From contig JAJNNQ010000044.1 in the NCBI GenBank assembly GCA_027886175.1, positions 434,001 through 498,000 of the forward strand: a stretch of DNA of 64,000 bases. The letters run 5' to 3'. The notes under the pieces are model-generated. The model saw only the letters and a list, made by a program, of their open reading frames with translations. It made no database searches and was not told where the DNA came from. Positions 1 through 64,000 of this stretch are shown piece by piece; position 1 is the first letter of the stretch; each line of letters begins with the position of its first letter. Both the position numbers and the translations under genes were made by a program. This DNA comes from Phylloscopus collybita. Taxonomy: Eukaryota > Chordata > Aves > Passeriformes > Phylloscopidae.

Positions 1-990
1 ACCTGAGGGAAACAGCTGGAGAAGGTTTCATTTTCACCTTTCCAGAGAAGTGACTAAAATGGAAGTTACCAAGCAGGGCCTGATCCCCTGTGCCAGCTCA
101 GTGTGGGAAAGGAGGCATGGCTTTTATTTCAGTGCTGGGTGCATGGGCAATCACTTTTCTAGCACGTGCTCACTCAGAAATCTCACCTATTAATTTGTCA
201 CCGTGGAGGTAAGACCTACTCATTACTTTGCTGAAACTCACAGGCAAAACATTCCCTCGTATTATTTGACATATTTAAATCCTTCTCAGAAGTTACTGAC
301 AGCAGAGTTGGGGTCCCTTGAGGGTCTCTGGTGGTCATTTGGGGAACATCTCACTCCTCAAATTCTCCTCGGATGCTCAAGAGCCTCCTACAAACACTTT
401 CTTCCCCCTGAATGCATTCCAGCGACCTTCTTAGGAGGACTGCTCTGTTCTCAAGGCTAAGGTAGCCACTCGCACACAGCAATCACTGCACTGGGGGAAT
501 AGAGGGCTCAACACTGTCTGTTCATGCCAACAGAATTCATGATTTGTTACAGTTCAACATTTTCTCAACACCTTCTTTCCCTGGGAATTGCTCACAAGCA
601 TTTCCTCAATGCACCTTGGAAACGTGTTTGCTGACTGAAGGCACATGGTGTCTTTCCTTCAGCAATGAAGAAAGAAAACACAAATGGCCTACTGAAACCC
701 TTCTGCTCCCTTCCAAATCAGTCACTGCTCAAGCACAACCCACAGGCTCATCCCCGATTCCCTCGGTGAGATAAGACATAATATTTTGCTGCAGCTGAAA
801 AACTATTAGATAAAAGAATGAAAGTTGTTGGTTGTAGGTGTTGTTATTTAGGGATTGGATTTGTTCTAGGTAATTTGTTTGGTGTTGCTGTGAGGGGCCG
901 GGTTGAAGACCAGACCAAAAGGGAAGTAGGATAAGAGGGAAAGTGACAAAGTGACAGACAAGTAGATTGTGAAGTGAGAATATAAGTTCC
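1..990. other. Unrecognised sequence downstream of the gene array junction, unit 1
   Basis: No gene recognised. Short open frames at 203-460 and 544-774 have no family resemblance. A purine-rich stretch at 917-943 followed by TG looks like a retroviral polypurine tract, so part of this segment may be the internal remnant of an old ERV whose LTR follows. Confidence 0.4.
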
Positions 991-994
991 CTAG

Positions 995-1724
995 TGTTAT
1001 AGATACAAAAAAAACCAACAAACAAAACAAACCCAAAAAAACCCAAAAACAAAACAAAAAAATAAGTTGAAACTTTTTAATAGTTGTGTCCCTATACTGG
1101 CTGTGTGTTTTGATTTCCATTCGCAACGGTGTTTATTTTTCAACTGGTTCTGAGTTGTTACAAATACTTGCTGTTGTAATGCTGTTCGGGTAGTTGTTAG
1201 AAAGTGTTGCAGGGTTTAGTTACCAATGTTTGTGGAAGTTTTGTGCGGCTGCCTTCCGGAATGCAGTTAAAGGGATAATACCAGGGGAAGGGGGGGAATC
1301 TTCTGCTCTCCCCAGATAACCCAGAGACTGAGACCACCACCCAGCGCTTTCATTGGAGAACACGACCGCCCAATCAAAACACGGCGGGAAGGAATGATTG
1401 GTGTAGACAGCACCCTGCTAAGAACCAATGAGAGCCCGAAGAATGCACCAATCATGTAAAGGATCCAAAACGAGCCAATCCCTGAGGGGACTGAGACCAT
1501 AAAAGGGACTGACCACGCACAGTGGGGGCTTCTCTCTCGGGAACTGGAGTGTGCTGAGGGGTGGCCTGTGTGCACGTATTTGTTTGCTCTGACTTGCCGT
1601 GAGGGGCTGGGACTAGCTCAGCCCCTTGTTCCTGTAGCCGCTTCATAATAATAAACAGTTGGCCTTTCCTTTTTTAACATCTTTGGATTCACAGCCTCGT
1701 CATTATTTTTGCAACTTTGCGTCA
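995..1724 (+). mobile_element. Probable ERV1-type LTR, unit 1
   Basis: This segment begins TG and ends CA, flanked by CTAG at 991-994 and 1725-1728, a 4-bp duplication as made by gammaretrovirus-like elements. It has LTR promoter architecture on the plus strand: several CCAAT boxes in both orientations between 1350 and 1480, a TATA-like cataaaagg near 1498, then AATAATAAA near 1647-1655. It also contains an A-rich simple run at 1006-1067 whose length varies among units. The 5' boundary is uncertain; TG at 944 after the purine tract is an alternative. Confidence 0.55.
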
Positions 1725-1728
1725 CTAG

Positions 1729-3128
1729 TACCCAGCCAAAGGGAAAGGGGACAGGGTTTGCCCGGAGCTGGGAAAGGCAGTAAAAAGCAGTGTTCTGTTG
1801 GGGTGTTTGTGTGTGTTGGGCTCTTAGGAGAGTGAGATACACACGCAGCTCAGGTGAATCCTTACTAAGAAACTGTTCTCTTTTGCTTTGATGACTTTGT
1901 GCCCATTGAATTTCATCAAAGACTTGGCTCCTTTCTAACACCTCTCTCCCAGCAGCTCAGGGCTGCTCAGGGCTGTATTGCACGGTGCTTGCTGTGTGCC
2001 AGACAGCACAAAGCAGGCTGGCCTGGTGCCCCTGAATATTTCTGCACAACACTCTGCATTTCACCCCTTTGCTCAGTGCTCAGTGCAAAGCTCCAGGACT
2101 GCAGGTGCTTCCTCCCGGAGCTGTGTGAGGCCCTGGCTGCTGCAGATGGGAGCTGACAAGCTGTCCCTGCCTGAGGCTGCCCTCAGTTCCCCTGGCAGAA
2201 GCGCCGTGCCTGAAGGACTCTGCCCTGTGCTGGAGCCTGCGGAGCAGCCCGGCTCCCTCCCGCTGTGCCCGGAGTGCTGCACACACTGCTCACCTTGCCC
2301 AGGAGTTGCAGGGCAGCCGGCACAAGAGCAGGAATGCTCAGCCAGGCCTGCAGCCCTCGGCTGTCCTTGGCCTTTCTCTCCTGCTGTGCAGACTGCACAG
2401 GGCCAATGCCCCCAGGCTGCGCTGTGCCCAGCAGGGCTGCATTTCCCCTCGGGAGGAGCAGCTGCCAGCTGAGCCCTGAGAGCCGAGGATTTGCCCGGGG
2501 CCACCAAGAGGCACCCAGGGCCGGGCTGCTGCCTCTTGCAGCTCCAAGGAGCTCATGGCAGCCTCCTCTGCCCAGGCTCAGGCTGCTCTGGGCTCTGCCA
2601 GGGCTCTGCTGGGGCTCCAGCCTGGGCAAGGCGGGGCCTGCTCTCCCCTGGCCCTCGCTGACAGCTCTGTGCCAGCTCTGCAGCTTTCCCTGCAGCCTCC
2701 CTGATCTTTCTGCTTCCTCACTTGAGCAAAACTCTCCTCCAGCCAAAGAGATTGCACTTCGGGATACAAATCCAAGGGGCAGGAACCCAAATGCTCTCCA
2801 GTCATAGCTCGAGGCCTGCATGTGCACAGGATCTTTGGGCTGCCCCACTCCTCCTTTGCAGGTTCTGCCTGCAAATGCCACTGCCCTTTCTGCCTCAAAC
2901 ACAGGTGCCACAGCTGGGGAAAACCCAGCCAGTGGGCCATATTCCAAAGGCACCGTGGCCTGGAGAGGATGAATGAAGAAGCCTTCCCCACTTTCAAACC
3001 CTACCAAAGAGGCCTTCATTGTCACTTTCCAACTCTAAGAAAAACCAGACAATTCAGAAGGAAATGTTGAGCTTTCTCACAAACTCAGAAAGAGAGAAAT
3101 CTTTGAAATAATTTAAAGTTTCAAAATC
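1729..3128. other. GC-rich unrecognised stretch between LTR and kinase 3' end, unit 1
   Basis: Positions 2090-2720 are GC-rich and open in several frames on both strands. None matches a family I recognise. An AAG/gtgagc donor-like site lies on the minus strand near 2305, so unidentified exons are possible. Counterparts are 24283-25682 and 50835-52234. Confidence 0.35.
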
Positions 3129-3138
3129 TTTATTTATT
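3129..3138 (-). terminator. Polyadenylation signals of PAK-like copy 1
   Basis: Two overlapping AATAAA hexamers on the minus strand lie about 80 bases beyond the stop codon, giving a short 3' UTR. The same hexamers occur at 25683-25692 and 52235-52244 for copies 2 and 3. Confidence 0.75.
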
Positions 3139-3215
3139 TAAAACCCTATGCTACAATCCTACTCTATCAACCTAACTAAAAACCTAATGCACAATATTAG
3201 CTATAATTCTACTCT

Positions 3216-3353
3216 CTAATTCTCCTTATGGCTGGTCACGGAGAAATATATTGAATATGATCGCCCCATTCTTCTCTTTTCTTTCTGCTCTTTGACTGCA
3301 CCGATGAGTGGCGCCAGGCTGGATGCGGGCATGGCCTCTGTTACAAATGGATG
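3216..3353 (-). CDS. PAK-like copy 1, terminal exon
   Basis: Begins HPFV after a gtgcag acceptor and contains [18 protein letters not shown], the usual PAK C-terminal helix. It then runs about 16 residues further than PAK1-3 before TAG at 3216-3218. Overlapping AATAAA signals follow at 3138-3129. Confidence 0.92.
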   Translation of the reverse strand, partial: HPFVTEAMPASSLAPLIGAVKEQKEKRRMGRSYSIYFSVTSHKEN

Positions 3354-6300
3354 CTGCACAAAGGAAAACAAAAACCAACAATGAACCATCATTTTCCGAG
3401 CTAAGAGCCTCAAAGGCAGGGCAATATTTTTTTAAATGAAAGAGGGATTGAGTCAGAGTAGGTCAAAGGAGAAACAGTGGGGCAATAGTGGCACAGGTTG
3501 CTGCAAGAGCTGCCAAGTGCCCCAGGCCTGGAAATATTTCAGGTCTGAGCATCGTGATCTCTTTCAAGATGTCCCTGCTCATGGCAGGGCACTTGGAGCA
3601 GATGACCTTGACAGGTCCCTGCCAGCCCAGCCCAGTCCAGGATTGCTGAGTGTTTTTGTTTGAACAGCACCTGGAGTGGAGGTGAGGAGGAGGGGGGCTC
3701 ATCTGATGCCTTGCACTTGAGTGGAGGAGGAGCTCATCGCTGGGACACTGTTCCAGCTGCAGCCCCTGGGCATTTTACCTGCAGCAGCTCCTGGGCAGAC
3801 CAGCGCTGCGCCTCGTCTGTCTGCAGGCAGCAGCTCAGGAAGTGACGCAGCAAAGGTGAGAGGAGCTCGGGCTGCCGCAGCTCTGGGGTCCCTCTTGTGG
3901 CGATCAGGCGTTGAGCCTGGAGAAAAAGGAAACACCAGTCTCTCCCCTGCTCCTTTTGCTGTGTCTGTAACTGCTCTCCCAGATCCCATTGTTCAAGCTC
4001 CACTCTGCAGTGGCAGTTTGTTTCTGCCGTGGCACAGAGGCAGAGATGCCTTTCCTGGACCAACAAACACCCCAAAGCCCAATGCAGCCAGAGCTTTTCC
4101 AAGATCCAACAGATCTGGCCTTGGCAGCTGATTTCATTGACTGACCTTGTTAGTGGAAACGACATCAGCAAAGGCACCTTTGGCTCTCTGAGCATTCCCT
4201 TGACCAGCTTGACAGGCTATTTGGAGGAGGGACTTTGCTATGCTAACTCACTCTACTATTTCCAAGGATTATGACATGAAATGCATCTCTGCAGTGCTTG
4301 TTGGTCCCTTGAGCACAGCTGCCATCAAACAAAAGTCATCAAGCTTTTTGCTTGGCTCTTGAAAACAATGATAATTGAAAGGAAGGAAAGGAAATCCCTC
4401 AGTTATTCCTCAGGTAAGGAAACAAACATTTGGAATCTCATCTTCAACACAGACACGTGAAGATGCATGCACCAATGGATTGGCATGAAAAAGCCTGTTT
4501 GGCCACACAGGAAACAGCTGCAGCTCTGTCTCTCAGCAGACTGCAAATTTCAGCTTCCCTTGTGTGGCCAAAGGAAAATTTGGGCGGTGAAATGAGAAGA
4601 AAGAGAAATGCCATCTCTATGGTAGCCCTCTGCTCATTTGGATACTCAGGTCAAGGCATTCACGGTGTGCCCATCCTAGAAAGTGCCCAGAAACAAAGGG
4701 GTGGTTTTGGCAGGCTCTGCACATCACCAGGCTTCAGCTTGGTGACGTGGAGAAAGTGGCTTGGCTTAGGAAAGAAATATGGTCCCTGAGTGTTTCAGCA
4801 GCAGTGCACAAGAAGCACAAGAGCCTCTGTGGCCTTCACACCCTCATGTCCATGTTCCAGGCAAGTTTCCCTCAGAGAAGAATGGGGGTGCGCTTCTTCT
4901 CTTCAAACAACTGTTTTAGAAACTTGTTTGGGTTTGGCTTTCTTTCCTTCATTTCAGGAAAGATGATACCAGTTCTAAGATAGTTGTTTCCTGTTAGTAG
5001 GGCCATCTCCACAGCCTAAAGAGCTGGAACGACTTCTAAGCCAAAGCAAAATGTTGCCTGAGCATGGAGATGGTTTGTGTGGAGTGAGGCTGGAGCTCCC
5101 CCAGTGATGCAACCAAAAGTACAGCAGATGCTGATGTGCTGCAGGGACCTTTTTAGAAAGGGACCGTGGTGGAAGTAGTTCCAGCAGTTGACAAAGGGAT
5201 TTTGTCCAACGGCAGACAGAAGGTGGGCAAGGTGAGAAAGACAACGGGATCAGAGGGTATTGACACCTTACCGAGCGAGAACTTTCACTCCAGTAAGGGA
5301 CTTCTCCTTCAGCCATTTCAATGCCCACAATGCCAAAAGACCATATGTCCACTTTGGGGCCATATGGTTGACGTTTCACCATTTCAGGCGCCATCCACCA
5401 AGCAGCCCCGATCACCGAGCTGCGTCTACTCTGCTCGTGGCTGAGTTGAGCAGAGAGGCCAAAATCAGCTGGGGAGAAAGCAAAGGACAGTTTTTATTTG
5501 AATACTGTGCAAGGAGGAAAGCAAGCAAAAGAATTGCCCAGGAGAAGTTGGAGAATGTGCTGTTGAATCTCCTGGAAGGCTGTCCCTGGTCTGTTTTCTC
5601 AGGACTTTAGCCAAGGCAATATGGCATTGGCTACTTCAAAAACCCCACATTTTTTACACTGCCTCCAGCAGTGGCTTTTGTTCCCCTGAAGCTTTGCACT
5701 TGTAGCTCCCTCCCTTGGGAAGGGACACACACAGAGCACAGCCAGTCTGGACTGCTTGTTCCTTGTGCTAGGTCTGTGCACGCTGCAACGGTGTGGTCAG
5801 CTCACAGCAGAGCCCCTGCACTGCCAGCAGCACCATTTTTGGGGGGCTGGCAGTCGCTCCAAAGCAGCCCCACACCCCACATGTCCCTGGAACGCTGCAC
5901 CTGACCAGGAGTATACTGACCCAGCTTGACAGAGCCATCGGTTCTGAGCAGGATGTTGAGGCTCTTCACATCTCGGTGCATCACATGGTTGGAGTGCAGA
6001 AAATGCAGTCCCTGCAGGCACTGAGAGAGAAAACAGAAAGCAGAGGGCAAAAATCACTGGTATGATTTCATCACACCAGAAAGGAAACAGCTCTCAAATA
6101 TTCCCTCTCCAGGGGAATGGGGAGTATTGGCAGGACACAGTGCCATGGAGAGCAGGAGCTTGCTGCTCCTACACTAGCAGAGCAGCACCTTTCTAAAGAA
6201 AGGCAGGTCAGCTTTTCAAAGAGCACCAGCAACTGCTCTTGTAGACTTTCCTGTGCAAACCAGCCAGAATGACTGCTGCTGCAGTGGATGTGCTCAGAAA

Positions 6301-9300
6301 TAAAGAGCACTTTGGCTGCACTGCTAACCTTTCCAGCTGAGCACTGAGAGAAGTGAGTCTCTCTTTTGTCTTTGCTGTGTGTTTCAAATGCTGCCACCAC
6401 ACCTTTGCTTTCACAGGCAAGGAATGCAGTGCAGACAGGCAAAGGCTTAGGGAGGCAAGATGGAGAACAGCAAACACAGAGACGGAGTGAGACCGCAACA
6501 GCAGCAGATAAGAGGCCAAGAGCAGAGTGCAGTGAGTGCAGGGGCACTGGCAGGCAGTTCACTTGAGATGCTCCTGCTTGCCCAGAGCATAGCAGCAACA
6601 CAGAAACAGAGCCTGGCACATGGAATTGCTCCTGTTCTGAGCCCTTTTCCCAGACAAGCCTGCCCAAGCGCTCGGAAGCACAGGTGGGATCCCTCACCTC
6701 CCGGCTGACACTTGCAATCTCGGGTTCACACAGGTCAGCCTCCTTGATGACATCAAACAGAGTGCCTCCATCCATGTACTCCATAACCAGCCAGAGTTCT
6801 TCATGCACAAGGTAGCTGAAAGAAGGAAACAAGGCCATGCAGATGAACAGGCGTGACTACGTTGGTTTTGTGCTTGATTCTTGTTTGTGGCAAGGACAGA
6901 ATTAAAGGAGTAGACATTCCCTCTAGGCTGTGCCTTGTTTGCAGTCTCAAGAAGAATGGCACAGCTGTGAAAAAGGAGGTGTCTTAGATGGCCAGCAAGA
7001 GAGAAGTGCAGTTGAGTGACAGGCCAGATGAAAAACGTGTCAGGCGTGGTCTTTCTGGAAATAAGCACCTGGTGTTCCTGGCATGGACAGCCATGGAAAA
7101 GAGGGACATCGAGCCAAGGGAAATCCTGTCTAGGATGGTTGATCAGCATTGAAGAAACCTAAAGAAATCAATCCTGAGACAACATGGAGGCAGTGAACTT
7201 ACAGGGTATTGACTTAGTATGGTAGGGTTGATCCAGGTTTTTGAGCCATTTTCCAAGCATGTGTTTGAAAGCCAGGCAAGACTCATGCAGACAAAATGCA
7301 CTCTCTTGCCATCCATTGGAGATGAGTAGAGAAATAAGAATTAACCAATAATTACCGGCTCTCTTTTCTGCCAGTGTCCCAAATGGGTTTTGAACCTTGC
7401 ACGCTTTTACTTTGTAAACAAACACATGTAATGTGTATCCCATGTATGTAATCATGGGATAAGACCATGACCATGACTCACCTGTCTAAATAATTCACAA
7501 TAAAGGGGCTCCTATTCCTCCTCATGACTGTGATTTCAGTAATGGTGTCTTGCTTGCTAAACAGTCCTTGAAGCTTTATTTTCTTGATGGCCACCTGAAA
7601 TGACATTGAAAATCAGTCACTTTAGCAGTTGGTGGCACGAGACCACAGCACACACGGAGCGAGTGATTTTGCAATGACACAGCCGAGCCAAAGTGCCAAA
7701 GTGCCTTGTGTTTTGACAAAGAAGTAATAAGGAACTGAGATCCCAACAGCCCATTTCTCTGCTCCTCTGGGGGCCAGTTACAGGACACGTGGCCACTGTT
7801 AACAATGGTTAACAGGGCCAGTTACAGGACAATGTTGTCCACTTGTTAACAAGGGTGTCTCAACTATCACCCACAAAGCTCTGAGCACACTCTCTGTTTC
7901 TCTGTCTGTACATCAGAAGAAGGAATCTGTGCCTTGGGGCTCTGTGGATACATCCTGGGCTCTAAGCAGGGCTTAGGGCTTGGAGGGATGCCTTGCAGAC
8001 CTCTCCCCACGTGCAGTTCCCAAGTGCAGCACTGCAGGTGGCTAAGGAACTGCCAGGAACATTCAGATGTATTTGCTGGCAGGCAGAAATGAGAATTCAG
8101 GACTCTGAAGCCATAGGCCCAGAGAGCAGTGAGATGCTCTAAGGCACCGCCTTTGGTGGAGCAATTGAGAGCCAGGGAGAGCGTCCTTCTCTGCAAGGAA
8201 CCGCTGCCCTCCTTGCCTTCCTTCTGGCAGCTGAGAAGGACAAAGAGTGTCCCAAAGGCACTTGGCAGGCTGGCCCCAGTCTGTGCTTCTTGTGCCTCTG
8301 CAGCACAGCTCTAGCCAAAGCTCCAGCCACAGCTGACACAAGAGAGGAAAGCCCTGGAGAGCAGCAGAATCTGCAGGGGCTGTTGACATTTACCTCTGCT
8401 CCTGTGGCAGTGTCGATGGCTCTACAAACATCTCCAAAACCCCTAGAAACAGAACAGCAGCAAAGAAAGGAGAAGCCAATTAGATGTTGGAGGGAAAGCA
8501 TCCCAGAGAGGAGATCTCTGCTGTAAATGCCTCAAAGGTGCAGCATGCAGGAAGGGTCTGCCAGAAGGCAGATGATGCATTTTCCTCTCAAGTGCATGGG
8601 CATTGGGCCTGTTCCTGAAGCACTGGGCTTTACTGCCTCAGCTCAAAAGGCCATTCATCTTGGATGAATGGATTCTTTCATCTTGGATTTCAGTTTCTAA
8701 ACTGGGCAGTCAGTTTTCAGCCTGACCTCAGACTATTTCCTTCAGCAAAGTCTTGGGAAGAAATGTTCCTGAGAACTGTTATCTCACTGCTGTGCAGCTT
8801 GCTGTTTCTGGCAGTGAAATGGAAGTGTCTTGGACAATGCCTTCTGGCCACACTGCCAAATTCTGGCCGGTACTGAGAGATGGGGCAGCCGAACGCCAGT
8901 GTCTGAGGATGTTTGCAGCTTGCCTGGCTTCACACTTGAGAGATATTCCAGCAGCAAATCACCTGCCTCATGGCTATGTAGAAGGAACGGTGCTTGGACT
9001 CACCCGCTGCCAAGGTGTTCCAGTTCAATGTATTTCCTCCGGGGATTTTCCCAGGTCACCATTTTCCCTGAGGGAAACAAAATGCAAGATCGATTGCACT
9101 TGAAAGCACAGACCCCACCAGCCAAGAGATACAAAAGGCTGCCCCACTGTCTGGGGCTCTGACTTCTTTGTGGTCAGCTGCATGACAAAAAGCTGGCAAA
9201 GCCCAAGCAGGAGCAGTGACAAGCAATGGGAAGAAGGCACAGCCAGAGCGAGCCCCTTCCAAGCTGGTGCCCATTCAGGACACAACAGGATTGGCTTTGG

Positions 9301-12300
9301 GATCAGACACACCCAGGTGCAGATCAACGCCCTTTTTGTGCCAACACCTGCTGGTAGACAGAGAGTCAGCTGGGCTCTGTTCTCAGCCCCACCAGGTCTG
9401 ATCTGAGAGCACAGGGCTGGCAGCTGTTGTGGGCAAGGAGCAGATTCAGTGACTTGTGCTGCAGAATCACCCAGGGCTTGATGTGTTTTCCTAGAGACTG
9501 ATCTGAGCAGGGCTTGGGCCAATGGGTAGGATTGTATCAGCCATGGGAATGAGTGGGAATCAGGGATGAAAAAGTGCCATGGATCTCAGGAATATCCAGC
9601 AGCAGGGCTGGAGGCTGGCTCCTGAGAAACGCCTCCAGTGCAGTTTGATCTGATCAGGCCACAGCAATGTGTCTCTTGGACACATCTGTATAAGAACAAA
9701 ACTGGGATATTAAATACAGATTGTTGACAAAGTATCTTATTTCATTGGGGCCACAATAAAGACACCTCTTGCTCTCTGTTTCTGCTGACACCTGCTGTTC
9801 TTTCAAAGAAGTTCTCACTGACAAAAATATAATATTCTCATTTAATAAACTGTAGATGCAGTGGTGGTAATAAGAAGAGTCATAAAATGACACCAGTAAG
9901 ACACATGGGGCAGAAGAGCTCCTTCAGGATGGAGAAAAGTCTACCCCAAAAATTCCACAAAGAAACCTCAAACTAAAAACAAAACCACAACGAAAAGACA
10001 AAGTGCCCAAACCAGGAGTCTAAGGAGAATTTAGGAAGCTAACCATTCCCTCCAGTTTGGCCACGAGCGCACAGGACTTGCCTGCATCATTTGCTAGGTC
10101 ACAGCCTTGTGCTGATGCAAGAACAATCCCTGCTTCTGCCCGGAGCAGATAGGGAAGCTCAGGCAAAGCCAAGCATGTCCAAGCTGCCTTCAGAGGCAGC
10201 AGGAACAGCCAGAGCACTCTCTTGCTGCCTTGGAGCACAGCATTTCCTGTGGGGACTCCTCAATGTCCCTGTGAGACCAGACTGAGGAGGATCATTGGGT
10301 GCAGCTCTGCTGACACGAGCACACAATGCACTGTCCCTCAGAGAAGAAAGACACCAGACGTACTCAGGAGCTCCAGGCAGTCATCCTCCATCTGCTGTTG
10401 CTGAGCAGCAGCTCTGTCAGGGCTGGAGATGAACAAACTGCCCAGGCTCCACTTCCCACTTTGGGCAGCAAAGGCTCCTTTAGGTGACACTGCTGCAGCA
10501 GCTGCAGCAGCAGGTTCATTAGAAGAGCCTGTGTAGAACTGAGACAACAAAGGAGTTGGCGTCAGAAAAGTGGCTGGCAGAGATGAGCCCGAGATGCCAT
10601 TGCAAATGCAAGCCCTTAGGAAGATGCTGTCAGCCACATGCAGGACTCTGCCAGGGGTTTTTCCTGATGTCCACTTCCCAAACTGGATGGGTCAAACCCA
10701 AAGGCTGGTTTTACTCCAGCTCATGGCCAGATTCATTTTCCACTTTCTCCAAAATGCATTTTCATGGATTTTCTGAAGGGTGGCTGCCAAAATGACCATT
10801 CCATGACTCTTTCTCCCAAGGACTCTCTTTCCCCTCCAAGGGCTGCAGACACACTTGCAGGTGCTTGTTCAAATGTTCTACCTTTTCCCTTGGAGCCCTC
10901 TTTTCCTGCAGCATCTTCAGAACGGGCTCAACTGGCAGCACTTCTGCTTGGGACACTTGCTGTGCCGCACAGGAATCTTGGGGCTCCTCGTTGCCAGTCC
11001 CTTGCTGGAAATCTTTGCAGGCTGCCAGGCCAGATGTCCACACGCCCACCTCAAGTCAAAGAGAACAAAGCAGTCAGAGAGTACAGCTTGTCCCTGTCAG
11101 CCAAGAGTCACAGAGTGAGAGGAAAGGGAGAGCTCCAGATTCACAATGGACACAGATAGCTTGTTTCAAGATTCATCTGGGTCACCATGTTCACCTGCAA
11201 GAACATCTCAAGAAACAAGGAGAGCAGGAAGAGGCCAGCAGGAATGCATTGAGATGACTGCTGGCCAAAAGGCCAAAGGACTAGGCAGCTGAGCACAGCA
11301 CAGCAGCTGAGATTCAGCAGAGCAGGAAGTGTCCTTTGGAGTGGCTGGGATAGACACTGGAGCAGGATGGCACTCAGAGGCATCACCCCAGCCCCCTGCT
11401 GCTCTGCAGGGCAAAGGCAAGCAGGGCAGAAAGCACCAGTTTGGTGACTGCAGTGGCTCTGGTTCTTTCACTCACTTGTTTTTCTAGAGCCTCTGGCTTC
11501 TCAAGGAGGTGAAGAATTTTCTCTTGTCTTTCTCTTTGAATTTTCATTTCTTCCTCCAGCCTCTCATACATTGCCTTGATCCTAGCCTCAGTTTTCTGCA
11601 GCTCTTCCTGCAGCTTCTCACCAAGGTTCTTCTCCGTTGCCTTGATCCCAGCCTGAATTTTGTGCAGCTCTGCCTGCAGCTTCTCACCCAAGTTCTGAAA
11701 AGAAAGAGAGGGAGAAACTTGGATGAGTGGAGTGGCTGCCACTCTTCCACTCACCTGGTTTTGTTGATCGGGCCTCTGCTGGTGGAGATCCCGGTGATCT
11801 TGAGGAGTTCTAAAGTCTTCTGTGCTCCTCTTCTTCCCTGCCATGATGTTCTGTAGACACAAATGCAGAGCAAGTGACTGGGAGCTGCCATCAGGCTCAG
11901 CTTTTCCTCTTTCAGCCTCCAAATCACATCCATTCAGCCACTTCTTTCTGCTTCCCCTCCCACCTCTGCTTCCACTGGAACTGTGCCTGCAGAGGCAAAA
12001 GAACAACCTGGCAACAGAGGCACCAAAATCCCTGACTTCAAGCAGCAACTCCACGTCCCCAGGGTGTCTCTCAAATGCCCCCAGGTAAGCACACCCAAGA
12101 AGCTCCGGGGGACAAACCACCCCAAAGAGCTGCTGTTGTCAGATCAGTATCTTTGGTGCCTGTAGCTGCTTGGCCAGTCTGTGCAGGGGGACTGGTGTCT
12201 CCGGAGCACAGTGTCCCCTACGGACTGGCCAGGCTGAGCGCAGGGTCTGTGACATGCTCCCTCCTCTGCAGACAGGGAGCCTTCCTGCTTCAGGCTGGCC

Positions 12301-13570
12301 CCTCTCAGCATCCCAGCCAGCTGGGGCCTGAACATGACAGGTCAAAGCCCATGGTCCAGGTGTCACTGGCTGAGGGGAATCACTAGGTCCTGGCAGGACT
12401 GCAGCACTCAGCATCCTCAGCCACCAACAGCAAGTGCCGACTGCTCAGAAACTTGCAGCTCTGCCTTGCACTACAGACAGCCCCCTCCAGAAGTGGCACT
12501 TACTGTCCTGGAAAGGTCTGGCTGCGGTGTGACCACAGCTGGAGGATTGTGGTCATTTGGCTCCTCTATGGCCTCTTCTGCAGGAGCAGAGGGAGCCAGA
12601 GGAGAGTCTGCTCTTGGTTCTGTGCTCTGTGGACAGACAGGAGCGTGAGGCACAGGCCATCACCTATCATTTATAACCTTATTTCTATTCAGCTCTACAA
12701 CCATCTCTACTAAGGCACAAATCATCAACTTTGACAGCAATGGGATTCTAAGTCACTCAGAGTCAATTCAAATGGGCTGATTCAAGTGTACTGCTGATTG
12801 CTCTGAAGTAGATATTCCCCCTGGCTACTATGAGGAGGCAATGTTGTCTCTGCAAAGCTGGGCTTTTAGTTCTTTTCAAGCTCTGAAATGGAACATTAGG
12901 AAATAGCCAGTGATGCCTTTGCTCTTGCCAGTGCAGACATGGAAATGGATTTTCTTTCAGCCTGCTCAGCTGGCCCTCTACACTCCACTGCCACAGGCCG
13001 AGCTCACAGCTTGCTTCAGAACTCTTAAACAGCAGGAACATCAAATGTTCCTTTCTCACTCACCTCAGGATCGGCACCTCTGAACACACGGGTCAGGTGA
13101 CCTGCAGTGGGCAAGGGAAAAGGAACCAGATTCCTTGAGAAAACTGCAGAGAAGCCTAGCAGAGCTTAGAAGAGCTCCCAAGAAGGTCTCCCAGTCTACA
13201 TTTTCCAAGTTGTGCTGCTTGACCCAGCAAAGGGATGAAATGACAGACTCTGCTGCCACAGACTCTCCCATGGAGGGAACACAACTCCTGCAGGTTCCCT
13301 TGCAAATGCTGCCCGCAGAGCCCTGGCTACGGACACCCCCTTTTTAGCTGACCGTGTTGACACGTGTTGGAGCTTTACCCAAGTGCCATCCAAATGGTCT
13401 TTCTGTTTCCAAATCAACTCAGTCACTAAGAAAGAGGAGGAAGACATACAAAAGCCAGGCTTGGTTCCACCCAGGGAAAAGCTCTACTTACGTGTCAGGT
13501 GAGTCAGGAAATAGCCAGAATAAGCAACACCATAAACAGAGCAAACTGCAGCAGCGAGTGGCCCAATCAT
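3216..13570 (-). CDS. PAK3-like serine/threonine kinase, copy 1 (15 coding exons)
   Basis: Predicted p21-activated-kinase-like protein of 604 residues. Exons in transcript order: 13570-13492, 13101-13064, 12626-12504, 11850-11755, 11694-11476, 11049-10882, 10538-10364, 9067-9004, 8442-8394, 7594-7482, 6815-6698, 6020-5921, 5468-5272, 3916-3779, 3353-3216. All introns are GT-AG on the minus strand, phases match at each junction, and the frame stays open to TAG at 3216-3218. The kinase domain (about 312-567) has the glycine loop (319-326), K341, E357, HRD 429-431, K433, N436, DFG 449-451 and APE 474-476, so activity is plausible. The first six exons carry a hydrophobic start, an acidic/proline PAK linker remnant and a coiled coil. 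No CRIB p21-binding motif is visible. The first exon and the sixth (11049-10882) are the least certain. Introns hold nothing recognised except a 43-bp tandem duplication. Confidence 0.85.
3779..3916 (-). CDS. PAK-like copy 1, exon 14: C-lobe
   Basis: Encodes [16 protein letters not shown] and on to RWSAQELLQ, matching the PAK C-lobe and keeping the subdomain XI arginine. Phase 0 at both ends; 46 codons. Confidence 0.93.
5272..5468 (-). CDS. PAK-like copy 1, exon 13: DFG, activation loop, APE
   Basis: Encodes ADFGLSAQ, the activation loop [15 protein letters not shown], and the conserved VDIWSFGI. S465 occupies the place of the PAK activation-loop threonine and could be phosphorylated. The P+1-loop threonine (GT in most Ser/Thr kinases) is Ala469 here. 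Acceptor ctccccag, donor gtaagg. Confidence 0.94.
5921..6020 (-). CDS. PAK-like copy 1, exon 12: catalytic loop
   Basis: Encodes [20 protein letters not shown] and on to GSVKL. HRD (429-431), catalytic-loop K433 and metal-binding N436 are all present. Position 435 is Leu where PAKs have Asp. Acceptor ctctcag, donor gtcagt. Confidence 0.94.
6698..6815 (-). CDS. PAK-like copy 1, exon 11: hinge
   Basis: Encodes [19 protein letters not shown] and on to IASVSRE. The Met gatekeeper (M386) and the MEY hinge are as in PAKs. Acceptor ctttcag, donor gtgagg. Confidence 0.93.
7482..7594 (-). CDS. PAK-like copy 1, exon 10: VAIK lysine and alpha-C helix
   Basis: Begins VAIKK, with K341 in the ATP-anchoring position, and contains the alpha-C glutamate E357 within [10 protein letters not shown]. 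It ends NYLDS across the splice, as in PAK1-3. Acceptor tttcag, donor gtgagt. Confidence 0.93.
7771..7853. repeat. 43-bp tandem duplication in a kinase intron
   Basis: Two imperfect direct copies starting gggccagttacaggaca at 7771 and 7814, each followed by a TTAACAA element. They lie in the intron between exons 9 and 10 and recur in units 2 and 3. Confidence 0.8.
8394..8442 (-). CDS. PAK-like copy 1, exon 9: glycine loop
   Basis: A 49-bp exon (tttctag acceptor, gtaaat donor) completing the glycine loop and encoding [11 protein letters not shown]. This matches the PAK beta-2/beta-3 turn and ends in phase 0 directly before VAIKK. Confidence 0.88.
9004..9067 (-). CDS. PAK-like copy 1, exon 8: start of the kinase domain
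   Basis: Encodes the lead-in [16 protein letters not shown], which corresponds to the beta-1 strand and first glycines of a PAK kinase domain. The gtgagt donor interrupts the second glycine codon of the loop, and the next exon completes GSGGFGDV, the ATP-binding GxGxxGxV motif. Confidence 0.85.
10364..10538 (-). CDS. PAK-like copy 1, exon 7: Ala/Gln-rich linker
   Basis: Fifty-eight codons plus one base, flanked by a tgtctcag acceptor and a gtacgt donor. It includes a run of seven alanines and a run of four glutamines, then an acidic EDDCLELL end. The extra base joins the next exon to form Arg. No family homology was recognised, but phase and splice sites fit. Confidence 0.7.
10882..11049 (-). 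CDS. PAK-like copy 1, exon 6 (tentative linker exon)
   Basis: A 168-bp open segment between a gacttgag acceptor and a gtagaa donor, phase 0 at both ends, which fits both neighbouring exons. It encodes a Gln/Glu-rich linker ending in [13 protein letters not shown]. The donor is weak and the acceptor lacks C before AG. Units 2 and 3 keep the same boundaries. Downstream of this donor, unit 1 has a 5-bp insertion relative to units 2 and 3. Confidence 0.5.
11476..11694 (-). CDS. PAK-like copy 1, exon 5: coiled coil with internal duplication
   Basis: Seventy-three codons between a ttctttcag acceptor and a gtgagt donor, phase 0 at both ends. The sequence is Glu/Lys/Gln/Leu-rich with heptad-like spacing of Leu, Ile and Met and no proline in the first 60 residues, as expected of a coiled coil. 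Two consecutive 22-residue blocks both begin NLGEKLQ and share the pattern EL.K..A.IKA, so the exon grew by a 66-bp tandem duplication. Known PAK linkers have no comparable segment, so it may be a dimerisation module gained by this family. Confidence 0.75.
11755..11850 (-). CDS. PAK-like copy 1, exon 4 (possible alternative start)
   Basis: Thirty-two codons in phase 0 at both ends. Codon 3 is an ATG (11842-11844) with A at -3 and G at +4, a strong vertebrate context. If transcription began downstream of exon 1, this would give a 522-residue protein. The encoded sequence is polar ([14 protein letters not shown], then Gln-rich) with no recognised domain. Confidence 0.7.
12504..12626 (-). CDS. 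PAK-like copy 1, exon 3: acidic/proline PAK linker
   Basis: Forty-one codons flanked by an acag acceptor and a gtaagt donor. The order Pro-Leu-Ala-Pro, acidic run (EEAIEEPND), then [11 protein letters not shown] matches the acidic stretch and the following proline-rich segment found between the CRIB and kinase domains of group I PAKs. This exon ties the N-terminal exons to the PAK family independently of the kinase domain. Confidence 0.75.
13064..13101 (-). CDS. PAK-like copy 1, exon 2 (38 bp)
   Basis: A short exon between a ctgcag acceptor and a gtgagt donor, encoding a basic stretch [12 protein letters not shown]. It ends in phase 0 in front of the PAK-linker exon. Of its three frames, only the one reached from exon 1 avoids a stop, which supports the exon 1 splice. 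Confidence 0.6.
13492..13570 (-). CDS. PAK-like copy 1, exon 1: hydrophobic N-terminus
   Basis: ATG at 13568-13570 has A at -3. It is followed by 26 codons plus one base and a gtaagt donor. Residues 2-24 are rich in Ala, Val, Gly, Tyr, Leu and Phe with no charged residue, so they could form a signal anchor or membrane segment; a conventional PAK has no such segment. The phase (one base left over) joins the next exon in frame to give Arg. The exon could extend upstream or be non-coding, since an ATG in exon 4 also has a strong context. Confidence 0.55.
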
Positions 13571-13632
13571 TGTGGCAACTGCTGTGCAAGTTTGCAGACT
13601 ACACTCTATCTCTATTCTCTAGCACTCTGCTC

Positions 13633-13801
13633 TAACACTATGCTCTAACACTATGCTCTAACACTATGCTCTAACACTCTGCTCTAACACTATGGTCTAA
13701 CACTATGGTCTAACACTATGCTCTAACACTATGGTCTAACACTATTTTCTAACACTATGGTCTAACACTATTCTCGAACACTATGGTCTAACACTATGCT
13801 C
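13633..13801. repeat. 13-bp minisatellite, unit 1 (13 monomers)
   Basis: Direct repeats of taacactatgctc with variants at the last five positions (ggtc, ttctc, ttttc). The array starts 63 bases upstream of the predicted kinase start codon, so it would lie in the 5' UTR or core promoter. Confidence 0.97.
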
Positions 13802-13929
13802 TAAGAAAAAGCAAGATTTCTGTCAGCGTGCAGCTGCCCACTGACAAAATCCTCAAGCAGGAGGGTGAGCTCCTGCCCTGAGCAATCCCGAGAGCTGCTC
13901 TGCCACCACTGAGGCCGGGCGTGCACCAA

Positions 13930-13983
13930 GGCAACCTTGTGATGTCAGCACAAGGACGTGGCAACTGTGCCCTGACATCACAA
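13930..13983 (-). promoter_or_regulatory. Promoter-like inverted repeat upstream of PAK-like copy 1
   Basis: A perfect 12-bp inverted repeat, TTGTGATGTCAG at 13937-13948 and its complement at 13972-13983. Each arm holds a CRE/ATF-like TGATGTCA core. Two GGCAAC elements (13930-13935, 13960-13965), which resemble RFX half sites, lie alongside. It sits about 360-415 bp upstream of the predicted start codon. The same element is at 36615-36661 and 63086-63132. Function is inferred from motif content only. Confidence 0.45.
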
Positions 13984-14099
13984 AGGAAACGTTCTGCCCT
14001 GCTCTGTGAGTTCATGCAGATGGATAGACTGATGTTTGTGTAGGCCTAGGCTGCATTTTGACCTCTGTCCCCCCTGGGCTGCCTTTTTCACCCCTTGTT

Positions 14100-15090
14100 T
14101 TTCCCCCTGTGCCCCTGTGTCCCCTGTCCCTGTGCTGGGTCCGAGCTGGCGGCCGGGCCGGGCGGAGCAGCAGTTCCAGCCCCGGGTGTCCCAGGAGCAC
14201 TGGGAGCTGCTGGTGGCCCCAGGCCCTGTCCCCTGAGGAGCTGCTGAAGGACCCTGGGACAGAGGGGGCTGAGGGGGCTGAGGAGGCGCTGACGCTGCAG
14301 GGACGGTGACCTTGAGGTGCTGGGGGCACTGAGGGCTGTGGGGGAGCAGAGGGTGAGGGTGGCACTGAGGTGACAAGGCAGTGGCACGGGCTGAGGGGGT
14401 GGTGGGTCTAAGGGGACGGGATGGGTTGGAAGGGATTGAGTGGGCTGAGAGGTCTGTGAGGGGCTGAAGAAACTGAAAAGGGCTGGGGCTTTGCCGAGGG
14501 GACTCTGGGGCTGAGGGGATGGAGGGGGCCAGCAGGGAGCAGAGAGGGCTCCGGGAGTGCAGCTCTGCCAGGCCTTGGAAGCAATTCCAGAGCCTCCACT
14601 TTTGCCACAGCTGCCCTGCAGACCCTGAGGAGAGATGGAGACTGACAGGAGGCAGCAAGGAGAAGCTGAAGGCCACCAGCTCCAGCAGTGAGCAGGGAGC
14701 TGCTGCTGCCGCTGCCAGGCGAGAGGCCGGGTGAGGCCGCAGGGCCGGTGAGGCAGGGTGGGGGTGAGGGTGGCGTGGGCTTTGGCCGTGGGCAGTGCCC
14801 GGCTGGGCAGGAGCGGGCCCTGCCCGTGCTGGGGCTGCTCAGCGCAGCTGCCCCGGCCGGCACAGGGGCTGTCCTTGGGCAAGGCAGCTGTGCCGGCAGG
14901 GCCCGGCAGCTGTGCCGGCCGTGCCGGGCTGCCGGCGCCTGCGGGACAGTCCCGCCGCCGCTGCGCTCACCACAGCCCGGCCCGCTCGGCCTGCTTGTTC
15001 TTTCTAAGCCTCCTGGGGAGGCGCTGAGATTTGCCCTGCCCTGACTCAAGGGCAGCTGCTGCCAGGGGAAACGTCCCGCTCCTGACTCAG
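14100..15090. other. GC-rich block upstream of PAK-like copy 1
   Basis: Strongly GC-rich, with G/C strand-asymmetric runs at 14250-14530 and CpG-bearing sequence at 14700-14960. Two TGACTCA (AP-1) sites are at 15042-15048 and 15083-15089. Long frames are open on both strands, as expected of GC-rich DNA, and none resembles a known protein. It may belong to the kinase promoter region or be a CpG island of its own. Equivalents are 36778-37768 and 63249 to the window end. Confidence 0.5.
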
Positions 15091-15654
15091 TGTTCCCTTG
15101 GCTTCCCACATGGCCCATCCGCTGTCCCTGTCCAGGAGAGCTGCTCTGCATGGCAGGAAGAGAGCCAGGGGGAGCCTGGCAACTTGGGCAGCTGCAAGCC
15201 CTGCTGATGGAGTTGTACTTCGAGATGGTTACAGCTGGACTCAGAGAGTTAGAACTTGGTGCTTATTTCCCTCTGTAGACTGGGATTTGTACAGGTATAG
15301 ATGGATGGATCTTGTTCTACGGATGCATGTCTATTGATGCATTTCCAGCTGTATTTATATTGACATGCTTGTTCAATTGTATAGCTGTATAGTTGTATTG
15401 ATGGGGGTTGTAAAGATTCTTACATTGGTACATTGATATTTGTGTATTTAGAGATAGGTTTGTGATGTATTTCTAGATGTCCTGCTTTATGTCATATGAA
15501 ATATGGATTATATATTTACATCTGTCTATTGTATGGTTATGTATTTACAAAGATTGAAATATGCCTTGAGCTGTATGGTTCTAGAATTGTATTTCTTTAG
15601 TACCTGGTCTGGGATTCTTTAGAGAGGGATACTGATATTTTTGTCTTTGTATAT
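15091..15654. other. AT-rich intergenic stretch, unit 1
   Basis: From about 15290 the sequence becomes T- and A-rich with many short tgta/gtat motifs. No gene or repeat family recognised. The counterpart is 37769-38331. Confidence 0.4.
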
Positions 15655-15659
15655 GGGCT

Positions 15660-16380
15660 TGTCTTGGTTTGGAAAGACAGGGATTTGACAGGGAAAACTG
15701 GAGTTTCCCTTAGAATGGGGAATGTAAACGGCTCACCCCCCGCCAAATTGTAATTTTACAATTAAGGGCTTTTAGGCAAAGATTTGGGAATAGGAATAAC
15801 AGTTTTTTACTAGGAATACTAACAATACAAATGTAGTAGAAAAAACCCCAACAAAACACTCAACTACACCAGCAAACAAACAACAGTTTTGGAAAACTTT
15901 GACAGAGTCAGAGCTACAACTTGATACCCTGTTGGTCAGGGTGTTGGAAGCAGTCCAAAAGTGAGTCTCCTTGGAGTGGCAGATGTAGTTCTGGTGGAGT
16001 AGAGATGATCTTGTAGAACAAGGGTCCAGTGGTGGTGAGAAGGGGTCCAGTGGTGGTGAGAAGGGATCTACTCTTCCTCCCAGAAATCGGGTGAGGCTGG
16101 ATACCTTGTGTGTTCCTGTGGCTCAGTTTTATCTAGGTAGGAATGGTTGGCTCCCCGCACTGGGTGAACTATCTCACACTAGGATGATGTAATGTGGATA
16201 GTCTATTTTGGGGATGTGTTAATGGTCTATTAGCAGAAACAATGCTCTACCGAGTTTTGACAATTGGCCTATTATCAGAAGGCATCTACCCACCTCCCCT
16301 CAGAGTAAAGAAGAACAATTCTCTAACTGCTTCCAGCAAATGAAATAGAATACACATCTTTGGTTCTATAACCTCCGGCA
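15660..16380. mobile_element. Solo LTR, ERVL-type songbird family, unit 1
   Basis: A 721-bp element starting TGTCTTGGTTTGGAAAGACA and ending CA, flanked by the perfect 5-bp duplication GGGCT (15655-15659 and 16381-16385). The start motif and body resemble abundant songbird ERVL-like LTRs known to me from other passerine genomes. No internal retroviral sequence is attached, so it is a solo LTR. It holds a 21-bp tandem duplication (gggtccagtggtggtgagaag) near 16023-16064. Confidence 0.85.
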
Positions 16381-16385
16381 GGGCT

Positions 16386-18500
16386 GTACCATTGTAATGA
16401 ATGAAACTGTTAAACTTCAATTCATATTTGTGTATAGTGAGTGTTTGTAGAGGGTTGCAAGAAATTAATTTTTTAACAAGTTTATATTTGTATATATTTA
16501 CATAGCACAATTGAAACAATAAACTAGTTTTATAAGCTTTAATTGGTATTCGTATGTTTCTTTACTGGCAGCGTGGGTGTAGCCATTTAAAATAAATTTC
16601 ATCTTTAAACCTAAGTAGATTTTGGTGTATTTGTCCATTAGTTTGGCAGATGTAACAATCTGCAATCAATTCAGTATTTCCACTACAAGAAGTGTAGATT
16701 TGTGCTCTCGGGAGCAATGAGCAGATGTAAATGTGATGATGGGGAGGATTTGTCCATGACATTCTCCATCCATGCCCAGCACATCATCCACTTGCACTCC
16801 GGCTGGGCAAGGAAGGCGCAGATTTGGGATGGCAGCAGAGCCACCCGTTGGCTGGGAACTCACTGGCAAGGCCTGCTGAGAAACCTCCGGGACTCCACGG
16901 AGTGTACAACTCCAAGCAGAGCCCCCGAGGGAGGACAAATCCACCCCCCATGGCACAGGCAGCTCTTTAGGAAGCGCTCCAAGTGTCGCTCTGAAGGTCA
17001 TCCTGGAGCCCAGAAGCCACCAGGGATCCTGAGCCAGCTCCGCTGCCTTTGGCAGCACTTTGGCAAAGCAGCTGCAGCCAGGGGGAGGCAACAAGGACTG
17101 CAACTGCTGCAGGCTGGGGATGAAGGAAGGGCCATGGACACTTGTGCTGAGACCCTCCAGAATCCAGAAGGATGGTGGAGATCTGGGAAGCAACAAGTTC
17201 TCACAGCCACTCCAAGAAATGAAGCCCTTGGTGTGAAGTTCCCTGGAGGAACTCCCAGGGGAGTTGCTTCCAGGATCAACAGCAGCAGAAGCCAGCAGGA
17301 TCTGCTCCTTTTCCTGGCTCTGTGTGCAGGTCAGAGGCTGTGATGGCCCCTGCTGCCACAGAGCCCTTGCCCATGGAGGCTGCAGGGTAAAAGCAATCCC
17401 ATTGCAAAGAGCAGCTTTGCAGCTGAAGTCCACTGCCCTTGTGTTCCAGGCTTGAACAGCTCTCCTGCCAATGCACAGCAGGAAACCAGGGCTTTGGGAG
17501 GCAGAGCCTTTCGAGGGAAAGAGAGATCAGGCACTCAGAGGCCTGAAACTCCTTCAGCTGTCTTCTTCTGAAAAATGAGAAACAAGCAAACTGGGCAGAG
17601 AGAGGCACATGCAGATCTTGGAACAAACATGGTGTCTAACAAGTGCTGTGGGAGAAGAAAAATAGGGAGCAACCTTGCCTTGTTTTCCATGGCCTGCGTC
17701 TTCTGCAGAGGAGACAATGGGATGGACAGGAGGGGAGGGATAACTGTGATAACCCCGTCTGCCTTGCTGGGTACTGACAGACTCTGTAGCAAGTCAGCAT
17801 TGTAGGTAATGCCAGATCGTTATTTAGCATCATTACTTGCTGCTGCTTCATTGCAAAACCGCCTCAGCCTGGAGAAAATCAGCTGAATTTATTGTCAGTT
17901 GAAGTAGATGTGGTGAGAAACAGTGACACAGATGAAAACAGGTTTTCTAACCTCGTCACCCAGAGGGAATTTTGTGTTGCATTTTCTTCATTGTATGCAC
18001 AACGTTTTTGAGTTGTTCTGTATCCTTCAGGGAGGTATCCAGTGGTGACCAAAAAATAAAAGGGGGTCATGGCATTCATTCTCTTATAGCACATATTTGC
18101 ACTAAGCTTTAGCTTAAACTCAGTAAGGCAAGGGAGAGATTTTCTTTAGTCATGCAGTGTGGAATAAATGGTGTAGGAACAGCCACAATCCAAGCTGTAA
18201 GAACAGCGTGTTCTTGGTCCTAACAGGACATGGTGTACAAGAAAGCAGCACAATCCCAAAGATTCACCTCTTAGGCAAAACCAGAATGGTTCCTGGTGTA
18301 AAAGCAGCAGGTGACGGAAATAACAAATGTCCCCGGGCTGGGGCAGAAGCCTGGGAGTCCAAGGCTTGGAAAAAGAGAGCTGGCAAAGGCAGCCCAAGGT
18401 GCAGGCAGGCATTTGGCTGGAGGCAAGAGGGAGCTGGTGCTGCCAGCACGGGAAGGGACTGCAGGCAGAGGAGCTGGCCGGCGGCAGGGAGTTTCCACTC
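16386..18500. other. Unrecognised intergenic region with two long antiparallel frames, unit 1
   Basis: A 213-codon plus-strand frame (16702-17343) and a 255-codon minus-strand frame (16666-17433) overlap; both are also open in unit 2 (39379-40020 and 39343-40110). Neither resembles a known family, and open frames in near-identical copies are weak evidence. A 6-bp length difference lies near 17879, where unit 2 has the shorter form. No splice-supported gene could be assembled. Confidence 0.3.
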
Positions 18501-18589
18501 ACTCGCAGTTGCTCCCAGTAGCTTCCAACATGATTCCCTGCTCAGAGCCACTCCCAGTCGCCTCCAGCACGATTCCAGTCCCTTCCTGT

Positions 18590-18790
18590 AGATGGCAGAG
18601 AGGGGCGCTCGGCGCTGGGGGTCTGCCTGGCAACTGGTGAGTCACCAGAGAGGCGCACTCTGATTGGCTGAGAGGCGTCCGCGCCTCATCCATGGCCGGG
18701 ATGGACACGGGGAGGGGAACTGGGGGAGACTGGGATGGACTGGGATGGACTGGGGGAGACTGGGATGGACTGGGAGAGCCGTGGCCCTTC
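18590..18790 (+). promoter_or_regulatory. CpG/CCAAT-bearing promoter-like segment with 10-bp repeats, unit 1
   Basis: CpG-rich sequence with an ATTGG (inverted CCAAT) element near 18661-18665 is followed by an imperfect 10-11 bp repeat (gactgggatg) at about 18728-18775. The counterpart at 41261-41455 has a slightly different repeat pattern. No downstream gene was recognised, so the promoter role is a guess. Confidence 0.25.
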
Positions 18791-21180
18791 CGGGGGCTTG
18801 TCGCAAACCCTGGCGTCAGCCGTAGCATCTGCGATCTCTGCGCTCCTCGGCCCGGCGCCTTTGGCTCGGGAGCTGGGACAGGCATCGCCTCTCTCTTCAG
18901 AAGCCTCCAGGCCGGTGTCCTTTCAGGTCTTGTTCTGAGCTGTGTCGACAGCTGTGCTCTGCAACGATCCATTCTGGCGGATTAGGACTTGTCAGAAGGC
19001 AAAGACAGGGAGGTGATTCTGACCGTAGCACTCTCGGGCATCCGTCTTTGCGGTCCTTGGAATAAATCATCCTGCTGACATCTTCTTCCTGCAGGGTTCT
19101 CCGAGCCTGGTCAGCTCGCCTTTGGTCTTAGCTCGGTCACCTCATTCCGAGTTCCCTGGGTCCTCACGGTCATTCTTGTGGCCGAGAGTTTTCTGTCCCC
19201 GTTGTGTTCCCTCGTTTGTGGTCTCCTGTGTCACGGGTGTTGGTGTGTATTTGGCCCGGAGCTGCTCTGCCTTGCTGCTTAGTCTGGGTGTAGGGGTAAT
19301 AGGGCAAGTCCCGGGGGCTTGAAATTTGTGATGTGGAGCTCTAGATGGTATCTGTAGATTGACACGAGATGCCTGGAGGTGTCAAGTTATCCTGCAGCAC
19401 TCTGATTTTCATCTTAACTTTCTTTCAGATGCAGATGGATTCAATCTGTAGCAGAGTACCCCAATCCTGGGTGAGGGGGTTTCCCTGAGCAGGTCAGACA
19501 AGACAAGAATCAGATATTTCTCATTTTCTGGCGCTCCAGTGCAGGCCACCAACAGGAGTGGCTTCAAATGAGTGAGTCCCTTGCTAACTGCCCCTCCACC
19601 AAGGGAGCAGCTGCAGCCTCCTCTCCTCCGGGCTGGGCTGAGGGAGCAAACACTTGGGGCTGACACAATTTCACACTCAGGGTACTTGGGAAAATGTGTA
19701 GGTCTGTTCTGTTGTTTTCCATTTTTTTTTTTTGGTTGTTTTATTTGTGGTTGTTGTGGTTTTTTTGTTTGTTTGTTTGTTTTTTTCATTCTTTCTTTTG
19801 AGCTTTCTACAGGGTTTTAATCATCAGCTTGTTAAAAATAACTAGTAAGGACTGAAAGCATGAGGGGCTGGCAAGTTACAGGCTCCAAAGACAGCGTTTT
19901 TTTTTAATGGCTGTGAGATTATATCTTGATTTTGAGACTCTTTTGGCCATCTGTATTGTTAAAAGTCTATTGTTTTTAAGTAAGCTGCTTCAATAATGCA
20001 TTTATGGTAGAAATACTCTCTAATGTCAGAAGGTTAGAAAGCACTAACACCAACATGGTACCTCCTTAATTTTTAGCAGCAAAACTTGATCTTAACTAGA
20101 CTTAAAACTTCATTATTCTGCTGCTAATAAATTAGTAAACAAGTTCATCAGCTTTTGCTGCATTTCACTGATACTCAAGGTCATTAAAATTGTCTCTACT
20201 GTTCTAAAATAAAGACAGATTTTAGACCTCTCTCATTCTCCCCATACTAGAAACATGTGCATTGATTATTTTTAAGCTGCCTGGAGAAGGTGCCTGTGGA
20301 CATGGCAGCCAGGGAATGGTGCTGGGAAGGGCAGGATGGGAAGGAACTGCTCAGAAATCCAGAAGCAGCGGTGGACTGGGAGCTGATCCTGCCTCAGTCA
20401 CAGCCTTCTGGACGGTCTGTGTAATGATAATATTCCTATTTTCCTTCCTGAACACAGGGTCAGAGGAGAACAGAAGTCATTGCATTGATGGAAAGGGGAG
20501 CCCCAGGGAAAAACTGCTGCTCGTGTCCGCAGAGAGCAGAGGGAAGAGCCCGGGAGAAATCTTGGCTGGCTGAGGGGCACTTGTGTCCCCTGTGGAACAG
20601 ATCCCTGCGTCTGCTCAGACCTGCTGGTTTGCAGCACAGTTTGGACACCTTTTGCTGCCGCTTTGGTTCTTAAGAACTGGAAATCCGTGGATTTCTGGAG
20701 GGTTTCCATAGGTTCTCCTGTTTTCTAGGAGCTGCACAGTGAGGTAGGAATTTTGAGGAGGCCCTGGCCAAGCTGCCAGCGGCGAGGAACATGGAGCATC
20801 CGGGGGGCTTCTCCCACCGGAGTTTCTCCTGGAGTGTGCTGCGTGTACTGCTGGATGTTTAAGCTGGGATGGGGTGTTCTCCTGCAGGCCCAGCTCTAAC
20901 TGCTGCCTCTGAGCCCAGGCCTTGCTGTGCCCCAACACTATGAAGACTACAGAGAATTGAAATACAAACCAAAACTGCAGCAGGAAGCCCAGTGCAGTTT
21001 AGGTTGTTGTTCATGAGATTCTCCAAGCTGAGCACAGACACTGTGTTCAGCACAGGCACAGGCAGGGGCTTCTTGGAGCGCTGCTCTGGCTCCCATTCTT
21101 TGGAGCAGGGGATTGCAGGAAATAAAGAAGAGAAGCCCATCAACTACTGCAGAGGGACAGTCACTGGCAGGAACCAGTGG
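18791..21180. other. Unrecognised intergenic region, unit 1
   Basis: This region contains an AATAAA at 19061-19066, a T-rich run at 19720-19790 and a minus-strand open frame at 20859-21143 also open in unit 2 (43163-43447). Bases 19584-19951 are absent from unit 2. No gene or known transposon recognised. Confidence 0.3.
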
Positions 21181-22070
21181 GGTAAGAAATGTGAGGGGCA
21201 AAGAAGGCAGCAAAGGTGAGGTGACAAGTGTGAGAAATGGGAGTGAAAAAAGGAGAGAAGTGTGAGGGAAGAAAAGGGTAGGAAAGCTGTGGGGGAAAGG
21301 GTGAGAAAAGTGAGGGGGAAATGGTGAAAAATGGGAGTGAAAGTAGGAGAGGAAGAGGAGAGGAGAAAAAGGCAGGGAATATGATGGGAAAATTCTAAGA
21401 AACATGAGTGGGAAAGGGTGAGAAAACTTAGGGGGAACAATGGAGGGAAATGTGAGGGGAAGAGAGTGAGCGACTTTCCTGGCAAAGAGAGAGAAACAGG
21501 CAGCAAATGTGAGGGGAACATTGTGAGAATCCTGAGGGGAAAAGAATGAGAAATGAGAGGGCAGAAAAAGGCAGAAAACATGAGGGGGGAAAAGGGTGGG
21601 AAGATGGATGGGAAAAGTGGCAGAGAACAGGAATGAAAAAGGGCGCAAGAGGAAAAGTATAAGGAACATGAGGGGGAAAGAAAGATAAACATGAGGGGAA
21701 GAGTGTGAGAAATGTGAGAGGGAAAGGGTGAGAAACAGGAGGGCAACAGTGAGAAACACGAGGGGGAAACCTGGAGAAAAATGACTGAGAAAAGGAGAGA
21801 AACATGAGGGGAGAAAAGGGCAGGGTAAGTGAGGGAAAATTTGTGAGGAACATGAGGGAAGAAATAACCAGGAAACAGTGGGAAGGTGGGGAAACGTGAG
21901 AGGTAAAGTGTGAGGAAAGTGAGCAGAAAAGGGTGGGGGAAACGAGTATGACTTGGGAGGGAAACATGAGAGGAAAACTGTGAGACTTGAGAGGGGGAAG
22001 GGGTGGAAATGAGAGAGGGAAAAGAGCAGGAAATGTGAAGAGAGAACAGGAATGAAGGCAGTATTGGCAT
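21181..22070. repeat. Purine-rich low-complexity tract, unit 1
   Basis: About 0.9 kb in which the plus strand is almost all A and G, built from loosely repeated words such as gggaaa, gtgagaaa and aacatgag. The opposite strand is open for hundreds of codons only because pyrimidine-rich DNA has few stops. Degenerate minisatellite origin is likely. Confidence 0.9.
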
Positions 22071-22288
22071 AACAGCTGAAATCATTCCTAACCCATTCCC
22101 CGCTCTGTTTGCCCATTTACTGGACAAGCCCAGGGCCCCTCTGTATGTCCATATCCACCTCTGCCCTGATTCCTGTCTGGAAGCAGCAGAAGGGGCAGGA
22201 TGTGCTCCAAGCTGGGAAGGCCACAGGTGGTGCTGATTTCCAGAGGCTTCAGTGTCCCAGCTGAAGCCAAGGCAGGACTGGGTTGAAA

Positions 22289-22354
<66 letters not shown>
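22289..22354. repeat. CTG/CAG microsatellite, unit 1 (22 triplets)
   Basis: Uninterrupted (GCT)22. It can be read as poly-Gln, poly-Ala or poly-Ser on one strand or the other, but nothing supports translation. Confidence 0.98.
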
Positions 22355-22356
<2 letters not shown>

Positions 22357-23540
22357 GTGCCAGAGAGCCCTGGCTGGGCAGGGCACGGCACCCACTGCAC
22401 TGCGGGCTCTTTGTCCTGCCAGAGCTGGGCACAGCTGGCAACAAATCATGATGGCTTGGGGGAAACCAAGGGGTTTGTGGAGGCTGCATTGCTCTGCACA
22501 TACCCGGGCCACCTGCAGCACAGAGCTTTGGCCCCCGGAAAGGTCAACCTGAGGGAAACAGCTGGAGAAGGTTTCATTTTCACCTTTCCAGAGAAGTGAC
22601 TAAAATGGAAGTTACCAAGCAGGGCCTGATCCCCTGTGCCAGCTCAGTGTGGGAAAGGAGGCATGGCTTTTATTTCAGTGCTGGGTGCATGGGCAATCAC
22701 TTTTCTAGCACGTGCTCACTCAGAAATCTCACCTATTAATTTGTCACCGTGGAGGTAAGACCTACTCATTACTTTGCTGAAACTCACAGGCAAAACATTC
22801 CCTCGTATTATTTGACATATTTAAATCCTTCTCAGAAGTTACTGACAGCAGAGTTGGGGTCCCTTGAGGGTCTCTGGTGGTCATTTGAGGAACATCTCAC
22901 TCCTCAAATTCTCCTCGGATGCTCAAGAGCCTCCTACAAACACTTTCTTCCCCCTGAATGCATTCCAGCGACCTTCTTAGGAGGACTGCTCTGTTCTCAA
23001 GGCTAAGGTAGCCACTCGCACACAGCAATCACTGCACTGGGGGAATAGAGGGCTCAACACTGTCTGTTCATGCCAACAGAATTCATGATTTGTTACAGTT
23101 CAACATTTTCTCAACACCTTCTTTCCCTGGGAATTGCTCACAAGCATTTCCTCAATGCACCTTGGAAACGTGTTTGCTGACTGAAGGCACATGGTGTCTT
23201 TCCTTCAGCAATGAAGAAAGAAAACACAAATGGCCTACTGAAACCCTTCTGCTCCCTTCCAAATCAGTCACTGCTCAAGCACAACCCACAGGCTCATCCC
23301 CGATTCCCTCGGTGAGATAAGACATAATATTTTGCTGCAGCTGAAAAACTATTAGATAAAAGAATGAAAGTTGTTGGTTGTAGGTGTTGTTATTTAGGGA
23401 TTGGATTTGTTCTAGGTAATTTGTTTGGTGTTGCTGTGAGAGGCCGGGTTGAAGACCAGACCAAAAGGGAAGTAGGATAAGAGGGAAAGTGACAAAGTGA
23501 CAGACAAGTAGATTGTGAAGTGAGAATATAAGTTCCCTAG

Positions 23541-24278
23541 TGTTATAGATACAAAAAAAAAAAACCAAAAAAACAACAAAACAAACCCAAAAAACCCCAA
23601 AAACAAAACAAAAAAATAAGTTGAAACTTTTTAATAGTTGTGTCCCTATACTGGCTGTGTGTTTCGATTTCCATTCGCAACGGTGTTTATTTTTCAACTG
23701 GTTCTGAGTTGTTACAAATACTTGCTGTTGTAATGCTGTTCGGGTAGTTGTTAGAAAGTGTTGCAGGGTTTAGTTACCAATGTTTGTGGAAGTTTTGTGC
23801 GGCTGCCTTCCGGAATGCAGTTAAAGGGATAATACCAGGGGAAGGGGGGGAATCTTCTGCTCTCCCCAGATAACCCAGAGACTGAGACCACCACCCAGCG
23901 CTTTCATTGGAGAACACGACCGCCCAATCAAAACACGGCGGGAAGGAATGATTGGTGTAGACAGCACCCTGCTAAGAACCAATGAGAGCCCGAAGAATGC
24001 ACCAATCATGTAAAGGATCCAAAACGAGCCAATCCCTGAGGGGACTGAGACCATAAAAGGGACTGACCACGCGCAGTGGGGGCTTCTCTCTCGGGAACTG
24101 GAGTGTGCTGAGGGGTGGCCTGTGTGCACGTATTTGTTTGCTCTGACTTGCCGTGAGGGGCTGGGACTAGCTCAGCCCCTTGTTCCTGTAGCCGCTTCAT
24201 AATAATAAACAGTTGGCCTTTCCTTTTTTAACGTCTTTGGATTCACAGCCTCGTCATTATTTTTGCAACTTTGCGTCA
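23541..24278 (+). mobile_element. Probable ERV1-type LTR, unit 2
   Basis: Same element at the same unit position with the CTAG flanks retained (23537-23540, 24279-24282). It was therefore present before the units duplicated. The A-rich run is longer than in unit 1. Confidence 0.55.
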
Positions 24279-24282
24279 CTAG

Positions 24283-25682
24283 TACCCAGCCAAAGGGAAA
24301 GGGGACAGGGTTTGCCCGGAGCTGGGAAAGGCAGTAAAAAGCAGCGTTTTGTTGGGGTGTTTGTGTGTGTTGGGCTCTTAGGAGAGTGAGATACACACCC
24401 AGCTCAGGTGAATCCTTACTAAGAAACTGTTCTCTTTTGCTTTGATGACTTTGTGCCCATTGAATTTCATCAAAGACTTGGCTCCTTTCTAACACCTCTC
24501 TCCCAGCAGCTCAGGGCTGCTCAGGGCTGTATTGCACGGTGCTTGCTGTGTGCCAGACAGCACAAAGCAGGCTGGCCTGGTGCCCCTGAATATTTCTGCA
24601 CAACACTCTGCATTTCACCCCTTTGCTCAGTGCTCAGTGCAAAGCTCCAGGACTGCAGGTGCTTCCTCCCGGAGCTGTGTGAGGCCCTGGCTGCTGCAGA
24701 TGGGAGCTGACAAGCTGTCCCTGCCTGAGGCTGCCCTCAGTTCCCCTGGCAGAAGCGCCGTGCCTGAAGGACTCTGCCCTGGGCTGGAGCCTGCGGAGCA
24801 GCCCGGCTCCCTCCCGCTGTGCCCGGAGTGCTGCACACACTGCTCACCTTGCCCAGGAGTTGCAGGGCAGCCGGCACAAGAGCAGGAATGCTCAGCCAGG
24901 CCTGCAGCCCTCGGCTGTCCTTGGCCTTTCTCTCCTGCTGTGCAGACTGCACAGGGCCAATGCCCCCAGGCTGTGCTGTGCCCAGCAGGGCTGCGCTTCC
25001 CCTCGGGAGGAGCAGCTGCCAGCTGGGCTATGAGAGCCGAGAATTCGCCCGGGGCCACCAAGAGGCACCCAGGGCCGGGCTGCTGCCTCTTGCAGCTCCA
25101 AGGAGCTCATGGCAGCCTCCTCTGCCCAGGCTCAGGCTGCTCTGGGCTCTGCCAGGGCTCTGCTGGGGCTCCAGCCTGGGCAAGGCGGGGCCTGCTCTCC
25201 CCTGGCCCTCGCTGACAGCTCTGCGCCAGCTCTGCAGCTTTCCCTGCAGCCTCCCTGATCTTTCTGCTTCCTCACTTGAGCAAAACTCTCCTCCAGCCAA
25301 AGAGATTGCACTTCGGGATACAAATCCAAGGGGCAGGAACCCAAATGCTCCCCAGTCATAGCTCGAGGGCTGCATGTGCACAGGATCTTTGGGCTGCCCC
25401 ACTCCTCCTTTGCAGGTTCTGCCTGCAAATGCCACTGCCCTTTCTGCCTCAAACACAGGTGCCACAGCTGGGGAAAACCCAGCCAGTGGGCCATATTCCA
25501 AAGGCACCGTGGCCTGGAGAGGATGAATGAAGAAGCCTTCCCCACTTTCAAACCCTACCAAAGAGGCCATCATTGTCACTTTCCAACTCTAAGAAAAACC
25601 AGACAATTCAGAAGGAAATGTTGAGCTTTCTCACAAACTCAGAAAGAGAGAAATCTTTGAAATAATTTAAAGTTTCAAAATC
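24283..25682. other. GC-rich unrecognised stretch, unit 2
   Basis: Counterpart of 1729-3128 with scattered substitutions. No gene recognised. Confidence 0.35.
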
Positions 25683-25769
25683 TTTATTTATTTAAAACCC
25701 TATGCTACAATCCTACTCTATCAACCTAACTAAAAACCTAATGCACAATATTAGCTATAATTCTACTCT

Positions 25770-28700
25770 CTAATTCTCCTTATGGCTGGTCACGGAGAAA
25801 TATATTGAATATGATCGCCCCATTCTTCTCTTTTCTTTCTGCTCTTTGACTGCACCGATGAGTGGCGCCAGGCTGGATGCGGGCATGGCCTCTGTTACAA
25901 ATGGATGCTGCACAAAGGAAAACAAAAACCAACAATGAACCATCATTTTCCGAGCTAAGAGCCTCAAAGGCAGGGCAATATTTTTTTAAATGAAAGAAGG
26001 ATTGAGTCAGAGTAGGTCAAAGGAGAAACAGTGGGGCAATAGTGGCACAGGTTGCTGCAAGAGCTGCCAAGTGCCCCAGGCCTGGAAATATTTCAGGTCT
26101 GAGCATCGTGATCTCTTTCAAGATGTCCCTGCTCATGGCAGGGCACTTGGAGCAGATGACCTTGACAGGTCCCTGCCAGCCCAGCCCAGTCCAGGATTGC
26201 TGAGTGTTTTTGTTTGAACAGCACCTGGAGTGGAGGTGAGGAGGAGGGGGGCTCATCTGATGCCTTGCACTTGAGTGGAGGAGGAGCTCATCGCTGGGAC
26301 ACTGTTCCAGCTGCAGCCCCTGGGCATTTTACCTGCAGCAGCTCCTGGGCAGACCAGCGCTGCGCCTCGTCTGTCTGCAGGCAGCAGCTCAGGAAGTGAC
26401 GCAGCAAAGGTGAGAGGAGCTCGGGCTGCCGCAGCTCTGGGGTCCCTCTTGTGGCGATCAGGCGTTGAGCCTGGAGAAAAAGGAAACACCAGTCTCTCCC
26501 CTGCTCCTTTTGCTGTGTCTGTAACTGCTCTCCCAGATCCCATTGTTCAAGCTCCACTCTGCAGTGGCAGTTTGTTTCTGCCGTGGCACAGAGGCAGAGA
26601 TGCCTTTCCTGGACCAACAAACACCCCAAAGCCCAATGCAGCCAGAGCTTTTCCAAGATCCAACAGATCTGGCCTTGGCAGCTGATTTCATTGACTGACC
26701 TTGTTAGTGGAAACGACATCAGCAAAGGCACCTTTGGCTCTCTGAGCATTCCCTTGACCAGCTTGACAGGCTATTTGGAGGAGGGACTTTGCTATGCTAA
26801 CTCACTCTACTATTTCCAAGGATTATGACATGAAATGCATCTCTGCAGTGCTTGTTGGTCCCTTGAGCACAGCTGCCATCAAACAAAAGTCATCAAGCTT
26901 TTTGCTTGGCTCTTGAAAACAATGATAATTGAAAGGAAGGAAAGGAAATCCCTCAGTTATTCCTCAGGTAAGGAAACAAACATTTGGAATCTCATCTTCA
27001 ACACAGACACGTGAAGATGCATGCACCAATGGATTGGCATGAAAAAGCCTGTTTGGCCACACAGGAAACAGCTGCAGCTCTGTCTCTCAGCAGACTGCAA
27101 ATTTCAGCTTCCCTTGTGTGGCCAAAGGAAAATTTGGGCGGTGAAATGAGAAGAAAGAGAAATGCCATCTCTATGGTAGCCCTCTGCTCATTTGGATACT
27201 CAGGTCAAGGCATTCACGGTGTGCCCATCCTAGAAAGTGCCCAGAAACAAAGGGGTGGTTTTGGCAGGCTCTGCACATCACCAGGCTTCAGCTTGGTGAC
27301 GTGGAGAAAGTGGCTTGGCTTAGGAAAGAAATATGGTCCCTGAGTGTTTCAGCAGCAGTGCACAAGAAGCACAAGAGCCTCTGTGGCCTTCACACCCTCA
27401 TGTCCATGTTCCAGGCAAGTTTCCCTCAGAGAAGAATGGGGGTGCGCTTCTTCTCTTCAAACAACTGTTTTAGAAACTTGTTTGGGTTTGGCTTTCTTTC
27501 CTTCATTTCAGGAAAGATGATACCAGTTCTAAGATAGTTGTTTCCTGTTAGTAGGGCCATCTCCACAGCCTAAAGAGCTGGAACGACTTCTAAGCCAAAG
27601 CAAAATGTTGCCTGAGCATGGAGATGGTTTGTGTGGAGTGAGGCTGGAGCTCCCCCAGTGATGCAACCAAAAGTACAGCAGATGCTGATGTGCTGCAGGG
27701 ACCTTTTTAGAAAGGGACCGTGGTGGAAGTAGTTCCAGCAGTTGACAAAGGGATTTTGTCCAACGGCAGACAGAAGGTGGGCAAGGTGAGAAAGACAACG
27801 GGATCAGAGGGTATTGACACCTTACCGAGCGAGAACTTTCACTCCAGTAAGGGACTTCTCCTTCAGCCATTTCAATGCCCACAATGCCAAAAGACCATAT
27901 GTCCACTTTGGGGCCATATGGTTGACGTTTCACCATTTCAGGCGCCATCCACCAAGCAGCCCCGATCACCGAGCTGCGTCTACTCTGCTCGTGGCTGAGT
28001 TGAGCAGAGAGGCCAAAATCAGCTGGGGAGAAAGCAAAGGACAGTTTTTATTTGAATACTGTGCAAGGAGGAAAGCAAGCAAAAGAATTGCCCAGGAGAA
28101 GTTGGAGAATGTGCTGTTGAATCTCCTGGAAGGCTGTCCCTGGTCTGTTTTCTCAGGACTTTAGCCAAGGCAATATGGCATTGGCTACTTCAAAAACCCC
28201 ACATTTTTTACACTGCCTCCAGCAGTGGCTTTTGTTCCCCTGAAGCTTTGCACTTGTAGCTCCCTCCCTTGGGAAGGGACACACACAGAGCACAGCCAGT
28301 CTGGACTGCTTGTTCCTTGTGCTAGGTCTGTGCACGCTGCAACGGTGTGGTCAGCTCACAGCAGAGCCCCTGCACTGCCAGCAGCACCATTTTTGGGGGG
28401 CTGGCAGTCGCTCCAAAGCAGCCCCACACCCCACATGTCCCTGGAACGCTGCACCTGACCAGGAGTATACTGACCCAGCTTGACAGAGCCATCGGTTCTG
28501 AGCAGGATGTTGAGGCTCTTCACATCTCGGTGCATCACATGGTTGGAGTGCAGAAAATGCAGTCCCTGCAGGCACTGAGAGAGAAAACAGAAAGCAGAGG
28601 GCAAAAATCACTGGTATGATTTCATCACACCAGAAAGGAAACAGCTCTCAAAGATTCCCTCTCCAGGGGAATGGGGAGTATTGGCAGGACACAGTGCCAT

Positions 28701-31700
28701 GGAGAGCAGGAGCTTGCTGCTCCTACACTAGCAGAGCAGCACCTTTCTAAAGAAAGGCAGGTCAGCTTTTCAAAGAGCACCAGCAACTGCTCTTGTAGAC
28801 TTTCCTGTGCAAACCAGCCAGAATGACTGCTGCTGCAGTGGATGTGCTCAGAAATAAAGAGCACTTTGGCTGCACTGCTAACCTTTCCAGCTGAGCACTG
28901 AGAGAAGTGAGTCTCTCTTTTGTCTTTGCTGTGTGTTTCAAATGCTGCCACCACACCTTTGCTTTCACAGGCAAGGAATGCAGTGCAGACAGGCAAAGGC
29001 TTAGGGAGGCAAGATGGAGAACAGCAAACACAGAGACGGAGTGAGACCGCAACAGCAGCAGATAAGAGGCCAAGAGCAGAGTGCAGTGAGTGCAGGGGCA
29101 CTGGCAGGCAGTTCACTTGAGATGCTCCTGCTTGCCCAGAGCATAGCAGCAACACAGAAACAGAGCCTGGCACATGGAATTGCTCCTGTTCTGAGCCCTT
29201 TTCCCAGACAAGCCTGCCCAAGCGCTCGGAAGCACAGGTGGGATCCCTCACCTCCCGGCTGACACTTGCAATCTCGGGTTCACACAGGTCAGCCTCCTTG
29301 ATGACATCAAACAGAGTGCCTCCATCCATGTACTCCATAACCAGCCAGAGTTCTTCATGCACAAGGTAGCTGAAAGAAGGAAACAAGGCCATGCAGATGA
29401 ACAGGCGTGACTACGTTGGTTTTGTGCTTGATTCTTGTTTGTGGCAAGGACAGAATTAAAGGAGTAGACATTCCCTCTAGGCTGTGCCTTGTTTGCAGTC
29501 TCAAGAAGAATGGCACAGCTGTGAAAAAGGAGGTGTCTTAGATGGCCAGCAAGGGAGAAGTGCAGTTGAGTGACAGGCCAGATGAAAAACGTGTCAGGCG
29601 TGGTCTTTCTGGAAATAAGCACTTGGTGTTCCTGGCATGGACAGCCATGGAAAAGAGGGACATCGAGCCAAGGGAAATCCTGTCTAGGATGGTTGATCAG
29701 CATTGAAGAAACCTAAAGAAATCAATCCTGAGACAACATGGAGGCAGTGAACTTACAGGGTATTGACTTAGTATGGTAGGGTTGATCCAGGTTTTTGAGC
29801 CATTTTCCAAGCATGTGTTTGAAAGCCAGGCAAGACTCATGCAGACAAAATGCACTCTCTTGCCATCCATTGGAGATGAGTAGAGAAATAAGAATTAACC
29901 AATAATTACCGGCTCTCTTTTCTGCCAGTGTCCCAAATGGGTTTTGAACCTTGCACGCTTTTACTTTGTAAACAAACACATGTAATGTGTATCCCATGTA
30001 TGTAATCATGGGATAAGACCATGACCATGACTCACCTGTCTAAATAATTCACAATAAAGGGGCTCCTATTCCTCCTCATGACTGTGATTTCAGTAATGGT
30101 GTCTTGCTTGCTAAACAGTCCTTGAAGCTTTATTTTCTTGATGGCCACCTGAAATGACATTGAAAATCAGTCACTTTAGCAGTTGGTGGCACGAGACCAC
30201 AGCACACACGGAGCGAGTGATTTTGCAATGACACAGCCGAGCCAAAGTGCCAAAGTGCCTTGTGTTTTGACAAAGAAGTAATAAGGAACTGAGATCCCAA
30301 CAGCCCATTTCTCTGCTCCTCTGGGGGCCAGTTACAGGACACGTGGCCACTGTTAACAATGGTTAACAGGGCCAGTTACAGGACAATGTTGTCCACTTGT
30401 TAACAAGGGTGTCTCAACTATCACCCACAAAGCTCTGAGCACACTCTCTGTTTCTCTGTCTGTACATCAGAAGAAGGAATCTGTGCCTTGGGGCTCTGTG
30501 GATACATCCTGGGCTCTAAGCAGGGCTTAGGGCTTGGAGGGATGCCTTGCAGACCTCTCCCCACGTGCAGTTCCCAAGTGCAGCACTGCAGGTGGCTAAG
30601 GAACTGCCAGGAACATTCAGATGTATTTGCTGGCAGGCAGAAATGAGAATTCAGGACTCTGAAGCCATAGGCCCAGAGAGCAGTGAGATGCTCTAAGGCA
30701 CCGCCTTTGGTGGAGCAATTGAGAGCCAGGGAGAGCGTCCTTCTCTGCAAGGAACCGCTGCCCTCCTTGCCTTCCTTCTGGCAGCTGAGAAGGACAAAGA
30801 CTGTCCCAAAGGCACTTGGCAGGCTGGCCCCAGTCTGTGCTTCTTGTGCCTCTGCAGCACAGCTCTAGCCAAAGCTCCAGCCACAGCTGACACAAGAGAG
30901 GAAAGCCCTGGAGAGCAGCAGAATCTGCAGGGGCTGTTGACATTTACCTCTGCTCCTGTGGCAGTGTCGATGGCTCTACAAACATCTCCAAAACCCCTAG
31001 AAACAGAACAGCAGCAAAGAAAGGAGAAGCCAATTAGATGTTGGAGGGAAAGCATCCCAGAGAGGAGATCTCTGCTGTAAATGCCTCAAAGGTGCAGCAT
31101 GCAGGAAGGGTCTGCCAGAAGGCAGATGATGCATTTTCCTCTCAAGTGCATAGGCATTGGGCCTGTTCCTGAAGCACTGGGCTTTACTGCCTCAGCTCAA
31201 AAGGCCATTCATCTTGGATGAATGGATTCTTTCATCTTGGATTTCAGTTTCTAAACTGGGCAGTCAGTTTTCAGCCTGACCTCAGACTATTTCCTTCAGC
31301 AAAGTCTTGGGAAGAAATGTTCCTGAGAACTGTTATCTCACTGCTGTGATAGGGGGTAGCTTGCTGTTTCTGGCAGTGAAATGGAAGTGTCTTGGACAAT
31401 GCCTTCTGGCCACACTGCCAAATTCTGGCCGGTACTGAGAGATGGGGCAGCCGAACGCCAGTGTCTGAGGATGTTTGCAGCTTGCCTGGCTTCACACTTG
31501 AGAGATATTCCAGCAGCAAATCACCTGCCTCATGGCTATGTAGAAGGAACGGTGCTTGGACTCACCCGCTGCCAAGGTGTTCCAGTTCAATGTATTTCCT
31601 CCGGGGATTTTCCCAGGTCACCATTTTCCCTGAGGGAAACAAAATGCAAGATCGATTGCACTTGAAAGCACAGACCCCACCAGCCAAGAGATACAAAAGG

Positions 31701-34700
31701 CTGCCCCACTGTCTGGGGCTCTGACTTCTTTGTGGTCAGCTGCATGACAAAAAGCTGGCAAAGCCCAAGCAGGAGCAGTGACAAGCAATGGGAAGAAGGC
31801 ACAGCCAGAGCGAGCCCCTTCCAAGCTGGTGCCCATTCAGGACACAACAGGATCGGCTTTGGGATCAGACACACCCAGGTGCAGATCAACGCCCTTTTTG
31901 TGCCAACACCTGCTGGTAGACAGAGAGTCAGCTGGGCTCTGTTCTCAGCCCCACCAGGTCTGATCTGAGAGCACAGGGCTGGCAGCTGTTGTGGGCAAGG
32001 AGCAGATTCAGTGACTTGTGCTGCAGAATCACCCAGGGCTTGATGTGTTTTCCTAGAGACTGATCTGAGCAGGGCTTGGGCCAATGGGTAGGATTGTATC
32101 AGCCATGGGAATGAGTGGGAATCAGGGATGAAAGAGTGCCATGGATCTCAGGAATATCCAGCAGCAGGGCTGGAGGCTGGCTCCTGAGAAACGCCTCCAG
32201 TGCAGTTTGATCTGATCAGGCCACAGCAATGTGTCTCTTGGACACATCTGTATAAGAACAAAACTGGGATATTAAATACAGATTGTTGACAAAGTATCTT
32301 ATTTCATTGGGGCCACAATAAAGACACCTCTTGCTCTCTGTTTCTGCTGACACCTGCTGTTCTTTCAAAGAAGTTCTCACTGACAAAAATATAATATTCT
32401 CATTTAATAAACTGTAGATGCAGTGGTGGTAATAAGAAGAGTCATAAAATGACACCAGTAAGACACATGGGGCAGAAGAGCTCCTTCAGGATGGAGAAAA
32501 GTCTACCCCAAAAATTCCACAAAGAAACCTCAAACTAAAAACAAAACCACAACGAAAAGACAAAGTGCCCAAACCAGGAGTCTAAGGAGAATTTAGGAAG
32601 CTAACCATTCCCTCCAGTTTGGCCACGAACGCACAGGACTTGCCTGCATCATTTGCTAGGTCACAGCCTTGTGCTGATGCAAGAACAATCCCTGCTTCTG
32701 CCCGGAGCAGATAGGGAAGCTCAGGCAAAGCCAAGCATGTCCAAGCTGCCTTCAGAGGCAGCAGGAACAGCCAGAGCACTCTCTTGCTGCCTTGGAGCAC
32801 AGCATTTCCTGTGGGGACTCCTCAATGTCCCTGTGAGACCAGACTGAGGAGGATCATTGGGTGCAGCTCTGCTGACACGAGCACACAATGCACTGTCCCT
32901 CAGAGAAGAAAGACACCAGACGTACTCAGGAGCTCCAGGCAGTCATCCTCCATCTGCTGTTGCTGAGCAGCAGCTCTGTCAGGGCTGGAGATGAACAAAC
33001 TGCCCAGGCTCCACTTCCCACTTTGGGCAGCAAAGGCTCCTTTAGGTGACACTGCTGCAGCAGCTGCAGCAGCAGGTTCATTAGAAGAGCCTGTGTAGAA
33101 CTGAGACAACAAAGGAGTTGGCGTCAGAAAAGTGGCTGGCAGAGATGAGCCCGAGATGCCATTGCAAATGCAAGCCCTTAGGAAGATGCTGTCAGCCACA
33201 TGCAGGACTCTGCCAGGGGTTTTTCCTGATGTCCACTTCCCAAACTGGATGGGTCAAACCCAAAGGCTGGTTTTACTCCAGCTCATGGCCAGATTCATTT
33301 TCCACTTTCTCCAAAATGCATTTTCATGGATTTTCTGAAGGGTGGCTGCCAAAATGACCATTCCACTTTCTCCCAAGGACTCTCTTTCCCCTCCAAGGGC
33401 TGCAGACACACTTGCAGGTGCTTGTTCAAATGTTCTACCTTTTCCCTCGGAGCCCTCTTTTCCTGCAGCATCTTCAGAATGGGCTCAACTGGCAGCACTT
33501 CTGCTTGGGACACTTGCTGTGCCGCACAGGAATCTTGGGGCTCCTCGTTGCCAGTCCCTTGCTGGAAATCTTTGCAGGCTGCCAGGCCAGATGTCCGCAC
33601 GCCCACCTCAAGTCAAAGAGAACAAAGCAGTCAGAGAGTACAGCTTGTCCCTGTCAGCCAAGAGTCACAGAGTGAGAGGAAAGGGAGAGCTCCAGATTCA
33701 CAATGGACACAGACAGCTTGTTTCAAGATTCATCTGGGTCACCATGTTCACCTGCAAGAACATCTCAAGAAACAAGGAGAGCAGGAAGAGGCCAGCAGGA
33801 ATGCATTGAGATGACTGCTGGCCAAAAGGCCAAAGGACTAGGCAGCTGAGCACAGCACAGCAGCTGAGATTCAGCAGAGCAGGAAGTGTCCTTTGGAGTG
33901 GCTGGGATAGACACTGGAGCAGGATGGCACTCAGAGGCATCACCCCAGCCCCCTGCTGCTCTGCAGGGCAAAGGCAAGCAGGGCAGAAAGCACCAGTTTG
34001 GTGACTGCAGTGGCTCTGGTTCTTTCACTCACTTGTTTTTCTAGAGCCTCTGGCTTCTCAAGGAGGTGAAGAATTTTCTCTTGTCTTTCTCTTTGAATTT
34101 TCATTTCTTCCTCCAGCCTCTCATACATTGCCTTGATCCTAGCCTCAGTTTTCTGCAGCTCTTCCTGCAGCTTCTCACCAAGGTTCTTCTCCGTTGCCTT
34201 GATCCCAGCCTGAATTTTGTGCAGCTCTGCCTGCAGCTTCTCACCCAAGTTCTGAAAAGAAAGAGAGGGAGAAACTTGGATGAGTGGAGTGGCTGCCACT
34301 CTTCCACTCACCTGGTTTTGTTGATCGGGCCTCTGCTGGTGGAGATCCCGGTGATCTTGAGGAGTTCTAAAGTCTTCTGTGCTCCTCTTCTTCCCTGCCA
34401 TGATATTCTGTAGACACAAATGCAGAGCAAGTGACTGGGAGCTGCCATCAGGCTCAGCTTTTCCTCTTTCAGCCTCCAAATCACATCCATTCAGCCACTT
34501 CTTTCTGCTTCCCCTCCCACCTCTGCTTCCACTGGAACTGTGCCTGCAGAGGCAAAAGAACAACCTGGCAACAGAGGCACCAAAATCCCTGACTTCAAGC
34601 AGCAACTCCACGTCCCCAGGGTGTCTCTCAAATGCCCCCAGGTAAGCACACCCAAGAAGCTCCGGGGGACAAACCACCCCAAAGAGCTGCTGTTGTCAGA

Positions 34701-36128
34701 TCAGTATCTTTGGTGCCTGTAGCTGCTTGGCCAGTCTGTGCAGGGGGACTGGTGTCTCCGGAGCACAGTGTCCCCTACGGATCTGGCCAGGCTGAGCGCA
34801 GGGTCTGTGACACGCTCCCTCCTCTGCAGACAGGGAGCCTTCCTGCTTCAGGCTGGCCCCTCTCAGCATCCCAGCCAGCTGGGGCCTGAACATGGCAGGT
34901 CAAAGCCCATGGTCCAGGTGTCACTGGCTGAGGGGAATCACTAGGTCCTGGCAGGACTGCAGCACTCAGCATCCTCAGCCACCAACAGCAAGTGCCGACT
35001 GCTCAGAAACTTGCAGCTCTGCCTTGCACTACAGACAGCCCCCTCCAGAAGTGGCACTTACTGTCCTGGAAAGGTCTGGCTGCGGTGTGACCACAGCTGG
35101 AGGATTGTGGTCATTTGGCTCCTCTATGGCCTCTTCTGCAGGAGCAGAGGGAGCCAGAGGAGAGTCTGCTCTTGGTTCTGTGCTCTGTGGACAGACAGGA
35201 GCGTGAGGCACAGGCCATCACCTATCAGTTATAACCTTATTTCTATTCAGCTCTACAACCATCTCTACTAAGGCACAAATCATCAACTTTGACAGCAATG
35301 GGATTCTAAGTCACTCAGAGTCAATTCAAATGGGCTGATTCAAGTGTACTGCTGATTGCTCTGAAGTAGATATTCCCCCTGGCTACTATGAGGAGGCAAT
35401 GTTGTCTCTGCAAAGCTGGGCTTTTAGTTCTTTTCAAGCTCTGAAATGGAACATTAGGAAATAGCCAGTGATGCCTTTGCTCTTGCCAGTGCAGACATGG
35501 AAATGGATTTTCTTTCAGCCTGCTCAGCTGGCCCTCTACGCTCCACTGCCACAGGCCGAGCTCAGAGCTTGCTTCAGAACTCTTAAACAGCAGGAACAAC
35601 AAATGTTCCTTTCTCACTCACCTCAGGATCGGCACCTCTGAACACACGGGTCAGGTGACCTGCAGTGGGCAAGGGAAAAGGAACCAGATTCCTTGAGAAA
35701 ACTGCAGAGAAGCCTAGCAGAGCTTAGAAGAGCTCCCAAGAAGATCTCCCAGTCTACATTTTCCAAGTTGTGCTGCTTGACCCAGCAAAGGGATGAAATG
35801 ACAGACTCTGCTGCCACAGACTCTCCCATGGAGGGAACACAACCCCTGCAGGTTCCCTTGCAAATGCTGCCCGCAGAGCCCTGGCTACGGACACCCCCTT
35901 TTTAGCTGACCGTGTTGACACGTGTTGGAGCTTTACCCAAGTGCCATCCAAATGGTCTTTCTGTTTCCAAATCAACTCAGTCACTAAGAAAGAGGAGGAA
36001 GACATACAAAAGCCAGGCTTGGTTCCACCCAGGGAAAAGCTCTACTTACGTGTCAGGTGAGTCAGGAAATAGCCAGAATAAGCAACACCATAAACAGAGC
36101 AAACTGCAGCAGCGAGTGGCCCAATCAT
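25770..36128 (-). CDS. PAK3-like serine/threonine kinase, copy 2 (15 coding exons)
   Basis: Same architecture and predicted length (604 residues) as copy 1. Exons in transcript order: 36128-36050, 35659-35622, 35184-35062, 34407-34312, 34251-34033, 33606-33439, 33100-32926, 31629-31566, 30996-30948, 30148-30036, 29369-29252, 28574-28475, 28022-27826, 26470-26333, 25907-25770. Every exon is open and splice sites are unchanged. Relative to copy 1, I see two replacements in exon 6 (Trp to Arg in its first four codons, Val to Ile in EPILKML) and one silent change in exon 4. The kinase exons appear identical. An 8-bp length difference lies in the intron near 31348. Confidence 0.85.
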
Positions 36129-36190
36129 TGTGGCAACTGCTGTGCAAGTTTGCAGACTACACTCTATCACTATTCTCTAGCACTCTGCTC

Positions 36191-36480
36191 TAACACTGAG
36201 CTCTAACACTATGCTCTAACACTATGGTCTAACACTATGCTCTAACACTATGCTCTAACACTATGGTCTAACACTATGATCTAACACTATGCTCTAACAC
36301 TATGCTCTAACAAACACTATTCTCTAACACTATGCTCTAACACTATGGTCTAACACTATTTTCTAACACTATGCTCTAACACTATTCTCTAACACTATGC
36401 TCTAACACTATGGTCTAACACTATTTTCTAACACTATGCTCTAACACTGTTCTCGAACACTATGGTCTAACACTATGCTC
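36191..36480. repeat. 13-bp minisatellite, unit 2 (22 monomers)
   Basis: Same monomer and position as in unit 1, but expanded to 22 copies. One monomer is 17 bp long, with a 4-bp insertion. Confidence 0.97.
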
Positions 36481-36607
36481 TAAGAAAAAGCAGATTTCTG
36501 TCAGCGTGCAGCTGCCCACTGACAAAATCCTCAAGCAGGAGGGTGAGCTCCTGCCCTGAGCAATCCCGAGAGCTGCTCTGCCACCACTGAGGCCGGGCGT
36601 GCACCAA

Positions 36608-36661
36608 GGCAACCTTGTGATGTCAGCACAAGGACGTGGCAACTGTGCCCTGACATCACAA
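36608..36661 (-). promoter_or_regulatory. Promoter-like inverted repeat upstream of PAK-like copy 2
   Basis: Identical arms at 36615-36626 and 36650-36661. It is about 120 bp further from the start codon than in unit 1 because the intervening minisatellite is longer. Confidence 0.45.
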
Positions 36662-36777
36662 AGGAAACGTTCTGCCCTGCTCTGTGAGTTCATGCAGATG
36701 GATAGACTGATGTTTGTGTAGGCCTAGGCTGCATTTTGACCTCTGTCCCCCCTGGGCTGCCTTTTTCACCCCTTGTT

Positions 36778-37768
36778 TTTCCCCCTGTGCCCCTGTGTCC
36801 CCTGTCCCTGTGCTGGGTCCGAGCTGGCGGCCGGGCCGGGTGGAGCAGCAGTTCCAGCCCCGGGTGTCCCAGGAGCGCTGGGAGCTGCTGGTGGCCTCAG
36901 GCCCTGTCCCCTGAGGAGCTGCTGAAGGACCCTGGGACAGAGGGGGCTGAGGGGGCTGAGGAGGTGCTGACACTGCAGGGACGGTGACCTTGAGGTGCTG
37001 GGGGCACTGAGGGCTGTGGGGGAGCAGAGGGTGAGGGTGGCACTGAGGTGACAGGGCAGTGGCACGGGCTGAGGGGGTGGTGGGTCTAAGGGGACGGGAT
37101 GGGTTGGAAGGGATTGAGTGGGCTGAGAGGTCTGTGAGGGGCTGAAGAAACTGAAAAGGGCTGGGGCTTTGCCGAGGGGACTCTGGGGCTGAGGGGATGG
37201 AGGGGGCCAGCAGGGAGCAGAGAGGGCTCCAGGAGTGCAGCTCTGCCAGGCCTTGGAAGCAATTCCAGAGCCTCCACTTTTGCCACAGCTGCCCTGCAGA
37301 CCCTGAGGACAGATGGAGACTGACAGGAGGCAGCAAGGAGAAGCTGAAGGCCACCAGCTCCAGCAGTGAGCAGGGAGCTGCTGCTGCCGCTGCCAGGCGA
37401 GAGGCCGGGTGAGGCCGCAGGGCCGGTGAGGCAGGGTGGGGGTGAGGGTGGCGTGGGCTTTGGCCGTGGGCAGTGCCCGGCTGGGCAGGAGCGGGCCCTG
37501 CCCGTGCTGGGGCTGCTCAGCGCAGCTGCCCCGGCCGGCACAGGGGCTGTCCTTGGGCAAGGCAGCTGTGCCGGCAGGGCCCGGCAGCTGTGCCGGCCGT
37601 GCCGGGCTGCCGGCGCCTGCGGGACAGTCCCGCCGCCGCTGCGCTCACCACAGCCCGGCCCGCTCGGCCTGCTTGTTCTTTCTAAGCCTCCTGGGGAGGC
37701 GCTGAGATTTGCCCTGCCCTGACTCAAGGGCAGCTGCTGCCAGGGGAAACGTCCCGCTCCTGACTCAG
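36778..37768. other. GC-rich block upstream of PAK-like copy 2
   Basis: Near-identical to the unit 1 block, including both TGACTCA sites. No gene recognised. Confidence 0.5.
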
Positions 37769-38336
37769 TGTTCCCTTGGCTTTCCACATGGCCCATCCGC
37801 TGTCCCTGTCCAGGAGAGCTGCTCTGCATGGCAGGAAGAGAGCCAGGGGGAGCCTGGCAACTTGGGCAGCTGCAAGCCCTGCTGATGGAGTTGTACTTCG
37901 AGATGGTTACAGCTGGACTCAGAGAGTTAGAACTTGGTGCTTATTTCCCTCTGTAGACTGGGATTTGTACAGGTATAGATGGATGGATCTTGTTCTACGG
38001 ATGCATGTCTATTGATGCATTTCCAGCTGTATTTATATTGACATGCTTGTTCAATTGTATAGCTGGATAGTTGTATTGATGGGGTTGTAAAGATTCTTAC
38101 ATTGGTACATTGATATTTGTGTATTTAGAGATAGGTTTGTGATGTATTTCTAGATGTCCTGCTTTATGTCATATGAAATATGGATTATATATTTACATCT
38201 GTCTATTGTATGGTTATGTATTTACAAAGATTGAAATATGCCTTGAGCTGTATGGTTCTAGAATTGTATTTCTTTAGTACCTGGTCTGGGATTCTTTAGA
38301 GAGGGATACTGATATTTTTGTCTTTGTATATGGGCT

Positions 38337-39057
38337 TGTCTTGGTTTGGAAAGACAGGGATTTGACAGGGAAAACTGGAGTTTCCCTTAGAATGGGGAAT
38401 GTAAACGGCTCACCCCCCGCCAAATTGTAATTTTACAATTAAGGGCTTTTAGGCAAAGATTTGGGAATAGGAATAACAGTTTTTTACTAGGAATACTAAC
38501 AATACAAATGTAGTAGAAAAAACCCCAACAAAACACTCAACTACACCAGCAAACAAACAACAGTTTTGGAAAACTTTGACAGAGTCAGAGCTACAACTTG
38601 ACACCCTGTTGGTCAGGGTGTTGGAAGCAGTCCAAATGTGAGTCTCCTTGGAGTGGCAGATGTAGTTCTGGTGGAGTAGAGATGATCTTGTAGAACAAGG
38701 GTCCAGTGGTGGTGAGAAGGGGTCCAGTGGTGGTGAGAAGTGATCTACTCTTCCTCCCAGAAATCGGGTGAGGCTGGATACCTTGTGTGTTCCTGTGGCT
38801 CAGTTTTATCTAGGTAGGAATGGTTGGCTCCCCGCACTGGGTGGACTATCTCACACTAGGATGATGTAATGTGGATAGTCTATTTTGGGGATGTGTTAAT
38901 GGTCTATTAGCAGAAACAATGCTCTACCGAGTTTTGACAGTTGGCCTATTATCAGAAGGCATCTACCCACCTCCCCTCAGAGTAAAGAAGAACAATTCTC
39001 TAACTGCTTTCAGCAAATGAAATAGAATACACATCTTTGGTTCTATAACCTCCGACA
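38337..39057. mobile_element. Solo LTR, ERVL-type songbird family, unit 2
   Basis: Same 721-bp LTR with GGGCT at 38332-38336 and 39058-39062, identical in position to the unit 1 copy. The insertion therefore predates the duplication. Confidence 0.85.
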
Positions 39058-39062
39058 GGGCT

Positions 39063-42000
39063 GTACCGTTGTAATGAATGAAACTGTTAAACTTCAATTC
39101 ATATTTGTGTATAGTGAGTGTTTGTAGAGGGTTGCAAGAAATTAATTTTTTAACAAGTTTATATTTGTATATATTTACATAGCACAATTGAAACAATAAA
39201 CTAGTTTTATAAGCTTTAATTGGTATTCGTATGTTTCTTTACTGGCAGCGTGGGTGTAGCCATTTAAAATAAATTTCATCTTTAAACCTAAGTAGATTTT
39301 GGTGTATTTGTACATTAGTTTGGCAGATGTAACAATCTGCAATCAATTCAGTATTTCCACTACAAGAAGTGTAGATTTGTGCTCTCGGGAGCAATGAGCA
39401 GATGTAAATGTGATGATGGGGAGGATTTGTCCATGGCATTCTCCATCCATGCCCAGCACATCATCCACTTGCACTCCGGCTGGGCAAGGAAGGCGCAGAT
39501 TTGGGATGGCAGCAGAGCCACCCGTTGGCTGAGAACTCACTGGCAAGGTCTGCTGAGAAACCTCCGGGACTCCACGGAGTGTACAACTCCAAGCAGAGCC
39601 CCCCAGGGAGGACAAATCCACCCCCCATGGCACAGGCAGCTCTTTAGGAAGCGCTCCAAGTGTCGCTCTGAAGGTCATCCTGGAGCCCAGAAGCCACCAG
39701 GGATCCTGAGCCAGCTCCACTGCCTTTGGCAGCACTTTGGCAAAGCAGCTGCAGCCAGGGGGAGGCAACAAGGACTGCAACTGCTGCAGGCTGGGGATGA
39801 AGGAAGGGCCATGGACACTTGTGCTGAGACCCTCCAGAATCCAGAAGGATGGTGGAGATCTGGGAAGCAACAAGTTCTCACAGCCACTCCAAGAAATGAA
39901 GCCCTTGGTGTGAAGTTCCCTGGAGGAACTCCCAGGGGAGTTGCTTCCAGGATCAACAGCAGCAGAAGCCAGCAGGATCTGCTCCTTTACCTGGCTCTGT
40001 GTGCAGGTCAGAGGCTGTGATGGCCCCTGCTGCCACAGAGCCCTTGCCCATGGAGGCTGCAGGGTAAAAGCAATCCCATTGCAAAGAGCAGCTTTGCAGC
40101 TGAAGTCCACTGCCCTTGTGTTTCAGGCTTGAATGGCTCTCCTGCCAATGCACAGCAGGAAACCAGGGCTTTGGGAGGCAGAGCCTTTCGAGGGAAAGAG
40201 AGATCAGGCACTCACAGGCCTGAAACTCCTTCAGCTCTCTGCTTTTGAAAAATGAGAAATAAGCAAACTGGGCAGAGAGAGGCACATGCAGATCTTGGAA
40301 CAAACATGGTGTCTAACAAGTGCTGTGGGAGAAGAAAAATAGGAAGCAACCTTGCCTTGTTTTCCATGGCCTGCGTCTTCTGCAGAGGAGACAATGGGAT
40401 GGACAGGAGGGGAGGGATAACTGTGATAACCCCGTCTGCCTTGCTGGGTACTGACAGACTCTGTAGCAAGTCAGCATTGTAGGTAATGCCAGATTGTTAT
40501 TTAGCATCATTACTTGCTGCTGCTTCATTGCAAAACTGCCTCAGCCTGGAGAAAAGAATTTATTGTCAGTTGAAGTAGATGTGGTGAGAAACGGTGACAC
40601 AGATGAAAACAGGTTTTCTAACCTCGTCACCCAGAGGGAATTTTGTGTTGCATTTTCTTCATTGTATGCACAACGTTTTTGAGTTGTTCTGTATCCTTCA
40701 GGGAGGTATCCACTGGTGACCAAAAAATAAAAGGGGGTCATGGCATTCATTCTCTTATAGCACATATTTGCACTAAGCTTTAGCTTAAACTCAGTAAGGC
40801 AAGGGAGAGATTTTCTTTAGTCATGCAGTGTGGAATAAATGGTGTAGGAACAGCCACAATCCAAGCTGTAAGAACAGCGTGTTCTTGGTCCTAACAGGAC
40901 ATGGTGTACAAGAAAGCAGCACAATCCCAAAGATTCACCTCTTAGGCAAAACCAGAATGGTTCCTGGTGTAAAAGCAGCAGGTGATGGAAATAACAAATG
41001 TCCCCGGGCTGGGGCAGAAGCCTGGGAGTCCAAGGCTTGGAAAAAGAGAGCTGGCAAAGGCAGCCCAAGGTGCAGGCAGGCATTTGGCTGGAGGCAAGAG
41101 GGAGCTGGTGCTGCCAGCACGGGAAGGGACTGCAGGCAAAGGAGCTGGCCGGCGGCAGGGAGTTTCCACTCACTCGCAGTTGCTCCCAGTAGCTTCCAAC
41201 ATGATTCCCTGCTCAGAGCCACTCCCAGTCGCCTCCAGCACGATTCCAGTCCCTTCCTGTAGATGGCAGAGAGGGGCGCTCGGCGCTGGGGGTCTGCCTG
41301 GCAACTGATGAGTCACCAGAGAGGCGCACTCTGATTGGCTGAGAGGCGTCCGCGCCTCATCCACGGCCGGGATGGACACGGGGAGGGGAACTGGGGGAGA
41401 CTGGGATGGACTGGGATGGACTGCGATGGACTGCGATGGACTGGGAGAGCCGTGGCCCTTCCGGGGGCCTGTCGCAAACCCTGGCGTCAGCCTTAGCATC
41501 TGCGATCTCTGCGCTCCTCGTCCCGGCGCCTTTGGCTCGGGAGCTGGGACAGGCATCGCCTCTCTCTTCAGAAGCCTCCAGGCCGGTGTTCTTTCAGGTC
41601 TTGTTCTGAGCTGTGTCGACAGCTGTGCTCTGCAACGATCCATTCTGGCGGATTAGGACTTGTCAGAAGGCAAAGACAGGGAGGTGATTCTGACCGTAGC
41701 ACTCTCGGGCATCCGTCTTTGCGGTCCTTGGAATAAATCATCCTGCTGACATCTTCTTCCTGCAGGGTTCTCCGAGCCTGGTCAGCTCGCCTTTGGTCTT
41801 AGCTCGGTCACCTCATTCCGAGTTCCCTGGGTCCTCACGGTCATTCTTGTGGCCGAGAGTTTTCTGTCCCCGTTGTGTTCCCTCGTTTGTGGTCTCCTGT
41901 GTCACGGGTGTTGGTGTGTATTTGGCCCGGAGCTGCTCTGCCTTGCTGCTTAGTCTGGGTGTAGGGGTAATAGGGCAAGTCCCGGGGGCTTGAAATTTGT

Positions 42001-43483
42001 GATGTGGAGCTCTAGATGGTATCTGTAGATTGACACGAGATGCCTGGAGGTGTCAAGTTATCCTGCAGCACTCTGATTTTCATCTTAACTTTCTTTCAGA
42101 TGCAGATGGATTCAATCTGTAGCAGAGTACCCCAATCCTGGGTGAGGGGGTTTCCCTGAGCAGGTCAGACAAGACAAGAATCAGATATTTCTCATTTTCT
42201 GGCGCTCCAGTGCAGGCCACCAACAGGAGTGGCTTCAAATGAGTGAGTCCCTTGTTGTATTGTTAAAAGTCTATTGTTTTTAAGTAAGCTGCTTCAATAA
42301 TGCATTTATGGTAGAAAAACTCTCTAATGTCAGAAGGTTAGAAAGCACTAACACCAACATGGCACCTCCTTAATTTTTAGCAGCAAAACTTGATCTTAAC
42401 TAAACTTAAAACTTCATTATTCTGCTGCTAATAAATTAGTAAAGAAGTTCATCAGCTTTTGCTGCATTTCACTGATACTCAAGGTCATTAAAATTGTCTC
42501 TAGTGTTCTAAAATAAAGACAGATTTTAGACCTCCCTCATTCTCCCCATACTAGAAACATGTGCATTGATTATTTTTAAGCTGCCTGGAGAAGGTGTCTG
42601 TGGACATGGCAGCCAGGGAATGGTGCTGGGAAGGGCAGGATGGGAAGGAACTGCTCAGAAATCCAGAAGCAGCGGTGGATTGGGAGCTGATCCTGCCTCA
42701 GTCACAGCCTTCTGGACGGTCTGTGTAATGATAATATTCCTATTTTCCTTCCTGAACACAGGGTCAGAGGAGAACAGAAGTCATTGCATTGATGGAAAGG
42801 GGAGCCCCAGGGAAAAACTGCTGCTCGTGTCCGCAGAGAGCAGAGGGAAGAGCCCGGGAGAAATCTTGGCTGGCTGAGGGGCACTTGTGTCCCCTGTGGA
42901 ACAGATCCCTGCGTCTCCTCAGACCTGCTGGTTTGCAGCACAGTTTGGACACCTTTTGCTGCCGCTTTGGTTCTTAAGAACTGGAAATCCGTGGATTTCT
43001 GGAGGGTTTCCATAGGTTCTCCTGTTTTCTAGGAGCTGCACAGTGAGGTAGGAATTTTGAGGAGGCCCTGGCCAAGCTGCCAGCGGCGAGGAACATGGAG
43101 CATCCAGGGGGCTTCTCCCACCGGAGTTTCTCCTGGAGTGTGCTGCGTGTACTGCTGGATGTTTAAGCTGGGATGGGGTGTTCTCCTGCAGGCCCAGCTC
43201 TAACTGCTGCCTCTGAGCCCAGGCCTTGCTGTGCCCCAACACTATGAAGACTACAGAGAATTGAAATACAAACCAAAACTGCAGCAGGAAGCCCAGTGCA
43301 GTTTAGGTTGTTGTTCATGAGATTCTCCAAGCTGAGCACAGACACTGTGTTCAGCACAGGCACAGGCAGGGGCTTCTTGGAGCGCTGCTCTGGCTCCCAT
43401 TCTTTGGAGCAGGGGATTGCAGGAAATAAAGAAGAGAAGCCCATCAACTACTGCAGAGGAACAGTCACTGGCAGGAACCAGTG
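39063..43483. other. Unrecognised intergenic region, unit 2
   Basis: Counterpart of 16386-21180, lacking the segment equivalent to 19584-19951. It includes the antiparallel frames at 39343-40110 and the CpG/CCAAT segment near 41261-41455. No gene recognised. Confidence 0.3.
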
Positions 43484-44350
43484 GGGTAAGAAATGTGAGG
43501 GGCAAAGAAGGCAGCAAAGGTGAGGTGACAAGTGTGAGAAATGGGAGTGAAAAAAGGAAAGAAGTGTGAGGGAAGAAAAGGGTAGGAAAGCTGTGGGGGA
43601 AAGGGTGAGAAAAGTGAGGGGGAAATGGTGAAAAATGGGAGTGAAAGTAGGAGAGGAAGAGGAGAGGAGAGGAGAGGAGAAAAAGGCAGGGTATATGAAA
43701 ATTCTAAGAAACATGAGTGGGAAAGGGTGAGAAACATAGGGGGAATAATGGAGGGAAATGTGAGGGGAAGACAGTGAGAGACTTTCCTGGCAAAGAGAGA
43801 GAAACAGGCAGCACATGTGAGGGGAACATTGTGAGAATCCTGAGGGGAAAAGAATGAGAAACGAGAGGGCAGAAAAAGGCAGAAAACATGAGGGGGGAAA
43901 AGGGTGGGAAGATGGATGGGAAAAGTGGCAGAGAATAGGAATGAAAAAGGGCACAAAATGCAAGAGGAAAAGTATAAGGAACATGAGGGGGAAAGTGTGA
44001 GAAATGTGAGAGGGAAAGGGTGAGAAACAGGAGGGCAACAGTGAGAAACATGAGGGGGAAACCTGGAGAAAAATGACTGAGAAAAGGAGAGAAACATGAG
44101 GGGAGAAAAGGGCAGGGTAAGTGAGGGAAAATTTGTGAGGAACATGAGGGAAGAAAAAACCAGGAAACAGTGGGAAGGTGGGGAAACGTGAGAGGTAAAG
44201 TGTGAGGAAAGTGAGCAGAAAAGGGTGGGGGAAACGAGTATGACTTGGGAGGGAAACATGAGAGGAAAACTGTGAGACTTGAGAGGGGGAAGGGGTGGAA
44301 ATGAGAGAGGGAAAAGAGCAGGAAATGTGAAGAGAGAACAGGAATGAAGG
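43484..44350. repeat. Purine-rich low-complexity tract, unit 2
   Basis: Counterpart of the unit 1 tract with several internal length changes, including a ggaga-type pentamer expansion at about 43657-43681 and losses of single words. Confidence 0.9.
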
Positions 44351-44582
44351 CAGTATTGGCATAACAGCTGAAATCATTCCTAACCCATTCCCCGCTCTGT
44401 TTGCCCATTTACTGGACAAGCCCAGGGCCCCTCTGTATGTCCATATCCACCTCTGCCCTGATTCCTGTCTGGAAGCAGCAGAAGGGGCAGGATGTGCTCC
44501 AAGCTGGGAAGGCCACAGGTGGTGCTGATTTCCAGAGGCTTCAGTGTCCCAGCTGAAGCCAAGGCAGGACTGGGTTGAAAGG

Positions 44583-44583
<1 letters not shown>

Positions 44584-44637
<54 letters not shown>
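44584..44637. repeat. CTG/CAG microsatellite, unit 2 (18 triplets)
   Basis: Uninterrupted (GCT)18 at the same unit position, four triplets shorter than in unit 1. Confidence 0.98.
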
Positions 44638-44639
<2 letters not shown>

Positions 44640-44829
44640 GTGCCAGAGAGCCCTGGCTGGGCAGGGCACGGCACCCACTGCACTGCGGGCTCTTTGTCCT
44701 GCCAGAGCTGGGCACAGCTGGCAACAAATCATGATGGCTTGGGGGAAACCAAGGGGTTTGTGGAGGCTGCATTGCTCTGCACATACCCGGGCCACCTGCA
44801 GCACAGAGCTTTGGCCCCCGGAAAGGTCA

Positions 44830-45753
44830 ACCTGAGGGAAACAGGTGGAGAAGGTTTCATTTTCACCTTTCCAGAGAAGTGACTAAAATGGAAGTTACCA
44901 AGCAGGGCCTGATCCCCCGTGCCAGCTCAGTGTGGGAAAGGAGGCATGGCTTTTATTTCAGTGCTGGGTGCATGGGCAATCACTTTTCTAGCACGTGCTC
45001 ACTCAGAAATCTCACCTATTAATTTGTCACCGTGGAGGTAAGACCTACTCATTACTTTGCTGAAACTCACAGGCAAAAGATTCTCTCAAATTATTTGACA
45101 TATTTAAATCCTTCTCAGAAGTTACTGACAGCAGAGTTGGGGTCCCTTGAGGGTCTCTGGTGGTCCTTTGGGGAACATCTCACTCCTCAAATTCTCCTTG
45201 GATGCTCAAGAGCCTCCTACAAACACTTTCTTCCCCCTGAATGCATTCCAGCGACCTTCTTAGGAGGACTGCTCTGTTCTCAAGGCTAAGGTAGCCACTC
45301 GCACACAGCAATCACTGCACTGGGGGAATAGAGGGCTCAACACTGTCTGTTCATGCCAACAGAATTCATGATTTGTTACAGTTCAACATTTTCTCAACAC
45401 CTTCTTTCCCTGGGAATTGCTCACCAGCATTTCCTCAATGCACCTTGGAAACGTGTTTGCTGACTGAAGGCACATGGTGTCTTTCTTTCAGCAATGAAGA
45501 AAGAAAACACAAATGGCCTACTGAAACCCTTCTGCTCCCTTCCAAATCAGTCACTGCTCAAGCACAACCCACAGGCTCATCCCCGATTCCCTCGGTGAGA
45601 TAAGACATAATATTTTGCTGCAGCTGAAAAACTATTAGATAAAAGAATGAAAGTTGTTGGTTGTAGGTGTTGTTATTTAGGGATTGGATTTGTTCTAGGT
45701 AATTTGTTTGGTGTTGCTGTGAGAGGCCGGGTTGAAGACCAGACCAAAAGGGA
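44830..45753. other. Unrecognised sequence upstream of the provirus, unit 3
   Basis: Counterpart of 1-923 in unit 1 with a few substitutions. No gene recognised; it ends at the proviral target duplication. Confidence 0.4.
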
Positions 45754-45759
45754 AGTAGG
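45754..45759. repeat. Proviral target-site duplication, left
   Basis: AGTAGG, matched at 50033-50038. The empty site is visible at 924-933 (unit 1) and the same place in unit 2. Confidence 0.95.
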
Positions 45760-46127
45760 TGTGGAGAGAAATGTGAATTGGCAGGGACAGATTGCGCCTG
45801 CGGAAGACAATCGAGCTGTAACGGGGCAGGGCCAGGCACATCTCTCTCCAAGATAACCCTTATCGCAAGGTCACAGACCCCTCTCTCTTCCCCTACATAC
45901 CAGTACTTTTCCACTACCCTTAAGAAACTAGTAAGACCCCCTATGACGTGGCAGAACCCAGAAGGTACTTAAACCCTGTGTTTTAGATAATAAACGCATT
46001 TTGACGGACACGCCATATTGGTGTTTTACTGAGTCATTCTGCCCGAACCCCACGCTCTTAGCTCGTGGCGGTCGTGTCTTCACTGGAACCCAGGCCACCA
46101 AGATGATGGCTTAATAAAGCCGCAACA
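45760..46127 (+). mobile_element. Proviral 5' LTR (368 bp)
   Basis: Begins TGTGG and ends CAACA. A TATA-like TACTTAAA is at 45966-45973, and AATAAA hexamers are at 45989-45994 and 46113-46118. It differs from the 3' LTR only at 45815 (G here, A at 49720). Confidence 0.95.
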
Positions 46128-46131
46128 TATT

Positions 46132-46150
46132 TGGTGCCGAAAGCCCGGGA
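46132..46150 (+). promoter_or_regulatory. Primer-binding site, tRNA-Phe-like with one extra base
   Basis: Four bases after the 5' LTR, TGGTGCCGAAA matches the complement of the vertebrate tRNA-Phe 3' end. The following CCCGGGA also matches if one inserted G is skipped. The extra base could weaken priming. Confidence 0.75.
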
Positions 46151-46260
46151 CTGGAGCCTGGGAGACGGGAAACGCCTGGACGGTGAGAGACGGCGGTACC
46201 AGCAAAATCTGGAATACCGTGGAGGAAGCGGGGGACGCCCCTGAGAACCAGTAATCGGCG
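46151..46260 (+). other. Proviral leader with candidate splice donor
   Basis: A leader between primer site and gag. GACG/GTGAGA at 46179-46188 fits a vertebrate splice donor and could be the major donor for an env message. No acceptor was identified. Confidence 0.4.
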
Positions 46261-48579
46261 ATGGAGACGATTATTCAGGTTGTAAAAATTATGGAGGAGA
46301 GGTGGGGAATACGCTTAGAGCGAAAGAGTTTAAATCTTGCTATTGCAAGACTTACAGATTTGGGCACAATTCAGCGGCCCGTTGATATATTGGACCCAGA
46401 GAGATGGCAGAATTATACAATTGCCCTCGCGAATGATACTATAACTACCGGCAGTGGGAAAGCCCTCAAAGCGTGGGGAAAAGTAGAAACGGCTTTGAAA
46501 AGGGCGAGGGAGGAACAGGAGGCATGGAGCGCGGTGAAAACATGTTTATTTACCGTCTCGCGGCAAAAGGAGAGGGGGGGTGGACTTGCGGGACCCGCGG
46601 GACCCCCGGGAGATGCCCAGACCCGCGGCGGGAACGAACTGGAGGAAGACGCATTGCACCCTCCCCAAAATCCATGCCCAGCCACCCCGAACCCTGGGGG
46701 GGACTTTCCAGCTGTCCCACGGGACCCCCCGGACCCAGAGATCCCTCCAGAGCCCCCCGAAAATACCGCGATTCATTCGTCCATACTCCCCCCCCGCGCC
46801 CCCCCGCGCGATTTAGACCCACCCGATACCGGCAAATTAACGGGTCCGGAGACGCTGCCGCCGCTGCCCGCGCGGGATAGCCGCTCTCTAGAACCCGGGA
46901 ACGGACCCACTGCCCCTCCGAACCCCGAATCGGAGATGCGGGACAACGGCAACCCGTGGTCCGTCTGGACAGAACTCGCGCGGGAAGCTAGAGAGATAGA
47001 AAGAGAAGCCCGCGCCGCGTCGGGGCCGGCGGCGCCGGGGCCGCCCGCGCCGCATCCGCGCGGCGCCGCCGCTGCCGCGTCCGGGTCGGCGGCGCTGGGA
47101 CCGGGTGCGCCGCGATCGCGCTGCGCCGCCGCCCCTGCGCTGGGGCCAGCCGCGCCGCCGCCGCCATATTGGCAAGATGGCGACCGCGACCCGAGTTGGG
47201 GGCGGGGTCACCGGCCGCATGGCGCCGAAAACGCGGAAGTGCGGCTCCGCGCGGGGACGCATGCGCAGGAGGGAGGCTCGGACGTCCCGGTTTATATTGC
47301 GCAAGCGCGGGAGAGCGAGGAAACGCGCACGCGCAGTAGGAAATCGTCCCCAAGGTCATTTTACAAAGAAAAGACCCCCTCCGGGGGCAGGCACCACGCG
47401 CGCGAGGGGCAGGGTTGGGACGGCCCCCAGGAGGCGTGCCGGCGCCGCCCCCGAGAGGCGGGGAAAACCCACCCCCGAGAGGCGGAACGGGGCAGAGCCC
47501 GGGAGGCGGGCGAAGCCCGCCCCTGGGAGGCGGGACGGGGACGAAGCCCGACAAAAAGGCGCAGCAAGCCGGAAGTGTGCCAGCAGTTGACTTCCGACTG
47601 CGAATGGGATTACAGCTCAGACGCTAGTCTTACCGAGAGCTCTGAGACTAGCACAGAATCGGAATCGGAAATAGTAGAATTTACGGATTTTTTACCAAAA
47701 CCGAGCAAAGCTTTTTACAATACAGGGGAAGCAACACAATATAAGCTTACTGACTGGGGAAAGATAAAGGTTGCTTGTGCAGAGTGGCAGCCAGCAGCAG
47801 CTATTCATGCTTTTCCAGTGCGTGTTACTGGCACTAGACAGAATTTAAGACGAACTTACACACCTCTGAGCACAAAGGAAATCCAAACAGTGGTGAAGGC
47901 AATTCAAGAAAAGGGGTTAGGATCAGCCGTTGTGTCCACTTTAATAGACGGAATTTTTAGCAATAATGACTTGTTGCCTTTCGATATTTCTCAGATAACC
48001 CGAATGCTTTTTGACGGAGCAGGATTGATTGTTTTTCAGCAGGAATGGTCAGACCAGTGCACAGCAGCTTTAGCCCAAGGCTCAGGACAGGGACAACCCC
48101 TCCATGGCTCTACCCTGTCCAGGCTATTGGGCAAACATGATGACGTAGTTACTCCTCAGGCTCAGGCAACACTCCTCACAGCAGAGGAAGTCAAAGCAAC
48201 AACAAGAGCAGCCAGAGAAGCCATAAGAGTTGCTTCTCGAGTGGTGGACAAGTCATCACCATGGTCCTCAGTCAAGCAGGGAGAGAGCGAGAGTTTCACA
48301 CATTTTGTGGATCGGCTGCAAGCTGCTATTGACTCCTCCACACTGCCTGTGGAAGCAAGGGGACCTGTGGCACTGGATTGTCTAAAGCAACAGTGCAACA
48401 CTGTTACTAAGGACATTCTACGCTCTCTGCCAGCAGGTGCTACTTTGGCTGACATGATTAAACATGTGGTAAGAGAGGAACAGTTGATTCCTGTGCAAGC
48501 CACAATTCATACTATAACCAATGCATTACCATGCATGAAGTGTGGCCAAACAGGTCACTTGGCAGCTAACTGTCCTTAG
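46261..48579 (+). CDS. gag: Endogenous retroviral Gag polyprotein, open frame (772 codons)
   Basis: Structural polyprotein that forms virus-like cores at the plasma membrane. The start has G at -3 and +4. Residues 1 to about 100 form a matrix-like domain whose Trp and Gly pattern resembles alpharetroviruses by eye. Residues 105-250 are proline-rich. Residues 252-303 hold a 20-residue repeat ending in a PPPY late-domain motif (300-303), which in related viruses recruits Nedd4-type ligases for budding. Residues 389-428 are five 8-residue basic repeats. Residues 441-480 are acidic and serine-rich. Capsid follows, with the major homology region at 673-686. One CCHC zinc knuckle sits at 758-771, and the stop follows at once. 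A second knuckle-like segment downstream lacks its histidine and is out of the frame. The frame has no internal stop. Confidence 0.9.
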   Translation: METIIQVVKIMEERWGIRLERKSLNLAIARLTDLGTIQRPVDILDPERWQNYTIALANDTITTGSGKALKAWGKVETALKRAREEQEAWSAVKTCLFTVSRQKERGGGLAGPAGPPGDAQTRGGNELEEDALHPPQNPCPATPNPGGDFPAVPRDPPDPEIPPEPPENTAIHSSILPPRAPPRDLDPPDTGKLTGPETLPPLPARDSRSLEPGNGPTAPPNPESEMRDNGNPWSVWTELAREAREIEREARAASGPAAPGPPAPHPRGAAAAASGSAALGPGAPRSRCAAAPALGPAAPPPPYWQDGDRDPSWGRGHRPHGAENAEVRLRAGTHAQEGGSDVPVYIAQARESEETRTRSRKSSPRSFYKEKTPSGGRHHAREGQGWDGPQEACRRRPREAGKTHPREAERGRAREAGEARPWEAGRGRSPTKRRSKPEVCQQLTSDCEWDYSSDASLTESSETSTESESEIVEFTDFLPKPSKAFYNTGEATQYKLTDWGKIKVACAEWQPAAAIHAFPVRVTGTRQNLRRTYTPLSTKEIQTVVKAIQEKGLGSAVVSTLIDGIFSNNDLLPFDISQITRMLFDGAGLIVFQQEWSDQCTAALAQGSGQGQPLHGSTLSRLLGKHDDVVTPQAQATLLTAEEVKATTRAAREAIRVASRVVDKSSPWSSVKQGESESFTHFVDRLQAAIDSSTLPVEARGPVALDCLKQQCNTVTKDILRSLPAGATLADMIKHVVREEQLIPVQATIHTITNALPCMKCGQTGHLAANCP
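47014..47169 (+). repeat. 60-bp tandem repeat inside gag
   Basis: Two full 60-bp units (47014-47073, 47074-47133) and a 36-bp partial third. They encode Ala/Pro/Gly-rich 20-residue repeats and keep the gag frame because the period is a multiple of three. The partial unit ends at the PPPY motif. Confidence 0.85.
47425..47544 (+). repeat. 24-bp tandem repeat inside gag (five units)
   Basis: GAGGCG recurs at exactly 24-base steps (47431, 47455, 47479, 47503, 47527), giving five 8-residue units with a conserved Glu-Ala. The encoded segment is strongly basic. Confidence 0.9.
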
Positions 48580-48719
48580 CCAGCACAGCAACCTGTGACA
48601 CAGCAACCTGCAGCAGCACCCCTGATCCAACCCTAGCTAAGCGGAAAGGAGATGTTTGTACCAAAATTGTAAAGCCCAACAGAAAAAACAACAAGTGGGT
48701 TGTCCCAGCTTCATCTGCA
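48580..48719 (+). other. Junction left by loss of pro, pol and most of env
   Basis: Gln/Pro-coding sequence and a degenerate second zinc-knuckle-like segment (about 48653-48706) follow the gag stop. Env-like coding sequence then begins near 48720. No protease or polymerase motif occurs anywhere between, so several kilobases are missing relative to a complete provirus. Confidence 0.7.
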
Positions 48720-49286
48720 ATGTGGGTTTGTCAGAGGTCTGGAGTGAGTCCCTGTGTGTTCCTTCCCAAGTTCAATGATTCTAATGACTTCTGTGTCCAA
48801 GTTCTGATTGTTCCTAGGGTCCTGTACCATTCTGATGAAGAGGTGTACAGCCTTTTCGAAGAACCCAGCCGTCTTCGCAAAAGAGAAATAATAACAGGAA
48901 TCACCATCGCAATGCTGCTCGGTTTAGGAGCAGCTGGAACGGCGACGGGTGTCTCGGCCCTAGCAACACAGCACCGAGGACTGTCTCAGCTGCAGATGAC
49001 CATAGATGAGGACTTGCAGAGGATCGAGAAATCCATTTCCTACCTGGAGAAGTCAGTCTCTTCACTCTCAGAAGTGGTTCTGCAGAACAGACGCGGACTA
49101 GATCTCCTGTTCATGCAACAAAAAGGTCTGTGCGCGGCCCTGAAAGAAGAGTGCTGTTTTTACGCAGACCACACTGGAGTTGTCCGAGACTCAATGGCCG
49201 AACTCCGAAGCAGACTGGCTCAGAGACAAAAAGATAGAGAAGCTCAGCAGGGCTGGTTCGAATCCTGGTTTAACCAATCTCCATGA
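48720..49286 (+). pseudogene. env: Env fragment: end of surface subunit plus transmembrane ectodomain
   Basis: The remnant encodes about 50 residues of the surface-subunit C-terminus, a furin-type RLRKR cleavage site (codons 51-55), a hydrophobic Gly/Ala-rich fusion-peptide-like segment, a heptad region, and a CX6CC motif at codons 138-146 typical of gamma-type Env. TGA at 49284-49286 ends the frame immediately before the membrane-spanning region; the same frame then stays open for 51 codons to TGA at 49440-49442. Signal peptide and receptor-binding region are absent. The fragment is not a functional envelope gene. The first Met (48720) is not a natural env start. Confidence 0.85.
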
Positions 49287-49442
49287 TTAACCACTTTAAT
49301 TTCTTCCTTAGTAGGTCCATTGGCAATGTTACTTTTAACTGCCATCTTCGGACCATGCCTGCTGAACAAAATAGTCTCATTTATCAGAGCCCGCGTGGAG
49401 CAAACTAACATTCTGTTCATGCACCAACATGAAATGCTGTGA
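49287..49442 (+). pseudogene. env: Env membrane-anchor region behind the premature stop
   Basis: In frame with the fragment upstream, this segment encodes a hydrophobic stretch of about 23 residues followed by a short cytoplasmic-type tail. It has no start of its own and is separated from the ectodomain frame by one stop codon. Confidence 0.7.
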
Positions 49443-49528
49443 AATTGCCAGTCACAAGCTTTTCCAAGCTTGCCTGGCAGAAAACTTACTCAGGTTTCCC
49501 AAACTCCTTCTTCCTTTTTTGCTAAATA

Positions 49529-49630
49529 CTAACCTTCTACCTCATTTTAGTACCTATATACATATATGCATGATTAAGTATTAGCCTTCTACCTCATTTA
49601 GCATCTCTCTCTATATATATATATGTATAA
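49529..49630. repeat. About 52-bp imperfect direct duplication with TA-rich ends
   Basis: ccttctacctcatttta near 49533 and ccttctacctcattta near 49585 start two imperfect copies, each running into a TA-dinucleotide-rich stretch. It lies between env and the polypurine tract. Confidence 0.75.
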
Positions 49631-49649
49631 CTACCTCGTTTTTTGTGAT

Positions 49650-49664
49650 AGAGGGAGGGGGAGA
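49650..49664 (+). promoter_or_regulatory. Proviral polypurine tract
   Basis: A 15-base all-purine run AGAGGGAGGGGGAGA directly abuts the 3' LTR, the expected plus-strand primer site. Confidence 0.92.
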
Positions 49665-50032
49665 TGTGGAGAGAAATGTGAATTGGCAGGGACAGATTGC
49701 GCCTGCGGAAGACAATCGAACTGTAACGGGGCAGGGCCAGGCACATCTCTCTCCAAGATAACCCTTATCGCAAGGTCACAGACCCCTCTCTCTTCCCCTA
49801 CATACCAGTACTTTTCCACTACCCTTAAGAAACTAGTAAGACCCCCTATGACGTGGCAGAACCCAGAAGGTACTTAAACCCTGTGTTTTAGATAATAAAC
49901 GCATTTTGACGGACACGCCATATTGGTGTTTTACTGAGTCATTCTGCCCGAACCCCACGCTCTTAGCTCGTGGCGGTCGTGTCTTCACTGGAACCCAGGC
50001 CACCAAGATGATGGCTTAATAAAGCCGCAACA
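49665..50032 (+). mobile_element. Proviral 3' LTR (368 bp)
   Basis: Identical to the 5' LTR except at 49720. It is preceded directly by the polypurine tract. Confidence 0.95.
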
Positions 50033-50038
50033 AGTAGG
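50033..50038. repeat. Proviral target-site duplication, right
   Basis: AGTAGG, the partner of 45754-45759. Confidence 0.95.
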
Positions 50039-50102
50039 ATAAGAGGGAAAGTGACAAAGTGACAGACAAGTAGATTGTGAAGTGAGAATATAAGTTCCCT
50101 AG

Positions 50103-50830
50103 TGTTATAGATACAAAAAAAAAAAAAAAAAACCAAACCCAAAAAACCCCCAAAACAAAACAAAAAAATAAGTTGAAACTTTTTAATAGTTGTGTCCCTA
50201 TACTGGCTGTGTGTTTCGATTTCCATTCGCAACGGTGTTTATTTTTCAACTGGTTCTGAGTTGTTACAAATACTTGCTGTTGTAATGCTGTTCGGGTAGT
50301 TGTTAGAAAGTGTTGCAGGGTTTAGTTACCAATGTTTGTGGAAGTTTTGTGCGGCTGCCTTCCGGAATGCAGTTAAAGGGATAATACCAGGGGAAGGGGG
50401 GGGATCTTCTGCTCTCCCCAGATAACCCAGAGACTGAGACCACCACCCAGCGCTTTCATTGGAGAACACGACCGCCCAATCAAAACACGGCGGGAAGGAA
50501 TGATTGGTGTAGACAGCACCCTGCTAAGAACCAATGTGAGCCCGAAGAATGCACCAATCATGTAAAGGATCCAAAACGAGCCAATCCCTGAGGGGACTGA
50601 GACCATAAAAGGGACTGACCACGCGCAGTGGGGGCTTCTCTCTCGGGAACTGGAGTGTGCTGAGGGGTGGCCTGTGTGCACGTATTTGTTTGCTCTGACT
50701 TGCCGTGAGGGGCTGGGACTAGCTCAGCCCCTTGTTCCTGTAGCCGCTTCATAATAATAAACAGTTGGCCTTTCCTTTTTTAACATCTTTGGATTCACAG
50801 CCTCGTCATTATTTTTGCAACTTTGCGTCA
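50103..50830 (+). mobile_element. Probable ERV1-type LTR, unit 3
   Basis: Same element, now separated from its upstream flank by the young provirus, which inserted just 5' of it in the purine-rich stretch. CTAG flanks are at 50099-50102 and 50831-50834. Confidence 0.55.
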
Positions 50831-50834
50831 CTAG

Positions 50835-52234
50835 TACCCAGCCAAAGGGAAAGGGGACAGGGTTTGCCCGGAGCTGGGAAAGGCAGTAAAAAGCAGCGTT
50901 CTGTTGGGGTGTTTGTGTGTGTTGGGCTCTTAGGAGAGTGAGATACACACGCAGCTCAGGTGAATCCTTACTAAGAAACTGTTCTCTTTTGCTTTGATGA
51001 CTTTGTGCCCATTGAATTTCATCAAAGACTTGGCTCCTTTCTAACACCTCTCTCCCAGCAGCTCAGGGCTGCTCAGGGCTGTATTGCACGGTGCTTGCTG
51101 TGTGCCAGACAGCACAAAGCAGGCTGGCCTGGTGCCCCTGAATATTTCTGCACAACACTCTGCATTTCACCCCTTTGCTCAGTGCTCAGTGCAAAGCTCC
51201 AGGACTGCAGGTGCTTCCTCCCGGAGCTGTGTGAGGCCCTGGCTGCTGCAGATGGGAGCTGACAAGCTGTCCCTGCCTGAGGCTGCCCTCGGTTCCCCTG
51301 GCAGAAGCGCCGTGCCTGAAGGACTCTGCCCTGTGCTGGAGCCTGCGGAGCAGCCCGGCTCCCTCCCGCTGTGCCCGGAGTGCTGCACACACTGCTCACC
51401 TTGCCCAGGAGTTGCAGGGCAGCCGGCACAAGAGCAGGAATGCTCAGCCAGGCCTGCAGCCCTCGGCTGTCCTTGGCCTTTCTCTCCTGCTGTGCAGACT
51501 GCACAGGGCCAATGCCCCCAGGCTGTGCTGTGCCCAGCAGGGCTGCGCTTCCCCTCGGGAGGAGCAGCTGCCAGCTGGGCTATGAGAGCCGAGGATTCGC
51601 CCGGGGCCACCAAGAGGCACCCAGGGCCGGGCTGCTGCCTCTTGCAGCTCCAAGGAGCTCATGGCAGCCTCCTCTGCCCAGGCTCAGGCTGCTCTGGGCT
51701 CTGCCAGGGCTCTGCTGGGGCTCCAGCCTGGGCAAGGCGGGGCCTGCTCTCCCCTGGCCCTCGCTGACAGCTCTGCGCCAGCTCTGCAGCTTTCCCTGCA
51801 GCCTCCCTGATCTTTCTGCTTCCTCACTTGAGCAAAACTCTCCTCCAGCCAAAGAGATTGCACTTCGGGATACAAATCTAAGGGGCAGGAACCCAAATGC
51901 TCTCCAGTCATAGCTCGAGGCCTGCATGTGCACAGGATCTTTGGGCTGCCCCACTCCTCCTTTGCAGGTTCTGCCTGCAAATGCCACTGCCCTTTCTGCC
52001 TCAAACACAGGTGCCACAGCTGGGGAAAACCCAGCCAGTGGGCCATATTCCAAAGGCACCGTGGCCTGGAGAGGATGAATGAAGAAGCCTTCCCCACTTT
52101 CAAACCCTACCAAAGAGGCCATCATTGTCACTTTCCAACTCTAAGAAAAACCAGACAATTCAGAAGGAAATGTTGAGCTTTCTCACAAACTCAGAAAGAG
52201 AGAAATCTTTGAAATAATTTAAAGTTTCAAAATC
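50835..52234. other. GC-rich unrecognised stretch, unit 3
   Basis: Counterpart of 1729-3128. No gene recognised. Confidence 0.35.
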
Positions 52235-52321
52235 TTTATTTATTTAAAACCCTATGCTACAATCCTACTCTATCAACCTAACTAAAAACCTAATGCACAA
52301 TATTAGCTATAATTCTACTCT

Positions 52322-55300
52322 CTAATTCTCCTTATGGCTGGTCACGGAGAAATATATTGAATATGATCGCCCCATTCTTCTCTTTTCTTTCTGCTCTTTG
52401 ACTGCACCGATGAGTGGCGCCAGGCTGGATGCGGGCATGGCCTCTGTTACAAATGGATGCTGCACAAAGGAAAACAAAAACCAACAATGAACCATCATTT
52501 TCCGAGCTAAGAGCCTCAAAGGCAGGGCAATATTTTTTTAAATGAAAGAGGGATTGAGTCAGAGTAGGTCAAAGGAGAAACAGTGGGGCAATAGTGGCAC
52601 AGGTTGCTGCAAGAGCTGCCAAGTGCCCCAGGCCTGGAAATATTTCAGGTCTGAGCATCGCGATCTCTTTCAAGATGTCCCTGCTCATGGCAGGGCACTT
52701 GGAGCAGATGACCTTGACAGGTCCCTGCCAGCCCAGCCCAGTCCAGGATTGCTGAGTGTTTTTGTTTGAACAGCACCTGGAGTGGAGGTGAGGAGGAGTG
52801 GGGCTCATCTGATGCCTTGCCCTTGAGTGGAGGAGGAGCTCATCGCTGGGACACTGTTCCAGCTGCAGCCCCTGGGCATTTTACCTGCAGCAGCTCCTGG
52901 GCAGACCAGCGCTGCGCCTCGTCTGTCTGCAGGCAGCAGCTCAGGAAGTGACGCAGCAAAGGTGAGAGGAGCTCGGGCTGCCGCAGCTCTGGGGTCCCTC
53001 TTGTGGCGATCAGGCGTTGAGCCTGGAGAAAAAGGAAACACCAGTCTCTCCCCTGCTCCTTTTGCTGTGTCTGTAACTGCTCTCCCAGATCCCATTGTTC
53101 AAGCTCCACTCTGCAGTGGCAGTTTGTTTCTGCCGTGGCACAGAGGCAGAGATGCCTTTCCTGGACCAACAAACACCCCAAAGCCCAATGCAGCCAGAGC
53201 TTTTCCAAGATCCAACAGATCTGGCCTTGGCAGCTGATTTCATTGACTGACCTTGTTAGTGGAAACGACATCAGCAAAGGCACCTTTGGCTCTCTGAGCA
53301 TTCCCTTGACCAGCTTGACAGGCTATTTGGAGGAGGGACTTTGCTATGCTAACTCACTCTACTATTTCCAAGGATTATGACATGAAATGCATCTCTGCAG
53401 TGCTTGTTGGTCCCTTGAGCACAGCTGCCATCAAACAAAAGTCATCAAGCTTTTTGCTTGGCTCTTGAAAACAATGATAATTGAAAGGAAGGAAAGGAAA
53501 TCCCTCAGTTATTCCTCAGGTAAGGAAACAAACATTTGGAATCTCATCTTCAACACAGACACGTGAAGATGCATGCACCAATGGATTGGCATGAAAAAGC
53601 CTGTTTGGCCACACAGGAAACAGCTGCAGCTCTGTCTCTCAGCAGACTGCAAATTTCAGCTTCCCTTGTGTGGCCAAAGGAAAATTTGGGCGGTGAAATG
53701 AGAAGAAAGAGAAATGCCATCTCTATGGTAGCCCTCTGCTCATTTGGATACTCAGGTCAAGGCATTCACGGTGTGCCCATCCTAGAAAGTGCCCAGAAAC
53801 AAAGGGGTGGTTTTGGCAGGCTCTGCACATCACCAGGCTTCAGCTTGGTGACGTGGAGAAAGTGGCTTGGCTTAGGAAAGAAATATGGTCCCTGAGTGTT
53901 TCAGCAGCAGTGCACAAGAAGCACAAGAGCCTCTGTGGCCTTCACACCCTCATGTCCATGTTCCAGGCAAGTTTCCCTCAGAGAAGAATGGGGGTGCGCT
54001 TCTTCTCTTCAAACAACTGTTTTAGAAACTTGTTTGGGTTTGGCTTTCTTTCCTTCATTTCAGGAAAGATGATACCAGTTCTAAGATAGTTGTTTCCTGT
54101 TAGTAGGGCCATCTCCACAGCCTAAAGAGCTGGAACGACTTCTAAGCCAAAGCAAAATGTTGCCTGAGCATGGAGATGGTTTGTGTGGAGTGAGGCTGGA
54201 GCTCCCCCAGTGATGCAACCAAAAGTACAGCAGATGCTGATGTGCTGCAGGGACCTTTTTAGAAAGGGACCGTGGTGGAAGTAGTTCCAGCAGTTGACAA
54301 AGGGATTTTGTCCAACGGCAGACAGAAGGTGGGCAAGGTGAGAAAGACAACGGGATCAGAGGGTATTGACACCTTACCGAGCGAGAACTTTCACTCCAGT
54401 AAGGGACTTCTCCTTCAGCCATTTCAATGCCCACAATGCCAAAAGACCATATGTCCACTTTGGGGCCATATGGTTGACGTTTCACCATTTCAGGCGCCAT
54501 CCACCAAGCAGCCCCGATCACCGAGCTGCGTCTACTCTGCTCGTGGCTGAGTTGAGCAGAGAGGCCAAAATCAGCTGGGGAGAAAGCAAAGGACAGTTTT
54601 TATTTGAATACTGTGCAAGGAGGAAAGCAAGCAAAAGAATTGCCCAGGAGAAGTTGGAGAATGTGCTGTTGAATCTCCTGGACGGCTGTCCCTGGTCTGT
54701 TTTCTCAGGACTTTAGCCAAGGCAATATGGCATTGGCTACTTCAAAAACCCCACATTTTTTACACTGCCTCCAGCAGTGGCTTTTGTTCCCCTGAAGCTT
54801 TGCACTTGTAGCTCCCTCCCTTGGGAAGGGACACACACAGAGCACAGCCAGTCTGGACTGCTTGTTCCTTGTGCTAGGTCTGTGCACGCTGCAACGGTGT
54901 GGTCAGCTCACAGCAGAGCCCCTGCACTGCCAGCAGCACCATTTTTGGGGGGCTGGCAGTCGCTCCAAAGCAGCCCCACACCCCACATGTCCCTGGAACG
55001 CTGCACCTGACCAGGAGTATACTGACCCAGCTTGACAGAGCCATCGGTTCTGAGCAGGATGTTGAGGCTCTTCACATCTCGGTGCATCACATGGTTGGAG
55101 TGCAGAAAATGCAGTCCCTGCAGGCACTGAGAGAGAAAACAGAAAGCAGAGGGCAAAAATCACTGGTATGATTTCATCACACCAGAAAGGAAACAGCTCT
55201 CAAAGATTCCCTCTCCAGGGGAATGGGGAGTATTGGCAGGACACAGTGCCATGGAGAGCAGGAGCTTGCTGCTCCTACACTAGCAGAGCAGCACCTTTCT

Positions 55301-58300
55301 AAAGAAAGGCAGGTCAGCTTTTCAAAGAGCACCAGCAACTGCTCTTGTAGACTTTCCTGTGCAAACCAGCCAGAATGACTGCTGCTGCAGTGGATGTGCT
55401 CAGAAATAAAGAGCACTTTGGCTGCACTGCTAACCTTTCCAGCTGAGCACTGAGAGAAGTGAGTCTCTCTTTTGTCTTTGCTGTGTGTTTCAAATGCTGC
55501 CACCACACCTTTGCTTTCACAGGCAAGGAATGCAGTGCAGACAGGCAAAGGCTTAGGGAGGCAAGATGGAGAACAGCAAACACAGAGACGGAGTGAGAAC
55601 GCAACAGCAGCAGATAAGAGGCCAAGAGCAGAGGGCAGTGAGTGCAGGGGCACTGGCAGGCAGTTCACTTGAGATGCTCCTGCTTGCCCAGAGCATAGCA
55701 GCAACACAGAAACAGAGCCTGGCACATGGAATTGCTCCTGTTCTGAGCCCTTTTCCCAGACAAGCCTGCCCAAGCGCTCGGAAGCCCAGGTGGGATCCCT
55801 CACCTCCCGGCTGACACTTGCAATCTCGGGTTCACACAGGTCAGCCTCCTTGATGACATCAAACAGAGTGCCTCCATCCATGTACTCCATAACCAGCCAG
55901 AGTTCTTCATGCACAAGGTAGCTGAAAGAAGGAAACAAGGCCATGCAGATGAACAGGCGTGACTACGTTGGTTTTGTGCTTGATTCTTGTTTGTGGCAAG
56001 GACAGAATTAAAGGAGTAGACATTCCCTCTAGGCTGTGCCTTGTTTGCAGTCTCAAGAAGAATGGCACAGCTGTGAAAAAGGAGGTGTCTTAGATGGCCA
56101 GCAAGGGAGAAGTGCAGTTGAGTGACAGGCCAGATGAAAAACGTGTCAGGCGTGGTCTTTCTGGAAATAAGCACTTGGTGTTCCTGGCATGGACAGCCAT
56201 GGAAAAGAGGGACATCGAGCCAAGGGAAATCCTGTCTAGGATGGGTGATCAGCATTGAAGAAACCTAAAGAAATCAATCCTGAGACAACATGGAGGCAGT
56301 GAACTTACAGGGTATTGACTTAGTATGGTAGGGTTGATCCAGGTTTTTGAGCCATTTTCCAAGCATGTGTTTGAAAGCCAGGCAAGACTCATGCAGACAA
56401 AATGCACTCTCTTGCCATCCATTGGAGATGAGTAGAGAAATAAGAATTAACCAATAATTACCGGCTCTCTTTTCTGCCAGTGTCCCAAATGGGTTTTGAA
56501 CCTTGCACGCTTTTACTTTGTAAACAAACACATGTAATGTGTATCCCATGTATGTAATCATGGGATAAGACCATGACCATGACTCACCTGTCTAAATAAT
56601 TCACAATAAAGGGGCTCCTATTCCTCCTCATGACTGTGATTTCAGTAATGGTGTCTTGCTTGCTAAACAGTCCTTGAAGCTTTATTTTCTTGATGGCCAC
56701 CTGAAATGACATTGAAAATCAGTCACTTTAGCAGTTGGTGGCACGAGACCACAGCACACACGGAGCGAGTGATTTTGCAATGACACAGCCGAGCCAAAGT
56801 GCCAAAGTGCCTTGTGTTTTGACAAAGAAGTAATAAGGAACTGAGATCCCAACAGCCCATTTCTCTGCTCCTCTGGGGGCCAGTTACAGGACACGTGGCC
56901 ACTGTTAACAATGGTTAACAGGGCCAGTTACAGGACAATGTTATCCACTTGTTAACAAGGGTGTCTCAACTATCACCCACAAAGCTCTGAGCACACTCTC
57001 TGTTTCTCTGTCTGTACATCAGAAGAAGGAATCTGTGCCTTGGGGCTCTGTGGATACATCCTGGGCTCTAAGCAGGGCTTAGGGCTTGGAGGGATGCCTT
57101 GCAGACCTCTCCCCACGTGCAGTTCCCAAGTGCAGCACTGCAGGTGGCTAAGGAACTGCCAGGAACATTCAGATGTATTTGCTGGCAGGCAGAAATGAGA
57201 ATTCAGGACTCTGAAGCCATAGGCCCAGAGAGCAGTGAGATGCTCTAAGGCACCGCCTTTGGTGGAGCAATTGAGAGCCAGGGAGAGCGTCCTTCTCTGC
57301 AAGGAACCGCTGCCCTCCTTGCCTTCCTTCTGGCAGCTGAGAAGGACAAAGACTGTCCCAAAGGCACTTGGCAGGCTGGCCCCAGTCTGTGCTTCTTGTG
57401 CCTCTGCAGCACAGCTCTAGCCAAAGCTCCAGCCACAGCTGACACAAGAGAGGAAAGCCCTGGAGAGCAGCAGAATCTGCAGGGGCTGTTGACATTTACC
57501 TCTGCTCCTGTGGCAGTGTCGATGGCTCTACAAACATCTCCAAAACCCCTAGAAACAGAACAGCAGCAAAGAAAGGAGAAGCCAATTAGATGTTGGAGGG
57601 AAAGCATCCCAGAGAGGAGATCTCTGCTGTAAATGCCTCAAAGGTGCAGCATGCAGGAAGGGTCTGCCAGAAGGCAGATGATGCATTTTCCTCTCAAGTG
57701 CATGGGCATTGGGCCTGTTCCTGAAGCACTGGGCTTTACTGCCTCAGCTCAAAAGGCCATTCATCTTGGATGAATGGATTCTTTCATCTTGGATTTCAGT
57801 TTCTAAACTGGGCAGTCAGTTTTCAGCCTGACCTCAGACTATTTCCTTCAGCAAAGTCTTGGGAAGAAATGTTCCTGAGAACTGTTATCTCACTGCTGTG
57901 ATAGGGGGTAGCTTGCTGTTTCTGGCAGTGAAATGGAAGTGTCTTGGACAATGCCTTCTGGCCACACTGCCAAATTCTGGCCGGTACTGAGAGATGGGGC
58001 AGCCGAACGCCAGTGTCTGAGGATGTTTGCAGCTTGCCTGGCTTCACACTTGAGAGATATTCCAGCAGCAAATCACCTGCCTCATGGCTATGTAGAAGGA
58101 ACGGTGCTTGGACTCACCCGCTGCCAAGGTGTTCCAGTTCAATGTATTTCCTCCGGGGATTTTCCCAGGTCACCATTTTCCCTGAGGGAAACAAAATGCA
58201 AGATCGATTGCACTTGAAAGCACAGACCCCACCAGCCAAGAGATACAAAAGGCTGCCCCACTGTCTGGGGCTCTGACTTCTTTGTGGTCAGCTGCATGAC

Positions 58301-61300
58301 AAAAAGCTGGCAAAGCCCAAGCAGGAGCAGTGACAAGCAATGGGAAGAAGGCACAGCCAGAGCGAGCCCCTTCCAAGCTGGTGCCCATTCAGGACACAAC
58401 AGGATCGGCTTTGGGATCAGACACACCCAGGTGCAGATCAACGCCCTTTTTGTGCCAACACCTGCTGGTAGACAGAGAGTCAGCTGGGCTCTGTTCTCAG
58501 CCCCACCAGGTCTGATCTGAGAGCACAGGGCTGGCAGCTGTTGTGGGCAAGGAGCAGATTCAGTGACTTGTGCTGCAGAATCACCCAGGGCTTGATGTGT
58601 TTTCCTAGAGACTGATCTGAGCAGGGCTTGGGCCAATGGGTAGGATTGTATCAGCCATGGGAATGAGTGGGAATCAGGGATGAAAAAGTGCCATGGATCT
58701 CAGGAATATCCAGCAGCAGGGCTGGAGGCTGGCTCCTGAGAAACGCCTCCAGTGCAGTTTGATCTGATCAGGCCACAGCAATGTGTCTCTTGGACACATC
58801 TGTATAAGAACAAAACTGGGATATTAAATACAGATTGTTGACAAAGTATCTTATTTCATTGGGGCCACAATAAAGACACCTCTTGCTCTCTGTTTCTGCT
58901 GACACCTGCTGTTCTTTCAAAGAAGTTCTCACTGACAAAAATATAATATTCTCATTTAATAAACTGTAGATGCAGTGGTGGTAATAAGAAGAGTCATAAA
59001 ATGACACCAGTAAGACACATGGGGCAGAAGAGCTCCTTCAGGATGGAGAAAAGTCTACCCCAAAAATTCCACAAAGAAACCTCAAACTAAAAACAAAACC
59101 ACAACGAAAAGACAAAGTGCCCAAACCAGGAGTCTAAAGAGAATTTAGGAAGCTAACCATTCCCTCCAGTTTGGCCACGAGCGCACAGGACTTGCCTGCA
59201 TCATTTGCTAGGTCACAGCCTTGTGCTGATGCAAGAACAATCCCTGCTTCTGCCCGGAGCAGATAGGGAAGCTCAGGCAAAGCCAAGCATGTCCAAGCTG
59301 CCTTCAGAGGCAGCAGGAACAGCCAGAGCACTCTCTTGCTGCCTTGGAGCACAGCATTTCCTGTGGGGACTCCTCAATGTCCCTGTGAGACCAGACTGAG
59401 GAGGATCATTGGGTGCAGCTCTGCTGACACGAGCACACAATGCACTGTCCCTCAGAGAAGAAAGACACCAGACGTACTCAGGAGCTCCAGGCAGTCATCC
59501 TCCATCTGCTGTTGCTGAGCAGCAGCTCTGTCAGGGCTGGAGATGAACAAACTGCCCAGGCTCCACTTCCCACTTTGGGCAGCAAAGGCTCCTTTAGGTG
59601 ACACTGCTGCAGCAGCTGCAGCAGCAGGTTCATTAGAAGAGCCTGTGTAGAACTGAGACAACAAAGGAGTTGGCGTCAGAAAAGTGGCTGGCAGAGATGA
59701 GCCCGAGATGCCATTGCAAATGCAAGCCCTTAGGAAGATGCTGTCAGCCACATGCAGGACTCTGCCAGGGGTTTTTCCTGATGTCCACTTCCCAAACTGG
59801 ATGGGTCAAACCCAAAGGCTGGTTTTACTCCAGTTCATGGCCAGATTCATTTTCCACTTTCTCCAAAATGCATTTTCATGGATTTTCTGAAGGGTGGCTG
59901 CCAAAATGACCATTCCACTTTCTCCCAAGGACTCTCTTTCCCCTCCAAGGGCTGCAGACACACTTGCAGGTGCTTGTTCAAATGTTCTACCTTTTCCCTC
60001 GGAGCCCTCTTTTCCTGCAGCATCTTCAGAACGGGCTCAACTGGCAGCACTTCTGCTTGGGACACTTGCTGTGCCGCACAGGAATCTTGGGGCTCCTCGT
60101 TGCCAGTCCCTTGCTGGAAATCTTTGCAGGCTGCCAGGCCAGATGTCCACACGCCCACCTCAAGTCAAAGAGAACAAAGCAGTCAGAGAGTACAGCTTGT
60201 CCCTGTCAGCCAAGAGTCACAGAGTGAGAGGAAAGGGAGAGCTCCAGATTCACAATGGACACAGACAGCTTGTTTCAAGATTCATCTGGGTCACCATGTT
60301 CACCTGCAAGAACATCTCAAGAAACAAGGAGAGCAGGAAGAGGCCAGCAGGAATGCATTGAGATGACTGCTGGCCAAAAGGCCAAAGGACTAGGCAGCTG
60401 AGCACAGCACAGCAGCTGAGATTCAGCAGAGCAGGAAGTGTCCTTTGGAGTGGCTGGGATAGACACTGGAGCAGGATGGCACTCAGAGGCATCACCCCAG
60501 CCCCCTGCTGCTCTGCAGGGCAAAGGCAAGCAGGGCAGAAAGCACCAGTTTGGTGACTGCAGTGGCTCTGGTTCTTTCACTCACTTGTTTTTCTAGAGCC
60601 TCTGGCTTCTCAAGGAGGTGAAGAATTTTCTCTTGTCTTTCTCTTTGAATTTTCATTTCTTCCTCCAGCCTCTCATACATTGCCTTGATCCTAGCCTCAG
60701 TTTTCTGCAGCTCTTCCTGCAGCTTCTCACCAAGGTTCTTCTCCGTTGCCTTGATCCCAGCCTGAATTTTGTGCAGCTCTGCCTGCAGCTTCTCACCCAA
60801 GTTCTGAAAAGAAAGAGAGGGAGAAACTTGGATGAGTGGAGTGGCTGCCACTCTTCCACTCACCTGGTTTTGTTGATCGGGCCTCTGCTGGTGGAGATCC
60901 CGGTGATCTTGAGGAGTTCTAAAGTCTTCTGTGCTCCTCTTCTTCCCTGCCATGATGTTCTGTAGACACAAATGCAGAGCAAGTGACTGGGAGCTGCCAT
61001 CAGGCTCAGCTTTTCCTCTTTCAGCCTCCAAATCACATCCATTCAGCCACTTCTTTCTGCTTCCCCTCCCACCTCTGCTTCCACTGGAACTGTGCCTGCA
61101 GAGGCAAAAGAACAACCTGGCAACAGAGGCACCAAAATCCCTGACTTCAAGCAGCAACTCCACGTCCCCAGGGTGTCTCTCAAATGCCCCCAGGTAAGCA
61201 CACCCAAGAAGCTCCGGGGGACAAACCACCCCAAAGAGCTGCTGTTGTCAGATCAGTATCTTTGGTGCCTGTAGCTGCTTGGCCAGTCTGTGCAGGGGGA

Positions 61301-62680
61301 CTGGTGTCTCCGGAGAACAGTGTCCCCTACGGATCTGGCCAGGCTGAGCGCAGGGTCTGTGACACGCTCCCTCCTCTGCAGACAGGGAGCCTTCCTGCTT
61401 CAGGCTGGCCCCTCTCAGCATCCCAGCCAGCTGGGGCCTGAACATGACAGGTCAAAGCCCATGGTCCAGGTGTCACTGGCTGAGGGGAATCACTAGGTCT
61501 TGGCAGGACTGCAGCACTCAGCATCCTCAGCCACCAACAGCAAGTGCCGACTGCTCAGAAACTTGCAGCTCTGCCTTGCACTACAGACAGCCCCCTCCAG
61601 AAGTGGCACTTACTGTCCTGGAAAGGTCTGGCTCTGGTGTGACCACAGCTGGAGGATTGTGGTCATTTGGCTCCTCTATGGCCTCTTCTGCAGGAGCAGA
61701 GGGAGCCAGAGGAGAGTCTGCTCTTGGTTCTGTGCTCTGTGGACAGACAGGAGCGTGAGGCACAGGCCATCACCTATCATTTATAACCTTATTTCTATTC
61801 AGCTCTACAACCATCTCTACTAAGGCACAAATCATCAACTTTGACAGCAATGGGATTCTAAGTCACTCAGAGTCAATTCAAATGGGCTGATTCAAGTGTA
61901 CTGCTGATTGCTCTGAAGTAGATATTCCCCCTGGCTACTATGAGGAGGCAATGTTGTCTCTGCAAAGCTGGGCTTTTAGTTCTTTTCAAGCTCTGAAATG
62001 GAACATTAGGAAATAGCCAGTGATGCCTTTGCTCTTGCCAGTGCAGACATGGAAATGGATTTTCTTTCAGCCTGCTCAGCTGGCCCTCTACACTCCACTG
62101 CCACAGGCCGAGCTCACAGCTTGCTTCAGAACTCTTAAACAGCAGGAACATCAAATGTTCCTTTCTCACTCACCTCAGGATCGGCACCTCTGAACACACG
62201 GGTCAGGTGACCTGCAGTGGGCAAGGGAAAAGGAACCAGATTCCTTGAGAAAACTGCAGAGAAGCCTAGCAGAGCTTAGAAGAGCTCCCAAGAAGGTCTC
62301 CCAGTCTACATTTTCCAAGTTGTGCTGCTTGACCCAGCAAAGGGATGAAATGACAGACTCTGCTGCCACAGACTCTCCCATGGAGGGAACACAACCCCTG
62401 CAGGTTCCCTTGCAAATGCTGCCCGCAGAGCCCTGGCTACGGACACCCCCTTTTTAGCTGACCGTGTTGACACGTGTTGGAGCTTTACCCAAGTGCCATC
62501 CAAATGGTCTTTCTGTTTCCAAATCAACTCAGTCACTAAGAAAGAGGAGGAAGACATACAAAAGCCAGGCTTGGTTCCACCCAGGGAAAAGCTCTACTTA
62601 CGTGTCAGGTGAGTCAGGAAATAGCCAGAATAAGCAACACCATAAACAGAGCAAACTGCAGCAGCGAGTGGCCCAATCAT
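52322..62680 (-). CDS. PAK3-like serine/threonine kinase, copy 3 (15 coding exons)
   Basis: Complete third copy. Exons in transcript order: 62680-62602, 62211-62174, 61736-61614, 60959-60864, 60803-60585, 60158-59991, 59652-59478, 58181-58118, 57548-57500, 56700-56588, 55921-55804, 55126-55027, 54574-54378, 53022-52885, 52459-52322. All exons are open, giving 604 residues. Exon 3 has two adjacent base changes relative to the other copies, one silent and one replacing Gln with Glu in the TPQPD segment. Exon 6 matches copy 1. The provirus lies about 2.2 kb beyond the 3' end and does not interrupt the gene. Confidence 0.85.
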
Positions 62681-62742
62681 TGTGGCAACTGCTGTGCAAG
62701 TTTGCAGACTACACTCTATCTCTATTCTCTAGCACTCTGCTC

Positions 62743-62950
62743 TAACACTATGCTCTAACACTGAGCTCTAACACTATTCTCTAACACTATGCTCTAACAC
62801 TATGGTCTAACACTATGGTCTAACACTATGCTCTAACACTATTCTCTAACACTATGCTCTAACACTATGGTCTAACACTATGGTCTAACACTATTTTCTA
62901 ACACTATGGTCTAACACTATTCTCGAACACTATGGTCTAACACTATGCTC
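62743..62950. repeat. 13-bp minisatellite, unit 3 (16 monomers)
   Basis: Same monomer and position, with 16 copies. The last monomers (including a gaacac variant) are shared by all three units, so length change occurs within the array. Confidence 0.97.
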
Positions 62951-63078
62951 TAAGAAAAAGCAAGATTTCTGTCAGCGTGCAGCTGCCCACTGACAACATC
63001 CTCACGCAGGAGGGTGAGCTCCTGCCCTGAGCAATCCCGAGAGCTGCTCTGCCACCACTGAGGCCGGGCGTGCACCAA

Positions 63079-63132
63079 GGCAACCTTGTGATGTCAGCAC
63101 AAGGACGTGGCAACTGTGCCCTGACATCACAA
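63079..63132 (-). promoter_or_regulatory. Promoter-like inverted repeat upstream of PAK-like copy 3
   Basis: Identical arms at 63086-63097 and 63121-63132, with the two GGCAAC elements retained. Confidence 0.45.
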
Positions 63133-63248
63133 AGGAAACGTTCTGCCCTGCTCTGTGAGTTCATGCAGATGGATAGACTGATGTTTGTGTAGGCCTAGGC
63201 TGCATTTTGACCTCTGTCCCCCCTGGGCTGCCTTTTTCACCCCTTGTT

Positions 63249-64000
63249 TTTCCCCCTGTGCCCCTGTGTCCCCTGTCCCTGTGCTGGGTCCGAGCTGGCG
63301 GCCGGGCCGGGCGGAGCAGCAGTTCCAGCCCCGGGTGTCCCAGGAGCGCTGGGAGCTGTTGGTGGCCCCAGGCCCTGTCCCCTGAGGAGCTGCTGAAGGA
63401 CCCTGGGACAGAGGGGGCTGTGGGGGCTGAGGAGGCGCTGACGCTGCAGGGACGGTGACCTTGAGGTGCTGGGGGCACTGAGGGCTGTGGGGGAGCAGAG
63501 GGTGAGGGTGGCACTGAGGTGACAAGGCAGTGGCACGGGCTGAGGGGGTGGTGGGTCTAAGGGGACGGGATGGGTTGGAAGGGATTGAGTGGGCTGAGAG
63601 GTCTGTGAGGGGCTGAAGAAACTGAAAAGGGCTGGGGCTTTGCCGAGGGGACTCTGGGGCTGAGGGGATGGAGGGGGCCAGCAGGGAGCAGAGAGGGCTC
63701 CGGGAGTGCAGCTCTGCCAGGCCTTGGAAGCAATTCCAGAGCCTCCACTTTTGCCACAGCTGCCCTGCAGACCCTGAGGAGAGATGGAGACTGACAGGAG
63801 GCAGCAAGGAGAAGCTGAAGGCCACCAGCTCCAGCAGTGAGCAGGGAGCTGCTGCTGCCGCTGCCAGGCGAGAGGCCGGGTGAGGCCGCAGGGCCGGTGA
63901 GGCAGGGTGGGGGTGAGGGTGGCGTGGGCTTTGGCCGTGGGCAGTGCCCGGCTGGGCAGGAGCGGGCCCTGCCCGTGCTGGGGCTGCTCAGCGCAGCTGC
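63249..64000. other. GC-rich block upstream of PAK-like copy 3 (cut by window end)
   Basis: Same sequence as the unit 1 and 2 blocks with scattered substitutions. The window ends inside it. Confidence 0.5.

What the first reader, a model, noticed from the sequence alone, without database searches (positions are those of the whole stretch)
9004..13570. PAK-like kinase without a visible CRIB domain and with a new N-terminus
Six phase-compatible exons upstream of the kinase half encode a hydrophobic start, a remnant of the PAK acidic/proline linker and a coiled coil. I saw no p21-binding motif in any frame. If right, the enzyme has lost Cdc42/Rac control and autoinhibition and gained membrane association and self-association, which would be a new regulatory design for a PAK.
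Basis: inference. Interest (0 to 1): 0.8.

Follow-up and report, generated by a model that had tools for sequence, protein, structure and literature searches.

The report
CRIB-less PAK3 kinase with CEP250 coil
A songbird gene, present here in three near-identical tandem copies, joins the catalytic half of the signalling kinase PAK3 to a piece of a centrosome protein in place of its usual on/off switch, a design shared by other perching birds whose function is still a guess.

Summary
All three tandem copies encode the same intact 604-residue, 15-exon minus-strand model. The kinase half is a group I PAK (167 of 290 residues identical to PAK3). No CRIB/autoinhibitory domain was found in any frame of the window or in any of 29 aligned relatives. 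That loss is already in print for zebra finch PAK3-like genes (PMC13060935, citing Kong 2010).

The new N-terminus is real and shared: relatives carrying it occur across passerines, manakins included. What looks new is its origin. Exon 3 is a PAK3 linker exon; exons 5 and 6 (and, through relatives, exon 4) derive from the rod of centrosomal CEP250 (tblastn E=7e-14), and the match runs 60 bases past the exon-6 donor into the intron. No paper joining CEP250 and bird PAK3 was found.

The membrane-anchor idea is weak (peak hydropathy 1.35); self-association is plausible, untested. Best reading: a Cdc42/Rac-independent PAK tethered through a CEP250 coiled coil. Centrosome targeting and a testis role are inference. 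The three copies are too alike to show selection.

The parts
13492..13570 (-). E1: start codon and conserved hydrophobic N-terminus (MIGPLAAAVCSVYGVAYSGYFLTHLT)
   Evidence: E1-like start in 47 of 79 database proteins
13064..13101 (-). E2: HLTRVFRGADPE
12504..12626 (-). E3: PAK3-type acidic/proline linker exon
   Evidence: window E3 vs recalled PAK3 linker scores 73, 0 of 1000 shuffles reach it
11755..11850 (-). E4: first CEP250-derived exon, shortened here
   Evidence: Not significant against CEP250 on its own (2.8 bits); assigned through relatives, which match this exon and whose first copy matches CEP250 strongly, for example Aphelocoma 91 bits
11695..11754 (-). 60-nt in-frame spacer between E4 and E5: tiny intron or coding
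   Evidence: read through in 27 of 55 coil-bearing relatives (three false matches removed)
11476..11694 (-). E5: CEP250-derived exon, coiled coil with a 66-bp internal tandem duplication
   Evidence: tblastn with Strix CEP250-like E=5e-7
10882..11049 (-). E6: CEP250-derived exon
   Evidence: tblastn with Strix CEP250-like E=7e-14, 52% identity over 77 codons, the last 20 of them past the donor; profile E=1.4e-12
10822..10881 (-). CEP250 homology continuing past the E6 donor into the intron (remnant)
   Evidence: seen in all three copies
10364..10538 (-). E7: second linker exon, ending in MEDDCLELL
   Evidence: PAK3 linker match significant in Corapipo (0 of 1000), not for the window's linker part alone (528 of 1000)
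9004..9067 (-). E8: start of kinase domain
8394..8442 (-). E9, kinase
7482..7594 (-). E10, kinase (VAIK Lys)
6698..6815 (-). E11, kinase
5921..6020 (-). E12, kinase (HRD)
5272..5468 (-). E13, kinase (DFG, activation loop, APE)
3779..3916 (-). E14, kinase
3216..3353 (-). E15, kinase end, C-terminus and stop
25770..36128 (-). second tandem copy of the gene, intact model
52322..62680 (-). third tandem copy of the gene, intact model

Best explanation
The gene is a passerine PAK3-like kinase whose p21-binding and autoinhibitory exons were replaced. Shown by sequence: (i) a short conserved hydrophobic segment (E1-E2) of unknown origin starts the protein; (ii) E3 is a PAK3 linker exon and E7, judged from relatives, the next one; (iii) between them sit exons from the rod of CEP250 (C-Nap1); (iv) a PAK kinase domain follows with its catalytic residues in place. 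Inferred: without the autoinhibitory segment the kinase is neither held off by nor released by Cdc42/Rac. The CEP250 coiled coil self-associates or joins CEP250, raising local concentration so that molecules activate one another on the activation-loop Ser (Thr423 in PAK1), and acts at the centrosome linker, most likely in male germ cells.
For: Intact model in 3 of 3 copies. No CRIB. CEP250: Corapipo PAK3-like vs Strix CEP250-like 59 of 102 identical, vs Callipepla 56 of 106; CEP250 protein vs window DNA E=7e-14, five shuffles of that CEP250 region no better than 0.46; a profile from CEP250-type proteins with no kinase listed scores the window model 55.6 bits and hits 57 of 79 proteins, two of which are the CEP250-type proteins P0064 and P0065 themselves. 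Specificity: the Corapipo region finds no PDB chain up to E=10, and the only non-passerine proteins reached by the N-terminal searches are those two. Catalytic Lys, helix C Glu, HRD, Asn, DFG and APE present in the window. The 16 coil-bearing rows, suboscines included, form one clade (100/99) in a 26-row kinase tree of selected sequences. CEP250 loss makes male mice infertile (PMC8809461, abstract); centrosomal PAK is published (PMC4490568, title and abstract start in listing).
Against: No transcript or protein evidence for this locus. The CEP250 segment is mid-rod (986-1221 of 1800 in Mycteria), whereas either terminal domain sufficed for centrosomal localisation in PMC9595518 (passages). The P+1 Thr is Ala in the window (Thr in 60, Ala in 1 of 68 relatives), which may weaken or redirect activity. 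Heptads over all of E5 are not above shuffles (401 of 2000). E1-E7 show no constraint between copies (6 of 898 sites vary, introns 32 of 8535, p=0.17); 0 of 917 in E8-E15 is only suggestive (p=0.07). Two coil-bearing manakin kinases (P0078, P0079) fall outside the main clade, and 18 of 79 relatives have the E1 start and kinase but no CEP250 match, so the coil is not essential to the whole family.
Confidence: 0.6

Rival explanations
1. Ordinary member of the known songbird PAK3L amplification: a truncated PAK3 catalytic half with fast-changing, functionally loose N-terminal exons; the CEP250 exons are a neutral passenger.
For: PAK3L lacking N-terminal regulatory exons, testis expression of some copies and 200 copies on zebra finch Z are published (PMC13060935, passages). 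N-terminal exons vary no less than introns between copies. 18 of 79 relatives have E1 and kinase but no CEP250 match.
Against: CEP250-derived exons stay in frame with the kinase in oscines and suboscines, and the E1 motif is strongly conserved, hard to explain without constraint; database gene models are however chosen to be open.
Confidence: 0.3
2. Expressed but catalytically weak kinase or pseudokinase acting as scaffold or dominant-negative partner of PAK or CEP250. This can be true together with the domain origin given above.
For: P+1 Thr replaced by Ala and the Thr423 position by Ser in the window; among 68 relatives 4 lost the HRD Asp and 3 have Glu for the VAIK Lys.
Against: All other catalytic residues tested are intact in the window, and the kinase exons are identical in the 3 copies.
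Confidence: 0.25
3. The upstream exons belong to another gene or are not spliced to the kinase.
For: No transcript for this locus; unusual E6 acceptor.
Against: Database models from several passerines join the same exons to the kinase.
Confidence: 0.05

Closest known systems
Songbird PAK3-like (PAK3L) family (Kong et al. 2010, not held; described in PMC13060935)
   Same: PAK3-derived kinase without N-terminal regulatory exons, amplified in arrays; database relatives are mostly named PAK 3-like or left as hypothetical proteins
   Different: No text that I could read describes the E1-E2 start or the CEP250-derived exons
Group I PAKs (PAK1-3)
   Same: Kinase domain 160-167 of 290 identical; linker exon E3, and E7 judged from relatives
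   Different: CRIB and autoinhibitory segment absent; 5' exons replaced; CEP250 insert between linker exons; Thr423 position Ser, P+1 Thr to Ala
CEP250 / C-Nap1 (rootletin family)
   Same: Rod segment in E5-E6 and, through relatives, E4
   Different: None of the rest of CEP250, including its terminal centrosome-targeting domains; kinase attached
Manakin kinases P0078 and P0079 (PAK 3-like / STE20-like)
   Same: CEP250 rod joined to a PAK-type kinase
   Different: Longer CEP250 part in P0079 (48% identity over 71% of the CEP250 query); no E1-like start found; outside the main coil-bearing clade

Membership tests
Group I PAK kinase | PAK-type kinase domain | tested here: met
   PDB best hits PAK1, PAK3 and PAK2, E about 1e-102 to 1e-97; beside PAK1-3 in the tree
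Group I PAK kinase | CRIB/p21-binding domain | tested here: not met
   no match either among 29 relatives scanned
Group I PAK kinase | Autoinhibitory segment overlapping the CRIB | tested here: not met
   query and profile covered most of it
Group I PAK kinase | Activation-loop Thr (PAK1 Thr423) | tested here: not met
   Ser in the window; Ser in 59 and Thr in 6 of 68 relatives; Ser can still be phosphorylated
Passerine PAK3L family | PAK-derived kinase lacking N-terminal regulatory exons, tandem copies | tested here: met
Passerine PAK3L family | Location on Z, testis expression | not testable with these tools
   whole genome search not answered; no transcripts held
CEP250 rod | Sequence homology to the CEP250 rod beyond generic coiled coil | tested here: met
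   (E5 and E6 directly; E4 only through relatives)
CEP250 rod | Centrosome localisation | not testable with these tools
   needs cells
Membrane-anchored kinase | Transmembrane-grade hydrophobic segment | tested here: inconclusive
   maximum 19-residue hydropathy 1.35; helix 2-34 in the Hirundo relative, first three blocks at pLDDT 52-53

The most novel reading that the evidence does not exclude
Passerines carry a family of chimeric kinases made from PAK3 and the centrosome-linker protein CEP250. It arose before oscines and suboscines split, was amplified in tandem arrays, and works as a Cdc42/Rac-independent PAK placed on the centrosome linker of male germ cells, where copy number could affect sperm traits.
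Probability: 0.3. Interest if true: 0.78.

Novelty: new variant of a known kind. Interest (0 to 1): 0.6.

Why it matters
A preprint counts 200 PAK3L copies on zebra finch Z, in arrays that appear to colocalise with inversions tied to siring success, and says their function remains to be elucidated (PMC13060935, passages). If such copies carry a piece of CEP250, a protein needed for male fertility in mice (PMC8809461, abstract), there is a concrete hypothesis to test: a centrosome-linker kinase. It would also be a clear case of exon shuffling replacing a kinase's regulatory half. Whether the zebra finch Z copies carry the CEP250 part was not shown here: the estrildid Lonchura relatives found (P0052, P0068-P0070, P0072) have no CEP250 match, while Vidua P0018 has one.

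Tried and rejected
Membrane anchoring: hydropathy too low to claim. CRIB hidden in another frame: nothing. Generic coiled coil rather than CEP250: rejected. A lost CEP250 exon between E3 and E4, of the kind seen in 31 of 55 coil-bearing relatives by a loose regex: no remnant found, best match E=0.03 at 22% identity. Selection from the three copies: too few differences. Origin of E1-E2: only COX8 at E=0.32 for the Corapipo segment, unresolved. One origin of the CEP250 segment: the 117-column tree does not settle it (PAK3L rows need 2 changes). Other ORFs of the unit: 10 tried, no Pfam match at 0.01; no Rfam match in the window.

Full report
Gene model. Three tandem units, 97-99% identical in their long aligned blocks, each carry the same minus-strand gene. 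The 15-exon model gives 604 residues in 3 of 3 copies, with compatible phases. Junctions were set by hand in copy 1 and are GT and AG in the other two as well. Coding sequence differs at only 6 sites, all in E3, E4 and E6.

Kinase. Pfam Pkinase 3.3e-70. The best solved relatives are PAK1, PAK3 and PAK2; the window has 166, 160 and 167 of 290 residues identical to PAK1, PAK2 and PAK3 (letters partly recalled). VAIK, helix C Glu, HRD, catalytic Asn, DFG and APE are present; the PAK1 Thr423 position is Ser and the P+1 Thr is Ala.

No CRIB. tblastn with a CRIB/AID query gives only + strand matches, the best at E=0.02. A small CRIB/AID profile scores at best 10.7 bits over 2284 six-frame pieces, against 41.3 bits for a recalled PAK4 control; among 128 fetched proteins the best is 8.9 bits. 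None of 29 aligned relatives matches PF00786, and no row or 31 lists it. The intervals upstream of copies 1 and 2 (13570-25770 and 36128-52322) lie wholly in the window and gave no CRIB. Canonical PAK3 elsewhere in this genome could not be checked.

Relatives. Residues 1-320 find 59 proteins among 7993 scored candidates; all that bear an organism name are passerines by my knowledge of the names (P0034 has none). The Corapipo query finds 41 among 7311, itself included: passerine proteins plus two non-passerine ones without kinase, a Strix CEP250-like protein and a Callipepla protein with a Rootletin domain. Corapipo (Pipridae) and Empidonax (Tyrannidae) are Passeriformes; that both families are suboscine is recalled. 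An E1-like start was seen in 47 of 79.

CEP250 origin. Corapipo residues 187-288 are 59 of 102 identical to Strix CEP250-like residues 621-722, and residues 81-170 match 577-672, so one stretch is present twice; an exon duplication is the simplest reading. In the window, CEP250 matches E5 (E=5e-7) and E6 (E=7e-14); the E6 match runs past the donor to 10822. E4 alone does not match CEP250 significantly (2.8 bits). A profile from CEP250-type proteins with no kinase listed gives 55.6 bits on the window model, and hits 57 of 79 proteins (55 of 77 without P0064 and P0065). Searching with the Callipepla segment gave 52 proteins, of which 29 bear a CEP250 name, the rest mostly hypothetical or uncharacterised, one trichohyalin-like and one the manakin kinase P0079. 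In turkey, PAK3 and CEP250 are listed on different chromosomes (9 and 22; PMC8470100, passages), so the fused pieces were not neighbours there.

Linker exons. E3 resembles the PAK3 acidic/proline linker (0 of 1000 shuffles for window, Cyanistes and Corapipo). E7 is significant in Corapipo (0 of 1000), not for the window's linker part (528 of 1000) nor Pipra P0079 (127 of 1000). The join into the kinase aligns with PAK from residue 292.

Structure. AlphaFold2 of the Hirundo relative P0004 (29 rows): PAK kinase (Foldseek best PAK1 4daw, 56% identity), helix 197-282, helix 2-34 of low confidence, mean pLDDT 62.5, the five models 40.7-62.5.

History. In a 26-row kinase tree (22 database kinases that I chose, window, PAK1-3), the 16 rows of one clade (100/99) all bear the coil and include five suboscine rows; the window lies with Hirundo, Sylvia and Poecile (99/97). 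P0078/P0079 (coil) and rows without the coil lie outside, so a loss or a second gain is needed. The host is probably a passerine near those groups (inference).

Literature. Loss of N-terminal regulatory exons, expression and Z location of PAK3L: PMC13060935, passages. Canary authors failed to find the expansion (PMC4373106, passages). CEP250 and male fertility: PMC8809461, abstract. C-Nap1 domains: PMC9595518, passages. Centrosomal PAK: PMC4490568, listing only. Only searched CEP250 with PAK3: six papers, five judged from the listing and the turkey paper by its passages (gene lists only). Searches searched PAK3/PAK in songbirds and showed no description of this N-terminus in what I read. Kong 2010 is not held, so it may describe more than I know.

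Noticed in passing
window 45757-50032, + strand: Endogenous provirus between copies 2 and 3: 371-bp terminal repeats 99.5% alike, pieces matching retroviral M, gag p24, zinc knuckle and a TLV-type coat protein.
   Followed up: partly
window 13604-13804, 36162-36483, 62714-62953: A 13-bp minisatellite starts 34 bases upstream of the start codon in each copy; copy number differs (15.5, 24.5, 18.5).
   Followed up: no
window 11571-11696 and the same place in the other copies: A 66-bp (22-codon) tandem duplication in E5; 22 residues would shift a heptad register by one.
   Followed up: partly
P0005, P0007, P0008, P0013, P0023, P0028 (Hirundo): Annotated barn swallow proteins of this family are joined to integrase, RNase H or gag domains; likely annotation read-through into retroviral insertions.
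   Followed up: no
P0083 (Taeniopygia CEP250): The CEP250 segment occurs three times within this one predicted protein.
   Followed up: no
P0050, P0052-P0059, P0066-P0070, P0072-P0075: 18 passerine proteins keep the E1 start and kinase but have no CEP250 match.
   Followed up: partly
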